The translations under genes and the position numbers were made by a program. Below, in pieces: positions 1 to 64,000 of a stretch of 64,000 nucleotides of DNA. Positions within the stretch are counted from its first letter, which is position 1. Each line of letters starts with the position of its first letter. The stretch comes from Streptomyces sp. SAI-127 (GTDB lineage Bacteria; Actinomycetota; Actinomycetes; Streptomycetales; Streptomycetaceae). The notes under the pieces were generated by a model. It worked only from the letters and a program-made list of their open reading frames with translations. It did no database searches and had not been told where the DNA came from. The stretch spans positions 6,468,501-6,532,500 of the forward strand of contig NZ_JARXYJ010000001.1 in NCBI RefSeq assembly GCF_029894425.1. The letters are read 5' to 3'.

Positions 1-1340
1 CGGGTTTGCCACAGGTCGCCTCCCTCGTACTTGCTCCGGAGCAGGGGAATCACCCCGCTGGGAATGCGGAACCCCTTCGCCCAGGAAGGGTCGGTGGCGT
101 GGCCGTAGACGGTGGTGAGCAGGAAAGGCTCCCCTCCTGTTAGGACACCTATCGCTTGCAGATCCCTCGACAGGGTGCCGATCGGTTGGGTGAAGCCGCG
201 GAGTCTGCGTGTCTCGTCGTAGCCGGCAAGCTCGTACACCGTCTCCCGGTCCACGAACCCGCCGTTTGCCGCAGCTGCAACGATTGCTTTGACTCGGGAT
301 GGGTAGCGCCTCATCAGCTCGTCCATGAATGCCGCCAGTGACTCCGCCGTCCAGGCTTCATCTTCGGAGCCTTTGTCGGCCGATGCCTCGCCCAGCTGCT
401 CCAGGTCGCGGACCGAGCCCTCGTCCACATTCAGTTCGAGGAGTTCTTTGGCCCAGCGGAGCAGTTCGCTTGGAGTGAGCATGTAGAGTCCCACCCCGGC
501 CTGCTCCCGTAGTTCCTGGAGGAGTTCGGCACGGGGACGAGGCGGGATGTCGTATCCGCGGTTGGTCCACCAGTCCTTCTTCATGTCCCCCGTGACCAGT
601 AGAACGTCGCATCCGCGGTGCCGGGCCTCCGCCATGAGCTGTACCCACACGAGGTAGTCACCGGCAGCTAGCTCGGGTTCCTTGGTGCGGAAGTCCTCGT
701 GCCCGGGCGGTATCCCCTCGTCGGCGCGCTCCTGCGCCTCTTTCACGGCGTTGTCGTATTCGTCCGACGGCAGCGGCTCGCCGACCCGGCCGTGCAGAAG
801 CGGTTCGAGGGCGTTGAGCACCGGGTCAGTGTGAGTGGTGGCAGTCTCCCTGAGTGCGTCGCACTCGGCCTGCGCCCGGATGAACTTTTGTAGGCTGCCA
901 GCTGCTTTGGCAAGCTCGGTCAGGTCTCGGTCAGTCCGCTCTACAGCCTCTTCGTTGTCCTTGAGTTGGACGGCGGTCAGCCAAGTGGTCACCACTGTCC
1001 GGGCCGCGTTGACCGCCTTATCGAGCGCGGCGCTCGCCTCATTGGCCTTGGTCGCGTGGTGATGGCGTACGGTCGGCGACTCGCGGTTACGCCAGAACTC
1101 CGTGAGCACCTGGTGTGGAATCCACAGGCGCTCGCGAAGTCTGGCGAGGGCGGCAAGGGTGTCCCGGCGGGTGCTCTCGTTCGAGCGGTAGAGGTTGAGC
1201 AGCACATTGGTGTCAAGCACGACCAGACCGGAATCGAAGATCCGCTTGTAGTCGGAGCGGAGTGGGCTGCGATGGGCCTCGTCGCAGTCGAAGACGCCCC
1301 GGACTTGCGGCTGGTCGGATGTGGCGTGCGCTGCTGCCAT
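1..1340 (-). CDS. PIN-like domain protein (PIN_8/DUF4935 type), C-terminus beyond window
   Basis: The frame is open from an ATG at 1340 to the window edge, about 446 codons. The N-terminus carries VVLDTNVLLNLYR near residue 30, a classic first PIN acidic motif (DTN), and a later segment reads VLLVTGDMKKDWW, the second acidic cluster of PIN nucleases (TGD). Between them lies a helical insert rich in charged residues. PIN-like proteins of this type are usually predicted metal-dependent RNases and often sit in defence or toxin neighbourhoods; that role here is inferred from family and context. The last third ends in an IPxGVIPLLRSKYEG segment with no recognised motif. It points the same way as the HTH gene behind it but is separated by 418 bp, so it probably has its own promoter. 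Confidence 0.75.
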   Translation of the reverse strand, partial: MAAAHATSDQPQVRGVFDCDEAHRSPLRSDYKRIFDSGLVVLDTNVLLNLYRSNESTRRDTLAALARLRERLWIPHQVLTEFWRNRESPTVRHHHATKANEASAALDKAVNAARTVVTTWLTAVQLKDNEEAVERTDRDLTELAKAAGSLQKFIRAQAECDALRETATTHTDPVLNALEPLLHGRVGEPLPSDEYDNAVKEAQERADEGIPPGHEDFRTKEPELAAGDYLVWVQLMAEARHRGCDVLLVTGDMKKDWWTNRGYDIPPRPRAELLQELREQAGVGLYMLTPSELLRWAKELLELNVDEGSVRDLEQLGEASADKGSEDEAWTAESLAAFMDELMRRYPSRVKAIVAAAANGGFVDRETVYELAGYDETRRLRGFTQPIGTLSRDLQAIGVLTGGEPFLLTTVYGHATDPSWAKGFRIPSGVIPLLRSKYEGGDLWQT

Positions 1341-1758
1341 GAAACGCTCCCCTGGAATCGTAAGGCGCATCAGCCCTCCCCGGCTGGGTGCGCAGGGGAA
1401 AGTCTAGGACCGGATAGAGCCACTGCGACCGAGAAAACAGCGGCGGTCCGACACCTCGGACGTCTGCCGATCACCGACCGTTCAGGGCTGGTCATCCGAC
1501 ACGATCCACGGCGAAGTACCCATGGCCCGGACAACGTCCAACTGACCTGTCAAGCACGGCCATCAGGAGCGATACACCTCATTGTGTTAGCCGTTCCAGC
1601 AGACCGGTGGTAGCTGTATCTCCCGCCAGCGCTGTTGTGTTGAGCTGAGTCACCGGCCGAGATGACGCGGTCCGGCCGTCGCCTTGACTGGTGCGCCTGT
1701 ACCAGGAACCCAAACAGGTGTCGCCAACGACCGTCCAACGAGCTCACGCGCCGGCCCA
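1341..1758. other. 418-bp stretch without a convincing gene
   Basis: This stretch lies upstream of the PIN-like gene and downstream of the HTH gene. Short open frames exist on both strands but none has a ribosome binding site or recognisable motif. It must hold the PIN gene promoter; I see no copy of the palindrome found at 2837-2908. Confidence 0.6.
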
Positions 1759-2727
1759 CTACCGCAAGGCCGCTCTCAGTATGGCGCCGGCGTCCTCTAT
1801 AGCTCCTTCCTCATGCAACTCCAGAGCTACGGCCATGATGTGCCGGTCTCCTTGATCACGCCCGTAGACGTGGATCAGGTTGTCGGCAAGGTGATCCCGC
1901 TCGTGTCGCCTCAGCTCGACCATGACGTGTGCGGTCTCGGCCGGGGTCAACAGCTCTGTCGTGCCCTGGCGGAGGAGGGTGAGGGCCAAGTTGGGCTTCC
2001 CGGTGCTGTCCAGTTCCCCCGCCTGTCTTGCGAGCTGCTGTGCTACGGCCTCCTCTTTTTTGCTCCGCTGCCGGTCCCTCTTCTGACGGGGGACCGGCAG
2101 CGGAGTTCTGGCTGCTTGCTCCGCCGCAAGACGTGCTTGCAGGCCGGCCTCGGTGGTTCTCATTTCCCGCACTGTGGCTCGAAGGGCCGCAACTTGGTTC
2201 TTCAGGGATGTCACCTGAACGGAGTCCGCAGCCTGTTGTCGCTGTTGACGTGCGGTACATGAAGGGCAAGCGATGTTGAAGCCCTGGGTGAGCGAATCGA
2301 TTCTCTTCCCCAGTTCGACGCACTGCCTGCAGCCTCGTCGTTCCCCCTCGGCGCTAGTGCGAAGGTCAAGTAAGACCTCACGTGTGATGCCGACATCCTG
2401 ACCGCGCGTGGCGGCGTCTGAGCAGGCCTCCTTGTACAGGCGTTCAACGAAACCCTCGTCGGGAACCCTGGGGTTGTCAGGGTCGTGGTTCAGGAAACGT
2501 GACAGGGAAGTCGCGTTGCTGAGCAGGCGAGTCGCGACCTCGTCCTGAGTCAGCGGCCTAGCTGCTGACTCATCTGATGCGCCCAAACCTTGATCATTTC
2601 GTCTCAGTAAGCGACACAAGGCGCGGAGGGCTAAGGCGAGTTCCCGCTTGCGTGGCGGACAGCTGTCGTGCAGGTCCCTCTCCAGCCAGCCGCGCCTGGG
2701 CGGACGGTCTCCCACGGGTGACGTCAT
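1759..2727 (-). CDS. HTH / zinc-ribbon / coiled-coil protein, probable regulator of the island
   Basis: This 322-aa protein has a helix-turn-helix-like segment at about residues 58-82 (LTQDEVATRLLSNATSLSRF), two CxxC pairs (C133/C136 and C154/C157) that could bind zinc, a coiled coil at about 160-205, and an all-helical C-terminal part (225-322) that looks repeat-like. Proteins of this plan are common in Streptomyces accessory regions and are usually called hypothetical. It is divergent from the HNH-like gene at 3080, and the 352-bp gap between them holds three palindromes, so it is the natural candidate to bind them; that is inference. The ATG at 2727 gives a plausible N-terminus. Confidence 0.7.
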   Translation of the reverse strand: MTSPVGDRPPRRGWLERDLHDSCPPRKRELALALRALCRLLRRNDQGLGASDESAARPLTQDEVATRLLSNATSLSRFLNHDPDNPRVPDEGFVERLYKEACSDAATRGQDVGITREVLLDLRTSAEGERRGCRQCVELGKRIDSLTQGFNIACPSCTARQQRQQAADSVQVTSLKNQVAALRATVREMRTTEAGLQARLAAEQAARTPLPVPRQKRDRQRSKKEEAVAQQLARQAGELDSTGKPNLALTLLRQGTTELLTPAETAHVMVELRRHERDHLADNLIHVYGRDQGDRHIMAVALELHEEGAIEDAGAILRAALR

Positions 2728-3079
2728 GCGGTTCTGCCTTCCAGAGCTGCTCAGGTGCCCTGAGGGATGTCACCCCAAGGCCGGTCTGCGATCCGGCAAT
2801 TGTGCCCGATTGCACTCGCCGTTACACCTGCCTTTTCTTGCCTTCTGCCAGGCAAGCTTGCTATTTCCCGAGCAAGTTAATACCCCTACTTGCTTTCTTC
2901 CGAGCAAGCGTGAATGGGCTGGACTTTTCCTCGCCTCATGGTGTGAGCTGCTGGAAGGGCTACCGAGGAGCGGGTGGGCTGCGGCAATTGAAGTGCATAC
3001 CGCCCAGTGGCGGTTCCTGCACGCTCTGAAACTGGCGACGGGCCAGGTTGCGCAAGTTCGCGGATTCAAGGAGGGGTAT
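2728..3079. promoter_or_regulatory. Divergent promoter region of the defence-like island
   Basis: This 352-bp stretch separates the HTH gene (leftward) from the HNH-like gene (rightward). It is noticeably less GC-rich around 2800-2910 and contains three related palindromes. An open frame crosses it in the frame of the HNH-like gene, but it overlaps the HTH coding region and lacks a good ribosome site, so I treat it as non-coding. Confidence 0.6.
2837..2908. promoter_or_regulatory. Three operator-like palindromes, CTTGCY-N8-RGCAAG
   Basis: Copies are at 2837-2856 (CTTGCC...GGCAAG), 2857-2876 (CTTGCT...AGCAAG) and 2889-2908 (CTTGCT...AGCAAG), each with an 8-base spacer. The first two abut and the third is centred 32 bp, about three helical turns, further on. 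Same-face spacing and divergent position fit an operator array. A fourth copy lies before the methyltransferase gene at 7164-7183. Confidence 0.7.
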
Positions 3080-3793
3080 ATGGAGGGAATTCCGTCTTAC
3101 CAGGACAAGACGTTCGGAACCATGGTGAGGGCCGCGCTCTGGCTGGTCACCGAGGTGGGGGAGGGCAGCGTCTTCACCAAGACACAGCTGCGCGAGGCGT
3201 TCCCGGAGGTCGCGCAGATTGACCGCAGGCTCCGTGATTTGCGCGACCACGGCTGGCGGATCGACACGAGCCGCGACGACCCCTCCCTGCTCCAGCAGGA
3301 GCAGCGGTTCGTGACCAGGGGCGCTGACGTCTGGATCCCGGGCAGGTCGAAGGCGCCGAAGCATAAGTCCAGCCTGACCGCTGCCCAGCGCGCGAAGGTT
3401 CTCCACGACGACAACCATTTGTGCCAGTCGTGTGGTGTCGGTGCCGGCGAGGCGTACGAGGACAGCGGCGGAGTCGAGCTTGCCAAGCTCAACGTCTCCA
3501 GGCGCAAGGTCCTGCACTCCGGCGAGGGCGAGAACGCGGTGGCTGAGTACCAGCTCATCACCGAGTGCAAGCGGTGCGGGACCGGGGGAGGGGCTGACCG
3601 TGAGGTCGACCTTGATGCGCTGCTGGAACTCGTAGAGGCGCTTGCCCCGTTGGAGCAGCGGCTCTTCGCTAAGTGGATTGCCGCTGACCAGCGGACGTTC
3701 AGCCCGATTGAAAAGATCTGGGGCATTTACCGGGCCCTTCCCCAGGAGTCGCGTGCCGCGGTGGGTAAGGCCATCGACGACATGACCAGCTGA
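3080..3793 (+). CDS. HNH-like (treble-clef) zinc protein, catalytic histidine not evident
   Basis: I start at the ATG at 3080 because GGAGGGG sits just upstream (3070-3076); this gives 237 aa. The N-terminal 90 residues look like a winged-helix DNA-binding part (helix, then LRDLRDHGWRIDT). The middle carries C115xxC118 and C163xxC166 spaced as in HNH nucleases of restriction systems. In relatives I know, the segment between reads like LTVGHIVPG with the catalytic His; here the matching segment reads LNVSRRKVL, and the final CxxC is followed by GTG rather than N or H. The zinc fold seems kept and the active site lost, so it may only bind DNA. It begins a rightward gene run with the ParB-fold gene 69 bp downstream. 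Confidence 0.65.
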   Translation: MEGIPSYQDKTFGTMVRAALWLVTEVGEGSVFTKTQLREAFPEVAQIDRRLRDLRDHGWRIDTSRDDPSLLQQEQRFVTRGADVWIPGRSKAPKHKSSLTAAQRAKVLHDDNHLCQSCGVGAGEAYEDSGGVELAKLNVSRRKVLHSGEGENAVAEYQLITECKRCGTGGGADREVDLDALLELVEALAPLEQRLFAKWIAADQRTFSPIEKIWGIYRALPQESRAAVGKAIDDMTS

Positions 3794-3862
3794 CGAAGAG
3801 CGGCAGCAGGAAAAGACGGACCGGCCACAGTAATTCAGCTACAGGGAAGGACGGTAAGGATC

Positions 3863-5296
3863 ATGCTGCGGGAGTTCCCGCCGCCGCCGCGCGCGGAGCA
3901 GTTCAGTGAGCTGATCAAGAAGAGGGTTGAGGAGGTGAGGGCCGCCGGAGGAACTCGGGAAACCGTCACCGTCGAGTGGAACGGACAACAGATCCACGTC
4001 GACGTGGTTGACCTTCCGCTGGGAGATCTCTACCTCAACCCCGGGACGCACCGGATTCGCGCCCAGCGCACCCACAAGCCGGACCAGGACCAGAACCTGG
4101 ACAAGGATCCCTTCGGAGAGGCTGGCCAGGAGTATCTGCGCGTTCTCCTCCAGGCTCGGCCGTCCAACCCGGAGCTGCGGGACCCCGACTTCGACAAGCT
4201 CAAGGAGGACCTGCGCCAGTTCGGGCAGAACGACCCTGGGCTGGTCACCCACCACGGGGTGCTGGTGAACGGCAACACCCGTGCTGTTGCCCTGCGGGAA
4301 CTCGGCGCGCAGTCGATGCGGGTGGGCGTGCTTCCCCCGTCATTTACTCAGGCCGACATCGACGCCGTAGAACTGGCGCTCCAGCTCCGTCAGGATCAGC
4401 GGCGCGACTACTCTTACATCAACCGGCTGCTCGCCATGGAAGAGCAGGCGACGTTGGGACGGACGCCTGAACAGATCTCCAAGGAGTTCCGGATCCGGAC
4501 GGCGACCTATCACCAGGAGCGATGGATCCTCAGCGTCATTAGGGAGCTGAACGACCGCAGCGCGAGCGGCGGGGGTGTAGCGCTGCGCCTGGTCGACTGG
4601 GAAGGGGCCCAGGAACGGCTCAAGGAGCTGGAGCGGCTGTACAAGAAGCTTGAGAACCTGGACCGGGACCAGGCCGAAATCCTGAAGGAGTGGCGCCTGG
4701 CGGCGATCCTGCTGGACTTCTCGAAGACGGACGTACGTCATATCGACGAGGTGTTCCTGGAAGAGGGGTACTTGGGGAAGGCGTTGCCGGCGGAGCTGGC
4801 GGACAGCGGGATGGCCGAGCCGGTCACGTCCGTCTCCATCCCCGGACTCGGCCTGGATGTGCCGGCTGCTTCGTCGGCCGTCTCCGCGGCCCGGGCCTTG
4901 AACGACCGCATCCTCCGGGCGGCTGCCACCGTCCGCAACACGACGGCGGGACTGCCCGACAGCGAGAAGGCTTCCGCGCAGGCGCTCCTCGACGGGGCCA
5001 AGGGTGCTTTCGACCAGGCGATCGACAGTCATGGCCGGGACGCCCGGGTCCGCAAGCGGAAGCAGCTTGCGCCGGCCCGGCTCGCGGACGCGTGCGCCAA
5101 CATCGACCAGTGCGTCATCGAGCTGGTCCAGGCCCGTACCTCAAACAGCTTGGACGAAGAGGCCTTCGACGAAGCTGTACTCAAGCTCCAGGGCAGTCTC
5201 CGCAAGCTTGCCCAGCAGGCCGGACGGGGCATCCCGAACCCCGGCGATGGGGTCTCGTGGCTCCTTGCCGCTGCCACCGCGGAGGGCTCCCGGTGA
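3863..5296 (+). CDS. ParB/sulfiredoxin-fold protein of a defence-like island
   Basis: The 477-aa protein has a ParB-type domain at about residues 50-158: VVDLPLGDLYLNPGTHRIRA, then LKEDLRQFGQNDPGLV, then LVNGNTRAVALREL, which corresponds to the ParB box II (G-x-R-R) that binds nucleotide in related folds. A helix-turn-helix-like stretch follows (TPEQISKEFRIRTATYHQERW, about 199-220). The C-terminal half is helical without known motif. It is not a chromosomal segregation ParB: no centromere-type HTH array and no ParA nearby. ParB-fold proteins in defence loci often act as nucleases or NTP-using sensors; here the role is unknown. The stop overlaps the GTG of the helicase by 4 bases, implying translational coupling and a joint function. 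Confidence 0.75.
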   Translation: MLREFPPPPRAEQFSELIKKRVEEVRAAGGTRETVTVEWNGQQIHVDVVDLPLGDLYLNPGTHRIRAQRTHKPDQDQNLDKDPFGEAGQEYLRVLLQARPSNPELRDPDFDKLKEDLRQFGQNDPGLVTHHGVLVNGNTRAVALRELGAQSMRVGVLPPSFTQADIDAVELALQLRQDQRRDYSYINRLLAMEEQATLGRTPEQISKEFRIRTATYHQERWILSVIRELNDRSASGGGVALRLVDWEGAQERLKELERLYKKLENLDRDQAEILKEWRLAAILLDFSKTDVRHIDEVFLEEGYLGKALPAELADSGMAEPVTSVSIPGLGLDVPAASSAVSAARALNDRILRAAATVRNTTAGLPDSEKASAQALLDGAKGAFDQAIDSHGRDARVRKRKQLAPARLADACANIDQCVIELVQARTSNSLDEEAFDEAVLKLQGSLRKLAQQAGRGIPNPGDGVSWLLAAATAEGSR

Positions 5297-7098
5297 CGGA
5301 AACGTCCCTGCACCTGAGGTTCGACGACACGCGTACCCGAGTGGTCCTGCGGACCAACGACACGTACCGGCAGAACCTCGTTCAGCTGGTCGCCCGGTTT
5401 CGTACCGGCGGCCAGCTGGGCCCCCTCTCCGCCTCGGTAGCGCTGGATGAACTCCTCGCGGAGCTAAGCGCGCTGAGCGGTTGGCCCGATCACGCCGGTG
5501 TCGTGTGGGCCCCGGAACTCCTGAATCTCGTGTCTGGGGTGGTCAAGGACGCCAGGCTGGTCGAAGACCGGCTGGCTGGTGTTGGTGCGGCTTCGGAAGT
5601 CGCTGCAGACGAAGTGCTGAGCCGGCTCGGCGATACCTGGGGGGCTGACCTCAACACGTTCCAGCGCCGGGACATCGCCAAGCTCCTGTCTCTGGGACAT
5701 GGGGCGAACTTCAGCGTGCCTGGCGCCGGCAAGACGCGTGTGGCCCTTGCGCTATACGCGGCCCAGCGGATCCAGAGGCACGTCAGCAGACTGCTGGTTG
5801 TCTGCCCCAAGTCGGCTTATGAGTCCTGGCGTTATGAGACTGCCGTCTGTTTCAACTACCCATTGCGCACGCATGTGCTGGACGGATCGCTGGATCAGTG
5901 GGCGGAGGTGCTGATAGTCAACTACGAGCGGCTGGACCGCTCACTGCCTCGGCTCGCGAACTGGCTGAAGTCCGCCCCCTCAATGATCGTCCTCGACGAG
6001 GCCCACCGGATGAAGCTTGGCGCCCGGGGGACATACGGCGCCGCGTGCATGGCATTGGGGCCGCTCGCGGAACGGCGGCTCATCTTGACTGGAACACCAG
6101 CTCCGAACGGATCCAAGGATTTGGAGAATCTTCTGGGCTTCGTTTGGCCTGGGCATGGCCAGCGGACGGTGACCCGGGCAGTAGCCGGCGGCGACCTCGC
6201 CTACGCGAGTACGGTCCTGCGGCCGCTGTTCACCCGTACCACTAAGCAGGAGCTCGGGCTGCCACCGATGACCCTGCGGATGCGGTACGTGGATATGCCG
6301 GCGCTGCATGCCGAGATCTACAGCTCATTGGTGGGCGGAATGTCCACCGGCACAGCACGCGACGATCTCAGCGCGCTCGGCAAGACCGCCTTGCGTCTGC
6401 TGATGGCTGCGACCAGTCCGGCACTGCTGCTGGAAGGCGCCACCAAACACGAGCCCCTTGCCTATCAACTGCCCCCACTGCAAATCCCGGTCGGCAGCTC
6501 GTTGTACTCGCTGATGCAGAATCTTCCCGACTACGAGCTGTCTCCGAAGTACAAGGAGGCGTTGGCGATCGTGGCCGAGAACGCCGCCCAGGGGCGTAAG
6601 ACACTGGTCTGGACGACCTTCGTACGCAGCCTGACGACCTTGGCTCAGATGCTGGAGAAGTACAGCCCGGCGGTCGTGTACGGCGGGACGCCAGACCGAG
6701 ATGAGCAGCTCCGCCGCTTTCGAGAAGATCCCAGCTGCATGGTGCTGATCTCCAACCCAGCCACCCTGGGTGAGGGGATCAGTCTTCACCACGTATGCCA
6801 CGACGCTGTCTACGTGGACCGGGACTTCATGGCCGGCCGCTATCTCCAGAGCCTTGACCGTATCCACCGCCTGGGCCTCGCCCCCGATACGGCGACGCGG
6901 GTCACGGTGATCGCGGCGCGCGGGACGATCGACGAGGTGGTCGAGGTGAGGATGGACCAGAAGCTCGAATTCATGGGGAAGATCCTTGACGACCCGACAG
7001 TCCAGCAGCTCGCGGATCTGGAGGAGGAGCCATCCGTAGCCGCCGGGCTCGCGCCTGGTGACGTTGAGGCGCTGCTACGGCATATTGGCGGCAGGTGA
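5293..7098 (+). CDS. SNF2-type superfamily 2 helicase/translocase
   Basis: GTG at 5293 is chosen because it forms a GTGA overlap with the ParB-fold gene and has GGAGGG 6 bases upstream; the open frame continues far upstream but over real coding sequence. The 601-aa product shows motif I as SVPGAGKTR (141-149), motif II as VLDEAHRMK (DEAH at 235-238), motif III-like LILTGTPAP (263-271) and motif VI as SLDRIHRLG (about 520-528). SNF2 proteins normally have DEMGLGKT at motif I; the VPGAGKT form is a variant. The two-lobed ATPase makes up almost the whole protein, with a 115-residue N-terminal domain of unknown fold and no nuclease domain visible. It likely moves on or remodels DNA for its partners. 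Confidence 0.85.
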   Translation: MTETSLHLRFDDTRTRVVLRTNDTYRQNLVQLVARFRTGGQLGPLSASVALDELLAELSALSGWPDHAGVVWAPELLNLVSGVVKDARLVEDRLAGVGAASEVAADEVLSRLGDTWGADLNTFQRRDIAKLLSLGHGANFSVPGAGKTRVALALYAAQRIQRHVSRLLVVCPKSAYESWRYETAVCFNYPLRTHVLDGSLDQWAEVLIVNYERLDRSLPRLANWLKSAPSMIVLDEAHRMKLGARGTYGAACMALGPLAERRLILTGTPAPNGSKDLENLLGFVWPGHGQRTVTRAVAGGDLAYASTVLRPLFTRTTKQELGLPPMTLRMRYVDMPALHAEIYSSLVGGMSTGTARDDLSALGKTALRLLMAATSPALLLEGATKHEPLAYQLPPLQIPVGSSLYSLMQNLPDYELSPKYKEALAIVAENAAQGRKTLVWTTFVRSLTTLAQMLEKYSPAVVYGGTPDRDEQLRRFREDPSCMVLISNPATLGEGISLHHVCHDAVYVDRDFMAGRYLQSLDRIHRLGLAPDTATRVTVIAARGTIDEVVEVRMDQKLEFMGKILDDPTVQQLADLEEEPSVAAGLAPGDVEALLRHIGGR

Positions 7099-7163
7099 GC
7101 TGTAGGGCTGTGCTCGACGGGGTCCGGTGTGGAATGTCACATCGGAGAGCAGCGCTTGTGATC

Positions 7164-7183
7164 CTTGCTCTGCCCCAGGCAAG
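7164..7183. promoter_or_regulatory. Fourth copy of the CTTGCY-N8-RGCAAG palindrome
   Basis: The site lies in the 209-bp gap before the methyltransferase gene, 125 bp upstream of its ATG. It sits inside a longer perfect inverted repeat (GATCCTTGC at 7160-7168 and GCAAGGATC at 7179-7187), so it could also form a hairpin behind the helicase gene. The shared half-sites and 8-base spacing suggest the same binding protein as at 2837-2908. Confidence 0.6.
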
Positions 7184-7307
7184 GATCATGGCTGAGGCAA
7201 TGGCACACTCGTGGTGTTGAGTGGGTGTCGAGTGCTCAAGGGCCAGCAAGTGATCATGGTCTCTGCAACACTTGGGACCAGTTTGAGTCACTCCTGGAAG
7301 GAGCGCC

Positions 7308-8672
7308 ATGAGCCCCAGCGGTCGCGAACGTCCGCAGTTCACCCGGCCCCTGACCTCGCTGGAGATCTGTGCCGGTGCGGGCGGACAAGCCGTGGGGTTG
7401 CACCATGCAGGGTTCGACCATCTGGGTCTCGTGGAGTGGGATGCACATGCGGTGGACACGCTCCGGGCGAATGTCGGTGGCTGGCCAGGGTGGGGGAAGG
7501 AGCGGACTGACAGCCTAAAGCCCATGGATGTGAACGATTTCCTTACCTCCGAGATTTACGAGAATCTTCGAAGTGTTCTTGATGTCAGTAAGGAAAGGCT
7601 GGATCTCCTGGCTGGCGGAGTCCCGTGCCCTCCTTTTTCCCTAGCAGGGAAGCAGTTGGGGGAGGATGATGAGCGGGACCTCTTTCCGGCGGCTCTTGAA
7701 ATCATTGAAGATCTCAGGCCGAGAGCGGTCATGATTGAAAATGTTCGCGGAATCCTGGAACCTCCGGAAGTATTTATTGATTACCGTAGAAGGATCCTCA
7801 AGGATCTTCGTGATTTCGGTTACGTAGTTCCAGAAGTCAAGGAGAGTTGGACTGCTGCAGAGCAGGATCGCGCCATGCGAAAGGTGTGGCGTCGGATCGA
7901 TGCGGCTCATTTTGGTGTCCCGCAACTCCGCCCGCGGGCCATTTTGGTTGTTATTCATGAAGATGTGCTGAAGACTGCAGATTTCGATTTCGTGTGGCCG
8001 TCTGAAATCAAGGGTAAGCGAGCGACTGTAGTCGATGAACTTGCTGCCACTATGGAGACGCGCTGCCGAAAGTATTGGTCGAAGAACGAGCGTGGGGAGC
8101 GCGCGACGGCAGGAGACCGCACTGGAAGGCACGTTTACCAGGAATGGCTGCGCAAGGCTTCCAGGGCGGCTGAGATTGGCCGCGGTGTGGCTCCGACCCT
8201 GGTAGGAGGGTCGAAGAAGCATGGCGGTGCGGACCTCGGGCCGACCAGGGCCAAGCGAGCTTGGGCGGCGCTAGGTGTGGACGGGATGGGTGTTGCCAAC
8301 GATCTCGATAAATGCGACCCGGAGCGGGATCTCTTCCGGCCTGCTGGCCCCATGCTGACTGTTGAGCAAGCTGCAATCATCCAGGGATTCCCCACTGACT
8401 GGAAGTTCCAGGGAAGGAAGACAGCTCAATACCGGCAAGTCGGAAACGCTTTTCCCCCTCCGGTTGCTGAGGCGGTTGGCCGTGCTATTGCTGCCGTACT
8501 CCGTCCGGAGCACCGCGATGAGCTTCTCCGCGAGTATGAACTGGACGTCGACGGCTCATCCGCAGATGCTCAGCAGGCCGAACAGATGACCCTCCCTGTA
8601 TCAGGTCGGTCGATTACCAACAGTCCGCCGTCGGTTAACCGCAGCGGCGATCTTGTCCGCACAAGCGTCTGA
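7308..8672 (+). CDS. DNA (cytosine-5) methyltransferase
   Basis: A strong GGAAGGAG (7296-7303) precedes the ATG. The 454-aa protein has motif I LEICAGAGGQAVGLHHAGF (18-36), motif IV GGVPCPPFSLAG with catalytic C107, motif VI MIENVRG (142-148), motif VIII FGVPQLRPRAILV and motif X QVGNAFPPPVA, in the usual order. The target recognition region lies between motifs VIII and IX (about 225-330); the recognised site cannot be read from sequence. It would methylate C5 of cytosine using S-adenosylmethionine. Codon use between 7540 and 8060 is clearly less GC-rich than the neighbours, a sign of horizontal transfer. The gene converges on vsr and their coding regions overlap by 72 bp. Confidence 0.93.
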   Translation: MSPSGRERPQFTRPLTSLEICAGAGGQAVGLHHAGFDHLGLVEWDAHAVDTLRANVGGWPGWGKERTDSLKPMDVNDFLTSEIYENLRSVLDVSKERLDLLAGGVPCPPFSLAGKQLGEDDERDLFPAALEIIEDLRPRAVMIENVRGILEPPEVFIDYRRRILKDLRDFGYVVPEVKESWTAAEQDRAMRKVWRRIDAAHFGVPQLRPRAILVVIHEDVLKTADFDFVWPSEIKGKRATVVDELAATMETRCRKYWSKNERGERATAGDRTGRHVYQEWLRKASRAAEIGRGVAPTLVGGSKKHGGADLGPTRAKRAWAALGVDGMGVANDLDKCDPERDLFRPAGPMLTVEQAAIIQGFPTDWKFQGRKTAQYRQVGNAFPPPVAEAVGRAIAAVLRPEHRDELLREYELDVDGSSADAQQAEQMTLPVSGRSITNSPPSVNRSGDLVRTSV

Positions 8673-9065
8673 CGGCTCGTGCTCCCAGAAACGGAGCACG
8701 AGCCACCCAGCTTCTTCAAGACGTTGATCAGTATCGCGGTCACGCTTAACGTTGCCGACAACCTTCTCTGACCAATAGCCAGAGTTCGTCTTTGGTGGAA
8801 CGTAATGCTCTGGGCATCCGTGCCAGTAGCAGCCATCGATGAAGACTGCCACCTTTGCTGGGCCGAACACCATGTCCGCAGTTCGGCGGAGGTCTGGCAG
8901 AGGACGCGCGTCGACGCGGTATCGCAGTCCTTGTGCGTGCACTAGTCGACGGATCAACTTCTCAGGCTTTGTGTCACGGCTGCGGATCGCCTGCATGTTG
9001 CGGCGCCGGGCTGCGGAGGAAGCCCAGGAGCCCTCTGGCGCTGTCCATTCGAGATCTTCGGGCAC
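8601..9065 (-). CDS. vsr: Very short patch repair (Vsr) endonuclease
   Basis: The 154-aa protein carries the Vsr signature: MQAIRSRDTKPE (24-35), TADMVFGPAKVAVFIDGCYWHGCPEH (catalytic Asp at 64, zinc ligand candidates C79, H82, C84) and NVKRDRDTDQRLEEAGWLVLRFWEHE (105-130). Vsr nicks beside T:G mismatches that arise when 5-methylcytosine deaminates, so it normally accompanies a cytosine-5 methyltransferase, as here. Length matches the family. It reads opposite to the methyltransferase and its last 24 codons are antisense to that gene. The 12-bp hairpin at 8674-8704 lies inside its coding region. Confidence 0.93.
   Translation of the reverse strand: MPEDLEWTAPEGSWASSAARRRNMQAIRSRDTKPEKLIRRLVHAQGLRYRVDARPLPDLRRTADMVFGPAKVAVFIDGCYWHGCPEHYVPPKTNSGYWSEKVVGNVKRDRDTDQRLEEAGWLVLRFWEHEPSDACADKIAAAVNRRRTVGNRPT
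8674..8704 (+). terminator. Perfect hairpin just after the methyltransferase stop
   Basis: GGCTCGTGCTCC (8674-8685) and GGAGCACGAGCC (8693-8704) form a 12-bp perfect stem with a 7-base loop, starting 2 bases after the stop codon. No T-run follows, which is common in Streptomyces. It lies within vsr on the other strand. Confidence 0.6.
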
Positions 9066-9188
9066 ATCGCTGAGCGTAGTACTGGTGGGAAGCGGCGGTT
9101 AGCCGGGTTCCGCATGGGCTCGTCGAGCAGTTGGCAGGGATGAGATGGAGCCCTCGGCCCCTTACCCGTCGTGGATACCTTGACCGCC

Positions 9189-9480
9189 ATGACTCAGATC
9201 TCTGGAAGCGATCAGTACCCTCGTCGCCTGGTCGGCAAGGTCGTCGTCGTTACCGGAGCGGCCAAAGGACAGGGCGCCGCCGAGGCTGCCGCCTTGCAGC
9301 AGGCTGGGGCCACCGTGATCGGGACCGATGCGCAGCCGGAGGGCAGTGAGTGTCGGCGAATCGATGTCAGTCGTGAGGCCGACTGGGCTGAGTTGGCCGC
9401 CGAGCTCAAGGAGACCCACGGCCAGGTGCATGGGCTGGTCAACAACGCGGGGATCATTCAGCGGGATCGGATCGACAGTG
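9189..9480 (+). pseudogene. Truncated 5' copy of a short-chain dehydrogenase
   Basis: From the ATG at 9189 to 9480 this aligns without a gap, offset exactly 2601 bp, to the first 292 bp of the SDR gene at 11790 (about 86% identical protein). It keeps the TGAAKGQG cofactor loop and an NNAG motif, then homology stops abruptly after GATCGACAGTG and unrelated sequence follows; the open frame runs on to 9560 with no SDR features. The YxxxK active site is missing, so it cannot work. It looks like the product of a duplication followed by deletion or by insertion of the cassette between the copies. Confidence 0.8.
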
Positions 9481-9802
9481 GACGGCAACCGCTTCGCCTG
9501 GTGAACACTACGCAGGGCGTGTACGAAGTTGAGGGCGAACACGCGGTCCCGCGCTCATGACAACGACGTTGCCCTGAGCGCGGGCGTGCTCAAGGCGCTG
9601 CGGCTGACGTCCTGAAGGCGGGCGGACGTGGAGCAGGGGCAGTCCTCCTGCTCCACGTCCGTCGATCGTCGGTTGTTGCCGCGCTCCCAGGTAGGGACTC
9701 AAGGCGCGGCTAGAACTGGTTCGTGCGACCTGCAAACTGATGCGGCCTTGTGTTAGGAACGTTGAGGAACTTGCCTGACACAACATGCCGCACGGGGGAT
9801 GC
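9481..9802. other. Recombination junction and intergenic stretch before the T7SS-like cassette
   Basis: The first 135 bp look like the tail of some other gene: one frame reads HDNDVALSAGVLKALRLTS and then a stop at about 9614-9616, but I do not recognise it. A strong hairpin follows at 9624-9660. The rest must hold the promoter for the gene at 9803. Confidence 0.45.
9624..9660 (+). terminator. 14-bp perfect hairpin terminator
   Basis: GGACGTGGAGCAGG (9624-9637) pairs perfectly with CCTGCTCCACGTCC (9647-9660) around a 9-base loop, 7 bp after the stop of the unidentified gene tail. It is the strongest terminator-like hairpin in the first 20 kb and marks the end of a gene that is otherwise lost. 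Confidence 0.7.
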
Positions 9803-10135
9803 ATGGCGTCACAGTATGCAGTCACGCAGGACGCACTGACTCGATTCTCAAGGACTGCGCAGGAGCGCGCTGAGCGGCTGCGGCGGATCCGGGAGGCGCT
9901 GGGTGCGCACTCTCCCGGTGCGAACGCTTTCGGCAAGCTCCCGGAGTCCCAGGAGACCGGTCAGGACTACCGCGAGCGTGTCGACGCCACATTGGAGAAC
10001 CTCGACTTCGCGGCAGGACAGCAGGAGCAGATCGCCGAGTTCATCGAGCGGACTGGTCGCTCGTACCAGGAGGTCGAGGACCACACGGTGGACCAGGTCC
10101 GTAGCATCGCGGCCCAGTCTCGGGGGGCGATGTGA
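9803..10135 (+). CDS. Small WXG100-like protein, candidate type VII secretion substrate
   Basis: I prefer the ATG at 9803 (110 aa), close behind GGGGGA; a longer start at 9785 is possible. The product is all-helical, about 100 residues, charged, without signal peptide, and contains SYQEVEDH near the C-terminus, matching the YxxxD/E export signal of ESX substrates. It lacks an obvious WxG turn, which the next gene has. The stop overlaps the GTG of the next gene by 4 bases (GTGA), so the two are coupled, as in ESX substrate pairs. No ESX ATPase or membrane core is in this window. Confidence 0.6.
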   Translation: MASQYAVTQDALTRFSRTAQERAERLRRIREALGAHSPGANAFGKLPESQETGQDYRERVDATLENLDFAAGQQEQIAEFIERTGRSYQEVEDHTVDQVRSIAAQSRGAM

Positions 10136-11079
10136 GCGGGCCGGCAGGTGCGGTGGTCGATGCCTACGGCAAGGTCAACGACTGGATGAGCCCGCTCAGC
10201 GGGCTGCTCGACGAGCTGATGCGCCCGGTGGTGGAACCGCTGGCCGAGCAGCTCGAATTCGTCACCGGCGATCCCGAAGGCCTCCAGGACGCTGCTGATC
10301 TGTGGGCCAAGCAGGCTGGTGCGCTCCGTGATCTCCTAGCCGACCAACGGCGTGACCGCGCAGATCTCGCTCATGAATGGTCCGGCGGGGCAGCTGACGC
10401 CTTCTTCAACGAACTCATCGACCTGGAAGCGGAGTTCGATGCCGAGGCCGCGGACATGGAGGGAACGGCCGAGCTGCTCCGGGAAGCGGCCGAAGAGTGC
10501 CGCATGATCCAGGAGATGGTCGAGACGGTCATCCGCGAGCTGATTGAATGGGCGCTGATCACTCTCGCTGCTTCCGCCGCCTTCGCCGCGCTGACCGCGG
10601 GTGTTTCCGCGGCCGCCGGTGCCGCCGCGGCCGCCGCTGAGGGCTCCTTGGCCGCCACCCGGATCGCGAGCCTGGTGGCACGGCTCGCCAGAGCCTTGGA
10701 GAAGATCGCGGAGCGCATGAGGGCGCTCAGCGTGCTCGCCAAGACGAACAGGTTCAGTACGGCCAAGCCGTGGACCTGGAAGCACGTCGGCGACTTGCAG
10801 ACCCCCGACGGGCTGCGAGCCTTCGTCGCTCAGCGGGTCGTGAAGACCACGGGAAAGGCGGCACTCGGCGCGGTCGGCCTCACAGGTGACCCTGTCGGAC
10901 AGACAAATCAGGAAGGCATGCAAGGCGCCATGGGCATCGGCGCCGACGAAGCCGACGACCGGCTGGCGGGGAACCGCAATCCCAGTACGGCGGCTCGTGA
11001 GGATCTCGGAATCGCCAACCCGTCAGATCACGATCATCAGACGGTGGAACCCCGGTTCCGGGACAATCCATTCGGCTGA
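10132..11079 (+). CDS. Long WXG-domain protein, candidate T7SS partner or effector
   Basis: The 315-aa protein starts at a GTG overlapping the previous stop. Residues 1-130 are helical with EWSGGAADAF (about 83-92), a WxG-type turn followed by acidic helices. Residues about 138-180 are very Ala-rich (LAASAAFAALTAGVSAAAG) and may form a hydrophobic hairpin. The C-terminal 100 residues are polar and Gly/Asp-rich with no recognised toxin motif. WXG proteins with C-terminal extensions are often polymorphic toxins, but I see no catalytic signature, so an effector role is only a possibility. The next gene follows after 28 bp. Confidence 0.6.
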   Translation: MSGPAGAVVDAYGKVNDWMSPLSGLLDELMRPVVEPLAEQLEFVTGDPEGLQDAADLWAKQAGALRDLLADQRRDRADLAHEWSGGAADAFFNELIDLEAEFDAEAADMEGTAELLREAAEECRMIQEMVETVIRELIEWALITLAASAAFAALTAGVSAAAGAAAAAAEGSLAATRIASLVARLARALEKIAERMRALSVLAKTNRFSTAKPWTWKHVGDLQTPDGLRAFVAQRVVKTTGKAALGAVGLTGDPVGQTNQEGMQGAMGIGADEADDRLAGNRNPSTAAREDLGIANPSDHDHQTVEPRFRDNPFG

Positions 11080-11107
11080 CCACTCGTCCGATCAGAGAGA
11101 CACGGGA

Positions 11108-11734
11108 ATGAACGACGATTGCCGCGACCAGGTCCAGCCGCACCTCCAGGCCGCGGAGCGGCTGATCGCAGGCTGCAAGTGCTACATGGCTCCAGGGGTA
11201 CCCGAGCGGCCGGTCTGGTTGAGACAGCTACCGCAGGAGTCGGAACTGGAGCGACGGATCAAGTCCCGCCTCCCCCGGGCGGTACAAAGATTCCTGCGGC
11301 CGAGTGAACCGAAGCCCGTCGGGCGGGTGGAACGGAGGATGGAAGGTGCCGAGCTGGCTGTCGACAACGCTTTCACACAGGCAGCTCACGGCAAGGGCAT
11401 GCATGGCGGATGGGAGAGCCAGGCCGGGCAGTTCCTGGTGACGCACTACAGCGCCGCGCCCGCCTCGACGCTGGTGGTCGCATTCACCGACCGCCGGGTG
11501 CTCGTACTGGCGGACCGCGCAAAACTCTGGCAGACCAGTCAGGTGTTCGAGCCGCAGTGGGAGGCTCCGCGCTCCACTGCCCTCGGAGTCCGGGCCAACC
11601 CCAAGGGTGTGCTCCAGCGCGGCCGCTTCGAGCTGCTGTTCGCTGACGGGTCGTGGATCGCGTTGGTGGCGTCAGTGCCGACGCATGCCGAGCCGTTCGC
11701 GGCACAGGTGGGTGGCTGGCAGATCGCCGAGTAA
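11108..11734 (+). CDS. Unrecognised protein in the T7SS-like cassette
   Basis: I start at the ATG at 11108, 28 bp after the WXG gene; the open frame extends upstream only over that gene. The 208-aa product has no signal peptide or membrane helix. Its second half (STLVVAFTDRRVLVLAD...GRFELLFADGSWIALV) is a run of short beta strands that resembles PH-like domains, but I do not recognise the family. As third gene of the cassette it could be a chaperone, immunity or recognition factor for the upstream pair; that is guesswork from position. Confidence 0.55.
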   Translation: MNDDCRDQVQPHLQAAERLIAGCKCYMAPGVPERPVWLRQLPQESELERRIKSRLPRAVQRFLRPSEPKPVGRVERRMEGAELAVDNAFTQAAHGKGMHGGWESQAGQFLVTHYSAAPASTLVVAFTDRRVLVLADRAKLWQTSQVFEPQWEAPRSTALGVRANPKGVLQRGRFELLFADGSWIALVASVPTHAEPFAAQVGGWQIAE

Positions 11735-11789
11735 GGGCAAGAGGCTCGCGGGAAGGGGCTGCTCACCTGCTGCGGCTATGTTTTCCGCC

Positions 11790-12554
11790 ATGACTCGGAT
11801 CTCCAAAAGTGATCAACCGGCCCAGCGGCTGGTCGGCAAGGTCGTCGTCGTTACCGGAGCAGCCCGGGGGCAGGGGGCTGCCGAGGCTGCCGCCTTGGCC
11901 CTGGCGGGGGCCACCGTGATCGGGACCGATGCGCGGCCGGAGGGCAGTGAGTGTCGGCGGCTGGATGTCAGTCGTGAGGGCGACTGGGCTGAGTTGGCCG
12001 CCGAGCTCAAGGAGACCTACGGCCAGGTGCATGGGCTGGTCAACAACGCGAGGATCATTCAGCGGGATCGGATCGACAGTGTTCGGGCTGAGGACTTCGC
12101 GCAGGTGCAGGCCGTGAATACCGTTGGGCCGTTGCTCGGGATTCAGTACCTCTCTCCGCTGATGACGAGTGGGGCGTCCATCGTGAATGTCGGGTCTTCC
12201 GCTGCGCTCACCGGGTACTACCCCGTTGCCTACACCGCCAGTAAGTGGGCTCTGCGTGGGGTGTCGAAGGTTGCCGCCATGGAGTTGGGGCCTCGGGGGA
12301 TTCGGGTCAATACCGTGCATCCCGGGTACATCGAGACGGAGATGACCGCCGGGGCTACGGAGGCCTTTCGGGACGCAACCATCGGGGAGACGCCGTTGGG
12401 GCGGAGTGGGACCGTTGCTGACATCGCTCCGCTTGTGGTGTTTCTGCTGAGCGACGAGTCCTCGTTCATTACCGGTGCGGAGATTCCTGTGGACGGGGGC
12501 CTTACCGTGCACGGTGGTGTCAAGTCCATCTCCGATGCGATGAAGGCCGGTTGA
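11790..12554 (+). CDS. Short-chain dehydrogenase/reductase (full-length copy)
   Basis: The 254-aa SDR has the cofactor loop TGAARGQG near residue 21, a catalytic Ser in NVGSSAALTG, YTASK (YxxxK) and a C-terminal GGLTVHGG, all as in classical SDRs of the 3-alpha/20-beta-hydroxysteroid type. One residue stands out: the conserved NNAG that stabilises the central sheet reads NNAR here, while the truncated copy at 9189 has NNAG. A start at 11778 is also in frame, but 11790 matches the other copy. Substrate unknown. The next gene starts 15 bp downstream. Confidence 0.88.
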   Translation: MTRISKSDQPAQRLVGKVVVVTGAARGQGAAEAAALALAGATVIGTDARPEGSECRRLDVSREGDWAELAAELKETYGQVHGLVNNARIIQRDRIDSVRAEDFAQVQAVNTVGPLLGIQYLSPLMTSGASIVNVGSSAALTGYYPVAYTASKWALRGVSKVAAMELGPRGIRVNTVHPGYIETEMTAGATEAFRDATIGETPLGRSGTVADIAPLVVFLLSDESSFITGAEIPVDGGLTVHGGVKSISDAMKAG

Positions 12555-12569
12555 CAGGAGCAGTGATCG

Positions 12570-13208
12570 TTGGGTGCCCGGGAGCGTGTCCGTAAGGTGT
12601 ACCGGCCGCTGTGGCGGGCCGGGATCGAGGTGATTCTGAATGCCGTGCCGGACGGTGTGATGCCGTTCGTCGTCGGATACGACGCCGAAGATGTGGTCGG
12701 CGGCTTCTCCCACCCGTACGACACCCCGCGGCTTGTCGAGCGACTCAATGCGGACTGGTACGACCTCGCTGTCTCCTCGGGCCTTCTCGACCACCGGCGC
12801 GAGTTTCTCGTGCAGCTCCCGCAAGGCACCAGGTCGCACCAGGCTGCCCTGCGGCACCTGCACAGCGACAGTTGCACCGCGCCGGCGGTCTGGACCCGGG
12901 GCCGGCTCCTGGAGCGCTGGGACATCATGGGCCGGGCTGCGGCATCGGCGTTCCTCGGCGTTCACGCGGGTCACCCGGGCTTCGCCATGATGGCTCTCGA
13001 CAGCAGCGTGTACGTCCACGCCTCAACGGGCGAGATCGGCGTCGACGTGCTCGCGGTGCGCCACCCGGACCGCTCGGAGAACGTCCTGAGGCACCTGGAA
13101 CGGATAGCGGTTCACGACAGTCCCTACGTCAATCGCGAGTTCAAGGAGCGGATCGCCGTCTGGCTTGCGGGGCGCGGACGATGCGCTGTCGGTCCTTCAG
13201 ACGGTTGA
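12570..13208 (+). CDS. Unrecognised soluble protein
   Basis: A TTG at 12570 has CAGGAG 9 bases upstream and is the best start; it gives 212 aa. The sequence has no signal peptide, no membrane segment and no motif I recognise. It contains mixed alpha/beta patterns (VILNAVPDGVMPFVVGYDAEDVVGGF and FAMMALDSSVYVHAST). It lies 15 bp behind the SDR gene and may be cotranscribed with it. Coding potential is supported by the strong third-position GC bias. Confidence 0.55.
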   Translation: MGARERVRKVYRPLWRAGIEVILNAVPDGVMPFVVGYDAEDVVGGFSHPYDTPRLVERLNADWYDLAVSSGLLDHRREFLVQLPQGTRSHQAALRHLHSDSCTAPAVWTRGRLLERWDIMGRAAASAFLGVHAGHPGFAMMALDSSVYVHASTGEIGVDVLAVRHPDRSENVLRHLERIAVHDSPYVNREFKERIAVWLAGRGRCAVGPSDG

Positions 13209-13387
13209 TGGCGCGGCGCCCCGAGCGGTCGGCAGAAGGACGAGGTCGAGGTCGCTGGAACCCGTTCGTCGGTGCAATACGGCGGAGATTTCGTGAAAAG
13301 CCGGGTGTTGACCCCGCGACAAGCAGAGCATTCCGAGTGCCATCTGTCATGTACCGGATTAGCGACATCTCACCACAGGAGTTGCGG

Positions 13388-13867
13388 ATGAAGCGTTTAC
13401 GGAGAACACAGCTGCTCGGCCTCGGTGTCATGGCGCTGATGCTCGGTCTGGTCGCCGCGCCGACCGCGCAGGCGGCACCGGCCGGGGTAGCAACTGCCGC
13501 CGCTCCCACGGCCGTTGAGTGCAGCGGCAGCTGGGACGGCAAGTCGTACTGGGCCAAGAGCCCTTCGGGGAGCAACGGGGGCGGGTACGCGCGCACCTAC
13601 TGGAACGCCTCGACCAAGCGGAACTGCGCGAAGTTCTTCTCCAGCCCGTACGACGGTCTGGCGTCCAACATCACGCTGTACCTCCACGACGAGAGCGGTG
13701 ACTACGTCGCCGACCCGCCGCCGGAGCACCCGGCGAACTACCACTACTACGCCGGGCCGCTCTACACCTGGTTCGACGCGACCAATGAGTGCATCCACCT
13801 GAGCGGGTCACTGATCCGGGGCGGGGTGAGGTACACCCTCAGCACCCCGGACATCCGGTGCGGCTGA
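13388..13867 (+). CDS. Small secreted protein
   Basis: The ATG at 13388 follows CAGGAG (13376-13381). The 159-aa precursor begins MKRLRRTQLLGLGVMALMLGLVAAPTAQA, a clear Sec signal peptide cleaved after AQA. The mature part is about 130 residues, rich in Tyr, Trp, Ser and Gly, with four Cys that could form two disulfides (CSG, NCAK, ECIH, RCG). I recognise no enzyme motif. Similar small extracellular proteins of unknown role are common in Streptomyces. Confidence 0.75.
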   Translation: MKRLRRTQLLGLGVMALMLGLVAAPTAQAAPAGVATAAAPTAVECSGSWDGKSYWAKSPSGSNGGGYARTYWNASTKRNCAKFFSSPYDGLASNITLYLHDESGDYVADPPPEHPANYHYYAGPLYTWFDATNECIHLSGSLIRGGVRYTLSTPDIRCG

Positions 13868-14219
13868 TCCAACGGGGTTGAATCGTCCAGCGGCACCGCT
13901 CACTTCATAGGTGCCGTCGGGCCGCCCGCTTCTTGGTCAGTGTCGTGCGTCCGCGGCCTGCCTCAAGGGCGCTCCCTGCGGTCGCGTCGCCTGCGGCGAT
14001 CGGCCTTCGGCTGCCCCTTGACCCAGTCCGCTCCAGCACGGGGGAGAAGCGAGCGGGCGGCCCGAAAGGGCGGGTGGCCCAGGTGAGTTCAGGGTCGGGT
14101 CGGTCGTCATGTCGGCCGGGGTTGGGGGTGCGCGGTCGCGTCTCGCCTGCACGCCGGGTTGGTTCGGCGGCTTGCGGCCGGAAGGGCGGATTGTCAGTGG
14201 GCGTCGGCATGATGGCCCG
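13868..14219. other. 352-bp intergenic stretch with inverted repeats
   Basis: A hairpin (CGGCACC 13891-13897 with GGTGCCG 13910-13916) follows the secreted protein gene. CGGGCCGCCCGCT (about 13918-13930) is repeated inverted as AGCGGGCGGCCCG near 14050-14064. Between them lie several short CG-rich self-complementary blocks. This looks like a Streptomyces repetitive extragenic element rather than a gene. Confidence 0.45.
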
Positions 14220-14577
14220 GTGGATGATCTCGCTGTGCTGCGGCAGGAGTTCTCGGGGGATGAGGACGCGTTTCTTGTGATCTTGATCAGGGATCACCGG
14301 TGGGACAAGGGGGCCTTCTCCCGTCTGGAGCGGGCGATGCGCGGTGTGTGCGAGGTGTTCGAGGAGCGCGGGCAACAGGACTTGCCGCGATGGCTGGTGG
14401 AAGGGTTCTGGCTGTGTGCTGACTGGCTTCCGAGCCAGACGGAGCATCCGCGGTTTCCCAGGCCTGAACCGTCGGCCTACTACGAGGGCGGCTCTCACGA
14501 GGTTGCGAGACCTTCAGTATTGGCTGGTCACGGGAGAATCGCCGTACCTGACGGGCAGTCCGGTGGCGGATCTGTAG
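14220..14577 (+). pseudogene. Frameshifted small gene of unknown function
   Basis: From a GTG at 14220 the frame encodes DDLAVLRQEFSGDEDAF and on to PRPEPSAYYEG. At that point coding shifts by one base: the neighbouring frame continues ALTRLRDLQYWLVTGESPYL to a stop at 14577. Removing one G from the GGG at 14486-14488 would join the two parts into a single protein of about 118 aa, which matches a small Streptomyces protein family I remember with YYE...RLRDLQYWL. I do not know its function. This is either a real single-base insertion or a sequencing error. Confidence 0.55.
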
Positions 14578-14651
14578 GACGGTCCGTACAAGAAGGAGGG
14601 GCGGGCCCCGGCGCCGGCCAGCGGCTCTTCGGGCCCGCCCCACCCCGTCGC

Positions 14652-15662
14652 TCACTCGCCGTGGCACTCCCCATAAACCCGCCCCGACCCGCACCAGCAA
14701 GCCGTCCCCCGCTGCGGCGGCCACTCCACCGCGCGGCCCCGGGCCGCCAGGGTCGTCGCGTACTGGGGGAGCAGTGCCGCCTCCGCCGGGGACATGAGCT
14801 CCGATGCCGCGAAGGCCTCGTACGACGGGACCGTGCCCGTCACGATGCCGAGGTTCGCCGTGCCGGAGGCGGACAGTTCGCGCAGGGAGGCTTCTATCGT
14901 CGCCAGGTGCTCCTCGTGGGAGGGGTACTCCGAGGAGAGGGAGGGGTAGGCGTCCACCAGTTCCGTGAGTTCGGAGGCGGGCCAGTGCAGGACCGCCACC
15001 GGGAACGGGCGGGACAGCGCCTCCCGGAACGTGCCCAGTTCCGCGCGCAGGCGGGAGATCTCCGCCTCCAGTTCCGCCGGGTTCTCCGAGCCGAGCGACC
15101 AGACGCGCTTCGGGTCGTGCAGCTCGTCCAGGGAGATCGGGGAGGTGTGGAGAGTGTCGGCCAGGACGTCCCAGTCGTCGTGGGCCAGGCCCAGCATGCG
15201 GCGGACGCGGTGACGGCCGAACAGCAGAGGATGCGTGGAGTACGGGGGTTCCGGTACGTCCGTGAGGAGCACCCTCGCGCCCTCCGTGAACGTCTCCTGC
15301 GCCTGCTCCAGCTCGTCGTGGGACTCCAGGGCCTCCGCGACGATCACCCAGGGGGCCGGGTCCCGGGGGGCCGCCACGCGGACGCCCTCGATGATCGCGC
15401 GGGCCTCGGCCTCATGGCCGTACTCCCAGAGGTTCGCGGCCTTGAGGGCTCGTACCAGATGGGGGTTCTCCAGGTCCTGGGACGAGGACAGCAACCGGTC
15501 GTAGAGGGAGGACGCGGAGGGGCGGTCGCCGGCCAGTTCCAGATGGGCCGCGGCCTGCAGGAGCAGGGCTTCGGCGTCCTCGGGATACCGGTCGGCGGTC
15601 CGCTCCAGGCGCGCCGCTTCGGCGTTGTGGTCGACGTTCTCGGCAGGCGTGTCGGGGCGCAT
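14652..15662 (-). CDS. TPR-like protein with C-terminal SEC-C zinc motif
   Basis: The 336-aa protein starts at the ATG at 15662. Residues 10-150 are helical repeats of the tetratricopeptide type (DAEALLLQAAAHLELAGD, AANLWEYGHEAEARAII). The extreme C-terminus is CWCGSGRVYGECHG, an SEC-C motif (CxC...CH) that binds zinc, as at the tail of SecA and many orphan proteins. No catalytic domain is visible. Function unknown; protein-protein binding is likely. An open frame continuing upstream is antisense to the GH30 gene region and I reject it. Confidence 0.8.
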   Translation of the reverse strand: MRPDTPAENVDHNAEAARLERTADRYPEDAEALLLQAAAHLELAGDRPSASSLYDRLLSSSQDLENPHLVRALKAANLWEYGHEAEARAIIEGVRVAAPRDPAPWVIVAEALESHDELEQAQETFTEGARVLLTDVPEPPYSTHPLLFGRHRVRRMLGLAHDDWDVLADTLHTSPISLDELHDPKRVWSLGSENPAELEAEISRLRAELGTFREALSRPFPVAVLHWPASELTELVDAYPSLSSEYPSHEEHLATIEASLRELSASGTANLGIVTGTVPSYEAFAASELMSPAEAALLPQYATTLAARGRAVEWPPQRGTACWCGSGRVYGECHGE

Positions 15663-15763
15663 GGGTGACACCGTACTGCCGATCAGTGACAAAGAAGAGG
15701 GAGGTGCAGGCCAGGGCCCGGTTAACAGGAGAAGAGCCCGGGTCCCGGCCCGCACGCCCCGTC

Positions 15764-17236
15764 TCAGATCGTCACGCCGTCGATCTGCAGCGTCTGTACC
15801 GCCTTCGCCGCGAAGGGCACGGCCACCGACTTTCCGCTCAGGAAGGTGTTGGAGTACGACACGTACTTGTCGCCGCCCGTCGTCACCGTGTTCCAGCGCG
15901 GGACCAGGCCGCCCGAGCCGCCCGTGACCGTCGTGAAGCGGGACAGGTCGAAGGTCAGGGTCTGGGCCGACGTGGAGGTGTTCAGGGCCACGATGACCAG
16001 GCGCTTGGCCGAGGAGTCGTAGGCCGCGACGGCGTTGCTCACGCCCGTGTCGATGATCTTCATCCCGGGGCGGATGTGCCGGGCGAACTGGGCCATGACG
16101 TAGTACTTCGTCTGGACCGAGGTCGGCTGGAGGGTGTTCTGGTCGTACGCGATCATCGCCCAGCCTGTCGACGGGTCCATGACCTGCCAGTAGACCCAGG
16201 CCGTGGGGTGCAGCCAGCGGAAGTCGTAGAGGAGGTTGAAGGCCATGGTGTAGCCGGTGCCGTCGCTGTCGCCGGTCTCGGAGTTCCACAGCTTCTTGCC
16301 GGCCGTGGTCACGACGTCCGTGTACAGGAGGTCCCTGCGGCCGCCCGAGCCCTGGTAGCCGTGCACGTTGACCTGGTTGACGTACCCCTTCGTGGTCGAG
16401 CTGAAGGAGTTCCAGGTGGTGCGGGCGAGGTCGTAACTCGTCTCGTCGGAGGCCGAGATCTTCACGCCGGTCAGCCCGCGGTTGTTCAACTCGCTGCGCA
16501 GGTACGGCAGTACGGCCGACTGGACCGTCGCGTCCATGTGGCAGCCCTCCTGCGTGCCGGTCGCCGTCCACCAGGACGAGGAGGGCTCGTTGAAGGCGTC
16601 GACCGTCGAGAAGTTCACGCCCCAGTTGTTCTTGGCGTACAGCGCCGTGGCCGCCAGGTGGGAGGCGTGCTGGCGGTAGTTCCAGGACTGGAGGTTGTTG
16701 CCGCCGTCGGAGGCGCCGGAGGGGTTGTGGTTCAGGCACATCCACCACATGGGGGAGTTGGCGAACAGCTCGCTGACGGCCCCTCGTTGCGTGGCCTTCA
16801 CCAGCATCGCCCGCTGGTTCGCGTCCGCCGTCCAGTCCCACGCCGAGGACGTCGGGTCCTCGTTGTTCCAGTCCTGCCAGAAGCCCTCGATCTGCTTGAA
16901 GGCGGGGATGTTCGGCGAGGCGGTCATCGACGTGCCGCCCACGGAGTTCCAGCTGGACGCGCCCAGGTTGTAGCGGGCGATGTTGAGGCCGAGGCCGGGG
17001 AGTGAAGTGCCGTTGTAGGACGTCGACTTGGTGGTGAAGAAGATGTCGGCGAAGTCGTCCCGGGCGCCGAACACGTTGGCCCACCAGGCCAGGGAGGTGC
17101 CCCAGCCCTCCCAGGTGCCGTACGACGTCCCCGGGCTGACCGCGATCGTTGCGTCCGCACGGGCGGTACCGGTGGCCAGCGCGCTGCCGAGGAGGGTGCC
17201 TCCTGCGGCTGTCAGCAGCGTTCTGCGTCGGATCAT
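15764..17236 (-). CDS. Secreted glycoside hydrolase family 30 (endo-beta-1,6-galactanase type)
   Basis: The 490-aa precursor opens with MIRRRTLLTAAGG, a twin-arginine signal ending at TARA. A (beta/alpha)8 barrel follows, with acid/base candidate E217 in DAFNEPSSSWW and nucleophile candidate E320 in LWNSETGD, and a C-terminal beta domain from about residue 410. The GWGTSLAWWANV start of the barrel is typical of the GH30 subfamily that includes Streptomyces endo-beta-1,6-galactanases, which cut galactan side chains of plant arabinogalactan. Subfamily assignment is from memory of that motif. It stands alone, with no neighbouring sugar importer. Confidence 0.82.
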   Translation of the reverse strand: MIRRRTLLTAAGGTLLGSALATGTARADATIAVSPGTSYGTWEGWGTSLAWWANVFGARDDFADIFFTTKSTSYNGTSLPGLGLNIARYNLGASSWNSVGGTSMTASPNIPAFKQIEGFWQDWNNEDPTSSAWDWTADANQRAMLVKATQRGAVSELFANSPMWWMCLNHNPSGASDGGNNLQSWNYRQHASHLAATALYAKNNWGVNFSTVDAFNEPSSSWWTATGTQEGCHMDATVQSAVLPYLRSELNNRGLTGVKISASDETSYDLARTTWNSFSSTTKGYVNQVNVHGYQGSGGRRDLLYTDVVTTAGKKLWNSETGDSDGTGYTMAFNLLYDFRWLHPTAWVYWQVMDPSTGWAMIAYDQNTLQPTSVQTKYYVMAQFARHIRPGMKIIDTGVSNAVAAYDSSAKRLVIVALNTSTSAQTLTFDLSRFTTVTGGSGGLVPRWNTVTTGGDKYVSYSNTFLSGKSVAVPFAAKAVQTLQIDGVTI

Positions 17237-17515
17237 GGCTACTCCGAACTCCGATGGATCGACGCGGCCTTCTGACCCGCGTCGTGGCCTGCCCCGTTCA
17301 TGCCACGACGAAGCATCGGGTGTGGCCAGTGGGGTTGTCGAGAGTTCTGACAGCCCTTCCTAAAACCTGTGGAGGAAGTTCGGTATGCCGGACACGCCGA
17401 CCGCTCGGCCGGCTCCCCGCCGCCCGCTCCGCCCGCTCTACGAGGCGTTCGGCACTGGTGAGTTGGAGGCCCGGCCCTTATCGTGCGGGCGGCCCCGTCG
17501 GAGGAGGCGTGAGGT

Positions 17516-18313
17516 ATGCGGCAGCGCGTCATGCACCACGGAGCCCGGCGCCGGCGCGAGCGTCGCCGCCGCGCGGTGTGGACCGGCGGCGAACTCCTGG
17601 TCAGCGCGGGCGTCGTCCTGCTGCTGCTCGTCGTGCACCAGCTGTGGTGGACCAACCGGGAGGCCAAGGAGGGCGCTCAGCGTGGGGTGGAGGCGCTGGA
17701 GCGGGATTGGGGGCGGGGCGGGGGAGCCGATTCGGATACGGCCGCCGGCTCCGGGCCACCGGCCGCGTCCTCTTCTACGGCTTCTACGACGTCCCCGGGC
17801 TCGCGCGCCGAGCGGGATCTCCGCGCTGCCGCCTCGGACCCCGCCGCCCTGACGCCGGACCGGTCCCAGGCGTACGCCATCCTCACCGTCCCGCGTCTCC
17901 ACCTCCGCGTGCCCGTCGCCGAGGGCGTCGGCAAGCGGAGCGTGCTCAACAAGGGGTACGTCGGCCACTACCCCGGCACCGGACAGCCGGGCCGGGCCGG
18001 GAACTTCGCGCTTGCCGGGCACCGCAACACCCACGGCGAGCCCTTCCGGTACATCAACCGGCTCGCGCCAGGGGACACCGTCCGGGTGGAGACGCGGAGC
18101 GCGGTCTACACGTACGCCGTGGACAGGACCCTCCGCCAGACCTCGGCCCGCGACTCGGGAGTGCTTCGCCCGGTACCGCGCTCGACGGTCCACCCCACCT
18201 ACGGCTACACCGCGCCCGGTTACTACCTCACCCTCACCACGTGCACCCCGGAGTACACGTCCCGGTACCGGCTGGTGGTGTGGGGCAAGCTGGTGTCGAT
18301 GCGGCCGCGTTGA
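17516..18313 (+). CDS. Class E sortase
   Basis: GGAGGAGGCGTGAGGT precedes the ATG. The 265-aa protein has a basic N-terminus, one membrane helix (28-42, LLVSAGVVLLLLVV), a low-complexity Ser/Thr/Pro linker and a sortase domain from about 118. The catalytic His is H169 (LAGHRNTHGEPF), the Cys C243 (YLTLTTC) and the Arg R250 or R252. LAGHRxTHG and TLTTC are class E features; such sortases attach LAxTG proteins to the Streptomyces cell wall. A LAxTG protein is encoded 8 kb away at 26584, and no substrate is adjacent. Confidence 0.9.
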   Translation: MRQRVMHHGARRRRERRRRAVWTGGELLVSAGVVLLLLVVHQLWWTNREAKEGAQRGVEALERDWGRGGGADSDTAAGSGPPAASSSTASTTSPGSRAERDLRAAASDPAALTPDRSQAYAILTVPRLHLRVPVAEGVGKRSVLNKGYVGHYPGTGQPGRAGNFALAGHRNTHGEPFRYINRLAPGDTVRVETRSAVYTYAVDRTLRQTSARDSGVLRPVPRSTVHPTYGYTAPGYYLTLTTCTPEYTSRYRLVVWGKLVSMRPR

Positions 18314-18338
18314 TGGGCCTCAGTGCTCCCGCAGCCTG

Positions 18339-18467
18339 CCGGAGGAGGTGGCGATGGCGATGGTCAGGGCGACTCCGGCGCATGAGCCGATGTAGCGGAA
18401 GGTCTGTTGGGTGCCCGATCCCATCGCCGCCCGCGCCCCCGGGACGGACTCCACGGCGAGCAGCGGG
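18339..18467. repeat. Diverged tandem copy of the MFS gene end (copy A)
   Basis: This aligns to 18567-18694 inside the MFS gene, offset 228 bp, with about 7 mismatches in 125 bp. Just beyond it (18317-18338) is a second version of the very end of the gene, reading LREH and stop on the minus strand. Copy A lacks about 76 bp found between the two elements in the live gene. It is a scar of duplication or of recombination with a related allele. Confidence 0.8.
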
Positions 18468-18469
18468 GC

Positions 18470-19861
18470 TCACTGCTCCCGCAGTGCCACCACGCTCGCC
18501 GCCGCCACCAGCGCCAGGCCCGCCGAGACCAGCATGGCGATGTCCGCGCCGTGGGCGAGGCCGCTTCCGGAGGAGGTGGCGATGGCGATGGTCAGGGCGA
18601 CTCCGGCGCATGAGCCGATGTAGCGGAAGGTCTGCTGGGCGCCCGATCCCATCGCGGCCCGCGCGGCCGGGACGGACTCCACCGCGAGCAGTGGGAGTGC
18701 CGCGTTCAGCAGGCCGCTGCCGATGCCGGCCACCACGAGGCCGGGGAGCAGCCGTACCCAGGAACCGGCGTCCAGCGAGCCCAGCATGGTGAGGACGCCC
18801 GCCGCGTGCAGCAGGAAGCCGATCGCGAGCTGCCATCGCGGCGGCACCCGGCCCGCGAGGCGCCTGGCCTGGAGGGCCACCGCGAAGGACAGGCCGGACC
18901 AGAGGAGGAAGAGCCAGGCGGTGTCCATCGCGGACAGGCCGACGGTCTGCTGGAGGAGGGCCGGGAGGAAGCTGAACAGGCCGATCACCGCGAGACCCGT
19001 GAACAGGCCGCTGGAGGAGGACGCGAGGAACCGGCGGTGGCGCAGCAGGCCCAGGTCGATCATGGGGGTCCGGGAGCGCCGCTCCACCGCGACGAACACG
19101 GCCAGCAGGACCACGAACGCCAGCAGCAACAGCTCGACCGGCGTCCGCAGCCAGCCATCCCGGCCCAGGGTCAGCGCTGCCACCAGGGCGACCAGGGCGA
19201 GCCCGAAGGTCACGGCTCCGGCGAGGTCGGGGCGGCCGCCGCGCGGGGCCCGGGACTCCGTCAGGAGCCGTGCGGACAGGGCGGCCACGAGCACGGCGGC
19301 GGCGCCGAGAACGCCGTAGGACACCCGCCAGCTCGGCAGCGCGCCGCTCAGCAGAGGACCGACCGCGATGCCGCCGCTCACGAACGCGCCCCACACGCCG
19401 GTCGCGTGCAGGCGCCCCCTCGGTGAGGGGAACGCGTGGACGATCAGGCCCAGGCTGCTCGCGAGGAGGGCCGCGCTGGCCGCGCCCTGGGTGATCCGGG
19501 CCAGGGTGAACAGCCAGGTGGACGAGGTCAGCGCGCCGAGGGCCGTGGTGAGGCCCAGCGCCAGGGTGCCGGCGACGAAGATCCGGCGGCGGCCGTAGTC
19601 GTCGGCGAGGCTGCCGGCGACCAGGAGGAGGGCGGCGAGGCCGAGCGGGGTGCCGTTCAGGAGCCAGGCCTGGGCGGACAGCGGGGTGTGCAGGTCGGCG
19701 GCGACCTCGGGGAGCGTGACCATCGGGGCGGTGTACGTCATCAGGGCCACGGCGGTGGCGGCGCTGGTCAGGGCCAGGGTCGCGGTAGGGCGTGGGGACG
19801 CTGGGGCCGGGGCGGCCGGCACCTTCGTCTCCCTGAGAGTTCGTTCACTGAACCTTGTCAT
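18470..19861 (-). CDS. MFS drug exporter (DHA2-like), controlled by divergent HxlR regulator
   Basis: The 463-aa protein has at least 12 membrane helices. After TM2 it has DDYGRRRIFVAG, the MFS motif A, and the extended N-terminal layout of the 14-TM drug:H+ antiporter group is plausible. It begins 68 bp from the divergent HxlR-type regulator gene with shared palindromes between, the usual arrangement for a regulator sensing a compound and its exporter; the substrate is unknown. The last codons end ALREQ; a damaged second copy of the 3' end lies just downstream (18317-18467). Confidence 0.88.
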   Translation of the reverse strand: MTRFSERTLRETKVPAAPAPASPRPTATLALTSAATAVALMTYTAPMVTLPEVAADLHTPLSAQAWLLNGTPLGLAALLLVAGSLADDYGRRRIFVAGTLALGLTTALGALTSSTWLFTLARITQGAASAALLASSLGLIVHAFPSPRGRLHATGVWGAFVSGGIAVGPLLSGALPSWRVSYGVLGAAAVLVAALSARLLTESRAPRGGRPDLAGAVTFGLALVALVAALTLGRDGWLRTPVELLLLAFVVLLAVFVAVERRSRTPMIDLGLLRHRRFLASSSSGLFTGLAVIGLFSFLPALLQQTVGLSAMDTAWLFLLWSGLSFAVALQARRLAGRVPPRWQLAIGFLLHAAGVLTMLGSLDAGSWVRLLPGLVVAGIGSGLLNAALPLLAVESVPAARAAMGSGAQQTFRYIGSCAGVALTIAIATSSGSGLAHGADIAMLVSAGLALVAAASVVALREQ

Positions 19862-19903
19862 GCCGAGAACCGTAGCAGAGTAGGTTCGGTCATTGAACCT
19901 ACT
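19840..19903. promoter_or_regulatory. Operator pair between MFS gene and HxlR gene
   Basis: A perfect inverted repeat, AGTAGGTTC (19879-19887) and GAACCTACT (19895-19903) with a 7-base spacer, lies between the two genes. A weaker one with the same spacing, GTTC-N7-GAAC, lies at about 19842-19856 in the first codons of the MFS gene. The shape fits an HxlR dimer site repressing both promoters. Confidence 0.75.
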
Positions 19904-19928
19904 GCCGGAAAATGGTTACAGTGGCGCC

Positions 19929-20456
19929 ATGGCACTGGGTAAGGACTACGCGACACAGGAATGCTCGATCGCCCGCGCGCTGGAGATCGTCGGCGAACGC
20001 TGGACCCTGCTCGTCGTCCGCGACGCCCTCTACGGCGTCCGGCGCTACAACGACTTCCTCGTCCACCTCGGCATCCCGCGCGCGGTCCTCGCCGCCCGCC
20101 TCCAGATGCTCACCGAGGAGGGGATCCTCGTAAAGCGCCGGTACCAGGAGTCCCCGCCGCGCGACGAGTACGTCGTCACCGACCGCGCCATCGCCCTGTG
20201 GCCCGCCCTGCGCGCCCTCGGCCGCTGGGGCCGCGAGCACTACGGCGAGACCGTGCTGCGCACCTTCCAGCACACCGAGTGCGGCACCGAGATCGGCTCC
20301 TACGGCGAATGCCCCGCCTGCGCCAGGGTCGTACCGCTCGAGGAGGTGCTGATGCTGCCGGGTCCCGGACTCGATCCGCACCCGGCGGATCCGGTCAGCC
20401 GGGCCCTGCTCAAGCCGAAGCCGCTCTTGCAGCCGGTCGTGGTCGATCAGGTATAA
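19929..20456 (+). CDS. HxlR-family winged-helix regulator
   Basis: From the ATG at 19929 the product is 175 aa. It carries the HxlR core CSIARALEIVGERWTLLVVRDALYGVRRYNDF, then LAARLQMLTEEGILVKRRY, the recognition helix and wing, with the conserved N-terminal Cys (C12). A C-terminal extension has CGTEI...CPAC, a possible zinc knuckle or redox site. HxlR proteins respond to reactive aldehydes, thiol stress or drugs. An upstream in-frame TTG (19893) would overlap the palindrome and I reject it. Confidence 0.85.
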   Translation: MALGKDYATQECSIARALEIVGERWTLLVVRDALYGVRRYNDFLVHLGIPRAVLAARLQMLTEEGILVKRRYQESPPRDEYVVTDRAIALWPALRALGRWGREHYGETVLRTFQHTECGTEIGSYGECPACARVVPLEEVLMLPGPGLDPHPADPVSRALLKPKPLLQPVVVDQV

Positions 20457-20493
20457 CCGGGAGAGGACCGACAGCAGGGAGAGGGGGAGTGCC

Positions 20494-20805
20494 GTGATCC
20501 GCAACTGGACCGGCGTGCGGCCCGCCGCCGTGCTCCTGCTCCTCGTCCTCGACGTCGTCCTGCTCGACACCGGCAGCCTCTCCGCCGCCGTCGCGCTCGC
20601 CGCGACCGCCGCGGCCGGCTCCGCCTTCGCCGCCTGCTCGCTGATCGCCTCGCGCTGCGCGCCCGCCGTACCGCCCACCCGGGTCCGTACGGCCATCCGC
20701 GACCGCGCCCGCCGCACGGCCTTCCTCCCGCAACGCGACCCCGACGCCAAGGGTCGCCCCCGCCCCCGAGCGCCCGGTCACGCCCTCCTGGCGACCGTCG
20801 CGTAG
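20494..20805 (+). CDS. Small membrane protein (DUF6412-like) next to yidC
   Basis: GTG start at 20494 behind GAGAGGGGGAG; 103 aa. Two hydrophobic helices (residues 10-25 and 30-52, Ala/Leu-rich) are followed by a basic tail. I recall this small protein beside the second yidC of many Streptomyces, annotated DUF6412; the family number is from memory. It lies 88 bp before yidC, likely in one transcript, and may assist the insertase. Confidence 0.6.
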   Translation: MIRNWTGVRPAAVLLLLVLDVVLLDTGSLSAAVALAATAAAGSAFAACSLIASRCAPAVPPTRVRTAIRDRARRTAFLPQRDPDAKGRPRPRAPGHALLATVA

Positions 20806-20893
20806 GGACCCACTCCTGCAAGGACACCCCGCGCGGGTCGTCATGCCGCCTCGCACCACTCCCGGCACGACGAGACCCCCGGAGGGCTCACCC

Positions 20894-21607
20894 ATGTCCG
20901 TCTTCGCTGATCTGGTCCAGCATCTCGCCGACCTGCTCCACCCCCTCTTCGGCGCCACCGCGGCCGCCGCCGCGATCGTCCTGTTCACCGCTTTCGTACG
21001 ACTGCTCGTGCACCCCCTGTCCCGCGCCGCCGCCCGCGGCCAGAAGGCCCGCACCAGGCTCCAGCCGAAGATCGCCGAGCTGCGCACCGAGCACAAGGGC
21101 AGCCCCGACAAGCTCCAGAAGGCGATCCTGGAACTGCACGCCGAGGAGAAGGTCTCACCGCTGACCGGCTGCCTGCCCGTGATGTTCCAGATGCCGGCGT
21201 TCTTCCTGCTCTACCACCTCTTCTCGAACACGACGATCGGCGGGAAGACGAATGAACTGCTCGGCCACGAGCTGTTCGCCGCGCCGCTCGGCGGGCGGTG
21301 GGCGGACGCGCTCGGGGACGGCGGGATGTTCCAGGGAGCGGGCCTCGTGTACGTCTGCCTGTTCGCGTTCGTGATCGTGGTGGCGACCTTCAACTACCGC
21401 CGCACGAAGCGGATGATGGCCGCGAACCCGGTCATACCGGTGACGGACGGGCAGCCGGTGCCCGGGGCGGGCGCGATGAGCAAGGTGATGCCGTTCATGT
21501 CCTTCTTCACCCTCTTCACCGTGGCGGTGGTGCCCCTGGCGGCCGCGCTGTACGTGGTGACCAGTTCGACGTGGGCCGCGGTCGAGAGGGCGGCCCTGTA
21601 CCGCTGA
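20894..21607 (+). CDS. yidC: YidC/Oxa1-type membrane insertase (short paralogue)
   Basis: GGAGGG precedes the ATG at 20894; an upstream start in the same frame lacks support. The 237-aa protein has the 60KD_IMP core: FTAFVRLLVHPLSRAAARGQKARTRLQPKI with the membrane-buried Arg, LTGCLPVMFQMPAFFLLYHL, and TM segments at about 115-135, 165-185 and 205-225. There is no large periplasmic domain, as usual in Gram-positives. It lacks the long basic tail of the housekeeping Streptomyces YidC, so it is a second copy, for a subset of membrane proteins. Confidence 0.88.
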   Translation: MSVFADLVQHLADLLHPLFGATAAAAAIVLFTAFVRLLVHPLSRAAARGQKARTRLQPKIAELRTEHKGSPDKLQKAILELHAEEKVSPLTGCLPVMFQMPAFFLLYHLFSNTTIGGKTNELLGHELFAAPLGGRWADALGDGGMFQGAGLVYVCLFAFVIVVATFNYRRTKRMMAANPVIPVTDGQPVPGAGAMSKVMPFMSFFTLFTVAVVPLAAALYVVTSSTWAAVERAALYR

Positions 21608-21610
21608 CCG

Positions 21611-21644
21611 GTCCAGTCCGTGAACCGGGTATTGCGGACTGGAC
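21611..21644 (+). terminator. 10-bp perfect hairpin after yidC
   Basis: GTCCAGTCCG (21611-21620) and CGGACTGGAC (21635-21644) form a perfect stem with a 14-base loop, 4 bp after the yidC stop. There is no T-run. Confidence 0.65.
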
Positions 21645-21723
21645 ACTCAGCTTGGAGGATCGACCAGTCATCCGATGGCTGCACCCGTCGGCGGGCGCCC
21701 CGCAATCGAGGGAGATAGTGATC

Positions 21724-22581
21724 ATGAAGCTGCTGCGAGTCGGTACGGCGGGAACGGAGACGCCCGCGCTGCTCGACGCCGACGGGGTCCTGCGGGACCT
21801 GTCCGGTGTCGTGGACGACATCGACGGGACGCTGCTCGCCGACGACGCGGCACTCGGCCGGGTCCGCGCGGCCGCGGAGGCCGGGGAACTGCCGGCGCTG
21901 GACGCCACGGGGCTCCGCGTCGGCCCGCCGATCGCCCGGATCGGGAAGATCGTCTGCATCGGTCTCAACTACCACGACCACGCGCGCGAGACGGGGGCCG
22001 AGCCGCCCGCCGAGCCGGTGATCTTCTTCAAGGCCGCGGACACGGTGGTGGGCCCCTACGACACCGTGCTGGTGCCCCGGCGGTCGGTGAAGACCGACTG
22101 GGAGGTCGAGCTGGCGGTCGTCATCGGGCGTACGGCCCGCTACCTGGAGTCCGTGGAGGAGGCGCTCGCTCATGTCGCCGGGTACGCGGTGGCGCACGAC
22201 GTGTCCGAGCGGGAGTTCCAGATCGAGCGCGGGGGGACGTGGGACAAGGGGAAGAACTGCGAGACGTTCAATCCCCTGGGCCCCTGGCTGGTGACGGCGG
22301 ACGAGGTTCCCGATCCGCAGGATCTGTCCCTGAAGCTGTGGGTCAACGGAGAGCAGAAGCAGAACGGCACGACCGCCGAGCAGATCTTCCCCGTCGGCGA
22401 AGTGGTGCGGTACGTCAGCCAGTTCATGACCCTGTACCCCGGAGATGTCATCAACACCGGTACGCCGGCCGGGGTCGCCATGGGAGAGCCCGAGCCCAAG
22501 CCCTATCTCCGCTCCGGGGATGTGGTGGAGCTGGAGATCTCGGGGCTCGGGCGTCAGCGCCAGGAGTTCAAGGATGCGTAG
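21724..22581 (+). CDS. Fumarylacetoacetate hydrolase family protein
   Basis: The ATG at 21724 gives 285 aa. Residues 75-280 are the FAH fold: IGKIVCIGLNYHDHARETG, then PVIFFKAADTVVGP, DWEVELAVVIGR with the metal-binding Glu residues, GYAVAHDVSEREFQ and the end motif INTGTPAGVAMG. Such enzymes hydrolyse or decarboxylate 2-oxo acids in aromatic catabolism, commonly oxaloacetate or acylpyruvates; the substrate here is unknown. It stands alone between yidC and a convergent LLM gene. Confidence 0.88.
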   Translation: MKLLRVGTAGTETPALLDADGVLRDLSGVVDDIDGTLLADDAALGRVRAAAEAGELPALDATGLRVGPPIARIGKIVCIGLNYHDHARETGAEPPAEPVIFFKAADTVVGPYDTVLVPRRSVKTDWEVELAVVIGRTARYLESVEEALAHVAGYAVAHDVSEREFQIERGGTWDKGKNCETFNPLGPWLVTADEVPDPQDLSLKLWVNGEQKQNGTTAEQIFPVGEVVRYVSQFMTLYPGDVINTGTPAGVAMGEPEPKPYLRSGDVVELEISGLGRQRQEFKDA

Positions 22582-22605
22582 GGCAGGACGCTCAGGGCAG
22601 TTCAC

Positions 22606-23463
22606 TCACCCCAGCAGCGACGCCAGCCTGCGCCAGGCCTCCCTCGGGAGGTCGTAGCGCGGGCCTCCGTCCACGATCTGCAGGGCCACGTGGTCCGCGC
22701 CCGCCTCGATGAACTCGTCGATGCGGGCGCGGATCCTCTCGTCCGTGCCCCAGGCGTAGACCGCGTCGACCAGGCGGTCGCTGCCGCCGTCCTTCAGGTC
22801 GTCCTCGGTGAAGCCGTTGCGGAGGAAGTTGTTGGTGTAGTTGGGCAGGCCCAGGTACATGGCGAGGTAGCCGCGGGCCACGCTCCGGGCCTTCGCGGGG
22901 TCGGATTCGAGGACGACCTTCAGCTCCGGAGCCAACAGGGGTGCCTCGCCCAGGAGTTCGCGGGACCGTGCCGTCTGCTCCGTGGTGATCAGATACGGGA
23001 TCGAGCCGGCCGAGCGGTCCCGGGCCAGCGCGATGGTCTTGGGGCCCAGCGCGGCCAGCACGCGGCTTTCGGCAGGGACTCCGGCCTCGTCCAGGGCGTC
23101 CAGGTAGGCCACCAGGGCCGAGTACGGGCGGCGGTACTGATCCGCGAGCTTGGCGTGGCTGACGCCCAGGCCCAGGACGAAACGGCCGGGGTGGGCGGCG
23201 TTCAGATCGGCGAAGCTCGCGGCGGCGGCCTCGGGTTCGTGGTCCCAGATGCTCTGGATGCTGGTGCCGACGGCGATCCGGGGGGTCGCCTCGAGCAGCG
23301 GGGCGGCGTTCGCGGCCGAACTGCTGCCGCCCAGCCAGATCGCGCCGAACCCGAGTTCCGCCAACTCGGCGGCGGCCTCGGCGCGTTCGCCCCGCTGGGA
23401 CGGGTCCTCCGAACGCAGGCCGCCGCCGTTCCAGATGCCGTACTTTCCGATGGTCTCCTTCAT
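22606..23463 (-). CDS. LLM-class F420-dependent oxidoreductase
   Basis: ATG at 23463 is chosen over an in-frame TTG four codons upstream. The 285-aa protein is a luciferase-like (beta/alpha)8 enzyme: LAELGFGAIWLGGSS, PRIAVGTSIQSIW, HPGRFVLGLGVSH, and the end GADHVALQIV. The short LGLGVSHAKLADQY and the TIGR-type length fit the actinobacterial F420-dependent group. Substrate unknown. It converges on the FAH gene (24 bp gap) and is followed upstream by the HbpS-like gene in the same direction. Confidence 0.82.
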   Translation of the reverse strand: MKETIGKYGIWNGGGLRSEDPSQRGERAEAAAELAELGFGAIWLGGSSSAANAAPLLEATPRIAVGTSIQSIWDHEPEAAAASFADLNAAHPGRFVLGLGVSHAKLADQYRRPYSALVAYLDALDEAGVPAESRVLAALGPKTIALARDRSAGSIPYLITTEQTARSRELLGEAPLLAPELKVVLESDPAKARSVARGYLAMYLGLPNYTNNFLRNGFTEDDLKDGGSDRLVDAVYAWGTDERIRARIDEFIEAGADHVALQIVDGGPRYDLPREAWRRLASLLG

Positions 23464-23509
23464 GGCAGGTGGCAACGTGCCAGGCCCCGGCGATAATTCC
23501 GGTCCCGGG

Positions 23510-24019
23510 CTAACGGTCCTTGCTCAGGAACTCCTCCAGCACCTCGACCACGAAACGGTGGTCCTGGAGCTGGGGCAGACCGGAGACCGTCACCGTGCCG
23601 ACGACGCCCACGCCCTCCACCGTGATGGGGAAGGAGCCGCCGTGGGCCGCGTACTCGTCCGGGTCCAGGCGCGAGGACTCCTCGAAGGTGCTGCCCTTGG
23701 CGCGGAAGCGGGCACCGACCAGGTAGGAGGCGGAGCCGTAGCGCTCCACGACCCGGCGCTTGCGGTCGATCCAGGCGTCGTTGTCCGGGGTGGAACCCGG
23801 CAGGGCGGCGTGGAAGAGCTGCTGGCCGCCGCGGCGGATGTCGATGGCCACCGGCGCCTGCCGCTCCCGGGCCAGCTCGACCAGCAGGGAGCCCAGCGCC
23901 CACGCGTCCTCGTACGTGAACTGCCGGAAGACCAGGCGGCGTTCCTGCGCCTCCAGCTCCTCCAGCGGCGGGGTCAGTTCCGGATGGAACTTCGGGGTCA
24001 GCTCGGTGTTGTGCGTCAC
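23510..24019 (-). CDS. HbpS-like heme-degrading-domain protein (UPF0303)
   Basis: GTG at 24019 overlaps the TGA of the preceding oxidoreductase gene (GTGA), so it is translated by coupling. The 169-aa protein has the HbpS/GlcG fold: FTYEDAWALGSLLVELARERQAPVAIDIRRGGQQLFHAALPG, then DNDAWIDRKRRVVERYGSAS and HGGSFPITVEGVGVVGTVTVSGL. Members bind heme or small ligands and often accompany oxidoreductases; enzymatic heme degradation is shown only for some. Its coupling to a Gfo/Idh enzyme suggests a sugar or polyol role instead. Confidence 0.8.
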   Translation of the reverse strand: MTHNTELTPKFHPELTPPLEELEAQERRLVFRQFTYEDAWALGSLLVELARERQAPVAIDIRRGGQQLFHAALPGSTPDNDAWIDRKRRVVERYGSASYLVGARFRAKGSTFEESSRLDPDEYAAHGGSFPITVEGVGVVGTVTVSGLPQLQDHRFVVEVLEEFLSKDR

Positions 24020-25089
24020 AGCTCCACCGCCACTCCGTCGTGGGCCGAACGGCGCGCCGCCTCCAGTACGTCGAGGGCGGCGGCCGCCTCCAGCGCGGTC
24101 ACCGGGTTGGTGCCGCCGCCGGAAAGGGCCCTGGCCACGGCCGCATAGTAAGCGGGGTAGTCGCCGGAAAGGGTGGGGACGGGGCTGCCGCCTCCCGTCA
24201 CGGGGGACTCGCCCGAGCCGAGCCGGCCCCACAGCGACTCCGGCTCCCGGCCCCAGCCGGCCGCGGTCCCGGGGCGCTCGCCCTCGCGCAGGGCGGTCTC
24301 CTGCGGGTCGAGGCCGTACTTCACATAGCCCGCCTTGGAGCCCAGCACCCGGAAACGGGGGCCGAGTTGGGCGGTGGTGGCGGAGACGTAGAGGTGGGAG
24401 CGGACGCCGCTCGCGTGGGTGATCGCGATGAACGTGTCGTCGTCGATCTCGGCGCCCGGGCGGCGGACGTCCGCCTCGGCGTATACGGAGGCGGCGGGCC
24501 CGAAGAGGGTCAGGGCCTGGTCGACGACGTGACTGCCGAGGTCGTAGAGCAGACCTCCGACCTCTGCGGGGTCACCGGACTCGCGCCAGCCGCCCTTGGG
24601 CTGCGGCCGCCACCGCTCGAAGCGGGACTCGAAGCGCCATACGTCGCCCAGTTCGCCCTCGTCGAGGAGCTTGCGGAGGGTCAGGAAGTCGTTGTCCCAG
24701 CGCCGGTTCTGGAAGACGGAGAGGAGCAGTCCGCGCTCCTCGGCCAGCGCCGCCAGCCCGCGCGCCTCGGCCGCGGTTCCCGCGATCGGCTTGTCGACCA
24801 CGACCGGCAGGCCCGCCTTCAGGGCGGTGGTGGCGAGCGGGACGTGCGTCTTGTTGGGGGACGCGATGACGATCAGGTCCAGGTCGGCGGCGCGGGCGAA
24901 CAGCTCGTCGGCGCCCGCGACCGTACGCACGTCCGGGAACTCGGCGCGGGCCTGTTCCTGCCGCTCGGGGTTCGAGGTGACCACCGTGTCGAGGGTGAGG
25001 CCCTCGGTGGCGGCGATCAGCGGGGCGTGGAAGACGGAGCCCGCGAGGCCGTAGCCGACGAGGCCCACGCGGAGGTCAGCAGCAGTCAT
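24016..25089 (-). CDS. Gfo/Idh/MocA-family NAD(P)-dependent oxidoreductase
   Basis: The ATG at 25089 follows the operator region. The 357-aa protein has the Rossmann GLVGYGLAGSVFHAPLI at residues 8-24, the catalytic-domain hinge VVDKPIAG (EKP variant, about 96-103) and LLYDLGSHVVDQAL with the GxHxxD-type signature. The family oxidises sugars, inositols or their derivatives. It is the first gene of an operon with the HbpS-like gene and is divergent from a ROK regulator, from which a strong palindrome separates it by 7 bp. Confidence 0.88.
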   Translation of the reverse strand: MTAADLRVGLVGYGLAGSVFHAPLIAATEGLTLDTVVTSNPERQEQARAEFPDVRTVAGADELFARAADLDLIVIASPNKTHVPLATTALKAGLPVVVDKPIAGTAAEARGLAALAEERGLLLSVFQNRRWDNDFLTLRKLLDEGELGDVWRFESRFERWRPQPKGGWRESGDPAEVGGLLYDLGSHVVDQALTLFGPAASVYAEADVRRPGAEIDDDTFIAITHASGVRSHLYVSATTAQLGPRFRVLGSKAGYVKYGLDPQETALREGERPGTAAGWGREPESLWGRLGSGESPVTGGGSPVPTLSGDYPAYYAAVARALSGGGTNPVTALEAAAALDVLEAARRSAHDGVAVEL

Positions 25090-25095
25090 GGCTCC

Positions 25096-25122
25096 CACTT
25101 TCGCAACGCTGTTGCCAAAGTG
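25096..25122. promoter_or_regulatory. Probable ROK operator
   Basis: CACTTT-C-GCAAC (25096-25107) and GTTGC-C-AAAGTG (25111-25122) form a near-perfect 12-bp inverted repeat with a 3-base centre, only 7 bp from the oxidoreductase start and 16 bp before the ROK start. The position would block both promoters. The pattern resembles sites of Streptomyces ROK repressors. Confidence 0.75.
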
Positions 25123-25137
25123 CAAGCGTGGCGGACA

Positions 25138-26500
25138 ATGGCAGACGTGAACAGGACGAACGGCGGCGCCAACCTCCTGGCCCTGCGCAGCCACAACACC
25201 GCGCTCGTGCTCGACCTGCTGCGGGGCGCGGGCGCCGGGGGAATCAGCCGGCTGGAACTCGCCGAGCGCACGGGTCTCACCCCCCAGGCCGTCAGCAAGA
25301 TCACCGCCCGGCTCCGGGAGGAGGGCCTCGCGGTGGAGGCGGGGCACCGCGCCTCGACGGGCGGCAAGCGGCGGACCGTACTGCGACTGGTGCCGGGGGC
25401 GGGCCACGCGGTGGGCGTCCACCTGGACCGCGACTCGCTGCGGGCCGTGCTGGTGGACCTGGCGGGGACGGCGGTGGCCGAGCGGTGCGCGTGGCGCCGC
25501 GCTGGACCTGGGCGCGGGGGCGGAGGCGGTGGTGGCGGTGGTCGCGGGGGAGGTGGAGGCGCTGGCGAAGGGGGTGCGGGAAGGGGGCGGGGCGGGGACC
25601 TGTCCGGGTCCGGACACAGGGCCGTCCACCGGCGCCGCGGAGCTGCGGGGGCAGGCCGGGATGGGGGCGGCCGGTGCGGGCGCAGGTTCGTTCACCGGCA
25701 CCCCGGCGCTCGCGGCCCCGGGGCCCGACTCGAAGGCCCCCTCTCTGTCTCCGGGCTCTGCGCCGGAGCCGGGTGCGGTCTCGCATCCGGTCTCCGCCCC
25801 GCAGACCGCCGTCGGTTCGCCACCGGCCTCCGGCCCCCTCCCCGGCGCCGCGGAGCTCCTCGGCGTCGGCGTCGCCCTCCCCGGCCCCCTCGATCACACC
25901 CGGGGTGTACTGCACCGCGTCACCGGCTTCCCCGAGTGGGACGGCTTTCCGCTGCGGGACGCGCTCGCGCGGCGGCTCGGGGTGCCTGTGGTGGTCGACA
26001 AGGACACCAACGCGGCCGCGCTGGGGCTCGCGGTCGCGGGGGAGCGCGGGTCGTTCGCTTATCTGCACCTCGGTACGGGGCTCGGCGCCGGGCTCGTCAT
26101 CGACGGGGCCGTGCACCGGGGCGCGCGGACCGGGGCCGGGGAGTTCGGACACCAGGTCGTCCAGCTCGACGGACCGCCCTGCGGCTGCGGTGACAGGGGC
26201 TGCGTCGAGGCGCTCTGCCTGGCGGCGGTGGCCCGCGGCGACCTCGCCGAGGCGGCACGGGTCCTCGGCATCGCGGCCGGCAACCTCATCGCCCTGCTCG
26301 ACATCGACCTGCTCCTGCTGGGCGGCCGTACCGTCGCCACCGCCCCGGACGCTTTCCTACGAGGGGTAGCAGCCGTCCTCGACGAACGCGCCCGGCGCGC
26401 GGGCGAGCAGCCGGTCCCCGTACGAGCCGCGCCCGGCGAGGTCGCCGACGGGGCCGCACAGCTCGTGCTGGGCCCGCTGTTCGGACGCGCCGACGCCTGA
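25138..26500 (+). pseudogene. ROK-family transcriptional regulator, frameshifted and with a low-complexity insert
   Basis: From the ATG at 25138 one frame gives an HTH domain (ISRLELAERTGLTPQAVSKI) and the start of the ROK fold (AVGVHLDRDSLRAVLVDLAG). Between about 25484 and 25502 coding moves by one base to the next frame, which continues LDLGAGAEAVVAVVAGEVEAL to a stop at 26500 with the ROK signatures VVVDKDTNAAALG, LGTGLGAGLVIDG and the zinc motif CGCGDRGCVE. A Pro/Gly/Ala-rich stretch of about 95 residues (25560-25850) interrupts the domain before GVGVALPGPLDH, not seen in relatives I know. A real frameshift would leave the operator unregulated; a sequencing error in this repetitive GC stretch is possible. 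Confidence 0.7.
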
Positions 26501-26583
26501 CGTCCGCTGATCGAGGGGACTTCCCGGGCCTCACGGAGCGGCATCCCCGGCCGACCGCCCGCGCCCGCCAGGGTCATGTGTTT

Positions 26584-27597
26584 ATGCGACGGTATGTGCA
26601 CGCCTACACGCCAGCCCTCCTCGGCCTCGCGGCGGCAGCCGCCCTGTTCCCCGCACTCCCGGCGGCGGCCCTCCCGGCCCCCGCCACCCCGGCAGCGGTC
26701 TTCCGAGCCCCGGCACCCCCGGCGGCGGCCATGTTTCCTGCACCCTCGGCGGCTGCCGCGCTGTTCCCCGCGACTCCGGCGGCAGCCGCGCCTGCGCCCG
26801 CGCTGTTCCCCGCGCTCCCGGCGGCGGCCCTCCCGGCCCCCGCCATCTCGGTAGCGGCCGTCCGAGCCCCCGCACCCCCGGCGGCGGCCTTCCGAGCCCC
26901 CGCCGATCCCGCCACCCCCACCCCCACGGCCCGCGTCGGTGACTCCTGCGCCCCCACCGGTCGCACCTTCCCCCTCACCACCCGCATCCACGGTGGCCCC
27001 GCCGTCTACGACGCCGGTGGTGGCTACAGCGTCTGGTACCTGGACCTCACCAACACGACCCGGCGTACCTGCGCCGCCGTCCACCCCGTCGTCGTCCTCG
27101 TCGACGAGCGGCACGTCCTGAAGCCCTCCCAGGCCCGCCTCGAGTTCTACGACGGCCCCCGCACCCGCGCCGTCCGTCTCGAGAGCACCACCGAGGATGA
27201 ACTCGTCGGGGCTTTCGGAGGAGCCGGGTTCACCGTCGGCCCCGGAAAGACCCTCAGCGTGAGGGTACGGCTCGCGCTCACCCCGGACGCCGTGCCGAAC
27301 AAGGTCACCGTCAACGCGGCCGTCGTCCAGCGGCACGGAGAGGACGGCGACTGGGTGGGGCAGTCCAACGACTACCTCTTCGGCATCGACACCGATAGCA
27401 GCCCGCGCCCCGATCCGAGCCCACGTTCCGATCCGAGCCCGCGCCCCGACACAGCCACCCCGGAAGGCCACCCCTTCACGGACGCGGTCGAGGAACTCGC
27501 CAGCACCGGCTCCGGCGTGGCCGCCGCCGTCCTCGCGACCGTCTCCCTCCTCCTGGTCACAGTGGGCGCGATCCTGCGATCTCGCGGCCGCCGTTGA
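26584..27597 (+). CDS. Cell-wall-anchored Ala/Pro-rich protein with LAxTG sortase signal
   Basis: The 337-aa protein (ATG 26584; GTG 26578 also possible) begins with a signal-like hydrophobic stretch, then about 85 residues of Ala/Pro repeats, including two copies of LFPALPAAALPAPA. A compact domain follows (110-270: CAPTGRTFPLTTRIHGGP...VWYLDLTNTTRRTC...NDYLFGID), with a beta-sandwich feel and two Cys. Then come PSPRPD/S repeats, LASTG, a membrane helix (AAAVLATVSLLLVTVGAIL) and RSRGRR. LAxTG plus helix plus Arg tail is the class E sortase sorting signal. The role of the exposed domain is unknown. Confidence 0.8.
   Translation: MRRYVHAYTPALLGLAAAAALFPALPAAALPAPATPAAVFRAPAPPAAAMFPAPSAAAALFPATPAAAAPAPALFPALPAAALPAPAISVAAVRAPAPPAAAFRAPADPATPTPTARVGDSCAPTGRTFPLTTRIHGGPAVYDAGGGYSVWYLDLTNTTRRTCAAVHPVVVLVDERHVLKPSQARLEFYDGPRTRAVRLESTTEDELVGAFGGAGFTVGPGKTLSVRVRLALTPDAVPNKVTVNAAVVQRHGEDGDWVGQSNDYLFGIDTDSSPRPDPSPRSDPSPRPDTATPEGHPFTDAVEELASTGSGVAAAVLATVSLLLVTVGAILRSRGRR
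26643..26900. repeat. Degenerate GC-rich coding repeats (Ala/Pro)
   Basis: A 44-bp block at about 26643-26686 recurs almost exactly at about 26802-26845, with shorter CCGGCGGCGGC-type units between. They encode the Ala/Pro-rich region of the LAxTG protein and probably vary in number between strains. Confidence 0.7.
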
Positions 27598-27710
27598 CAC
27601 CAAACCTTCCGAGACCTGTCCCGAACCGGCCATTCCCCCAAGATCCGGCCACTGTCTAGGCTGGGGCCGACGCAGCACGGCGTACACGCGTACGGCAGGA
27701 GACCCCGCAC

Positions 27711-28490
27711 ATGGCAGACCGCAAGCCCATCGATTCGTGGCTCACCGACATGGACGGTGTGCTCATCCACGAGGGCGTGCCGATCCCCGGCGCCGACGCC
27801 TTCCTGAAGAAGCTCCGCGAGTCCGGCAAGCCCTTCCTGGTGCTGACCAACAACTCCATCTACACCCCGCGCGACCTGCACGCCCGCCTGCGCCGCATGG
27901 GCCTGGACGTCCCGATCGAGAACATCTGGACCTCCGCCCTGGCCACCGCCCAGTTCCTGGACGACCAGCGGCCCGAGGGCACGGCGTACGTCATCGGCGA
28001 GGCGGGTCTGACCACCGCGCTGCACGACATCGGCTACATCCTCACCGACCACGAGCCCGACTACGTCGTCCTCGGGGAGACCCGCACCTACTCCTTCGAG
28101 GCCATGACCAAGGCGGTCCGGCTCATCAACGACGGTGCCCGTTTCATCTGCACCAACCCCGACGAGACCGGCCCCTCCGCGGAGGGCGCGCTGCCGGCCA
28201 CCGGCGCCGTCGCCGCCCTGATCACCAAGGCGACCGGCAAGCAGCCGTACTTCGCGGGCAAGCCCAACCCGCTGATGATGCGCACCGGACTCAACACCAT
28301 CGGCGCGCACTCCGAGACCAGCGCGATGATCGGCGACCGCATGGACACCGACGTCCTGGCCGGCATGGAGGCCGGCATGCAGACCTTCCTGGTGCTCACC
28401 GGCCTGACCCGCCCCGAGCAGGTCGAGGATTTCCCGTACCGGCCCTCGAAGGTCGTGGACTCCATCGCGGACCTCGTCGACCGGATCTGA
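27711..28490 (+). CDS. HAD-IIA family phosphatase (NagD-like)
   Basis: CAGGAG lies upstream of the ATG. The 259-aa protein shows the HAD motifs: DMDGVL with D13 and D15, LVLTNNS (motif II), GKPNP (Lys, motif III) and GDRMDTDVLAG (motif IV), with the class IIA cap between II and III. It likely dephosphorylates small sugar or nucleotide phosphates; NagD of E. coli acts on UMP. It stands alone. Confidence 0.9.
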   Translation: MADRKPIDSWLTDMDGVLIHEGVPIPGADAFLKKLRESGKPFLVLTNNSIYTPRDLHARLRRMGLDVPIENIWTSALATAQFLDDQRPEGTAYVIGEAGLTTALHDIGYILTDHEPDYVVLGETRTYSFEAMTKAVRLINDGARFICTNPDETGPSAEGALPATGAVAALITKATGKQPYFAGKPNPLMMRTGLNTIGAHSETSAMIGDRMDTDVLAGMEAGMQTFLVLTGLTRPEQVEDFPYRPSKVVDSIADLVDRI

Positions 28491-28576
28491 GGCGACCCGA
28501 ACGGAGCAACGCGGCTCCTCCTCGGGATGCGGGCCCCGGCCCCCCGGGAGACCCTCCTGGTATCTGGAGGTTCACG

Positions 28577-29116
28577 ATGGGTTCAGTACGCCTCACTCTC
28601 TGTACCGCGGCCCTGGCTGTCGCCGCCCTCGCCCCGGCCGCGCAGGCGGCGGACGGCGGAAGCGTCTCGGTGACCCCGTCGTCCCCCGCCGCCGGCGCCG
28701 ATCTCACGCTGCGGGTGACCGGCTGCGCGGGGAAGACGGCCACCGCCACCTCGGCCGCGTTCGTCGCGGACGCCCGGCTGACCGGGGCCGACGGCAGCCT
28801 CACCGGCGAGACCCGCGTCCGCTCCTCGGCCGAACCCGGCCCCTACGACGTGCAGATCACCTGCGCCGACTTCCAGGTGAAGGGCCGGATCACGGTCGTC
28901 ACGGCACAGGGCATCACCGCCCACGCCCCCGCCCCCGCGACCCCCGCCGCCCCGGTGAACGCGGGCGGCGGCTGGACCGCCACCCACCTCTCCGCCATGG
29001 AGCCCCACCCCACCGGACCCGGCACCGGGCACGCGGTGACCGGGCTGGTACTCGCCGGGGTCGCGGCGGTGGCCGTAGTGCTGCGTCGCAGCCGCCGGAG
29101 TCGCGGGACGGGCTGA
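28577..29116 (+). CDS. Secreted, membrane-anchored protein preceding class F sortase
   Basis: GGAGG at 28566-28570 fits the ATG at 28577. The 179-aa precursor has a signal peptide (to AQAA), one immunoglobulin-like beta domain (30-115, with two Cys: TGCAG and ITCAD), a Pro/Ala linker, one C-terminal membrane helix and a basic tail RRSRRSRGTG. There is no LPxTG or LAxTG. The sortase gene follows after 6 bp, a pairing I remember from several Streptomyces, so it may be a partner or atypical substrate. Confidence 0.75.
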   Translation: MGSVRLTLCTAALAVAALAPAAQAADGGSVSVTPSSPAAGADLTLRVTGCAGKTATATSAAFVADARLTGADGSLTGETRVRSSAEPGPYDVQITCADFQVKGRITVVTAQGITAHAPAPATPAAPVNAGGGWTATHLSAMEPHPTGPGTGHAVTGLVLAGVAAVAVVLRRSRRSRGTG

Positions 29117-29122
29117 CCCCAG

Positions 29123-29824
29123 ATGTCCGACCGTTTCTCCGACCAGGAAGGCGGTCCCGCCCACCGCGCACACGTCTCCGGGACCGGACGGCTGGTGGCC
29201 GGCGTGACCTGGGCGGTGCTGCTGCTCGGGCTGTGGCTGTGGGGCCGCGAGGTGACCGGCGTACGGCACGCCATGTCCGCGCCGACCACCGGTGACGTGG
29301 CCGCGGTCGGGCGCCCGCCCGAGGCCGTCGAACTGCCGCCCGCCGCACGGCCCTTGAAGGGGGCGCGGCCGCAGCGCCTCGACATCCCGGACCTCGGGGT
29401 GCAGGCGCCCGTGGTGGCCCGCGGCCTGGACGCGCGGGGCGCCCTCGACCCGCCGCCCTTCGGCCAGCCCGGAATCGTCGGCTGGTACGCGGCCGGCGCG
29501 AAACCGGGGGCCGCCGGGACCGCGCTGATGGTGGGACACGTCGACACCGAGACCCGGCCCGCGGTGTTCCACAGGATCAGCGCCCTGAAGCCGGGCGAGA
29601 CGGTCCGGGTGATCCGCGACGACGGCAGGGTCGCCGAGTTCACCGTCGACGACGTACGGGTCGTCAGCCGTGAGAGCTTCGACGCCCACCAGGCCTACGG
29701 CCCACGCGAGTCGGGCCGCGCCGAACTGCGCCTGATCACCTGCGGCGGCACCTTCGACCGGGCGACCCGCAGCTACTCGGCGAACGTGATCGTCTCGGCG
29801 TATCTGACGGGCACGGGCCTGTAG
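29123..29824 (+). CDS. Class F sortase
   Basis: The 233-aa protein has one N-terminal membrane helix (24-40), then a sortase domain from about 82 (PQRLDIPDLGVQAPVV). The catalytic residues are visible: H139 in MVGHVDT, C207 in LITCGG and R216 in ATRSYSANVIV. Class F sortases of actinobacteria have no well-defined substrates. It is cotranscribed with the preceding membrane-anchored protein. Confidence 0.88.
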   Translation: MSDRFSDQEGGPAHRAHVSGTGRLVAGVTWAVLLLGLWLWGREVTGVRHAMSAPTTGDVAAVGRPPEAVELPPAARPLKGARPQRLDIPDLGVQAPVVARGLDARGALDPPPFGQPGIVGWYAAGAKPGAAGTALMVGHVDTETRPAVFHRISALKPGETVRVIRDDGRVAEFTVDDVRVVSRESFDAHQAYGPRESGRAELRLITCGGTFDRATRSYSANVIVSAYLTGTGL

Positions 29825-30098
29825 GACCCGGCAGGCGTCACCCGGCCCGGTCGGCGACCCGCTCCCCCCGAAGTCGCCGACCGGGCTGGTCCTCGACCAC
29901 GCACGCTCGGGCTGCGGGAGTAACCCGGCGACGGCGCGGGAGGCCTGGGAGGCACGGTGGGTGCTGACTGCGGCCAGGGGCTGGGGTCGTATCCCTATGA
30001 GGAGACTCTAGAACGTATGAGCGCCCGGGCCTAGAGGCTGACTGACGCCAAGTCCCGTGCTCGTGGCTCTCCGTCATACGACCTGGTGGTACCTGGTC

Positions 30099-30878
30099 CT
30101 ACGCGGGTGAGTCGGCGCCTCCGCCGCTCTCCCGGTGCAGCTCGGCGTCATCCTCGACGCCCTCGATGACCGCGCTCGCCACCTGGTCCAGGGGCAACCG
30201 GTGCCGTCGCGCGTACTGCCGTAGCGCCATGAACGCCCGGTCGGCGCGGACGCTCCAGCGCTCGGCGAGCATCCCATTGGCCTGCTCGATGCGGACTCTG
30301 CTGGAGAGGGCTTCCTGCAACTGCCCCGACAGGTCGCGGTACCGGGCGTAGGTGCTGCGGTTCTGCAGGCCGAGGGCGGCGGCGTCGGCGAGGGCCTGGG
30401 CGACATGGACCTCGGAGGTGACGTCGTCGGCCGCAGTGGTGTCGGGCAGCGTGGGCACGAACACGTTGAGGGCGCCCAGCAGCTTCTCGCGGCGGGCGCA
30501 GCGGGACTGCGAACGTTGTCACGATGTCGTGCCTGAGGGCCCGTTCGGTGAAGTCGGGCCAGCGGGCGTCCGCGTGGGCGATCCGAATGGAGACCGGCGG
30601 TACGGGCTCTCCCGAGCCGTAGCTGTCCGGACAGGGCCGCCGCCGTGCTGCGCCTCCAGCAGGTCCAGCGCCACCTGTTCGTCCCGGCTGCCGGCGGCCT
30701 GCGACACCGACCGGCCCCCGTCGATGAGCATCACCCCGGCCGCCCGGGCGTCGAGCAGTTCCACGCAGTGATCGGAGAGCCGTTGTAAGTACCGGGTGGC
30801 CTCGAAGCCCTCGACGAGGGTGTCCGCCGCCTCCACCAGTGCCGAGGCCGGCCGGATCTACCTGGTGGCGTACCGCAT
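30099..30878 (-). pseudogene. GAF-ANTAR regulator, inactivated by frameshifts and a nonsense codon
   Basis: The original ATG is probably at 30878, followed by an in-frame TAG at 30858-30860. The frame then encodes the start of a GAF domain (ADTLVEGFEATRYLQRL...LLDARAAGVML). One base is missing near 30634-30636, moving coding to the next frame (DSYGSGEPVPPVSIRIAHADARWPDF); one extra base near 30492-30498 restores the first frame, which ends with an ANTAR domain (SSRVRIEQANGMLAERWSVRADRAFMALRQYARRH) and stop at 30099. ANTAR domains bind RNA and prevent termination. Joined, the protein would be about 255 aa, the normal length. Three lesions make a true pseudogene likelier than error. Confidence 0.75.
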
Positions 30879-31040
30879 CGCTGAGCACTCCCCTTCGTCG
30901 ACGAGCGCCCCGTACGGCGCGCACCTACCCCGACCTTCGGGGCTGTAACGGCTCGTGGACAAGGCTCCGGCGAGCTCGTGGGCGGCGCGACGGGTGTGTC
31001 ACGATTGAGACTTGCCACGGTGCACCCAGGGGGGAATTGG

Positions 31041-32081
31041 ATGTACGTCAGCAGGGGGGCCAGGAGGGCGACCCGCGCACGGGTTTCCGCGGCGGTGCTG
31101 GGGGCGGCACTGCTGCTCGCCGCGTGTTCGTCCTCGGGAGACGGAAACAAGGAGGGTGAAGGAGACAAGGCCGGTGCCGGGATCACCCAGCAGCCCAAGG
31201 AGGCCGACCCGTTCTGGGTCAACCCGGACGGCAACGCGGCCAAGCAGGTCGCCTCGTATGTGAAGAGCGGCAAGGACGACGAGGCCGAACAGATCCGCAA
31301 GATCGCCCAGCAGCCGACCGGCGAGTGGATCGGCCCGGAGAACCCGGAGCAGGAGGCACGCGGCTTCACCGAGGCCGCGGACAAGGCCGGCCGTACGGCC
31401 CTTCTGGTCCTCTACAACATCCCGCACCGCGACTGCGGCCAGTACTCCCAGGGCGGCGCCGCCGACGGCAACGCCTACCGGACCTGGATCGACGGTGTGG
31501 CGGCGGGCATCGGTGACCGCTCGGCGACGGTGATCCTCGAACCGGACGCGGTTCTGCACCTGGTCGACGGCTGCACCAAGGACGAGTTCCACGAGGAGCG
31601 CTACGACCTGCTCACCGGCGCCATCGAGAAGCTCAAGTCCCTGAAGAACACGAAGGTCTACCTGGACGCGGGCAACGCGGGCTGGGGCCACCCCGACCAG
31701 ATCTTCGAGCCCCTGAAGTGGGCCGGTATCGCCAAGGCCGACGGCTTCTCGGTGAACGTCTCCAACTTCTACTCCACCAAGGACTCCATCGCCTACGGCA
31801 AGCAGCTCTCCGCCAAGGTCGGCAACAAACACTTCGTCATCGACACCAGCCGCAACGGCAACGGCCCGTACAAGGGCGGCGACGAGAGCGAACGCTGGTG
31901 CAACCCACCGGGCAGGGCGCTGGGGGAGACGCCGACGATAAAGACGGCGGATCCGCTGGTGGACGCCTACCTGTGGGTCAAACGCCCGGGTGAGTCGGAC
32001 GGCGAGTGCAAGGGCGGCCCGAAGGCGGGTCAGTGGTGGCCGACCTACGCCTTGAAGCTGGCAGGGGCTTCAACTCCCTAG
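31041..32081 (+). CDS. cslZ: GH6 endoglucanase-like lipoprotein
   Basis: The 346-aa precursor has a lipobox LLLAACSSS with C29 as the lipid anchor. The GH6 barrel shows LVLYNIPHRDCGQYSQGGA (catalytic Asp region), TVILEPDAVLHL and FVIDTSRNGNGP with the substrate-tunnel Asp. It stands convergent to glxA, with a shared terminator between them. In S. coelicolor and S. lividans the neighbour of cslA-glxA is the GH6 enzyme CslZ, which trims the beta-glucan made at hyphal tips; order and domain match from memory. Confidence 0.88.
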   Translation: MYVSRGARRATRARVSAAVLGAALLLAACSSSGDGNKEGEGDKAGAGITQQPKEADPFWVNPDGNAAKQVASYVKSGKDDEAEQIRKIAQQPTGEWIGPENPEQEARGFTEAADKAGRTALLVLYNIPHRDCGQYSQGGAADGNAYRTWIDGVAAGIGDRSATVILEPDAVLHLVDGCTKDEFHEERYDLLTGAIEKLKSLKNTKVYLDAGNAGWGHPDQIFEPLKWAGIAKADGFSVNVSNFYSTKDSIAYGKQLSAKVGNKHFVIDTSRNGNGPYKGGDESERWCNPPGRALGETPTIKTADPLVDAYLWVKRPGESDGECKGGPKAGQWWPTYALKLAGASTP

Positions 32082-32099
32082 GGGCGCGACCAGCCACAA

Positions 32100-32138
32100 C
32101 GCTCCCGCACCCGAAAGCAAAGGTGCGGGAGCGTTTTT
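32100..32138. terminator. Bidirectional terminator between cslZ and glxA
   Basis: CGCTCCCGCACC (32100-32111) and GGTGCGGGAGCG (32122-32133) make a perfect 12-bp stem followed by TTTTT (32134-32138). This is the clearest factor-independent terminator in the window and serves the end of cslZ; the convergent glxA ends 5 bp away. Confidence 0.9.
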
Positions 32139-32142
32139 GGTA

Positions 32143-34080
32143 TTACGGCACTCGAACCCACTGCGCCTTCGACGGCGTCCCTTGGTCATCGTCGACGAAC
32201 AGCATGTACCACCCCGACTGCACCAGATTCTTGTTCGCCGGCACAGTCACCTTCACCTTGTCCCCGGAGACCGTGAACTTCAGCTCGATGGACCGCTGAT
32301 CCACATCGGTCACATGCGTGGACGCACTGGGCCGGATCAACCGCACCTTCTTGATCACAGAAGCCTGCGGAGACGTGAACGTCCCCGAAGCCCCCCGGGC
32401 GATCGTCTGCGGCCCCCCGGACAGTGACGGCCGGGAATCCCGGTACAGATAGGGCGGCGTATAGATCTCGATCCGCTGCTCGAAGACACCCGGCTTCGTG
32501 TTCGCCTTGTCCCCGTACAGCGAGTCCGACCCGAAGAACATCACCCGCCCGTCCGGCAACAGCAGCGACCCGGAGTGGTAGTTGCGCCCCACGAGAGGAT
32601 CGGCCACCGACTCGAACGTGTTCGTGTCGGGGTGGTACAGCCGGGCCTGGAGGATGTTGGAGTCACCGCGCCCGCGATAGTCCTCCGACCCCCCGGACAC
32701 CAGCACGCTGTCGTCGGGAAGGATCGACGCCTGCGGATAGCGGGTCCCCTTCTCCAGCGTCGGCCCGTCCACGAACTTCGGGCTGTCCGCCTTCATGTCC
32801 ACGAGCCGCGTCCTGTTGCTGGACAGCTTGGACTCGCCGACCCCGCCGCCCCCGATCACCATGTACTTCTCGTCCTGCGCCGGCGGCAGCAGCACGGTCC
32901 CGGAGGTCTCCATCGCGTTGGCGTCGCTGAGCCCCGGGATCTTCGTGAACTTGTTGGTGTCCACGTCCCAGATGCCCGGCACCCGGCCCACGTTGTCCGG
33001 CCCGTACCCCGCGTTCGACCCCGAGTAGAAGACCTTGCCGTTCTGCATGAGGAACAGCGCCGGGTACGTCGGGAACTGCCGGACCTTCGGCAGGTACGTC
33101 CACTTCTTGGTCTTCGGGTCGAAGACCTCGTTCTTGCCCGGTACCAGCTGCCCGATGTCGTCGAGCCCGGAGACACTGAGGATCTTCCCGTCGCTCAGGG
33201 TCGTGAGCGTGGGATACCAGCGGGCCTCCTTCATCGGGTCGACCTTGATGTACTTCTCGGCGACCGGGTCGAACTCGAAGGCGTCCCGGATCCCCTGGAA
33301 GTCCTTCTTGTCGAGCGCGAGCTTCTGCGCGATGCCGTAGGTGTTACGGGCATCGGTGCCGGTCAGACCCTGGATCCGGTAGTTGTCCTGCGTGCCCGTC
33401 TCGTACTTGGCGCCGCTCTTCTGCGCCTCGACATAGATACGCCCGAGGCCGGGGTCGTTGCGCAGGAACTTCCCGGTCTGCTTGTCGAAGACCTTCGTGG
33501 CCCGCTCCACGACGACCGGGTCCTTGGAGACGAAGGTCCGGCCGTTCTCCTTGCCGGTGAACTTGGTGCCCGCCGGCAGGGTGATCGGCTGGTCCGGGTT
33601 CTCGTTGTGGACGATCATCAGGCCGCCGGCCTTGGTGACGTCGCCCTTGAGCTTCTCGTACCGCTTGGTACCGCCGGCGATCAGCAGATTGCCGTTCGCG
33701 AGCTGCGTGTGCCCGGTGCAGAACAGGTCGCTGGGTGTCGGCACCTTCTTGATCGTGCCCTTGACCGGGTCCCAGATCCGAGTGTCGAACTTCTTGGCGT
33801 CGAAGTTGTCCTGGTTGTTGCCCGAGCCCGCCACCAGCAGCACCTTCCCGGTGCGCAGCAGCGCCGCGTGGATGGTGTTCTGCCGGTACTTCTCGGGGAA
33901 GTCGAGGATCTCCCACTTGCCGTTCTCGGCTTTGTACTCGGGCTTGTTGATCTGGTACTGGTGGTATTTCTCCGTCCCGAAGCGGTACAGCCACGGGCCG
34001 TTCATCCCGGCCAGCGCGAGCACCACCGCCGTACCGATCGCGAGTCGACGGGCGCGGCGGCGGCCTGCACGGTCGTTCAT
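32143..34080 (-). CDS. glxA: Radical copper oxidase GlxA (galactose-oxidase-like)
   Basis: The 645-aa protein has an N-terminal membrane helix or signal (11-31), Kelch-type blades and a C-terminal beta-sandwich from about 540. The cofactor residues are all present: C121 (DLFCTGHTQ) and Y289 (ARWYPTL), which form the Tyr-Cys cross-link in characterised GlxA, with W288 stacked beside it; Y501, H502 (RNYHSGS) and H589 (ASTHVTD) match the copper ligands by analogy with galactose oxidase. It oxidises terminal sugars of a hyphal-tip glycan and is needed for its deposition. It overlaps cslA by 4 bases (ATGA), so both are made together. Confidence 0.95.
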   Translation of the reverse strand: MNDRAGRRRARRLAIGTAVVLALAGMNGPWLYRFGTEKYHQYQINKPEYKAENGKWEILDFPEKYRQNTIHAALLRTGKVLLVAGSGNNQDNFDAKKFDTRIWDPVKGTIKKVPTPSDLFCTGHTQLANGNLLIAGGTKRYEKLKGDVTKAGGLMIVHNENPDQPITLPAGTKFTGKENGRTFVSKDPVVVERATKVFDKQTGKFLRNDPGLGRIYVEAQKSGAKYETGTQDNYRIQGLTGTDARNTYGIAQKLALDKKDFQGIRDAFEFDPVAEKYIKVDPMKEARWYPTLTTLSDGKILSVSGLDDIGQLVPGKNEVFDPKTKKWTYLPKVRQFPTYPALFLMQNGKVFYSGSNAGYGPDNVGRVPGIWDVDTNKFTKIPGLSDANAMETSGTVLLPPAQDEKYMVIGGGGVGESKLSSNRTRLVDMKADSPKFVDGPTLEKGTRYPQASILPDDSVLVSGGSEDYRGRGDSNILQARLYHPDTNTFESVADPLVGRNYHSGSLLLPDGRVMFFGSDSLYGDKANTKPGVFEQRIEIYTPPYLYRDSRPSLSGGPQTIARGASGTFTSPQASVIKKVRLIRPSASTHVTDVDQRSIELKFTVSGDKVKVTVPANKNLVQSGWYMLFVDDDQGTPSKAQWVRVP

Positions 34081-36083
34081 TCCTTACGTCCCCCAAGTCC
34101 ACCAAGGGCGATTTGCATGGTCTGGTCGTTGCCCCCGTCGCCCCCCTCCGGGTTCGAGGCGGCGGCCCAGGTCGGCTTGTGGGCCGGGGCGTGCGGGGCC
34201 GGGGCGTGCTGGGCAGGCAGCGGCTGCGGCTGGTACTGCGCCGGGATCTGAGCCGGGACCACCGGCCCCTGGGGCGCCTCGGCGGCCGCGGCGGGCTTCT
34301 TCTTCGCCTGTCGCAGCATGTGCCGCCAGGTGAAGATCGGTGTCGCGGTGATCAGCATGGCGAAGGTCGCCCAGATGATCATCGCGGGATGCGAGTGCCC
34401 CAGGGCGACACCGGCACCGATCGAGCCACCGAAGATCAGGATGAAGTACCAGTGATAGCGGAAGGTCGCGAACCACCGGTCGGGGCTGGCCGAGTCGCCC
34501 TTGGGCGTCACCACGAACTTGCTCTTGCGCCGCAGCAGCGAGTCCACCAGCGCCTTCGCGTACAGCGGGGCGGACAGCGCCGACATCACCATGCCCGCGA
34601 CCCCGCCGGAGCCCTCGGGCTCGTGCGGGGAGACGTTGTGGCGGCGGTTCCAGATGTACAGGCCGATCTGGAGCGCGGAGGCGTTGCCGTAGAGCATCAG
34701 CCACACGGTCGGGTCGATGTTCACACCCGAGGCGCCCAGGCCCAGGAACAGCGCGCAACTCAGGGCCGCGAGGATCCAGTTGAGGGCGGACATCGGGTAG
34801 AAGATGATCATCATCGTGTAGTTGAAGAGCTTGCTCGGCGGCAGCGAGTACCAGCCCTTCCAGTACTGCTTGAGGATGGTCTCGTACGTCCCCCGCGACC
34901 AGCGCATCTGCTGGGTGAAGAAGTCGGTCCAGGCGCTGGGGCCCTCACCGACCGCGAGCACGTCCGGGGTGTAGACCGAGCGCCACTTCCTGCCGGTCGC
35001 CGGGTTCTTGGCGCGGTGGATCTCGAAGCCGGTGGCCATGTCCTCGGTGATCGAGTCGTACAGCCCGCCGATCTGCTTCAGCGCCTTGATCCGTACGGCG
35101 TTGGAGGTGCCCACGAACATCGGGGCGCCGTACTTGTTGCCGGCGCGCTGGATCAGCGCGTGGAAGAGGAACTGCTGGGACTCGGCGGCCTTGGTGACGA
35201 AGTTGTCGTAGTTGCCGTAGACCTGCGGGCCGATCACGAAGCCGATGTCCGGGTCGCGGAAGAAGCCGAGCATCCGCTCCAGGTAGTTGGGCAGCGGCAC
35301 GTGGTCGGTGTCCACGGAGGCGAAGAAGTCGTACTGGTCGCCGTGCGCGTCCAGCCAGGCGTTGTAGTTGCCGTGCTTGGTCTTGGCGCGGTGCGGGCCC
35401 TTGGCCTGGTTCCACTTCTCGACGCCCTTGCGGGAGAAGTGGTGCACGCCGAGCCGGGCGCACACCTCTTTGACCGCCGGGTCGTCGCCCTCGTCCAGGA
35501 GCCAGACATGCATGAGGCCGCGGTGGCGGATCTTCACCGCGGCTTCCAGGGTCTTCGTCACCATCTCCAGCGGCTCCTTGCCGGGCACGAAGGAGGTGAG
35601 GAAGGCGACTCTGGTGCCGGTCTCGGGTACCACCGGGATCGGGTCGCGGGCGACCAGGGTGGCGTGCGCGTTGGACAGGACGTTCATGCAGCGGAAGAAC
35701 TCGATCAGGCCGATCGAGACGAGCATGACGATGTCCAGGGCAGGCAGCCAGGAGAAGGCCGGGTAGTCCCGCTCGGTCCAGTGCTCGGGCTGCAGCAGCC
35801 AGCCCAGCAGGACCAGCGAGAGCAGCGGTGCCGCGGCCAGCATCAGGGCGACCCGGATGCGGTGCGGCTCCTGCGAGATCAGCGAGCGGTACTGCACCTT
35901 GTAGGGCTGGCCCGGATCGGGCTGCGTGAGGGGACCGGCCAGTCTGCTGTAGTGCTCGTAGTCGTATTTCGGAAGCGTCTTCTTTATCCGGCGCAGAGTG
36001 CCGGTCCGATGCGAAGGCAGCCTGAGCTGAGTGGTGTCGGACGGGTCGAAGTTCTGCCGGGCGCCCGTCGGCGTCGACGTCAT
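34077..36083 (-). CDS. cslA: Cellulose-synthase-like glycosyltransferase CslA
   Basis: The 668-aa membrane protein has two N-terminal helices (about 78-98 and 112-132), a cytoplasmic GT2 domain with VWLLDEGDDP, SVDTDHVPLP (DxD), ITEDMATGFE (TED) and QQMRW (QxxRW), then four to five more helices and a long Ala/Pro/Gln tail. It polymerises a beta-glucan at the growing hyphal tip. There is no PilZ domain. It is first in the cslA-glxA operon; a 426-bp gap upstream holds its promoter. Confidence 0.95.
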   Translation of the reverse strand: MTSTPTGARQNFDPSDTTQLRLPSHRTGTLRRIKKTLPKYDYEHYSRLAGPLTQPDPGQPYKVQYRSLISQEPHRIRVALMLAAAPLLSLVLLGWLLQPEHWTERDYPAFSWLPALDIVMLVSIGLIEFFRCMNVLSNAHATLVARDPIPVVPETGTRVAFLTSFVPGKEPLEMVTKTLEAAVKIRHRGLMHVWLLDEGDDPAVKEVCARLGVHHFSRKGVEKWNQAKGPHRAKTKHGNYNAWLDAHGDQYDFFASVDTDHVPLPNYLERMLGFFRDPDIGFVIGPQVYGNYDNFVTKAAESQQFLFHALIQRAGNKYGAPMFVGTSNAVRIKALKQIGGLYDSITEDMATGFEIHRAKNPATGRKWRSVYTPDVLAVGEGPSAWTDFFTQQMRWSRGTYETILKQYWKGWYSLPPSKLFNYTMMIIFYPMSALNWILAALSCALFLGLGASGVNIDPTVWLMLYGNASALQIGLYIWNRRHNVSPHEPEGSGGVAGMVMSALSAPLYAKALVDSLLRRKSKFVVTPKGDSASPDRWFATFRYHWYFILIFGGSIGAGVALGHSHPAMIIWATFAMLITATPIFTWRHMLRQAKKKPAAAAEAPQGPVVPAQIPAQYQPQPLPAQHAPAPHAPAHKPTWAAASNPEGGDGGNDQTMQIALGGLGGRKE

Positions 36084-36509
36084 GAGTCATCCCCCCACAC
36101 GCGAACGAGCCGCGTGTCGTCGGTTCCTTACGACTGCTCTGGTCCCCCTCGACCTTCACAGGCGTATCAGTGGTGGGCCGCAGTCACCACAATCTTCACA
36201 GCATTAGACAGGTAACAGCGACCTTCCGGTTGCAGACGCCCCCCTCGGCATCCTCCGAAGCGGGGCCCCTTTCCCCGCAACTCCGGCAACCGGATCCTTG
36301 CCCCCCAACTGCCGCGTATCCGCAGCATCTTGAAAAACCAGGGTTCTACGGTGCTCATCATGATCGCAAGATGCGAAACGCGGTGTTTACCGGTCATACG
36401 CGTTCAATGTGGCGCCTGTCATGCAAGAAGGCCCCTCGCCCGAGCCAGGGACCTTCCATGTTTCAACAGTGAAGGCCCCCCAGTGTCGTGGGAGGCCTTC
36501 GGTCGTCTG
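36084..36509. other. cslA promoter region and tRNA terminator area
   Basis: This 426-bp stretch lies between cslA (leftward) and tRNA-Lys (leftward). The half near cslA (36120-36420) is AT-richer than most of the window and should hold the promoter; I cannot name exact -10 and -35 boxes. The half near the tRNA holds two hairpins, 36428-36456 (weak) and 36471-36500. No gene is convincing. Confidence 0.6.
36471..36500 (-). terminator. tRNA-Lys terminator hairpin
   Basis: GAAGGCC (36471-36477) and GGCCTTC (36494-36500), with further pairing of CCC to GGG inside, form an imperfect stem 10 bp after the 3' end of tRNA-Lys. Confidence 0.6.
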
Positions 36510-36583
36510 TGCGCCGCCAGGGACTCGAACCCCGGACCCGCTGATTAAGAGTCAGCTGCTCTAACCAACTGAGCTAGCGGCGC
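36510..36583 (-). tRNA. tRNA-Lys(CTT), copy 1
   Basis: The 74-nt gene reads GCGCCGC at the 5' end of the acceptor stem and GCGGCGC plus A at the 3' end, with a D-loop (AGCTCAGTTGGTTAGAGC), anticodon loop CTCTTAA (anticodon CTT, Lys) and T-arm GGGGTTCGAGTCCC. No CCA is encoded. Identical copies are at 42325 and 57019. Confidence 0.97.
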
Positions 36584-36750
36584 CTGCTGACCTGCACGAC
36601 TCTACCGGATGCCGGAGGGTGCTCCGGAACGCTCCCGGGGGAGCGGCGTACATCATTCGGACCGTCAGCATGCGCAGTCGGGCGACAGTTGAGAAACTGA
36701 CGATTGTGCACAGTTGCGGACATATCTACCTGGAGTGTGAGGGGCGTCGC

Positions 36751-38094
36751 ATGGAGACTCCGGTGTTCGAGGAAATCGATCCCGCGAGCGACTGCGACTG
36801 CCCCGGATGCGTCCACTGGCGTCGCGTTCTCCCACGATCGACCGGAGGTCACCCGGCGGCCACCCGGGTCGTGATCCTGGCCGCAGCCGCCGCGGTCTCC
36901 ACCGCCCTCGGCGCGGTCCACGCGGCCCCGGCCCACGCCGCCCCCCAAGCCCCCGCCCGTCCCGGCGTTCCCGGCATCCCCGGGGTTCCCGCGGGTGACG
37001 AGCCCGACACCCCGCAGGGCGGCAGGGCCCCGCTGCACGGCCCCGGCGGCAGACCGGAGGTCGCCAAGGCGCCGACCACCACCCGCGCCGACATCATCAG
37101 GCGGGCCAAGCAGTGGGTCGCCGCGAAGGTGCCGTACAACATGTCCGAGTACTGGAGCGACGGCTACCGGCAGGACTGCTCGGGCTTCGTGTCCATGGCC
37201 TGGAGCCTGCCGGGCAACGAGTGGACCGGCAGCCTCGGCCAGTACGGGATCAAGATCGCCAAGGACGACCTGCAGCCCGGCGACATCCTGCTCTTCCACA
37301 ACCCGGCCAACCCCGAGCAGGGCTCCCACGTCGTCATCTTCGGCGGCTGGACGGACTACACGCACACCTACTACGTCGCCTACGAGGAGACCCGCCCGCA
37401 CGCCCGCGAGCTGGCCACCCCGTACGCCTACTGGAGCAACTCGGACCGGTACGTCGCCTACCGGTACAAGGGCCTCGCGGGCGGCACCGCGGACGCCGGG
37501 TCGGACCCCGCCGAGCCCGACAACGCCAAGCCGGGCACACCGGCCGTGACGCCCTACCCGGGGCGTGCCTACTTCGGGCCCGGGGCCCACAACAAGTACG
37601 TCACCCAGCTCGGCCGGATGCTCGTCGCACGCGGCGCCGGGCGCTACTACACCTCCGGCCCCGGCCCCCGCTGGACGGACGCGGACCGCAGGGCCACCCA
37701 GGCGTTCCAGCAGGCGCAGGGGTGGCGGGGCAAGGACGCGGACGGGCTGCCCAGGGCGCAGACCTGGGCGCTGCTGGTGACCGGCGGCGGCAAGGACATC
37801 GAGGCGGGCGGTCGGACGGGGGCGGCGGGGCCGCCGGCGCCCTCCTCGCACGGGGTCCCCGGATACCCGGGGCGCGCGATGTTCCGCCCCGGCGCGACCA
37901 ACGAGTACGTCACCCAGCTCGGCGGACAGCTGGTGAAGAAAGGGTTCGGCAAGTACTACACGACCGGGCCGGGGCCGCGCTGGGGCGAGCCGGACCGGCG
38001 GGGCGTCGAGGCCTTCCAGCGTGCCCAGGGCTGGCGGGGCGGCGCGGCGGACGGCTACCCGGGGCCCGAGACCTGGCGGCGGCTCTTCTCGTAA
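36751..38094 (+). CDS. NlpC/P60-type peptidase with two peptidoglycan-binding repeats
   Basis: I start at ATG 36751 (GAGGGG just upstream); earlier in-frame ATGs, for example 36670, run close to the tRNA. The 447-aa product begins METPVFEEIDPASDCDCPGC, a short cytosolic Cys cluster, then a membrane segment or signal (about 35-60), an NlpC/P60-like domain (RQDCSGFVSMAW with catalytic Cys, SHVVIFGGW with His) and two similar 75-residue repeats (YPGRAYFGPGAHNKYVTQLG and YPGRAMFRPGATNEYVTQLG) that bind cell wall. It matches the protein next to cslA in S. coelicolor and probably opens the wall where the glycan emerges. Confidence 0.82.
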   Translation: METPVFEEIDPASDCDCPGCVHWRRVLPRSTGGHPAATRVVILAAAAAVSTALGAVHAAPAHAAPQAPARPGVPGIPGVPAGDEPDTPQGGRAPLHGPGGRPEVAKAPTTTRADIIRRAKQWVAAKVPYNMSEYWSDGYRQDCSGFVSMAWSLPGNEWTGSLGQYGIKIAKDDLQPGDILLFHNPANPEQGSHVVIFGGWTDYTHTYYVAYEETRPHARELATPYAYWSNSDRYVAYRYKGLAGGTADAGSDPAEPDNAKPGTPAVTPYPGRAYFGPGAHNKYVTQLGRMLVARGAGRYYTSGPGPRWTDADRRATQAFQQAQGWRGKDADGLPRAQTWALLVTGGGKDIEAGGRTGAAGPPAPSSHGVPGYPGRAMFRPGATNEYVTQLGGQLVKKGFGKYYTTGPGPRWGEPDRRGVEAFQRAQGWRGGAADGYPGPETWRRLFS

Positions 38095-38170
38095 CCACCC
38101 GGCGCGCCATCACCCGGCGCGCCATCTCGTCATCACCCGGCTCGTCATCCCTGGCTCGTCATCACCTGTT
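38095..38170. repeat. Short degenerate tandem repeat
   Basis: CACCCGGCGCGCCAT occurs twice in a row, followed by variants around CGTCATCACCCGGCTCGTCAT and CCTGGCTCGTCATCAC. It fills the gap between the peptidase gene and the SPFH-type gene and looks like slippage, not an array. Confidence 0.6.
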
Positions 38171-38203
38171 GTGACGCATCTGGCGCGGAGGCTGGAGGCA
38201 CTC

Positions 38204-39313
38204 ATGAGCACGACCACTTCACACACCCCCGAGTCCGAGGGGCCGTCACGGCCCGCCCGGCTCATCCAGAACGAGGCGACCACCGAGATCCCCGTCCATC
38301 TGCTCTTCCGTGACGAACCGGACCCGGTGTCGGTCGCGCTGAGGCCCGCGGTGGTGGCACGCCGGCAGGGCACCGGGGAGCAGCCCCGCCTGCGCAGAAC
38401 CGGCCAGGTCACCCCGCGCCCCGCCCCCGACGTCGATCCCGAGCTGGCCGAGCGCCCCGCCCGGGTGCTGCCGGGTTCGGCGGGCGTCCTCGCCGGCGCC
38501 TGCGGGCTGGCCGGGTGCGCGGTCACCTCGTGGTGGGTGGGGGTGCTGCCGCCGCTCGCCCTGAAGGCTCTCAGGGTCCCGGAGTTCGCGGGTGCGGGCC
38601 TCGGCCCGGCGCAGTGGGCGGCGTACGCCGGAGCCGGTGTTCTCGGCCTGTTCGGCTTCGGCGGACTGGCCCGCGGCCGTACGGGACGCGCCTGGGTGCT
38701 CGGGCTGTTCGGCCGCTACCGGGGGACCGTCCGGCGCACGGGCCTGATGTGGGTCAACCCGCTGCTGCTGCGCCGCCGGGTCGACGTACGGCTGCGGCAC
38801 TGGCGCGGCGAGCCGATGCCGGCCGCCGACGCGAGCGGGGTCGCGCTGCGGGTCGTCGTCCTCGTGGTGTGGCGGGTGCGGGACACCGCGCGGGCCACGC
38901 TGGGCGTCGACGACCACGAGACGTTTCTGCGCGAGTGCGTCGAGGCCGCGCTCGCCCGGGTCCCGGTGGAGGCGCCGGGCTCCGGCCGCGGCTCGGTCGA
39001 CGCGGCGGGGGAGGCGCTGACCCGGTTGGTGGCCGCGGAGACCGCGCCCGTCGGCGTCGAGGTCTTCTCGGTCCAGCCGCTGCGCGTCGAGTACGCCCCC
39101 GAGGTCGCCGCCGCGATGCACCGCCGCCGCATCGCCGCGCTGGACGCCCAGCACCGGGCCACGATGCTCACCTCGGTCGTGGACTCGGTGGAGGACACCG
39201 TGACCCGGCTGACCATGCGGGGCCTGGTGGAACTGGACGACTACGAACGCAAGGCGCTGGTGAAGGACTTGACGGTGGCGTTCTGCGCGGGGCGTGGAGA
39301 ACAGGGCGCGTGA
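38204..39313 (+). CDS. SPFH/band-7-type membrane protein
   Basis: ATG 38204 follows GGAGG. The 369-aa protein has a 90-residue polar N-terminus, two membrane helices (about 92-112 and 136-152), then a band-7-like domain (GLMWVNPLLLRRRVDVRLRHWRGEPMPAADASGVALRVVVLVVWRVRD) and a helical C-terminus (VEYAPEVAAAMHRRRIAALDAQHRATM) typical of SPFH oligomers. Such proteins form membrane scaffolds. Its place between the wall peptidase and lpmP is conserved in S. coelicolor as I remember it. Confidence 0.8.
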   Translation: MSTTTSHTPESEGPSRPARLIQNEATTEIPVHLLFRDEPDPVSVALRPAVVARRQGTGEQPRLRRTGQVTPRPAPDVDPELAERPARVLPGSAGVLAGACGLAGCAVTSWWVGVLPPLALKALRVPEFAGAGLGPAQWAAYAGAGVLGLFGFGGLARGRTGRAWVLGLFGRYRGTVRRTGLMWVNPLLLRRRVDVRLRHWRGEPMPAADASGVALRVVVLVVWRVRDTARATLGVDDHETFLRECVEAALARVPVEAPGSGRGSVDAAGEALTRLVAAETAPVGVEVFSVQPLRVEYAPEVAAAMHRRRIAALDAQHRATMLTSVVDSVEDTVTRLTMRGLVELDDYERKALVKDLTVAFCAGRGEQGA

Positions 39314-39351
39314 ATGGTATGGACATGGTCAACGCACGGTAATAATCTGGG

Positions 39352-39368
39352 ACTTGGTCTAGACCTGC
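39352..39368. promoter_or_regulatory. DasR-type site upstream of lpmP
   Basis: GGTCTAGACC (39356-39365) is a perfect 10-bp palindrome in the context ACTTGGTCTAGACCTGCA. It matches the core of the DasR responsive element and the TGGTCTAGACCT motif of Streptomyces chitinase promoters. It lies 45 bp before the lpmP start, so N-acetylglucosamine or chitin signals should control the gene. Confidence 0.75.
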
Positions 39369-39409
39369 AAGCTCACTGAACTTCCCCCACGTTCTCCAGG
39401 AGCGGCAGC

Positions 39410-40015
39410 ATGCGCAAAAAGACCAAGTGGTACGCCGCCGTGGTGGGCCTCGCCACCACCGGAGCCGTCGTGCTCTCCTCCGGCGGCGCAAGCAGCCACG
39501 GCTACACCGACCTCCCCATCAGCAGGCAGAAGCTCTGCCAGAACGGCACGGTGGCGAACTGCGGCTCGATCCAGTGGGAGCCGCAGAGCGTCGAGGGCCC
39601 GAAGGGGTTCCCGGCCTCAGGCCCTGCCGACGGGCAGATATGCAACGCCGGCCTGAGCCAGTTCGGCCAGCTCAGCGCGCCGAAGACCCCGTCGGGCAGC
39701 GCCTGGCCGGCGACCAAGGTGACGGGCGGCCAGAGCTACACCTTCCGCTGGCAGTTCACCGCCATGCATGCCACGACCGACTTCAAGTACTACGTCACCA
39801 AGGCGGGCTGGAACCAGAACCACAACCTGGCCCGCTCCGACCTCAACCTCACCCCGTTCCTGACCGTCCCCTACAACGGCCAGCGACCCCCCTCGACCCT
39901 CTCCCACAGCGGCACCCTGCCGTCCGGGCTCAGCGGACGGCATGTGATCGTCGCGGTGTGGACGATCGCCGACACGACGAACGCGTTCTACGCCTGCTCG
40001 GACGTCACGTTCTGA
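39410..40015 (+). CDS. lpmP: AA10 lytic polysaccharide monooxygenase
   Basis: The 201-aa precursor has a signal peptide ending GASS, so the mature protein starts with H30, the first histidine-brace ligand; H120 (TAMHATTDF) is the second. Single AA10 domain with no binding module. Disulfide Cys are present (LCQNGTVANC). SHGYTDLPISRQKLC is typical of chitin-active Streptomyces LPMOs. In S. lividans and S. coelicolor LpmP sits in this locus and acts with CslA/GlxA in wall remodelling; the DasR-type site supports a chitin/GlcNAc link. Confidence 0.93.
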   Translation: MRKKTKWYAAVVGLATTGAVVLSSGGASSHGYTDLPISRQKLCQNGTVANCGSIQWEPQSVEGPKGFPASGPADGQICNAGLSQFGQLSAPKTPSGSAWPATKVTGGQSYTFRWQFTAMHATTDFKYYVTKAGWNQNHNLARSDLNLTPFLTVPYNGQRPPSTLSHSGTLPSGLSGRHVIVAVWTIADTTNAFYACSDVTF

Positions 40016-40100
40016 GCATCGCTTGAGACAGTCCAGGTGTCCCCCGGGGTAGGTTCCCCACACGATCACGCGATCGGTGCCTGACCTCGGGGGATCTGCC

Positions 40101-40535
40101 ATGGACGCCTTCTTCTACGTCATTCCCGTCCAGATCATGGCCGTGGTTCTTTTGGCCGCGTATGTCATGGTGCGGCGCTGGCTGCGGATGCGCAGCGCCT
40201 GGCGGAGCGGGCTGACCGCCGAGGGGCGGTGCCTGCGGGTGTACGCGATGGCCCACGGGGGCGGCGACACACGGGTGCGCACCGCGCTGCGCCATGTGTA
40301 CGAGTTCAGGGCCCGTGACGGCCGGGTCGTCCGTTTCGAGGAGGAGGGCGGTCCGGGGACGATACTCGAGGGCGACATCGTCACCGTCCACTACGCCGAC
40401 GGCCCGGACGTCGTGGCGACGGCCCGCCCCGGCCGTGGCGGGCACGGGTGCGCCGCCTGCGCGGTGCTCGCCATGGCCTGCGTGGTCGTGCTCGTCTGCG
40501 CGGTCGTCATGGTCGCCCTCACCGCGACGTCCTAG
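40101..40535 (+). CDS. Small membrane protein (DUF3592-like)
   Basis: GGGGGA precedes the ATG at 40101. The 144-aa protein has an N-terminal helix (about 5-22), a beta-rich soluble part (TAEGRCLRVYAMAHGGGDTRVRTALRHVYEFRARDGRVVRFEEEGGPGTILEGDIVTVHYADGPD is described as a single domain at 38-105) and a C-terminal helix. This layout fits DUF3592. Function unknown. Confidence 0.7.
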   Translation: MDAFFYVIPVQIMAVVLLAAYVMVRRWLRMRSAWRSGLTAEGRCLRVYAMAHGGGDTRVRTALRHVYEFRARDGRVVRFEEEGGPGTILEGDIVTVHYADGPDVVATARPGRGGHGCAACAVLAMACVVVLVCAVVMVALTATS

Positions 40536-40575
40536 GCCTCCACATCTGACGGCCCGTCAACTACCGTACGCCGCC

Positions 40576-42222
40576 ATGGACTCCAGGAGGCGTACGGTCG
40601 CCGAGCTCGTCGCCGGCCGGTGGGGGGACCACCGGCCCGGGCTGTGGTTCGAGGGGCGGGTGCTCACCCATCACGAGGTCGCCGCCGGCGCCGCCGCCCG
40701 GGCGGCGCTGCTCACCGACCTGCTGCCGGGCCCCGGGGCCCACATCGGTGTGCTGCTCGACAACACCCCCGAGTACCCGCTCTGGCTGAGCGCCGCCGCG
40801 CTGGCCCGTGCCGCCGTCGCCGGCATCAACCCCACCCGCCGGGGTCCCGAACTCGCCCGCGACATCCTGCACACCGAGTGCCGCCTGCTGATCACCGAGG
40901 CGTCCCACCTGCCGTTGCTGCGGGGCCTCGACCTCCCCGGCGTCCGTCTGCTGGTGACCGGCACCGAGGAGTACGACTCCCTGCTCGCGCCCTACGCCGA
41001 CGCCGAACCGGACGCCTCCCGCGCCGCGCCCGGCGACCGGCTGCTCCTCTACTTCACCTCCGGCTCGACCGGCGCCCCCAAGGCCGCGCTCTGCTCCCAG
41101 GGCCGCCTGGCCGCGGCGGGGAGCTCGCTGGCCGACCAGTTCCGGCTCGGTCCCGACGGCGTGCACTACGTCTGCATGCCGATGTTCCACGGCAACGCGG
41201 TGATCGCCGACTGGGCGCCCGCGCTGGCGAGCGGGGCGGGGGTGGCGCTGAGGCGGCGGTTCTCGGCGTCGGGGTTCCTGGCGGACGTACGCGCGTACGG
41301 GGCGACGTACTTCACCTATGTCGGCCGGGCGATCCAGTACGTCCTGGCCACCGAGCCCCGCGAGGACGACGGGGACAACCCGCTGCGGCTTGGCTTCGGC
41401 ACCGAGGCGGGGGCGGTGGACGCGGCGGCCTTCCAGCGGCGGTTCGGGGTCCGGCTGGTGGAGGGGTACGGGTCCTCCGAGGGCGGCGCGGCGATCCAGT
41501 GGGCGCCCGGCACGCCGGAGGGTGCGGTCGGGCGGGCGGGGACCGGGCTCGTCGTACTCGATCAGGAGACGGGGCAGGAGTGTCCCCGCGCACGATTCGA
41601 CACGGCCGGGCGGCTGCTGAACGGGGACGAGGCGATAGGCGAGCTGGTGAACCGGGCGCCGAACCCCTTCGAGGGGTACTGGCGCAACGCGGAGGCGGAG
41701 GCCGAGCGCCGCCGGGGCGGCTGGTACTGGACCGGTGACCTCTTCTACCGGGACGCCGACGGCTATCTCTACTTCGCGGGCCGCACCGACGACCGGCTGC
41801 GCGTCGACAGCGAGAACCTGGCCGCGGCGATGATCGAGAACATCCTCGCGCGCTACGACGGGGCGGTGGCCGTCGCCGTGTACGCGGTGCCGGATCCGGT
41901 GACCGGGGACCAGGTGATGGCGACCATCGCGGGGGCCTTCGAGCCGGAGTCCTTCGCGGACTTCCTGGAGGCCCAGCCCGACCTCGGGACGAAGATGGCG
42001 CCCCGGTTCGTGCGGGTGGTGGAGCGGATGCCGGTCACCGCCACGAACAAGATCCACCGAGCGCGGCTCAGGAAAGAGGGCGTACGGTGCGCGGACCCGG
42101 TGTGGTGGCGGCCCCCCGGCACGCGGACGTACCGGAGACTGGAATACGCCGAAGGGCCCCTCGCTCCCACGAGAGGCCCTTCACCGGTGCGCCGCCAGGG
42201 ACTCGAACCCCGGACCCGCTGA
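40576..42222 (+). CDS. Acyl-CoA ligase (AMP-binding), 3' end runs into a tRNA fragment
   Basis: ATG 40576 gives 548 aa. The ANL-family motifs are complete: YFTSGSTGAPKAALC (A3), GYGSSEGG (A5), YWTGDLFYRDADGYLYFAGRTDD (A7/A8) and TNKIHRARLR (catalytic Lys, A10). It would activate a fatty or other carboxylic acid to its CoA ester; substrate unknown. There is no carrier domain, so it is not an NRPS. After YRRLEYA the reading frame crosses a terminator-like hairpin and a 36-nt antisense tRNA-Lys fragment (VRRQGLEPRTR) before stopping, so the last 25 or so residues are not ancestral. Confidence 0.85.
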   Translation: MDSRRRTVAELVAGRWGDHRPGLWFEGRVLTHHEVAAGAAARAALLTDLLPGPGAHIGVLLDNTPEYPLWLSAAALARAAVAGINPTRRGPELARDILHTECRLLITEASHLPLLRGLDLPGVRLLVTGTEEYDSLLAPYADAEPDASRAAPGDRLLLYFTSGSTGAPKAALCSQGRLAAAGSSLADQFRLGPDGVHYVCMPMFHGNAVIADWAPALASGAGVALRRRFSASGFLADVRAYGATYFTYVGRAIQYVLATEPREDDGDNPLRLGFGTEAGAVDAAAFQRRFGVRLVEGYGSSEGGAAIQWAPGTPEGAVGRAGTGLVVLDQETGQECPRARFDTAGRLLNGDEAIGELVNRAPNPFEGYWRNAEAEAERRRGGWYWTGDLFYRDADGYLYFAGRTDDRLRVDSENLAAAMIENILARYDGAVAVAVYAVPDPVTGDQVMATIAGAFEPESFADFLEAQPDLGTKMAPRFVRVVERMPVTATNKIHRARLRKEGVRCADPVWWRPPGTRTYRRLEYAEGPLAPTRGPSPVRRQGLEPRTR

Positions 42223-42223
42223 T
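42146..42223. repeat. 78-bp direct repeat, copy 1, with tRNA-Lys 3' half
   Basis: This is identical to 42283-42360. Each copy holds a hairpin (GAAGGGCCCCTC with GAGAGGCCCTTC) followed by the 3' half of tRNA-Lys in minus orientation. In this copy the tRNA part ends at 42223 (36 nt, 42188-42223) and unrelated sequence follows. Confidence 0.9.
42188..42223 (-). pseudogene. tRNA-Lys 3' fragment
   Basis: The 36 nt correspond exactly to the 3' half (part of the anticodon stem through the acceptor 3' strand) of the tRNA-Lys at 42325. The 5' half is missing. It is read in antisense by the end of the acyl-CoA ligase gene. Confidence 0.9.
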
Positions 42224-42282
42224 GCTGCGTCTTCTGGGGGGCGACCCCCAGACCCCCAGCCGTCCTCGCGGCACCGTGGGAA

Positions 42283-42360
42283 ACGCCGAAGGGCCCCTCG
42301 CTCCCACGAGAGGCCCTTCACCGGTGCGCCGCCAGGGACTCGAACCCCGGACCCGCTGAT
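42283..42360. repeat. 78-bp direct repeat, copy 2, leading into intact tRNA-Lys
   Basis: Identical to 42146-42223, offset 137 bp. Its hairpin at 42287-42319 serves as the terminator of the intact tRNA-Lys. The 59 bp between the copies include a GGGGG/CCCCC hairpin (42234-42252). Confidence 0.9.
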
Positions 42361-42398
42361 TAAGAGTCAGCTGCTCTAACCAACTGAGCTAGCGGCGC
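42325..42398 (-). tRNA. tRNA-Lys(CTT), copy 2
   Basis: Same 74-nt sequence as copy 1, with anticodon CTT and no encoded CCA. The flanks differ from copies 1 and 3 except for the tRNA itself and the first few bases upstream. Confidence 0.97.
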
Positions 42399-42544
42399 AT
42401 GACTCTCGCCGTCCGCCTTCGGCGGCTGGCGACAGAGAAAATACTACCCGGTCTCAGAGGGTGCTTCCGACCACGCTCGAGTGGACCCACCCAGGGGTGC
42501 GCGACCGGCCCCCAGGTGCGACGGGCGGCCTTCCTGCCCCGCTC

Positions 42545-43303
42545 CTAGATCGCCAGTGACAGGAGGACCGGTGCCGCTCCCCTGTTCAAGCGGTCCGTGG
42601 CCTGGCGCAGGCGGTGGGCCTGGTCGATCGGGAGGGACAGCGCCAGGCAGCCCACCGCGGAGCCCGCTGTGATCGGCACCGCCGCGCACACCGTGCCCAC
42701 CGCGTACTCCTGAAGGTCGAGGTGGGGGACCGTCGGCGGCTGGGTCTCCAGGCGGGAGAGCAGCAGCTTGTCGTTGGTGATGGTGCGCGAGGTGAGCCGG
42801 GTCATGCGGTGCCGGGAGAGGTGGTCGCGGCGGCCGTTGTGGTCGAGCTGGCTGAGCAGGCTCTTGCCGAGCGCGGTGGCGTGGGCGGAGGAGCGGAAGT
42901 CCACCCACTCGTTGACCGCCGGGGTCGCGGGGCCGTCGGCGTACTGGGCGATGGTGACCTCGCCGTCGACGTACCGGCTGATGTAGACCGCCGCGCCGAT
43001 CGAGTCGCGCAGCTCGTCGAGGGTGTGCTGGAGCTTGTCGCGCAGGGCCTCGTCACGGTCGTGCGCGGAGCTCAGCCTGGTCAGGGCGGCTCCCGTCACA
43101 TACGCGCCGTCGGCGACCTGCTCGACGTACCCCTCGCGACGCAGCATCCTCAGGAGCGTGGTCAGCCGCTCCGGGGCGAGGCCGGTGGTACGGGCGAGTT
43201 CGACGTCGGTGACTCCGGCGGTGTGCCGCGCCACCGTCTCCAGGACGCGCAGTGCGTCCTGGGCCGAGTGGTACGGCGCGGTCGGCTCGTGCTTCAGCGC
43301 CAC
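42545..43303 (-). CDS. IclR-family transcriptional regulator
   Basis: GTG 43303 is chosen because AGGGGG lies 8 bases upstream; the frame extends 10 codons further. The 252-aa protein has an N-terminal winged helix (ALRVLETVARHTAGVTDVELARTTGLAPERLTTLLRMLRREGYVE) and the IclR effector domain (HATALGKSLLSQL, YAVGTVCAAVPI, LALSLPID). It lies downstream of the ectoine-type transporter operon in the same direction, with its own 220-bp upstream region containing palindromes at 43454-43471 and 43476-43485, so it may control itself and the transporter. Confidence 0.88.
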   Translation of the reverse strand: MALKHEPTAPYHSAQDALRVLETVARHTAGVTDVELARTTGLAPERLTTLLRMLRREGYVEQVADGAYVTGAALTRLSSAHDRDEALRDKLQHTLDELRDSIGAAVYISRYVDGEVTIAQYADGPATPAVNEWVDFRSSAHATALGKSLLSQLDHNGRRDHLSRHRMTRLTSRTITNDKLLLSRLETQPPTVPHLDLQEYAVGTVCAAVPITAGSAVGCLALSLPIDQAHRLRQATDRLNRGAAPVLLSLAI

Positions 43304-43453
43304 GGTTTTCCCCCTGCGCTCGCTCGGTCGCACTACTACTGGGCCGTAATCCAGACAGCGATCCCCTCCACGATAACCGGCAAAAGGCTTGTAGTGAGCG
43401 GCTGTTGACGAGATTCCGTCCCCGGGCCGGGCCTCTCAGCAGGGGCGCTGGCA

Positions 43454-43471
43454 CTCTGGCATATGCCAGAG
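43454..43471. promoter_or_regulatory. 18-bp perfect palindrome upstream of the IclR gene
   Basis: CTCTGGCATATGCCAGAG is fully self-complementary and lies 151 bp upstream of the IclR start, beside a second palindrome GACCCGGGTC. Its TGGCATATGCCA core recurs at 57765-57776. Binding protein unknown. Confidence 0.5.
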
Positions 43472-43523
43472 ACATGACCCGGGTCCGGGACCTCGTAGGT
43501 TGAACGCTGTTCACCTCTTGTAG

Positions 43524-44321
43524 TCAGAGAACCGCGCTGAGAAATTCCCGGGTGCGGTCCTGCTCGGGGTCGCTGAAGATCTTCTCCGGTGCGCCCGACT
43601 CGATGATGCGGCCCGAGTCGAACATCAGGACCTGGTCGGAGATGTCCCGGGCGAAGTTCATCTCGTGGGTCACGCAGAGCATCGTGATGTCGGTGGTGCG
43701 GGCGATGTCCCGCAGCACGTCGAGGACACCGGCGACCAGCTCAGGGTCGAGCGCCGACGTCACCTCGTCGAGCAGCAGCACCCGCGGCCGCATGGCCAGC
43801 GCCCGCGCGATCGCGACCCGCTGCTGCTGGCCGCCGGAGAGCTGGGTCGGCCGGGCGCCGGCCTTGTCGGAGAGGCCCACCAGGTCGAGCAGCTCACGCG
43901 CGCGTGCCTCCGCCTCGTCCTTGGACATGCCGAGCACGGTGACGGGCGCCTCGGTGATGTTGCGCAGGACCGTCATGTTCGGGAACAGGTTGAACTGCTG
44001 GAAGACCATCCCGATCTTCTTCCGCACCTCGCGCAGCTGCTTCTCCGGCGCCGGGAACAGGGTCTGGTCGTCGACCGTGACCGTGCCCTCGTCGGGCTTG
44101 GTCAGCGTCATCAGCATCCGCAGGATCGTGGTCTTGCCGGATCCGGAGGGGCCGATCAGCGTGACGTGCTTGCCGGAGTCCACGGAGAAGTTCAGCCGGT
44201 CCAGGACGGTGTTCGACCCGAAGCGCTTGGTCACGTTCTCGAAGCGGATCAGCTCGCTGCCGTCCACCGGCGGGTTGGCGCCTGCGTCGGGCTCTTTCAT
44301 CAGGGGAGTGTCAGCGGACAA
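43524..44321 (-). CDS. ehuA: ABC transporter ATPase, ectoine/polar amino acid type
   Basis: The 265-aa protein has Walker A GPSGSGKTT, Q-loop MVFQQFNLFPNMTVL, signature LSGGQQQR and Walker B LLLDEVTSALD. Close to HisP/GlnQ enzymes. It starts inside the 3' end of the ehuD-like gene (11-bp overlap) and ends the four-gene transporter operon. Assignment to ectoine/hydroxyectoine uptake rests on the whole operon resembling EhuBCDA as annotated in Streptomyces; another polar amino acid is possible. Confidence 0.85.
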   Translation of the reverse strand: MSADTPLMKEPDAGANPPVDGSELIRFENVTKRFGSNTVLDRLNFSVDSGKHVTLIGPSGSGKTTILRMLMTLTKPDEGTVTVDDQTLFPAPEKQLREVRKKIGMVFQQFNLFPNMTVLRNITEAPVTVLGMSKDEAEARARELLDLVGLSDKAGARPTQLSGGQQQRVAIARALAMRPRVLLLDEVTSALDPELVAGVLDVLRDIARTTDITMLCVTHEMNFARDISDQVLMFDSGRIIESGAPEKIFSDPEQDRTREFLSAVL

Positions 44322-44961
44322 GACGTCGCTCCAGGGATCGCAGAAGAAGGGAGGCCAGATAGGAGATGACGATGAAGGCCACGCCGATCACGGTCAGCGG
44401 CTCGGTGAACTGGAAGTGCTCCTGGGCGAACAGCCGCGCCTCGCCGAGCATCTCCAGCACCGTGATGACCATCAGCATCGGTGTGTCCTTGAGCATCGAG
44501 ATCACGTAGTTGCCGAGAGCGGGTACGACCCGGCGGATCGCCTGCGGCAGGATCACCACCTGCCAGGTCCGCACCCGCGGCAGGTTCAGCGCCGTCGCCG
44601 CCTCCCACTGGCCGGTCGGCACCGCCTCGATACCGGCCCGGTAGACCTGCATGGTGTACGTCGAGTAGTGCAGCCCGATCCCGATGACACCGGTGGCCAG
44701 CGCCGAGAGGGTCACGCCCCACTCGGGCAGCACATAGAAGAGGAAGAACAGCTGGACCAGCAGCGGGGTGTTGCGCACGAACTCCGTGACCACCCCGACC
44801 GGCCAGCGCACGAACCGTGAGGGCGCGCGCATCAGCAGCGCCCACACCAGGCCCAGCGCGAAGGAGATCAGCGAGCCGAGCGCGAGGGCCTGCAGGGTGA
44901 CCAGCAGCCCGTCCCAGAACTGCGGCATGAAGTCGCTGACGGCACTCCAGTCCCATGTCAT
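44311..44961 (-). CDS. ehuD: ABC transporter permease, ectoine type (second)
   Basis: The 216-aa protein has four to five membrane helices and the HisMQ-family start LLVTLQALALGSLISFALGLVWALL. The EAA-like loop reads EAATALNLPRVRTWQVVILPQAIRRVVPALGNYVISMLKDTPM. It overlaps the ehuC stop by 4 bases and is overlapped by ehuA, so the permeases and ATPase are coupled in translation. Confidence 0.85.
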   Translation of the reverse strand: MTWDWSAVSDFMPQFWDGLLVTLQALALGSLISFALGLVWALLMRAPSRFVRWPVGVVTEFVRNTPLLVQLFFLFYVLPEWGVTLSALATGVIGIGLHYSTYTMQVYRAGIEAVPTGQWEAATALNLPRVRTWQVVILPQAIRRVVPALGNYVISMLKDTPMLMVITVLEMLGEARLFAQEHFQFTEPLTVIGVAFIVISYLASLLLRSLERRLVR

Positions 44962-45656
44962 CCGACACTCCCTCCGACCGGCTGGGGCACCTGGACCTCA
45001 CGCGTGGGTTCCTTGCCGACCCCCGCCTTGAGCTTCTTCTCGAGGCCGCGCATCAACCGCGTGAGCAGGAAGGCGATCACGAAGTAGATGAGCAGCAGAT
45101 ACGTGTAGATCCCGGCGCTCTCCTGGAGCGCCAGCCGCACCAGGTTGCCGCTGAACGCCAGATCGCCCATGCCCATCACGGACACCAGCGCGGTGCCCTT
45201 GAGCAGCTCGATCAGCAGGTTGGAGAACGGCGGGATCATCTCCGGCACCGCCTGCGGCAGCAGGATCAGCCTCAGCCGCTGCCAGGGCGTGAAGCTCAGC
45301 GCGATCCCGCCCTCCTGCTGCGCCGGGTCGACCGCCTTGAGCGCCCCGCGCACGATCTCGGAGCCGTACGCCCCGTAGGTCAGTCCGAGTGCGAGCGTGC
45401 CCGCCCACATCGGCACCAGCTGCCAGCCGAAGGCCGGGGGCAGCACGAAGAACACCCAGAAGATCATCACCAGCGCCGAGGTCCCGCGGAACACCTCGGT
45501 GTAGAGGCCCGCGAGGAAGCGGACGATCCACAGCCGGTGGGTGCGCAGGACGCCGACCACGAAGGACACGGCGGCGGCGAGGATCGCGCTGAAGAACAGC
45601 AGCTGGACCGTCGTCCAGATGCCTTTGAGCACCAGTTCCCAGAGTCCGGAGGTCAT
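44958..45656 (-). CDS. ehuC: ABC transporter permease, ectoine type (first)
   Basis: The 232-aa protein has about five helices (WTTVQLLFFSAILAAAVSFVVGVL first) and the coupling loop QEGGIALSFTPWQRLRLILLPQAVPEMIPPFSNLLIELLKGTAL. Its start overlaps the ehuB stop by 4 bases. It pairs with EhuD as the membrane channel. Confidence 0.85.
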   Translation of the reverse strand: MTSGLWELVLKGIWTTVQLLFFSAILAAAVSFVVGVLRTHRLWIVRFLAGLYTEVFRGTSALVMIFWVFFVLPPAFGWQLVPMWAGTLALGLTYGAYGSEIVRGALKAVDPAQQEGGIALSFTPWQRLRLILLPQAVPEMIPPFSNLLIELLKGTALVSVMGMGDLAFSGNLVRLALQESAGIYTYLLLIYFVIAFLLTRLMRGLEKKLKAGVGKEPTREVQVPQPVGGSVG

Positions 45657-46558
45657 CCGCCGCAGAGCTCCTTCGCGGTCAGGTCCGTCATCTCGGCCTG
45701 CGTGAACCCGAAGGGCTTGAGGACCCGGAACAGCTCCCCGCTCTTCTTCAGCTTCCGCAGCTCGGCGTTGAAGGCGTCCCGCAGGTTCGTCTCGGTCCGG
45801 CGGAACGCGAAGGCGCCCCCGTCGACGTGCGGTTTGCCGCCGACGGTCGGGGTGAAGGCCTTGGTGGCCTCCGCCTTGGCCGATTTCTTCACCACCTCGC
45901 GGGTGGTGAGCGCGGTCCCGGCGAACACGTCGACGCGTCCCGCCTCCACGGCGTTCAGCCCCGCGACCTGGTCCGGCACGATCAGGATGTCGCTTTCCTT
46001 GTATCCCGCCTCGACGGCGTACCCGATCTCCGCGTAGCCGGTCCCGGTGGCGAACTTCGCCTTCTTCGCGACGACGTCCTTGTAGTTGTGAAGACCTTTG
46101 GGATTTCCCTTGCGCACGATGAAGGAATCGAGCATCTGGTAGTCGGGATCGGCGAAGATCACCTGCTCGCAGCGTTCCGGGGTGACGTACATCCCGGCCG
46201 CCACGACATCGAACTGCTGGGAATTCAGCCCGGGAATGAGTGAGCCGAACTCGGTGGGCACGGGCTGCACCTTGTCCACCCCGAGCCGCTTGAATATGAC
46301 CCTCGCGAGTTCTGGTGCCTCACCGGTGAGGTCGCCGTTCTTGTCGATGTATCCGAAAGGGATCTCACCCGCGATTCCCAGCCGTACGACACCTGCCGCC
46401 CTGAGCCGGTCGAGCAGTTCACCGCCTCCCTCGGTCGAGGCGGTGGCCACGCGTGAGCAGCCCGCCGCGCCCAGTGCACCGAGCGCCGCCACCCCCGCGA
46501 GCAGCGACCGGCGGGTGGTCCCGGATATGTGTTCGCCATGTTCCAGTGGTGGAGCCAT
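45653..46558 (-). CDS. ehuB: Ectoine-type solute-binding lipoprotein
   Basis: ATG 46558 gives 301 aa with a Tat-like RRSLLAGVAALGALGAAGC signal and lipobox Cys at residue 34. The family-3 binding protein follows: VVRLGIAGEIPFGYIDKNGDLTGEAPELARVIFKRLGV, then FDVVAAGMYVTPERCEQVIFADP and DQVAGLNAVEAGRVDVFAGTALT. YVTPERC is typical of EhuB annotated in actinobacteria. It heads the ehuBCDA operon; ectoines are compatible solutes and can serve as nutrients. Confidence 0.83.
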   Translation of the reverse strand: MAPPLEHGEHISGTTRRSLLAGVAALGALGAAGCSRVATASTEGGGELLDRLRAAGVVRLGIAGEIPFGYIDKNGDLTGEAPELARVIFKRLGVDKVQPVPTEFGSLIPGLNSQQFDVVAAGMYVTPERCEQVIFADPDYQMLDSFIVRKGNPKGLHNYKDVVAKKAKFATGTGYAEIGYAVEAGYKESDILIVPDQVAGLNAVEAGRVDVFAGTALTTREVVKKSAKAEATKAFTPTVGGKPHVDGGAFAFRRTETNLRDAFNAELRKLKKSGELFRVLKPFGFTQAEMTDLTAKELCGG

Positions 46559-46655
46559 GGCGGCGCGGCTACCCGACCGGATGCGACTTATGCAGATCGA
46601 TTTGAGCCCCGTTCCGGACTGAGGCCCTCTTGACCGGCGGGGGACCATGGAATGC

Positions 46656-47150
46656 ATGGCTGACCGCTACATCGAAGTCTCGCTGGTCAAGCGGGGAATC
46701 ACCGCCACGGCAAAGCTCCTGGACGATCGGGCGCCGATCACCTGCGCGGCCGTCTGGGATGCCCTCCCGCTCGCCGGCGACGTCTACCACGCGAAGTACG
46801 CACGCAATGAGATCTACGCCCTTTTCCCGCCTTTCGCGGAAACCGAACCACCCCTGGAAAATCCGACAGTTACCCCGATTCCCGGAGATCTCTGCTATTT
46901 CTCCTTCGCCGGCACCGAGCTCGGCACCAAGTCCTACGGCTACGACCGCGAGGTCCGCGCGGGCACGACCGTCGTCGACCTGGCCCTGTTCTACGAACGC
47001 AACAACCTCCTCCTGAACGCCGATGTGGGCTGGGTCCCCGGAATCGTCTGGGGTCAGGTGGTGGACGGGCTGGACGCCCTGGCCGAGGGCTGCAACGACC
47101 TCTGGCGCGCGGGCGCCCTCGGCGAGAGCCTCCGGTTCAGCCGGGCGTGA
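46656..47150 (+). CDS. DUF3830 family protein
   Basis: I prefer ATG 46656 (MADRYIEVSL, 164 aa); ATG 46647 is nearer GGGGGA but leaves only two bases of spacing. The protein has the cyclophilin-like DUF3830 features: KLLDDRAPITCAAVWDALPLAGDVYHAKYARNEIYALFPP and GDLCYFSFAG. It is divergent from ehuB and convergent with the amidase, overlapping it by 14 bp. Members lie near amidases and racemase-fold enzymes and may be small-molecule catabolic enzymes; activity unproven. Confidence 0.78.
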   Translation: MADRYIEVSLVKRGITATAKLLDDRAPITCAAVWDALPLAGDVYHAKYARNEIYALFPPFAETEPPLENPTVTPIPGDLCYFSFAGTELGTKSYGYDREVRAGTTVVDLALFYERNNLLLNADVGWVPGIVWGQVVDGLDALAEGCNDLWRAGALGESLRFSRA

Positions 47151-48564
47151 CGCTCCTCGCGCGAGCCGGGTCGGGTGGCCGGATGCCCGCCGTTTCCGCC
47201 TCGTAGAGTGCGTGGGCCGCCCGCAGCACCAGGTCGTCCCGGTGCCGGGCCGCCACGATCTGGAGTCCCACCGGCAGCCCGTCGGCGTCGGTCCCCACCG
47301 GGACGGACGCGGCGGGCTGCTGGGTCATGTTGAAGGGGTACGTGAAGGGCGTCCACCCCGTCCAGCGGTGGTGCCCCGAGCCCTTCGGGACCTCTGTGCC
47401 CGCCTCGAACGCGGTGATCGGGAGGGCCGGGGTGACCAACAGGTCGTAGGAGTCGTGGAAGCGGCCCATCCGGCGCCCGAGTTCCATCCGGACGTCCACC
47501 GCGGCCAGGTAGTCGAGCGCGCTCATGCGCGACCCCAGGCCGCAGATCGCCCGGAGCCCCGGGTCCAGCAACTCCCGCTGGTGCGGGCCGAGATGCTGGG
47601 TCACCCGGGCCGCCCCGCTGAACCACAGGGTGTGGAAGGCGTCCACCGGGTCGGCGAAGTCGGGATCGGTCTCGGTGACGTACGCGCCGAGTCCGGCCAG
47701 GCGTTCCACGGCCCGCCGTACCGCCGCGGCGACCTCGGGCTGTACGGCCACCTGGCCGCCGAGGGACGGCGAGTACGCGACCCGCAGCCCGCGCACCCCG
47801 CCCGACAGGGCCGCCGTGTACGGGCCGGCCGCCGGGCCCAGCGCCGACCAGTCACGGGAGTCCGGCACCCCGATGACGTCGAGGAGCAGTGCCGCGTCGG
47901 CCGCGTCGCGGGTCATCGGGCCCACGTGGGCGAGGGTGCCGAAGGCGCTCGCCGGGTAGAGCGGCACGCGGCCGTACGTCGGCTTGAGGGCGAAGATCCC
48001 GCAGAACGCGGCCGGGATACGGACGCTGCCCCCGCCGTCCGTGCCGAGCGCGAGCGGCCCCGCGCCGAGCGCCACGGCCGCCGCGGCGCCCCCGCTGGAG
48101 CCGCCCGCGGTGCGTGTCGGGCCGTAGGGATTGCGCGTCACGCCCGACAGCGGCGAGTCCGTGACGCCCTTCCAGCCGAACTCGGGGGTCGTGGTCTTGC
48201 CGAGGAAGACCGCGCCCTGCTCGCGCAGCCGGGCGACGGACGGGGCGTCCTCGTCCCAGGTGCCGCTCTCCGGGATCGTCCTTGAGCCCTTCAGCGTCGG
48301 GGCGCCGCGCAGCAGCAGGATGTCCTTCACCGTGACCGGGACGCCGTCCACCGCGCCGGACGGCTCCCCCCGTCGCCAGCGGTCGGCCGAGGCGCGGGCC
48401 TGCGCCAGGGCCTCCTCGCCGGTCAGCCGCACGAAGGCGTTCACCTCCGGCTGGATCCGTTCGGCCCGGTCCAGAGCCGCCCGGGTCGCCTCCACAGGGC
48501 TGAACTCGCCCTTGCGGTAGCCCTCCACGAGTTGTACGGCGGTCAGTTCGGTGAGGTCCTGCAT
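47137..48564 (-). CDS. Amidase-signature family amidohydrolase
   Basis: ATG 48564 gives 475 aa. The Ser-cisSer-Lys triad is clear: VTVKD (Lys, about 79), [14 protein letters not shown] (cis-Ser) and [16 protein letters not shown] (nucleophile Ser). C-terminal [19 protein letters not shown] fits enzymes that hydrolyse small amides. It is not GatA: there is no GatB or GatC, and the context is catabolic. The next gene upstream on the same strand ends 19 bp away, so they form one transcript. Confidence 0.9.
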
Positions 48565-48583
48565 GTGCCCCTCCGCTCGACGT

Positions 48584-49531
48584 TCAGTGCCCTGGCACGT
48601 ACCCGCGTTGCTTGTCGACCACGTTCGGCAGTGATCTGCCCGCCTCCCAGCGGTCGTACAACTGCAGGAACTGCGTGCCGAGTTCATCGCGCCAGCCGAC
48701 CGTGTCACCGCTCATGTGCGGGGACACGATCAGGCCGGGCACCTGCCACAACGGGCTTTCGGGCGGCAGCGGTTCGGTGTCGAACACATCGAGGGCGGCC
48801 CCGGCGATCCACCGCTTGGACACCGCCTCCACCAGCGCGTCCTCGACGACCAGCTGACCCCGGCCGATGTTGATGAACCGCGCGGAGGGCTGCATCATCC
48901 CGAAGCGGTGGGCGTCGAACATGCCGTGCGTGTCCGCGGTGAGCGGGGCGGCCGCGATCACCCAGTCGGCGCGGGCCATCAGACGGTCGAGGTCGTCGGG
49001 GCCGTGGATCCCGGTGCGGGAACGGCGGCCGACGAGTGCGGTGGTGATGCCGAGCGCCTTGAGGGTGCTCACGATCGCCCGCCCGATGGGCCCGGAACCG
49101 ACCACACAGGCGCGGGTCCCGGTCACCCGCTGGGACTCCCGGTGCCGCCACACACCCTCCCGCTGCAGGTCCAGGGTCCGGGGCAGGTCCTTCGCCATCG
49201 TCAGGACCAGCGCGGCGACGTACTCGGCGATCGGCTGGTCGAAGACCCCGCGGGCGTTGGTCACCACCGTGTCGGAGACGGCGAGTTCGGGGCACATCAG
49301 ATGGTCCACGCCCGCGCTCGCCGTGTGCACCCAGCGCGGCCGCGGGCCCTCGCCCGGCCACGCGTCACGCACCGCGGTCGAGGTGAAGTCCCAGACCAGC
49401 AGCACGTCGGCGGACGGCAGCCGCTCGGCGAGCGTGGCCTGGTCCGCGTGCTCGATCCGGGCCCGCCCGGTGAGCTTTCCGAGCCGGGGCGGGGGGTCGG
49501 CGTCAAGGACCAGAAGGGTGGGGACGGACAT
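48584..49531 (-). CDS. D-2-hydroxyacid dehydrogenase
   Basis: The 315-aa protein has the dinucleotide site VVGSGPIGRAI (about 143-153), the substrate Arg in INIGRGQLVVEDAL, the Glu in DVFDTEPLP and catalytic His in IVSPHMSGDT. Overall like GhrA/SerA-type dehydrogenases that reduce 2-oxo acids. It is the first gene of a leftward pair with the amidase and is divergent from the racemase-fold pair at 49730. Confidence 0.88.
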   Translation of the reverse strand: MSVPTLLVLDADPPPRLGKLTGRARIEHADQATLAERLPSADVLLVWDFTSTAVRDAWPGEGPRPRWVHTASAGVDHLMCPELAVSDTVVTNARGVFDQPIAEYVAALVLTMAKDLPRTLDLQREGVWRHRESQRVTGTRACVVGSGPIGRAIVSTLKALGITTALVGRRSRTGIHGPDDLDRLMARADWVIAAAPLTADTHGMFDAHRFGMMQPSARFINIGRGQLVVEDALVEAVSKRWIAGAALDVFDTEPLPPESPLWQVPGLIVSPHMSGDTVGWRDELGTQFLQLYDRWEAGRSLPNVVDKQRGYVPGH

Positions 49532-49729
49532 CGAGGCACCGTTTCTACGGATTATCGCGGTGGCTGCCAGGCGTCTGACATGGGCGGGAACGCCGGCGGT
49601 GACACCGGTGTGACGTGAGCGTGACATGGGCGGATTGACCACGCTCGCACCCGAACCTACCTTCGTCAACACGGGCGTTGTGCACGTTCCGCTGTCCCCC
49701 CGTCTCTCACCGTGAGGCCGGTCTCTGCC

Positions 49730-50554
49730 ATGGACGTTTCCTTTCTAGGTGGTCCGCGCCCCCAGCGCGGTGTCGGTGTCGTCGCCCCCTTCGACTTCGC
49801 GCTGGATCGCGAGCTGTGGCGGTGGGTCCCCGACGAGATCTCGCTCCATCTGACCCGCACCCCCTACGTCCCCGTCGAGGTCAGCCTCGACCTGGCCCGT
49901 CTGGTGAGCGAACACGAGACCCTGCACGAGGCGGTGCGCACGCTCAACGCGATCGCCCCCGAGGTCGTCGCCTACGCCTGCACCTCCGGCAGCTTCGTCG
50001 GCGGGATCGCCGGGGAACGCGCCATGTGCGCGGCCATGACGGTGGCGGGCGCGGTCCCGTCCCTGACCACGTCCGGAGCCCTCCTGGACGCCCTCGCCGA
50101 ACTCGACGTCCGCCGGGTGGCACTGGTGACGCCGTACACGGTGTCGGTGACCAGGTCGCTGGAGGAGTACGTCGCCGAAGCGGGCGTCTCGGTCACCGGA
50201 TGCGCCTACATGGGCCTGACCCGGCACATCTGGAAGGTGCCCTACCGTCAGGTCTCCGAGATGGCCCACAAGGCCGTACGGGACGACGCCCAGGCCCTGT
50301 TCATCAGCTGCACCAACCTGCCGACGTACGACGTCATCCCGCAACTGGAAGCGGAACTGCGCATCCCGGTGATCTCGGCCAACCAGGTGACGATGTGGGC
50401 GGCGCTGCGCCGACTGGGTACCCGAGCCGTGGGACCGTACCAGGCGCTGATCGATCCGGCGGCGAGGTACGGGCCCGTGCCCCCGGAGATTCCGGGACTG
50501 CCGGAAGTCCGGGGCCTGCCGGACGAAGAGCAGCAGCAGGAAGGCTGGACATGA
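49730..50554 (+). CDS. Maleate isomerase / Asp-Glu racemase-fold enzyme, two catalytic Cys
   Basis: ATG 49730 (274 aa) is preferred to GTG 49712, which has no ribosome site. The fold is that of maleate cis-trans isomerase and arylmalonate decarboxylase: YACTSGSFVGG supplies the first Cys and FISCTNLPTYDVI the second, the pair used for proton transfer or thiol addition. ITANQ-like VISANQVTMWAALR closes the site. Substrate unknown; EutA of ectoine catabolism belongs to this fold. It overlaps the next gene by 4 bases. Confidence 0.82.
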   Translation: MDVSFLGGPRPQRGVGVVAPFDFALDRELWRWVPDEISLHLTRTPYVPVEVSLDLARLVSEHETLHEAVRTLNAIAPEVVAYACTSGSFVGGIAGERAMCAAMTVAGAVPSLTTSGALLDALAELDVRRVALVTPYTVSVTRSLEEYVAEAGVSVTGCAYMGLTRHIWKVPYRQVSEMAHKAVRDDAQALFISCTNLPTYDVIPQLEAELRIPVISANQVTMWAALRRLGTRAVGPYQALIDPAARYGPVPPEIPGLPEVRGLPDEEQQQEGWT

Positions 50555-51282
50555 CCGCTCTCGGATTCCTCTACCCGGGCCACTCCGCCGAGGACGACTA
50601 TCCGCGCATCGAACAGCTCCTGGGCAGCGACATCCGCCTGGACGTCGTCCACACCGACATCGGCACCGACGCGCACCGCGTGGACGCCCTCCTGGAGATG
50701 GGCTCGGCGGAACGGCTCGCCGCGGGCGTCGAGGAACTGCGCATGTCGGGCGCCGAGTCCGTCGTCTGGGCCTGCACCAGCGGCAGTTTCGTCTACGGCT
50801 GGGAAGGCGCCCACGAGCAGGTGCGCAATCTCGCCGTCGCGGCCGGCATGCCCGCGTCCTCGACGTCGTTCGCCTTCGTGCACGCGGCCCAGGAGATCGG
50901 GGCCGGGCGGGTGGCGGTCGCGGCGACCTACCCGGACGATGTCGCGGGCCTGTTCGCGGAGTTCCTGCGGGCGGGCGGAGTCGAGGTCCTCCAGGTCCGC
51001 GGCGCCGGGATCATCACCGCCGCGGAGGTCGGCACCTGGGGCGAGGAGGAGGTCTTCGCGCTGGCCCGGGAGGCCGACTCGCCGGACGCTGAGGCGGTGC
51101 TCCTCCCGGACACGGCCCTCCACACGGCCACCCACATCCCGGCCCTGGAGAAGGAGCTCGGCAAGCCGGTCCTCACCGCGAACCAGGTCACGGTCTGGGA
51201 GGCTCTGCGGCTGACGGACCGCCGGGTGAACGCCCCGGCCATGGGGGCGCTGTTCACCAGGGAGCCGATCGTCCAGGTGTGA
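50551..51282 (+). CDS. Paralogous racemase-fold enzyme lacking the second Cys
   Basis: The 243-aa protein starts in the ATGA overlap with the previous gene. WACTSGSFVYGW keeps the first Cys, but the second-Cys segment reads LLPDTALHTATH, with Asp in its place, and ends LTANQVTVWEALR. Arylmalonate decarboxylases also use a single Cys, so decarboxylase activity, or a structural role beside its two-Cys partner, are both possible. The tight coupling suggests a heteromeric enzyme or consecutive steps. Confidence 0.8.
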   Translation: MTALGFLYPGHSAEDDYPRIEQLLGSDIRLDVVHTDIGTDAHRVDALLEMGSAERLAAGVEELRMSGAESVVWACTSGSFVYGWEGAHEQVRNLAVAAGMPASSTSFAFVHAAQEIGAGRVAVAATYPDDVAGLFAEFLRAGGVEVLQVRGAGIITAAEVGTWGEEEVFALAREADSPDAEAVLLPDTALHTATHIPALEKELGKPVLTANQVTVWEALRLTDRRVNAPAMGALFTREPIVQV

Positions 51283-51301
51283 GACGCGCCCGCTCAGGGG
51301 C

Positions 51302-51835
51302 TCACCGCTGAAGGTCCTGGACGGCCTCGGCGGTGAGTTCCGTGCGCATGGCGCGCAGTAGCCGGTGCTGACGGTTTCCGTACAGGACGAGCCAGCCCAG
51401 GAAGACCCCGGCGAACACGCCCATGCCGAGGGTCTGCGGCAGGCTCGCGGTCAGGGCCGTCAGCACCACGCCCGCGCAGAACAGGACGGCGAGGAGGACC
51501 TGGGCCGCGACCCGGTGGCGTGAGCGGTGCAGACGCTGTTCGACCAGGTCGCGCATGGCCTGCCGCTCCTGCGGCGCGGTGGGGACCTCGCCCCGGCGCA
51601 GCTTCCGGTCCAGCGACACCAGGCGGTCCACGGAACCTCCCGCGGCCCGCTTCTCCCGGCGCCGCACGGCGAGCATGACGCCGACCCCGCCGACCGAGGC
51701 GAACACCACGTACAGCAGGGCCGAGGCGACCGAGCGCTCCGGGGACAGCAGCAGGACCACGACGCACGCGACCAGGAGGGACAGGACGACCTGGACCCAC
51801 ACGTGCTTGCCGAGAAAGGCGTTGACGCGTTCCAC
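51302..51835 (-). CDS. Membrane protein of unknown function
   Basis: The 177-aa protein has four hydrophobic segments (about 13-31, 38-57, 105-122, 128-148) with a basic cytosolic loop between the second and third (RRREKRAAGG...LDRKLRRGEV). No motif recognised. It is followed upstream on the same strand, 13 bp away, by another small membrane protein, so the two are likely one operon. Confidence 0.7.
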   Translation of the reverse strand: MERVNAFLGKHVWVQVVLSLLVACVVVLLLSPERSVASALLYVVFASVGGVGVMLAVRRREKRAAGGSVDRLVSLDRKLRRGEVPTAPQERQAMRDLVEQRLHRSRHRVAAQVLLAVLFCAGVVLTALTASLPQTLGMGVFAGVFLGWLVLYGNRQHRLLRAMRTELTAEAVQDLQR

Positions 51836-51848
51836 GGACTGCCTCCCC

Positions 51849-52109
51849 TCACATCCGGTCGCGGCGCCGGACCGAGCGCAACCGCATCGTCAGGCCGATG
51901 GCCAGCAGCACCAGGGCCACCGCGCAGTAGGCCCACGAGCCGCTGCCGCGGACGGCGTCAACGGCGGCCAGGACCACCCACAGGGCGGCGACGACACTCA
52001 GCGCGGTCCACGCGATGTCGGCGATACGGATGGACAACTGGGCGCGCTGTCTGGTGCCGGGTTCGAGCGGTCCGAGTTCCGACGGCCGCGACGGGTTCTC
52101 TCGCGTCAT
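51849..52109 (-). CDS. Small two-helix membrane protein
   Basis: ATG 52109 gives 86 aa: a polar 25-residue start, two membrane helices (IADIAWTALSVVAALWVVLAAV and WAYCAVALVLLAIGLTM) and a basic end RSVRRRDRM. Unknown function; probably first gene of the pair with 51302-51835. Confidence 0.7.
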   Translation of the reverse strand: MTRENPSRPSELGPLEPGTRQRAQLSIRIADIAWTALSVVAALWVVLAAVDAVRGSGSWAYCAVALVLLAIGLTMRLRSVRRRDRM

Positions 52110-52301
52110 GGCGATCCCTCCGGATTGTGGAATTGTGCGCTTTGAGTACCCGGGGGCGGGTGCGACAAGCAGTCGACGCAGGTCGGGATGCGGAAGCCGG
52201 CGCTCCAGGAATCCTGGACCCGGCCCCGGGAATAAACGGGGACACTCTCCTGTTAATACCGGACTGACAGCGCACGGCTCATGAGCAGGAGGCACCCCAC
52301 C

Positions 52302-53393
52302 GTGGCGGAAGACGAGATCCGAGGTACTGCACAGGGCACCGCCCCCGTACCTCTCTCGGTACTCGACCTGGTCACCGTCGGCGCGGGACGCACGGCCACC
52401 GACGCCCTGCGCACCAGCGTCGCCATCGCCAAGCTCACCGAGTCCCGCGGTTTCCACCGCTACTGGATCGCCGAGCACCACTCCATGCCGGGCGTGGCGT
52501 CCTCGTCCCCCGCGGTGATCCTCGCCCACCTCGCCGCCCACACGACCCGCATCCGGCTCGGCTCGGGCGGCGTCATGCTCCCCAACCACGCCCCACTGGT
52601 GATCGCGGAGCAGTTCGGCACGCTGGAGGCGATGGCGCCGGGACGGATCGACCTGGGCCTCGGACGGGCGCCCGGCACCGACGGCGCCACCGCCGCGGCC
52701 CTGCGCCGCGCCGACCGGCTGCACGAGGGCGCCGACGACTTCCCCGAGCAGCTCGCCGAGCTCACCCGCTTCCTGGACGACGACTTCCCCGACGGCCACC
52801 CCTACCGCCGTATCCACGCCGTACCCGGTCCCGTCCAGGCGACCTCACCCGGTGGCGTCCAGTCCCCGCACCGCCCGCCGGTCTGGCTGCTCGGCTCCTC
52901 CGGCTTCAGCGCTCAGCTGGCCGGCTCCCTCGGCCTGCCCTTCGCCTTCGCGCACCACTTCTCGGCGCAGAACACCATCCCGGCCCTGGACCTGTACCGC
53001 GAGTCCTTCCGGCCCTCCGCGGTCCTCGACGAGCCGTACGCCCTCATCGGCGTCTCCGCCCTCGCCACCGACGACGAGAAGGAGGCCCGCCGCCAGGTCC
53101 GCGCCGCCGCGCTCAGCATGATCCGGCTGCGCACCGGCCGCCCCGGCCTGGTCCCCACCCCCGAGGAGGCGGAGGCCCACGAATTCAGCCCGATGGAGGA
53201 GGAGTTCGCGCGCTCCTGGAACGCCAACGTCATCCACGGCACCGCCGACGAGGTCCGCTCCGGCCTCGACGACCTCCACAAGCGCACCGGCGCCGACGAG
53301 TTGATGCTCACGGGCAACGCGCACAGCGGTGACGTACGCCTGCGCTCCTACGAACTCGTCGCGGACGCCTACGGACTCCCCACGACCCCTTAG
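52302..53393 (+). CDS. LLM-class flavin-dependent oxidoreductase
   Basis: GTG 52302 has AGGAGG at 52287-52292; an ATG at 52281 upstream lacks a ribosome site. The 363-aa protein has the luciferase-like barrel: SVLDLVTVGAG, HRYWIAEHHSMPGVASSSPAVILA, IRLGSGGVMLPNHAPLVIAEQFGTLEAMAPGRIDLGLGRAPG (read as two adjoining segments). The DLGLGRAPGTD pattern marks the LuxA-like alkanal/FMN subgroup. Substrate unknown. It converges on the GGDEF-EAL gene with a 4-bp overlap of stops. Confidence 0.87.
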   Translation: MAEDEIRGTAQGTAPVPLSVLDLVTVGAGRTATDALRTSVAIAKLTESRGFHRYWIAEHHSMPGVASSSPAVILAHLAAHTTRIRLGSGGVMLPNHAPLVIAEQFGTLEAMAPGRIDLGLGRAPGTDGATAAALRRADRLHEGADDFPEQLAELTRFLDDDFPDGHPYRRIHAVPGPVQATSPGGVQSPHRPPVWLLGSSGFSAQLAGSLGLPFAFAHHFSAQNTIPALDLYRESFRPSAVLDEPYALIGVSALATDDEKEARRQVRAAALSMIRLRTGRPGLVPTPEEAEAHEFSPMEEEFARSWNANVIHGTADEVRSGLDDLHKRTGADELMLTGNAHSGDVRLRSYELVADAYGLPTTP

Positions 53394-55204
53394 GCCTTCA
53401 CGCCCATCAGCCCGGAGATACGATCCGGCGACACCGGCCGCGAGTACAGCCAGCCCTGGCCGGTGTCGCAGCCGATCCGGCGCAGGCGGCTGGCCTGGGC
53501 CGAGGTCTCGACGCACTCCGCGGTGACAGTGAGGCCGAGGCGGTGGGCGAGCTGGATCATCGCCTCGACGACGACCTCGTCGGCCGGGTTGGGGGCGACG
53601 CCCTCGCCCTCGTACTGGAAGCCGCGCACGAAGGAGCCGTCCAGTTTCAGGACGGAGACCGGCAGGCGGCTGAGGTAGGCGAGGTTCGAGTAGCCCGTGC
53701 CGAAGTCGTCGATCGCGATGCCGACGCCCATGTCGCTCAGCGCCTGGAGGGCCTGGAGCGGGCGGCCCGCCGAACCCATCACGGCCGACTCGGTGAGTTC
53801 GAGCTGGAGGAGATGGGGCGCCAGGCCGGTCTCCGCGAGGGTCTTCGCCACGTCCGCGACCAGGTCGGAGTCCCAGACCTGACGGACCGCCACATTGACG
53901 CTGACGAAGATCGGCGGCTCGTCGGGGTGGTCGAGTTGCCACTGACGGGCCTGGCGGCAGGCGGTGACGAGGATCCAGCGGCCGAGCGGGACGATCGAGC
54001 CGTCCTCCTCGGCCAGTGCGATGAACCGATTCGGCGTCAGCATCCCGAACTGCGGGTGGTTCCAGCGCACCAGCGCCTCTACCCCGCGCAGCCGGCCGTC
54101 CTCCATGCCCACCAGCGGCTGGTACTCCAGCTGGAACTCGCCGCGCTCGATGGCCGGGCGGAGCGTGGAGGCGAGGGCCTGCCGGGTCATGCGGTGGGCG
54201 TTGCGCTCGGGGTCGAAGAGCGTCCAGCGGTCCCGGCCGTCCGCCTTGGCCCAGTACAGCGTGGTGTCGGCGGCCTGCATCAGACCCGTCGCCGAGGTGC
54301 CCTCCGCCTGCCGCTCGACGACCCCGATCGACGCCGACACCGACATCCGGTTTCCGGAGACGTCGAAGGGCGCCTGGACGGCCTTCAGCAGGGACTCGGC
54401 GAGGTCGGCGAGCTGTTCGGTGCCGGTGGAGTCCTCGACGAGTAGCGCGAACTCGTCGCCGCCCAGCCTCGCCACCAGGGGAGCGGTCGCCCGCCCGTGG
54501 CCGGCCTCGTCCGCGCAGCGCGTGAGCCGCTCGGCGACGGCGGCCAGCAACCGGTCGCCGACCCGGTGGCCGAGAGTGTCGTTGACGGCCTGGAACCCGT
54601 CGAGGTCCAGATAGCACAACCCGATCCGGCCCGTGCCGCCCTGCTCGTACGACTCCGGCTCCAGCGCGGCCGTCAGCCGCTCGAAGAACAGCGTGCGGTT
54701 GGGCAGCCGCGTCACCGGGTCGTGCATCTGCAAGTGCCGCAGCCGGGCCTGGAGTTCACGACGGGCCGTGATGTCGGCGACGGACAGCAGGACGCCGGGG
54801 GACCCCTGGGAGCCCTCGGCCAGCGGCGTGATCGTGATCTGCGCCCACATCGAGTGTCCGTCGGGATGCTTGAGCCGCCGCTTGCAGCGCAGCTTCGCCT
54901 GCCGGCCGCGCAGCACCTCGCGGTAGGAGTGCCAGGTGCGGGCGTCCGAGGCCAGATCCACCAGGTCGGCGGCCTGGGCCCCGGCCAACTCCTCCGGTAC
55001 GGCGCCGAGCAGCTCGCCGAAGGCGGGGTTGGCGTCGACGACCGTGCCCTCGCGGTCCACCACGGCCATGGCCAGCGGCGCTGCCGCGAAGGCGGCACGG
55101 TGCGTCGGGGGCTCCGTACGAGCAGGTGTCGTGATATCACTCTCTGTTACGACCGACCCGTCGGGGTCTGCCGCGGGCGCCGGCCCTTCGGACGTTCCGT
55201 TCAC
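53390..55204 (-). CDS. PAS-GGDEF-EAL c-di-GMP turnover protein
   Basis: GTG 55204 is chosen because GGGAG sits 6 bases upstream; the longer frame has no support. The 604-aa protein is soluble. A PAS domain (about 35-150, PLAMAVVDREGTVVDANPAFGELLG) precedes GGDEF (ARLGGDEFALLVEDS, intact active site) and EAL (GVEALVRWNHPQ, with later DDFGTGYSNLAYL and ENP-type residues). Both catalytic centres look intact, so it could make and degrade c-di-GMP, which in Streptomyces controls sporulation through BldD. It resembles RmdA-type proteins; orthology not established. Confidence 0.9.
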   Translation of the reverse strand: MNGTSEGPAPAADPDGSVVTESDITTPARTEPPTHRAAFAAAPLAMAVVDREGTVVDANPAFGELLGAVPEELAGAQAADLVDLASDARTWHSYREVLRGRQAKLRCKRRLKHPDGHSMWAQITITPLAEGSQGSPGVLLSVADITARRELQARLRHLQMHDPVTRLPNRTLFFERLTAALEPESYEQGGTGRIGLCYLDLDGFQAVNDTLGHRVGDRLLAAVAERLTRCADEAGHGRATAPLVARLGGDEFALLVEDSTGTEQLADLAESLLKAVQAPFDVSGNRMSVSASIGVVERQAEGTSATGLMQAADTTLYWAKADGRDRWTLFDPERNAHRMTRQALASTLRPAIERGEFQLEYQPLVGMEDGRLRGVEALVRWNHPQFGMLTPNRFIALAEEDGSIVPLGRWILVTACRQARQWQLDHPDEPPIFVSVNVAVRQVWDSDLVADVAKTLAETGLAPHLLQLELTESAVMGSAGRPLQALQALSDMGVGIAIDDFGTGYSNLAYLSRLPVSVLKLDGSFVRGFQYEGEGVAPNPADEVVVEAMIQLAHRLGLTVTAECVETSAQASRLRRIGCDTGQGWLYSRPVSPDRISGLMGVKA

Positions 55205-55519
55205 CGCTAGCTCCCGCAGTGCACTCGATCGCTGTCCGCGCAGGAAAGTGTGCCGATCATAGAGGCTGCCCCCGGGCCCTTCCAGCCATTGCCCAGTCTG
55301 GAGGACCGGCAACCCCTTCTGGCAGATCGTTTCTGCCCGCAGCTGGACGGGTTCTTGGGGCCTGGGACCGGTTGTGACGTTCCGTGAGTGATTCGGGGGT
55401 GTCGGCCGGTCCGTCAGGTCACGCCATCTCACTCGTCCGGTGCAGATAAACAGGGCGTAGTACTACAAAAGCACACAGGCTGGGTGCGGTATCCCGTGAA
55501 ACCGCTCCCGGAGGTCCCG

Positions 55520-56773
55520 TTGCCGCGCCCGTTTCCGCGCACCTTGCCGCGCCCCCGACTGCGCAGCTCCGCCGCCGTGTTCACCACCATGGCGGCCCTG
55601 GCCTCCACCTCCCTCGTCACCGGCCCCTCGGTCGCCGAACCCTTCTCGTCGGCGCCCTGCACCCTGGAACGCACCGAGGCCCACCACTCGGAGGGCCTCG
55701 ACACCTGGAACACCGCCTATCCGCGCCCGGCCCGAGCCCTCGACGCCGTCATGGTCTTCCTGTCCTTCCCGGACGCCCGGCCGCTGACCGCCCCCGCCCA
55801 ACTGGCCGCCGATCACTTCCCGGCCACCACCCGCTTCTTCCAGCACGCCTCCTACGGCCGCTTCACCCTGCGCCCGCACCCGTTGCGGCACTGGATCCGG
55901 ATGCCGCGCCCGTCGACGGCCTACGCCATACAGCGCGACTGGAGCGCCGCGGACCGGGAAGCCTATCTGCGCGACGCGCTCGCCGCGGCCGACGGGCAGG
56001 TCGACTTCTCGCGCTACGACGTCGTCTACTTCGTCGCCGACCCCGACGCGCCCGGCGTCGACTCGGACGCCACGAAGGTCGTCAACCTGGACGTACCGCT
56101 GCGCGCCGACGGCACCGACATCCGCCGGGTGGTCACCGTCTTCGAGAAGCACCCGCCGGACCGGCTGGTCCTGGCCCATGAGACGGGGCACGTGTTCGAC
56201 CTGCCGGACCTCTACCACCGGCCGATGGACGGCAAGGGGGACTGGGACACCTATGTCGGCGACTGGGACCTGATGGGCAGCCAGTTCGGACTCGCCCCCG
56301 ATCTGTTCGCCTGGCACAAGTGGAAGCTGGGCTGGCTGGAGCGCCGGCAGGTGACGTGCGTACGGGGGCCGAAACCGACGCGGCTGACGCTGGAGCCGCT
56401 GGAGGCCGGTCCCGGCAACGCCGGGATCTTCGGACCCGGTCGCGGCACCAAGCTCGCGGTCGTGCGCACCGGGGTCGACAGCGCGCTGGCCTTCGAGGCC
56501 CGCGCGGCGATGGGCGACGACGAGGCGGTCTGCCGACAGGGCGTGCTGATCTACCGCGTCCACAGCGGCGCCGCGTCCGGCGGCGGCCCGATCCAGGTGA
56601 TCGACGCCCATCCCCGCACCGAGGCCTGCTGGGAGAACTCCGTCTACCCACCCCTCGCGGACGCCCCCGTCGACACCGGCGAGAGCTTCACGGTCCCGGG
56701 CGAGCAGGTCAGCGTGAAGGTGACCGGACGAACGGCCTCGGGGGCGTGGAACGTGGAGATCGCGCTCGGGTGA
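55520..56773 (+). CDS. Secreted M6-type metalloprotease
   Basis: TTG 55520 is chosen because GGAGG lies 5 bases upstream and it gives a signal peptide (basic PRPFPRTLPRPRLR then a hydrophobic stretch ending SVAEP); the frame is open for 130 bp more. In the 417-aa product the zinc site is HETGH at 220-224 followed by DLPDLYH, the M6 (immune-inhibitor A-like) pattern. A C-terminal beta domain (320-415) has paired Cys. It should act on extracellular protein. Its last codons belong to a 111-bp tandem repeat. Confidence 0.82.
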   Translation: MPRPFPRTLPRPRLRSSAAVFTTMAALASTSLVTGPSVAEPFSSAPCTLERTEAHHSEGLDTWNTAYPRPARALDAVMVFLSFPDARPLTAPAQLAADHFPATTRFFQHASYGRFTLRPHPLRHWIRMPRPSTAYAIQRDWSAADREAYLRDALAAADGQVDFSRYDVVYFVADPDAPGVDSDATKVVNLDVPLRADGTDIRRVVTVFEKHPPDRLVLAHETGHVFDLPDLYHRPMDGKGDWDTYVGDWDLMGSQFGLAPDLFAWHKWKLGWLERRQVTCVRGPKPTRLTLEPLEAGPGNAGIFGPGRGTKLAVVRTGVDSALAFEARAAMGDDEAVCRQGVLIYRVHSGAASGGGPIQVIDAHPRTEACWENSVYPPLADAPVDTGESFTVPGEQVSVKVTGRTASGAWNVEIALG

Positions 56774-56987
56774 CGTCCCGGCCGACGGCTCGGTGGGCGA
56801 GGGGGTGTGGGTGGCGGAGCCCCCACAACGCGCGGCGCAGCCGCGCAGAAACGACGATGGCGAGGCCGGTTCGCGCTCGGGTGACTCACGGACCGACGGC
56901 TCGGTGGGCGAGGGGGTGTGGGTGGCGGAGCCCCCACAACGCGCGGCGCAGCCGCGCAGAAACGACGATGGCGAGGCCGGTTCGCGC
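56761..56987. repeat. 111-bp tandem direct repeat between protease gene and tRNA-Lys
   Basis: Copy 1 runs 56761-56871 and copy 2 from 56872 to about 56987, nearly identical. The unit begins with the last codons of the protease gene (CGCGCTCGGGTGA) and includes GGCGGAGCCCCCACAACG and GCAGAAACGACGATGGCGAG. So the gene end itself was copied. Confidence 0.9.
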
Positions 56988-57018
56988 TTTCCGCGAACAC
57001 GCCTCGCCATCGACAACG

Positions 57019-57092
57019 TGCGCCGCCAGGGACTCGAACCCCGGACCCGCTGATTAAGAGTCAGCTGCTCTAACCAACTGAGCTAGCGGCGC
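57019..57092 (-). tRNA. tRNA-Lys(CTT), copy 3
   Basis: Identical 74 nt to copies 1 and 2. Its 5' end overlaps the last 10 bases of the upstream protein gene on the same strand (57083-57092), so the two probably share a transcript and need processing. A GC-rich hairpin (GCGAGGCC...GGCGTGTTCGC area, 56970-57010) lies just downstream. Confidence 0.97.
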
Positions 57093-57673
57093 CTGCTGAC
57101 GTCGTAGACCTTAGCATCCTGATCGGCGGGGGGAAAAATCGATATCCGCACCGCGGCGCGAGCCGCCCGTACCGCCGCCCAGAGCAGGATTTCCGGGCCC
57201 GGCAGCCAGGGGTGGCGGGTGTCGGGGGCGACCAGCCAGCGGGAGGCCGACGCGGATTTCGGGGTGCTCAGCGGGGCCGGGACGGTGACCGCGTCGCCGA
57301 TGCCGTGGCACAGCAGCGGCGGGATCGCGGCCGTACGGCCGATCTCCTCCCACCGCAGCAGCGACGGCAGCCGCTGCGCCGTGCCCGGCGCCGCGAACAG
57401 CAGCATCCGGGCCCGGAGCATCGCCACGGGTCCCGAGCCCGGCCCCTCCTCCCACAGCCGGTCGAGCATCCGGCGCCCGAAGATCGCTGGGGCGCTGACC
57501 ACGTCGAAGGCGGTGCCGCAGGGCAGTACGACCGGGGCCGCGGGGCGCTCCTCCCAGAGCGCCAGGGTGCTGCGCGGGTACGTCCCCGCCGAGGCGAGCC
57601 AGGCGGCTCCGTCCGCGGTGACGCCCGAGACGTCGAAGCGTGTGTCGGAGAACGGTTCGTCGCGAGTGCTCAT
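57083..57673 (-). CDS. Bifunctional primase/polymerase-like protein
   Basis: The 196-aa protein resembles the N-terminal part of prim-pol proteins as annotated in Streptomyces: AAWLASAGTYPRSTLALWEERPAAPVVLPCGTAFDVVSAPAIFGRRMLDRLW and LLCHGIGDAVTVP. I do not see a complete polymerase active site, so the name is by family only. Its stop codon lies inside the 5' end of tRNA-Lys copy 3. Upstream is the palindrome TGGCATATGCCA (57765-57776). Confidence 0.6.
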   Translation of the reverse strand: MSTRDEPFSDTRFDVSGVTADGAAWLASAGTYPRSTLALWEERPAAPVVLPCGTAFDVVSAPAIFGRRMLDRLWEEGPGSGPVAMLRARMLLFAAPGTAQRLPSLLRWEEIGRTAAIPPLLCHGIGDAVTVPAPLSTPKSASASRWLVAPDTRHPWLPGPEILLWAAVRAARAAVRISIFPPADQDAKVYDVSRRR

Positions 57674-57764
57674 GCCGACTACATCTACCGGGCGTGAGCA
57701 GGCCGTTCCGCAGAGTTGCGGGAAACCGGGACAGGAGGGGGCGAGGAGGGGTATCTTGCCCGCT

Positions 57765-57776
57765 TGGCATATGCCA
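57765..57776. promoter_or_regulatory. Palindrome TGGCATATGCCA upstream of the primase-like gene
   Basis: This 12-bp perfect palindrome lies 92 bp upstream of the start at 57673. The same 12 bases form the core of the palindrome at 43454-43471. TGGC half-sites also fit AdpA-type motifs, so the binding protein is uncertain. Confidence 0.4.
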
Positions 57777-57792
57777 GGGATCGTTTACGGGC

Positions 57793-58161
57793 TCACACGG
57801 GGTCGGCGTGCCCCGCTCCGTCCTCCGCGCCACGCAGCAGATCCCGGCCGAACTCGACCATCTTCTTGGCGTAGTCCTCGGTCCACTCGGCGCGCTCGGC
57901 GATGTCGGCCGTCGTGAGCCGGTCGAAGCGCCTGGGGTCGGCCAGCTGGGCCGCCGCCATCGCCTGGAACTCCACGGCACGGTCCGCCGCCGCACGGAAG
58001 GCGTGCGCCAGCTCGGTGGACCGGCTCAGCAGCGCGCGCGGGTCGTCCATCGACTCGAGGTCGAAGAAGTGCTCCGGGTCGTCGGCCACCTGTGCGGGCT
58101 CGAACAGCAAAGGCGCGGGGCGCAGCCGCGGTTCGTTCCGACGCGGCGTGGGCTCCGCCAT
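57793..58161 (-). CDS. Conserved hypothetical protein
   Basis: ATG 58161 gives 122 aa. It is helical and acidic, with FEPAQVADDPEHFFDLESMDDPRALLSRSTELAHAFRAA and a C-terminal TEDYAKKMVEFGRDLL. I do not recognise it; similar short proteins occur in many Streptomyces. No membrane segment or signal peptide. Confidence 0.65.
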   Translation of the reverse strand: MAEPTPRRNEPRLRPAPLLFEPAQVADDPEHFFDLESMDDPRALLSRSTELAHAFRAAADRAVEFQAMAAAQLADPRRFDRLTTADIAERAEWTEDYAKKMVEFGRDLLRGAEDGAGHADPV

Positions 58162-58464
58162 GTCTTCATCCTCCTCGTACGTCGTCCGTGGCGATGGCCC
58201 GTCTGTGCATGGGCCACCGTCCATTGTCCCGCGCCCGTGCAAGAGGGCGGGGCGCCTGCGGTACCGAGGTCTACGGCCCGCGCGATGTTCCCGCTCACGG
58301 TCGCCAGGCCACCCGGTGTTCCGCCAGCCGTGCCAGTACCGCGTGGTTCGCCTCCCAGCCGTCCGGGCTGTTTGCATCGGCCGCCTCCGGCGGCGTCCGG
58401 ACTCCGTCCGGCCAGGGGCGGCGCTGAAGCCGGATGCCCGCCGACCAGGTGCCCGGTGTGTCGA
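58162..58464. other. 303-bp stretch with a duplicated helicase tail
   Basis: The part next to the hypothetical gene (58162-58294) holds its promoter. 58295-58366 is an exact copy of the last 72 bp of the helicase gene, including its stop; 58367-58464 links the two and has no recognised content. Confidence 0.75.
58295..58366. repeat. 72-bp exact copy of the SF1 helicase 3' end
   Basis: Identical to 58465-58536, offset 170 bp. On the minus strand it would encode PDGWEANHAVLARLAEHRV and on to the stop, in a different frame from the live gene because 170 is not a multiple of three. Confidence 0.92.
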
Positions 58465-59820
58465 TCACGGTCGCCAGGCCACCCGGTGTTCCGCCAGCCG
58501 TGCCAGTACCGCGTGGTTCGCCTCCCAGCCGTCCGGAAACTTCACCAGCGTCCCCAGCTGGACCGGTTCGGTCGACGGGTAGTCGTCCAGGAGCTCGCTC
58601 ACGCCCGCGCGGCACACCACGACGCACGCTTGGCGGTGCCGGGAGGCCAGGACGCACAGGCGGCCCGTCTCCAGGTGGAAGGCGGTGGCGTCGGGGCGGC
58701 CGGAGAGCGGGTGGAGGACGACCGTGACGTCGTACTCGCGGCCCTGAAGACGGTTCGCGGTGTCGACGGTGACGTCCAGGACGCCGAGGTCGGCGAGCGC
58801 CGCGCGGACGGCCGCCGCCTGGTCGCGGTGGGCCGTGCCCACGGCGATGCGGTCGGCGGTGAGCGGCGCGGGGTCCGGTGAGCGTTCCGACATGGCCGCC
58901 CCGCCCCGGTCCAGCAGCCGCCGTACGACGGTCGCGACGGCCCGTACCGCCTCGGGGTCCGTGCGCGGAGTGTGCCTCGCGGGCAGCTCCAGCAGGCCCC
59001 AGCCGGACTCCGCCGCCGCGTCGATCACCCGGTCGGGGCCCGAGCCGTCAGAGGGGACGCCGAAGGTGAGCCGGCGATCGCCGTGGTCCGTGCCGCTGCG
59101 GAAGGGCGTGTACGGGTAGAAGGCGTCCGAGACCAGGGGCGCGGCCGAGGCGGGCAGCCGCCAGGACACCGGCAGGCGGTGCTGGGGCAGTTCCGGGTTG
59201 TGGGCCAGCAGGGTCGTCACCGCCGAGGCCGAGGGGTCGTACGACAGCCCCGCCCACTGCTCGCTGCCCACGATCGCGAACGGGTCCAGCTGTCCGGGGT
59301 CGCCCACGAACAGCGCCCGCTCGAACAGACCCGCCACCGCGAGCAGCGCGTCCGAGCGCATCTGGTACGCCTCGTCCACGATCGCGTGCGCCCACGGCTC
59401 GTCGACCTTCACATGCCCCCACTTGGCGGCCGTCGAAATCACCACGGGCAGCCCGGTCAGATCACCCGCCTTCGCCGACTTCCGTACGTTCGCCAGCGCG
59501 TCCAGCGCTTTGTCGTACGGGTCGGCGTCACTGCTGTGCAGCCGCCCGACCGGCAGGTCGGGGTTCTTCTCGGCGAGCCGCAGGACCAGGTCGTCCACCT
59601 GGGCGTTCGTCTGCGCCACGACCATCAGCGAGCGCCCCGCGTCGGCCAGTTCCAGCGCGGCACGGACGACGAGGGTGGACTTGCCGGCGCCGGGCGGGGA
59701 GTCGACGACGACACCGCGATGGGTGCCGTGCAGGGTGTCGTGGAGGATCGCGTCGGTGGCGCGGGCCGCGGCTGTGCCGGGAGCAAGCGGCACTCCTTGA
59801 GGCGTCACTATTTGTGCCAT
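58465..59820 (-). CDS. Superfamily 1 DNA helicase (AAA_12/Upf1-like)
   Basis: ATG 59820 gives 451 aa; an upstream ATG at 59865 is possible. Walker A is SPPGAGKST (41-49), then LMVVAQTNAQVDDLV (motif Ia), AIVDEAYQM (motif II, DEAY), LFVGDPGQLDPF (motif III), and TANRLQGREYDVTVV plus LCVLASRHRQACVVV (motifs V-VI). This is a compact SF1 helicase with no nuclease domain. It lies 184 bp downstream of two genes on the same strand, an unknown protein and a RecB-like nuclease, and may work with them on DNA ends. Confidence 0.87.
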   Translation of the reverse strand: MAQIVTPQGVPLAPGTAAARATDAILHDTLHGTHRGVVVDSPPGAGKSTLVVRAALELADAGRSLMVVAQTNAQVDDLVLRLAEKNPDLPVGRLHSSDADPYDKALDALANVRKSAKAGDLTGLPVVISTAAKWGHVKVDEPWAHAIVDEAYQMRSDALLAVAGLFERALFVGDPGQLDPFAIVGSEQWAGLSYDPSASAVTTLLAHNPELPQHRLPVSWRLPASAAPLVSDAFYPYTPFRSGTDHGDRRLTFGVPSDGSGPDRVIDAAAESGWGLLELPARHTPRTDPEAVRAVATVVRRLLDRGGAAMSERSPDPAPLTADRIAVGTAHRDQAAAVRAALADLGVLDVTVDTANRLQGREYDVTVVLHPLSGRPDATAFHLETGRLCVLASRHRQACVVVCRAGVSELLDDYPSTEPVQLGTLVKFPDGWEANHAVLARLAEHRVAWRP

Positions 59821-60004
59821 TCGGGTGACAGATGGTAACGCCGTCGCGTGCTGAGCGAGAACCAAGCCAGCACAGCAACCTCCATTCTTTGGGGAAACCG
59901 GGCTGGTTCCAACCCGGCTGGTGTTGATCGCGGAAGACTTGGGCGCTCGCTGAGCGGTCGAGCGGCGTGAGCCAGGAATCCCTCTCGTTCGCGAAGGGGA
60001 GGGT

Positions 60005-61603
60005 TCAAAGGACGTCCTCCGGGGTCATGGAGTCGGCGTTTTCGGGCACGGCGGCCGCCTCACCGGGCGGCCCGCCGTGCGTCCACGGCGTGTCCTCCGG
60101 GTCGGGCAGCTTCGCGCCGCCGCGCTGCTCGTGCTCGAAGAGCGTGAAGCACACCCGGTCGCCCTTCTCGGGCACGGACCCGGTCTCGGGCTCCTTGCCG
60201 CGGCCCATCTTGTCGAGGATCTTGAGGACGACGAGGGCGCCCTCCTCCTCGTACCCCACGAACTCGGCCGACTGCGGCTTCCCGCCCAGCGCGCGGTACA
60301 CCTTGGCCCGCTCGCCCAGATGCGGCCGGTCGTCGGTCCGTACGGTCACCAGCGGGCGCGGGCTCGGCCGCTTGCCCTCGCTGTACGTCATCACGACGTC
60401 CGTGACCTCCCCGGCGAACGCCTCCCCGGCCAGCCGCCGCCCCGCCATCACCAGCGGGTCGTCGAGCGCCTCCTGCGCCTCCAGACGGGCCTGTTCGCGC
60501 TCGCGCGCGGCGAGCTTGTTGGCGGCGGTGACCGCGTCGTCGCGGCGCGGCTGCGGGGGCTCGCCGGCCACGACCCGGTCGCGGTGGCTCGTGAAGGACC
60601 AGCGGTCGCGCGTCCACCGCTCCTCGGCGTGCGCCCCCTCGGGCAGCGTCCGCAGCAGGTCGATGCCCCGCCACACCGCGTCCCAGGTCGGACGGGTACG
60701 AGTCGCGACCAAGGCGCGGATCTCCTGCTCGGCGGCGGTGAGCGCGCCCAGCCGGTCGTCGGCCTCAAGGCCGTCCTCGGCGGCGGCGAGGGCGGTACGC
60801 GCGCGGTCGTAGCGCAGGAGGGCCGGGGCGAGCAGCTTGTTGTCGAACGCCGGGTCGGTGGCGGGCCCCGCGGGCGGGTGCAGCAGCTGGCCGTGGTCGT
60901 CGCGGGCGAGTTCGGCCTCCAGCGCGGCCTCGGCGCCCGAGCGGCCCGGCGGCGGATCGATCCACGCGAGCAGCGCGCCCAGGTGCTGGTCCTCCAGCGT
61001 GGACTGGCCGGTGGACCAGTGCCGGCCCAGGACGTCCGTCATAGCCAGCAGCAGCGAGGAGCCGGGCACCCGGGCCCGCTCCCCGAAGTGGGTCAGCCAC
61101 CGGCCCAGCAACGGCACCCGGGGCGGGGCCGGATACGGGGTCTCCGGGTCCTGCTCCGCCGTACGCCGGAAACGCATGGAGCGCCCCAGCAGCCGTACGA
61201 AATCGACACCCGCCCGGCTCGGCAGGATCAGCTGCGGGGCGTCCGCGCACAGCTCGACCTCGACCTTGACCCGCTTGCCGGTCTCCGGATCGGTCTCATT
61301 GCGCTCGGCGGCCTCCACCGATTCGGCGTATCCGTCGACGTACGGCAGCACGACGTCCGCCAGCTCGGCCAGGAACGCGAACCTGAGGTCCCGGTCCCGC
61401 GGCTGCGGTACGACCAGAAGGTGCGGCGCATCCCGGTCGGTGCCCACGAGCGCGCCCAGCGGGGCACCGGCCTCGCCCGCGGTGGTGAGCGGGACGAGGA
61501 CGAGGGGGCGGTCGGAGAGGTGCCGGTGCAGGACGGTCGCGGCGGGCTGGGCGCGACCGGTGCTGACGGCTTCGAGGCGGGCGAGGGTGGCGATCAGCGA
61601 CAT
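60005..61603 (-). CDS. Large conserved protein of unknown function, linked to helicase and nuclease
   Basis: ATG 61603 overlaps the stop of the nuclease gene (10 bp). The 532-aa protein is soluble. Its N-terminal half has alternating alpha/beta character (LVLVPLTTAGEAGAPLGALVG; CADAPQLILPSRAGVDFVRLLGRSMRFRRT), the middle is helical (DDRLGALTAAEQEIRALVATRTRPTWDAVWRGIDLLRTLPEG) and the end carries a beta-rich segment (VVLKILDKMGRGKEPETGSVPEKGDRVCFTLF) like an OB or SH3-type barrel. I recognise no catalytic motif. Its coupling to the nuclease implies a joint role. Confidence 0.75.
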   Translation of the reverse strand: MSLIATLARLEAVSTGRAQPAATVLHRHLSDRPLVLVPLTTAGEAGAPLGALVGTDRDAPHLLVVPQPRDRDLRFAFLAELADVVLPYVDGYAESVEAAERNETDPETGKRVKVEVELCADAPQLILPSRAGVDFVRLLGRSMRFRRTAEQDPETPYPAPPRVPLLGRWLTHFGERARVPGSSLLLAMTDVLGRHWSTGQSTLEDQHLGALLAWIDPPPGRSGAEAALEAELARDDHGQLLHPPAGPATDPAFDNKLLAPALLRYDRARTALAAAEDGLEADDRLGALTAAEQEIRALVATRTRPTWDAVWRGIDLLRTLPEGAHAEERWTRDRWSFTSHRDRVVAGEPPQPRRDDAVTAANKLAAREREQARLEAQEALDDPLVMAGRRLAGEAFAGEVTDVVMTYSEGKRPSPRPLVTVRTDDRPHLGERAKVYRALGGKPQSAEFVGYEEEGALVVLKILDKMGRGKEPETGSVPEKGDRVCFTLFEHEQRGGAKLPDPEDTPWTHGGPPGEAAAVPENADSMTPEDVL

Positions 61604-62775
61604 GCGGTCACCCCCAGCGCCTCCGCGCGCAGTTCGGCCGCCCTGCGCAGGGCCGCCACCGCCGGATCGTCCGGATCGCCGGCCTCGCCGCGGGCCGCGG
61701 ACAGGACCTCCTCGACCGTCGTCAGGCCGCCCAGTTCCGCGCGTACCGAGCGGCCCAGGGAGGTCACCGCGCCGGCCGCGCGGGAGCGGTCCCGGCAGTG
61801 GAAGGCCAGTTCGCACGCGGACAGGCACTCGGGGGCGTAGGTCGCCGGGACCGACTCGACCGCGGCGGTGAGTTCGTCGGCGGGCTGGTCGGGGGCGAAG
61901 CAGGTGCCGTCGGGGAGGGCGTCGGCGATGTCCTGGATGCGGGTGAGACGGGCCAGCTGGCGGGCGGTGACCGCGCGCTGCTTGCGGATGTCGACGGCCG
62001 AGGCGGTGGGCAGGTTGGAGAAGTCCTTGGGGCAGACCAGCAGGACCCGGTGGCGGACCTTCGGAGCCGGTTCAAGGCGGGCGGCGACCTCCTCCAGCGC
62101 CAGGACGTACACCGCGGCCTGGCGGGCGGCCGCGCCCACCTTCGAGGGGTCCGCCGAACCGTCCAGCATCGGGAAGGACTTGATCTCCACGACCGTCCAG
62201 CTGCCGTCCGGGTGCACGACCACCGCGTCCGGCTCCAGGAAGGCGGGGGAGCCGGCGACGTCGAGCGCGAGCATCGGGTGGTCGAGCAGCGTCCAGGTGC
62301 CTGCTGCCTCCGTGGCCTCGCGCAGGGCCAGTGCCGTACGCGCGGTACGGCCCTCGGGGCCGATCGCGGTGAGGTCGGGGACCTGGGCGTCGGCGGGGGG
62401 CTGCGCGGTGCGGTCCAGTCGCTCGTGCACCAGCCGCAGCAACTCCGCGCCGCCGTCCGCCTTGACCTTCGCCTCGAAGGCGTTGCCCCGCGTCAGGGCG
62501 AACTGCGACTGCCCGAAGGCGGATGGCGCACCCAGCGCGCTCGCCACCGCCGTCTTGTTCACCCCGGCGCCGTCGAGGATCGCGCGCCGCTTGCACCCGG
62601 GATTCGCGGCGAGGGCCGCGAGAGCGCGCGCGTCCAGTGCCTTGGCCGGTACCTCGGGCCCGCGCAGCTCAGCGAGCCGCTGCCGGAGCGCCGTCCCCCG
62701 CTTCCGCGGGAGAGGTACTCGGCTCGGCTCCGCTTCCGAAGCGTGACTCGCGCTGCCGTGGAATGTGCTCACCCG
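61594..62775 (-). CDS. RecB-like PD-(D/E)XK nuclease, probable Fe-S protein
   Basis: GTG 62775 gives 393 aa; starts at 62796 or 62802 are also possible and none has a good ribosome site. The nuclease motif reads LEPDAVVVHPDGSWTVVEIKSF (about 195-216; D then ExK), preceded by GNAFEAKVK and followed by a Gln-containing helix ARQAAVYVLAL, as in RecB/Cas4 nucleases. Cys residues at CFAPD, ECLSACELAFHC suggest a 4Fe-4S cluster as in AddB and Cas4. It overlaps the next gene by 10 bp and the upstream PAP2 gene by about 107 bp. Confidence 0.8.
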   Translation of the reverse strand, partial: RVSTFHGSASHASEAEPSRVPLPRKRGTALRQRLAELRGPEVPAKALDARALAALAANPGCKRRAILDGAGVNKTAVASALGAPSAFGQSQFALTRGNAFEAKVKADGGAELLRLVHERLDRTAQPPADAQVPDLTAIGPEGRTARTALALREATEAAGTWTLLDHPMLALDVAGSPAFLEPDAVVVHPDGSWTVVEIKSFPMLDGSADPSKVGAAARQAAVYVLALEEVAARLEPAPKVRHRVLLVCPKDFSNLPTASAVDIRKQRAVTARQLARLTRIQDIADALPDGTCFAPDQPADELTAAVESVPATYAPECLSACELAFHCRDRSRAAGAVTSLGRSVRAELGGLTTVEEVLSAARGEAGDPDDPAVAALRRAAELRAEALGVTACR

Positions 62776-63622
62776 TGGAAGTCTGGCATCCGTCACTGAC
62801 AATTGAGGGCTCTGCGTCGAGCGAGACGGCGGTGACAGGAGCTATCCGGGCCCGGATACCCGCCGTGGCCCGCTCCGCGGCCCGCGTGACGTACGGGGCG
62901 AGCAGGAACCCGGCGCCCATCACGGCCGCGCCCGCGACCGCGTCGAGGAAGTAGTGGTTCGCGGTGCCCATGACCACGATCGTGGTGATCAGCGGGTAGG
63001 CGACGGCCGCGACCTTCGTCGTACGCGTCCTGCCGTACCGCCACAGCATCACTCCGCACCACAGGGCCCAGCCGACATGCAGGCTCGGCATGGCCGCGTA
63101 CTGGTTCGTCATGCCGCCCATACCCCGCGGGGCGCTCGCCTCGCCGCCCCACCAGCCGTACGAGCTGTACTGGGCCATCGTGTCGACGAAGCCATGGCTC
63201 GCGGAGAGGAGGCGGGGCGGGCAGGTCGGCAGCAGGGTGAAGCCGATCAGACCCATGAACGTGGACGTCATCAGCCAGGTGCGGGCCGCGCGGTAGTGCA
63301 GGGCGCGGGAGCGGAAGAGCCAGACCAGGATGGCGGGCGTGACCAGGTAGTGCAGCGAGGCGTACCAGAAGTCGGCCGGTACGCCGATCCACGTCTGGCT
63401 GGTGAAGAGCCTGTTGAGCGGGTGCTCGGCGTTGAGGTAGAGGAACTTCTCCACCTTGAGGATCGCCAGGCCGTGGTCGACGGCGCCCGTGACATCGCCC
63501 CTGGCGAGGAGCCGGCCGGCGCTGTAGCAGGCGTACACCAACAGGATCAGGGGCAGCTCGGTCCACCAGCGCAGCCGCGTCTCCGGGACTGCCTCGGTGC
63601 CTGGTGTCTCGGTCAGCGGCAT
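62669..63622 (-). CDS. PAP2-family membrane phosphatase
   Basis: The 317-aa protein has about six membrane helices. The PAP2 motifs are AAMPSLHVGWALW (PSxH) and GTANHYFLDAVAG (GxxNHxxxD), with LLPTCPPRLL in place of the first motif, which places it in the inositol-phosphoryl-ceramide-synthase-like (Aur1) subgroup. It likely acts on phospholipid or polyprenyl phosphates. The C-terminal 60 residues are polar and overlap the nuclease gene in another frame, so the tail may be a recent read-through. Confidence 0.85.
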   Translation of the reverse strand: MPLTETPGTEAVPETRLRWWTELPLILLVYACYSAGRLLARGDVTGAVDHGLAILKVEKFLYLNAEHPLNRLFTSQTWIGVPADFWYASLHYLVTPAILVWLFRSRALHYRAARTWLMTSTFMGLIGFTLLPTCPPRLLSASHGFVDTMAQYSSYGWWGGEASAPRGMGGMTNQYAAMPSLHVGWALWCGVMLWRYGRTRTTKVAAVAYPLITTIVVMGTANHYFLDAVAGAAVMGAGFLLAPYVTRAAERATAGIRARIAPVTAVSLDAEPSIVSDGCQTSTGEHIPRQRESRFGSGAEPSTSPAEAGDGAPAAAR

Positions 63623-63789
63623 CCGATCCTGTCCCCCTTCGTTTCGCGCGGCGTCCGGCGGTCCTTGGCCGGTCGTGCCACTTTACGGCGTATGTGCGGG
63701 CCCGTGTGGAGTGCCCCCACGCAGCGCCTTCGGCCCTCAAAGACGCTGAGATCGCCCGTCGGGTTGCCCCTGCACAGCGTGCGCGATGA

Positions 63790-64000
<211 letters not shown>

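Follow-up and report, generated by a model that had tools for sequence, protein, structure and literature searches.

Near the start of a 64-kb window (the whole stretch of DNA analysed, on contig NZ_JARXYJ010000001.1 of Streptomyces sp. SAI-127) lies a unit composed of a gene that the initial annotation had called 'HTH' and genes encoding an HNH-like protein (HNH1), a ParB-fold protein, an SNF2-family ATPase, a C5-cytosine methyltransferase and Vsr (positions 1759–9065; Table 1). The unit is narrower than the set first proposed, which also included a PIN-like gene. All seven of the open reading frames originally noted are present in the ORF listing of the window, and profile matches confirm the identities given to the PIN-like (PIN_8, PF18476, E 5e-57), SNF2, methyltransferase and Vsr (PF03852, E 2e-20) products. 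The stop of the ParB gene and the start of the SNF2 gene share a GTGA at 5293–5296, as described, and the methyltransferase gene is indeed AT-richer (GC 0.587) than the 'HTH', HNH, ParB and SNF2 genes (0.627–0.666); the GC of the Vsr gene is 0.602. The first start in the HNH1 reading frame lies at 2648, but the gene begins at 3080, with an ATG that follows a GGAGG-type ribosome site. The Vsr gene is convergent with the methyltransferase gene and overlaps its 3' end.

Table 1. Features of the locus and its flanks (positions in the window)
Feature	Position	Strand	Evidence and remarks
PIN-bearing stretch, right part	1..1750		PIN_8 gene 1-1370, minus strand; absent from collinear carriers; outside the system
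'HTH' gene product, 322 aa, divergent	1759..2727	-	profile match at 92/101 loci; name from the initial annotation
HNH-like protein HNH1, 237 aa	3080..3793	+	Cys4 beta-beta-alpha element; catalytic H-N-N missing
ParB-fold protein, 477 aa	3863..5296	+	phrog_620, E 1.6e-7; NPxTHR and NGNTR motifs
SNF2-family ATPase, 601 aa	5293..7098	+	PF00176, E 4e-17; motor motifs intact
C5-cytosine methyltransferase, 454 aa	7308..8672	+	PF00145, E 3e-50; catalytic PCPPFS
Vsr mismatch endonuclease, 154 aa	8601..9065	-	PF03852; TIGR00632, E 6.5e-39; 100/101 loci
SEC-C gene, flank marker of the conserved site	14655..15662	-	outside the system; named by eye from a CWCGSG motif

Collinearity with other carriers led us to reject the PIN gene as a member of the system. 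An upstream block (-3965..-2143) followed by the system block aligned in 9 of the 12 carriers listed, and at one locus (L040) the two blocks are 20 bases apart, where the window has ~3.9 kb that includes the PIN gene. This ~3.9-kb stretch also holds, upstream of the PIN part, ORFs that by eye are transposase-like. Two further loci, L055 and L056, do have PIN-like genes nearby (32–34% identity).

The remaining genes are tightly linked in actinomycetes. Around the ParB gene, 101 distinct loci all contain the HNH-like, SNF2 and methyltransferase genes, and 100 contain Vsr, with methyltransferase and Vsr varying in orientation and place; this count leaves out 10 duplicates and also L062 and L063, the most distant of the Streptomyces loci, where HNH1 is missing and the sole methyltransferase is divergent. 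Because 78 of the 101 loci come from the best 80 of 222, divergent loci are under-represented, and the loci scored also supplied the seeds of the linkage profiles. In actinomycetes, then, the ParB–SNF2 pair is not mostly found apart from a methyltransferase. Nor is this a housekeeping locus: the set is accessory; 26 of 150 Streptomyces genomes carry it, as do 10 of 394 across the class (Streptomyces sp. SAI-127 is in both counts). The locus enzyme is the only C5-methyltransferase in the 10.7-Mb genome, which argues for an association beyond chance.

Loss of the expected active site sets HNH1 apart from a plain HNH nuclease. By profile the HNH-like assignment is weak (phrog_8446, E 0.006); it is supported by a Cys4 beta-beta-alpha element that, in an alignment (A2) and an AF2 model (pLDDT 85, pTM 0.60), lies between a winged-HTH-like N-terminus and C-terminal helices. 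Across 222 HNH1 sequences the four cysteines (C115, C118, C163 and C166) are invariant, R142 (99%) occupies the position of the catalytic His, and Y126 (95%) and E162 (98%) are conserved near the Cys4 fold. The catalytic H-N-N/H motif, in contrast, is found in 0 of 222, with no conserved His or Asn left in the element, while most of the relatives that we fetched from elsewhere or from beside a second methyltransferase have it. This comparison, which left out the weaker matches G108 and G010, led us to reject a plain nuclease. Second HNH copies carry the strict motif in 5 of 12 cases; by eye the His is kept at L080, L096 and L131 and lost at L041 and L137, the L112 copy is truncated and that of L111 is unrelated. 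Five HNH relatives were fetched from outside the loci; L223, one of them, has beside it a weak match to the ParB profile (20 bits) but no SNF2, and cannot plainly be called 'away from ParB'. Searching PDB sequences with the profiles of HNH and ParB gave nothing meaningful. We propose that HNH1 acts as a site reader.

The ParB-fold assignment rests on the phrog_620 match and on NPxTHR and NGNTR (P-motif-like) motifs conserved in relatives; Pfam returned zero matches and TIGR03454 reached only E 0.004. Residues N59, P60, T62, H63, R64, N138 and R140 are identical in all 102 rows of the alignment, so that both features by which a ParB/Srx NTPase is recognised from sequence, the family match and the P-motif arginine (R140), are present, and the AF2 model has a pLDDT of 87 and a pTM of 0.76. 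In the SNF2 protein, the Walker A GAGKT, DEAH and QSxDRIHRLG motifs are 94–100% conserved at every position except V233, and no nuclease domain was found. The HTH label did not survive: four profile libraries gave zero HTH matches, and Pfam matches were at chance level only. The gene, single-copy in the genome, nevertheless accompanies ParB at 92 of 101 loci when scored with a permissive threshold of 25 bits; among the nine loci without a match, L111 is truncated by a contig end. From its position the product is probably a regulator of the locus.

The methyltransferase connects the locus to a known restriction enzyme. Its core, GGSKKHGGADLGP, is common to the window enzyme and NaeI-linked methyltransferases, and we infer that the target may be GCCGGC, the site that NaeI cuts. 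The shared core speaks only weakly for this target, because its conservation extends throughout the set, leaving no discriminating control, and over the wider residues 225–345 the NaeI-linked enzymes are only 29–48% identical to the window enzyme. A literature search on GCCGGC methylation in Streptomyces gave nothing useful. Among 150 Streptomyces we identified 32 loci with a methyltransferase of this family, of which 20 have the ParB set, 11 are intact without it and one has neither the set nor NaeI. A methyltransferase tree covered rows of at least 480 bits. A NaeI-family endonuclease lies within the stretch examined at 11/11 intact loci without the set versus 5/20 with it (Fisher p = 6.8e-5); at the single locus with neither, the methyltransferase has an in-frame stop and Vsr is absent. 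One NaeI homologue can be aligned from end to end with NaeI (1ev7, E 4e-85), and in the closest relative sampled the same chromosomal site holds NaeI, Vsr and methyltransferase. Since NaeI replaces the set beside the same methyltransferase family, and once at the same site, HNH1, ParB and SNF2 are probably the restriction arm for NaeI's site (predicted GCCGGC). Vsr was rejected as the restriction nuclease, as it also accompanies NaeI. The SEC-C gene that flanks the site is present in 119 of 150 Streptomyces and collinear in carriers; the site is a hotspot that also collects other systems.

Plasmids of Pseudomonadota and Bacillota also carry relatives of the ParB–SNF2 pair; a methyltransferase accompanies some of these relatives but not others. 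An S. albidoflavus plasmid carries close ParB, SNF2 and NOV_C genes (profile scores 524, 924 and 287), with HNH1, methyltransferase and Vsr all absent within 21 kb. On Enterococcus plasmids no methyltransferase was found in the two stretches scanned, and a literature search on these plasmids gave nothing useful. In Lactiplantibacillus a PLDc_2 domain is fused to SNF2 and a MutH-like gene is adjacent, MutH/Sau3AI accompanies the pair in Priestia, and in Alphaproteobacteria a protein X, for which Pfam gave nothing useful, takes the place of HNH. Literature searches found no published description of an HNH–ParB–SNF2 system or of a ParB–SNF2 core.

Taken together, these comparisons make it likely that the locus encodes a restriction-modification-type defence with HNH1, ParB and SNF2 as the restriction arm, the methyltransferase as guard, and Vsr. 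The methyltransferase is linked to this putative arm at 101/101 loci and, at 11/11 intact loci without the set, to NaeI. The initial annotation had proposed a methylation-guarded system with ParB and SNF2 acting together as effector; in actinomycetes this core idea withstood the refuting conditions set with it, with the corrections that HNH1 lacks the HNH catalytic residues and that the pair has relatives in other phyla, some relatives, one of them in Streptomyces, having no methyltransferase nearby. Such relatives, and the distant loci L062 and L063, also count against our own reading. The methyltransferase would mark host DNA at one site (putatively GCCGGC), and Vsr would mend the T:G mismatches arising from 5-methylcytosine. 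HNH1 may read the unmethylated site, SNF2 may be an ATP-driven motor, and ParB a nucleotide-switched DNA-loading factor or clamp; the three together would stop unmethylated DNA, either by blocking it without a cut or by cutting, for which a recruited nuclease or the ParB fold itself would be responsible. Profile searches and the HNH motif check recognised no active nuclease in the unit except Vsr, and the locus appears, from its sequence, to stand in for a classical restriction enzyme with no recognisable dedicated cutter. We lean towards motor-driven blocking or nicking over a double-strand cut by HNH1. A bolder reading, possible but less likely than not, is that restriction here needs no restriction enzyme: an HNH endonuclease that has lost its catalytic site would serve as reader for a ParB-type clamp and SNF2 motor, which would halt unmethylated DNA with no nuclease dedicated to the task, the module would repeatedly swap with NaeI beside the same methyltransferase, and ParB–SNF2 would be a general effector core across three phyla with varied readers and nucleases.

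It is doubtful that the cutter is instead the ParB-fold protein or an accessory nuclease. ParB/Srx proteins are able to nick DNA, according to the accessible part of PMC12839542, a NOV_C/DUF3883 nuclease adjoins SNF2 at 18 of 101 loci, and the Lactiplantibacillus and Priestia relatives have nuclease partners of their own; but the stretch examined contains no NaeI and no NOV_C at 66 of 101 loci, and the invariant ParB residues resemble a nucleotide-binding P-motif and no known nuclease site. We consider it unlikely that HNH1 is an active, non-canonical nuclease within a multi-subunit NTP-dependent enzyme in which HNH1 cuts, SNF2 moves and ParB regulates. HNH active sites may be non-canonical, as in PacI, and the Cys4 fold is fully kept, with Y126, R142 and E162 conserved nearby. 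The 'H-N-H' letters are, in the accessible part of a review (PMC4081073), often poorly tied to the true catalytic residues. Against this stands the loss of the conserved His and Asn in a family whose fetched relatives are mostly intact.

A separation of the locus into two systems, with methyltransferase and Vsr as one unit and HNH–ParB–SNF2 as a Type IV-like attacker of modified DNA that merely shares a hotspot, strikes us as quite improbable. Methyltransferase and Vsr flip as a unit and also occur without the ParB set, the S. albidoflavus plasmid carries ParB–SNF2–NOV_C without a methyltransferase, and the hotspot gathers other systems. The set is, however, never without a C5-methyltransferase in 101 loci, NaeI is absent from 15 of the 20 Streptomyces loci that have it, and attack on the mark of the neighbouring methyltransferase would be self-toxic. 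ParB and SNF2 folds also function in partition and chromatin, but a chance placement of such housekeeping genes beside an unrelated methylase, already disfavoured, is scarcely credible given the accessory distribution, the single methyltransferase of the genome and the complete linkage.

If the preferred reading of a reader, clamp and motor is true, a textbook restriction enzyme has been swapped for a motor and ParB-fold complex beside the same methylation guard, providing a natural pair in which to compare cutting and non-cutting defence. ParB-fold NTP switches would extend from chromosome segregation to self/non-self discrimination, a cross-phylum ParB–SNF2 core would be flagged for which we found no published description, and a testable methylation site (GCCGGC) is predicted.

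Comparison with known systems sets the locus apart from each. PADLOC gave no named system, and none of its families reaches E 0.01 with HNH1 or the ParB protein. DISARM is marked by the DrmA/DrmB pair, and Zorya by ZorA/ZorB with ZorD. Among the seven proteins, SNF2 partly resembles ZorD (57 bits, the only Zorya match), DpdE and DrmD, and the methyltransferase resembles DruM2 and DrmMII; neither DrmA/DrmB nor any other DISARM, Zorya or Druantia marker was detected. MORC/paraMORC operons combine SWI2/SNF2 helicase, HNH nuclease, cytosine methylases and Vsr (Iyer, Abhiman and Aravind 2008, PMC2292703), and the term 'ParB' does not occur (count 0) in that paper; our locus has a ParB-fold protein instead of GHKL/MORC, for which the 64-kb window gave no profile match, and its HNH lacks the catalytic motif. 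CglI and NgoAVII, as far as the accessible parts of PMC4267653 and PMC5737866 describe them, likewise combine a DNA methyltransferase with a separate restriction protein and a helicase-like ATPase. GmrSD and other ParB/HNH restriction enzymes (PMC12839542, accessible part) also join a ParB fold to HNH in defence, but GmrSD does so in one protein, of Type IV, whereas in the Streptomyces locus the two are separate proteins, accompanied by a motor and guarded by methylation. With the NaeI Type IIE system it shares the methyltransferase family and core motif and Vsr, in one genome (G140) at the same chromosomal site; Streptomyces sp. SAI-127, by contrast, has no NaeI (PF09126) match in its whole genome, and its restriction arm would consist of the HNH-like, ParB-fold and SNF2 proteins.

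All seven genes that the initial annotation had called in the first 9,065 nucleotides (PIN, HTH, HNH-like, ParB-fold, SNF2, cytosine methyltransferase and a convergent vsr) are present as described, the PIN gene running off the window edge as an open end. Pfam confirmed the PIN (PIN_8), SNF2, C5-methyltransferase (MTase) and Vsr assignments, and that of the ParB-fold protein is based on PHROGs (phrog_620, E 1.6e-7). The name of the "HTH" gene, which has one copy in the host genome, was not confirmed: its product gave no HTH match in any profile library searched. The HNH-like gene (HNH1) starts behind a clear ribosome site, and the ParB/SNF2 GTGA overlap was located. The MTase gene, the only C5-MTase in the 10.7-Mb host genome, is AT-richer as claimed (GC 0.587 vs 0.627-0.666 for the HTH, HNH, ParB and SNF2 genes); the same lean is milder in other loci (medians: MTase 0.620, ParB 0.650).

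To delimit the unit, we compared the window and its upstream contig by blastn with carrier loci; among the matches listed were 12 carriers. Three collinear blocks emerged (see table), the first two separated by only 20 bases in one carrier (L040). Because the stretch holding the PIN gene is missing from these carriers, we do not count that gene as a member of the module, contrary to the initial annotation; PIN-like genes nonetheless lie near two other loci (L055 and L056) and at two other hotspot sites. Parts of the second intervening stretch occur in a non-carrier locus, L193. This 5.6-kb stretch contains two similar short-chain dehydrogenase gene starts, the first truncated, with two genes between them that look WXG100/ESX-like by eye, and is in part common to the non-carrier genome G140. 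Three tRNA-Lys(CTT) genes within 21 kb are possible element attachment sites.

Features and their coordinates (negative values, contig upstream of the window)
Feature	Sequence	Coordinates	Remark
Collinear block 1	window contig	-3965..-2143	XRE/DUF5753-type regulator and ATPase gene; shared with 9/12 listed carriers
Intervening stretch	window contig	-2143..1750	transposase-like ORFs (by eye) and PIN gene; absent from listed carriers
Collinear block 2	window	1750..9080	the system
HNH1 gene start	window	3080	
ParB/SNF2 overlap	window	5293-5296	GTGA
Intervening stretch	window	9080..14652	absent from listed carriers
Dehydrogenase gene starts	window	9171-9560; 11607-12554	
Collinear block 3	window	14652 onward	SEC-C gene
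tRNA-Lys(CTT)	window	36509-36583; 42323-42398; 57018-57092	minus strand
Protein X	L152	7060-7926	282-327 aa (all four), before ParB
Protein X	L153	599-1558	before ParB
Protein X	L154	7144-7989	before ParB
Protein X	L063	8215-9198	before ParB
HNH and weak ParB match	L223	7097-9860	
Enterococcus sets	L160; L162	5384-11059; 5350-11045	860-870-aa sigma-HTH protein, ParB, SNF2
Paracoccus set	L158	6140-11956	

Searches with the ParB protein identified 26 carriers in 150 Streptomyces genomes and matched 10 of 394 genomes of the class. A GTDB genome scan gave 222 relatives, of which the best 80 were retained; dropping 10 duplicates and two distant loci left a set of 101 loci, 78 of which come from those 80. 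At a presence cut-off of 100 bits (25 bits for the HTH gene), HNH, SNF2 and MTase genes accompanied ParB in 101/101, so the predicted linkage held, with Vsr in 100 and the HTH gene in 92. The MTase-ParB distance is mostly 3-6 kb (8.9 kb in L072 and L074). MTase and Vsr vary in order and orientation and HNH is inverted in a few loci, so the linkage does not merely reflect one inherited stretch.

Searching the same 150 genomes with the window MTase (E <= 1e-60) revealed 32 same-family loci in 31 genomes. The HNH-ParB-SNF2 set stands at 20 of these, five of which also carry the Type IIE endonuclease NaeI within the stretch examined (G036, G047, G048, G101 and G134, the state of G048 being taken from its duplicate, L142). 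The remaining 12 lack the set: 11 are intact, each with NaeI, and the twelfth, L220 from Streptomyces, is a decaying orphan, with an in-frame stop in the MTase and no Vsr, NaeI or ParB set. The exchange gives a Fisher exact p = 6.8e-5, assuming independent genomes, which is not fully true. On a quick IQ-TREE tree of 97 MTases, the three effector states require 12 changes vs a shuffled mean of 24.7; the states are thus clustered, yet changed repeatedly. One side of a well-supported branch holds the window MTase together with 48 others from Streptomyces, Saccharopolyspora, Saccharothrix and Actinacidiphila; each of the 48 is accompanied by the ParB set, and NaeI occurs beside none of them. In G140, the closest relative sampled as judged by the SEC-C gene (95%), NaeI, Vsr and MTase occupy the same chromosomal site. 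The proposal of a methylation-guarded system with ParB-fold and SNF2 proteins as effector is thereby well supported, by linkage and by exchange with NaeI, as a predicted restriction-type system whose effector would be HNH-ParB-SNF2.

The MTase target may be GCCGGC, which we take to be the NaeI site. The core APTLVGGSKKHGGADLGPTRAK is near-identical between window-type and NaeI-linked enzymes, but it is conserved throughout the whole set, leaving the comparison no control enzyme of different known specificity, and over residues 225-345 NaeI-linked MTases are only 29-48% identical to the window enzyme; we therefore only infer this target. One locus encodes a NaeI homologue that can be aligned along its length with NaeI (PDB 1ev7, E 4e-85). 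A review gives the NaeI site as GCC|CCG (PMC4081073).

We read HNH1 as an ex-endonuclease retained for DNA recognition. We compared 222 sequences, taken with some overlap from the window, the 101 loci and a set of 120 database proteins: the four zinc cysteines are invariant (100%), the catalytic His position is R142 (99%), the element ends in Cys-x-x-Cys-Gly/Arg instead of Cys-x-x-Cys-Asn, and none fits the strict HNH motif. An AlphaFold2 model (pLDDT 85) places the beta-beta-alpha element (137-169) between a winged-HTH-like N-terminal region (14-79) and helices at the C-terminus. A non-canonical active site is conceivable. Family members fetched from outside the loci show H-N-N by eye in 4/5 (L223-L226), and the fifth, L227, is without the zinc element; in L223 the canonical member adjoins a weak ParB-profile match (20 bits), with no SNF2. 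Second HNH genes with the canonical motif occur in L143, L145, L149, L150 and L048, four of them beside a second methyltransferase (e.g. LTLGHVNPH...ECARCNE in L145 and L149). Such a combination resembles a conventional HNH restriction pair, a type that could be ancestral to HNH1.

In the ParB protein (model pLDDT 87, pTM 0.76), N59, P60, T62, H63, R64, N138, R140 and E170 are 100% conserved in 102 rows, N138 and R140 also in both distant loci. Since ParB-fold proteins assayed with a replaced Box II P-motif arginine no longer bound NTP (PMC12704722), analogy suggests that this protein binds nucleotide. The SNF2 motor motifs are conserved. Most likely, a reader would recruit ParB as a clamp together with the motor; disabling DNA without a nuclease is a tentative idea, possible rather than probable.

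Plasmid searches, with matches confirmed by our own profiles, uncovered ParB-SNF2 pairs with other partners. Among Alphaproteobacteria (Rhizobium, Kozakia, Mesorhizobium and Azospirillum), a protein X (sequence read in the first three) takes the HNH place and a NOV_C nuclease follows the pair; three of the four also have C5-MTase and Vsr close by, and Kozakia has neither in the 10 kb scanned. Protein X also holds the HNH place in a distant Streptomyces locus (L063); Pfam matched none of the three X sequences tested, and one matched phrog_31486, a PHROG family of unknown function. Lactiplantibacillus combines dcm, ParB, a PLD-SNF2 fusion, a MutH-like protein and Vsr, and Priestia dcm, ParB, SNF2 and MutH/Sau3AI. 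Enterococcus contributed 52/71 matching plasmid records in one search, with no methyltransferase near the pair in either of the two stretches scanned, and an S. albidoflavus plasmid combines ParB, SNF2 and NOV_C, with HNH1, MTase and Vsr all absent in 21 kb. ParB-SNF2 is therefore wider than its restriction-modification setting and not always methylation-guarded. On a Paracoccus plasmid, the pair lies between an amino-methyltransferase-like ORF (N4/N6 type, by eye) and a DUF3883-like ORF, possibly a variant with another guard.

Our literature search, with bioRxiv and most subscription journals outside its reach, found no published description of this gene set. A 2021 paper (PMC8011034) notes two-component-like genes that have ParBc, HNH and Vsr domains in their neighbourhood, and Iyer et al. 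(2008) describe MORC operons that also encode SNF2, HNH, a cytosine methylase and Vsr (PMC2292703), the nearest published arrangement to the set described here.
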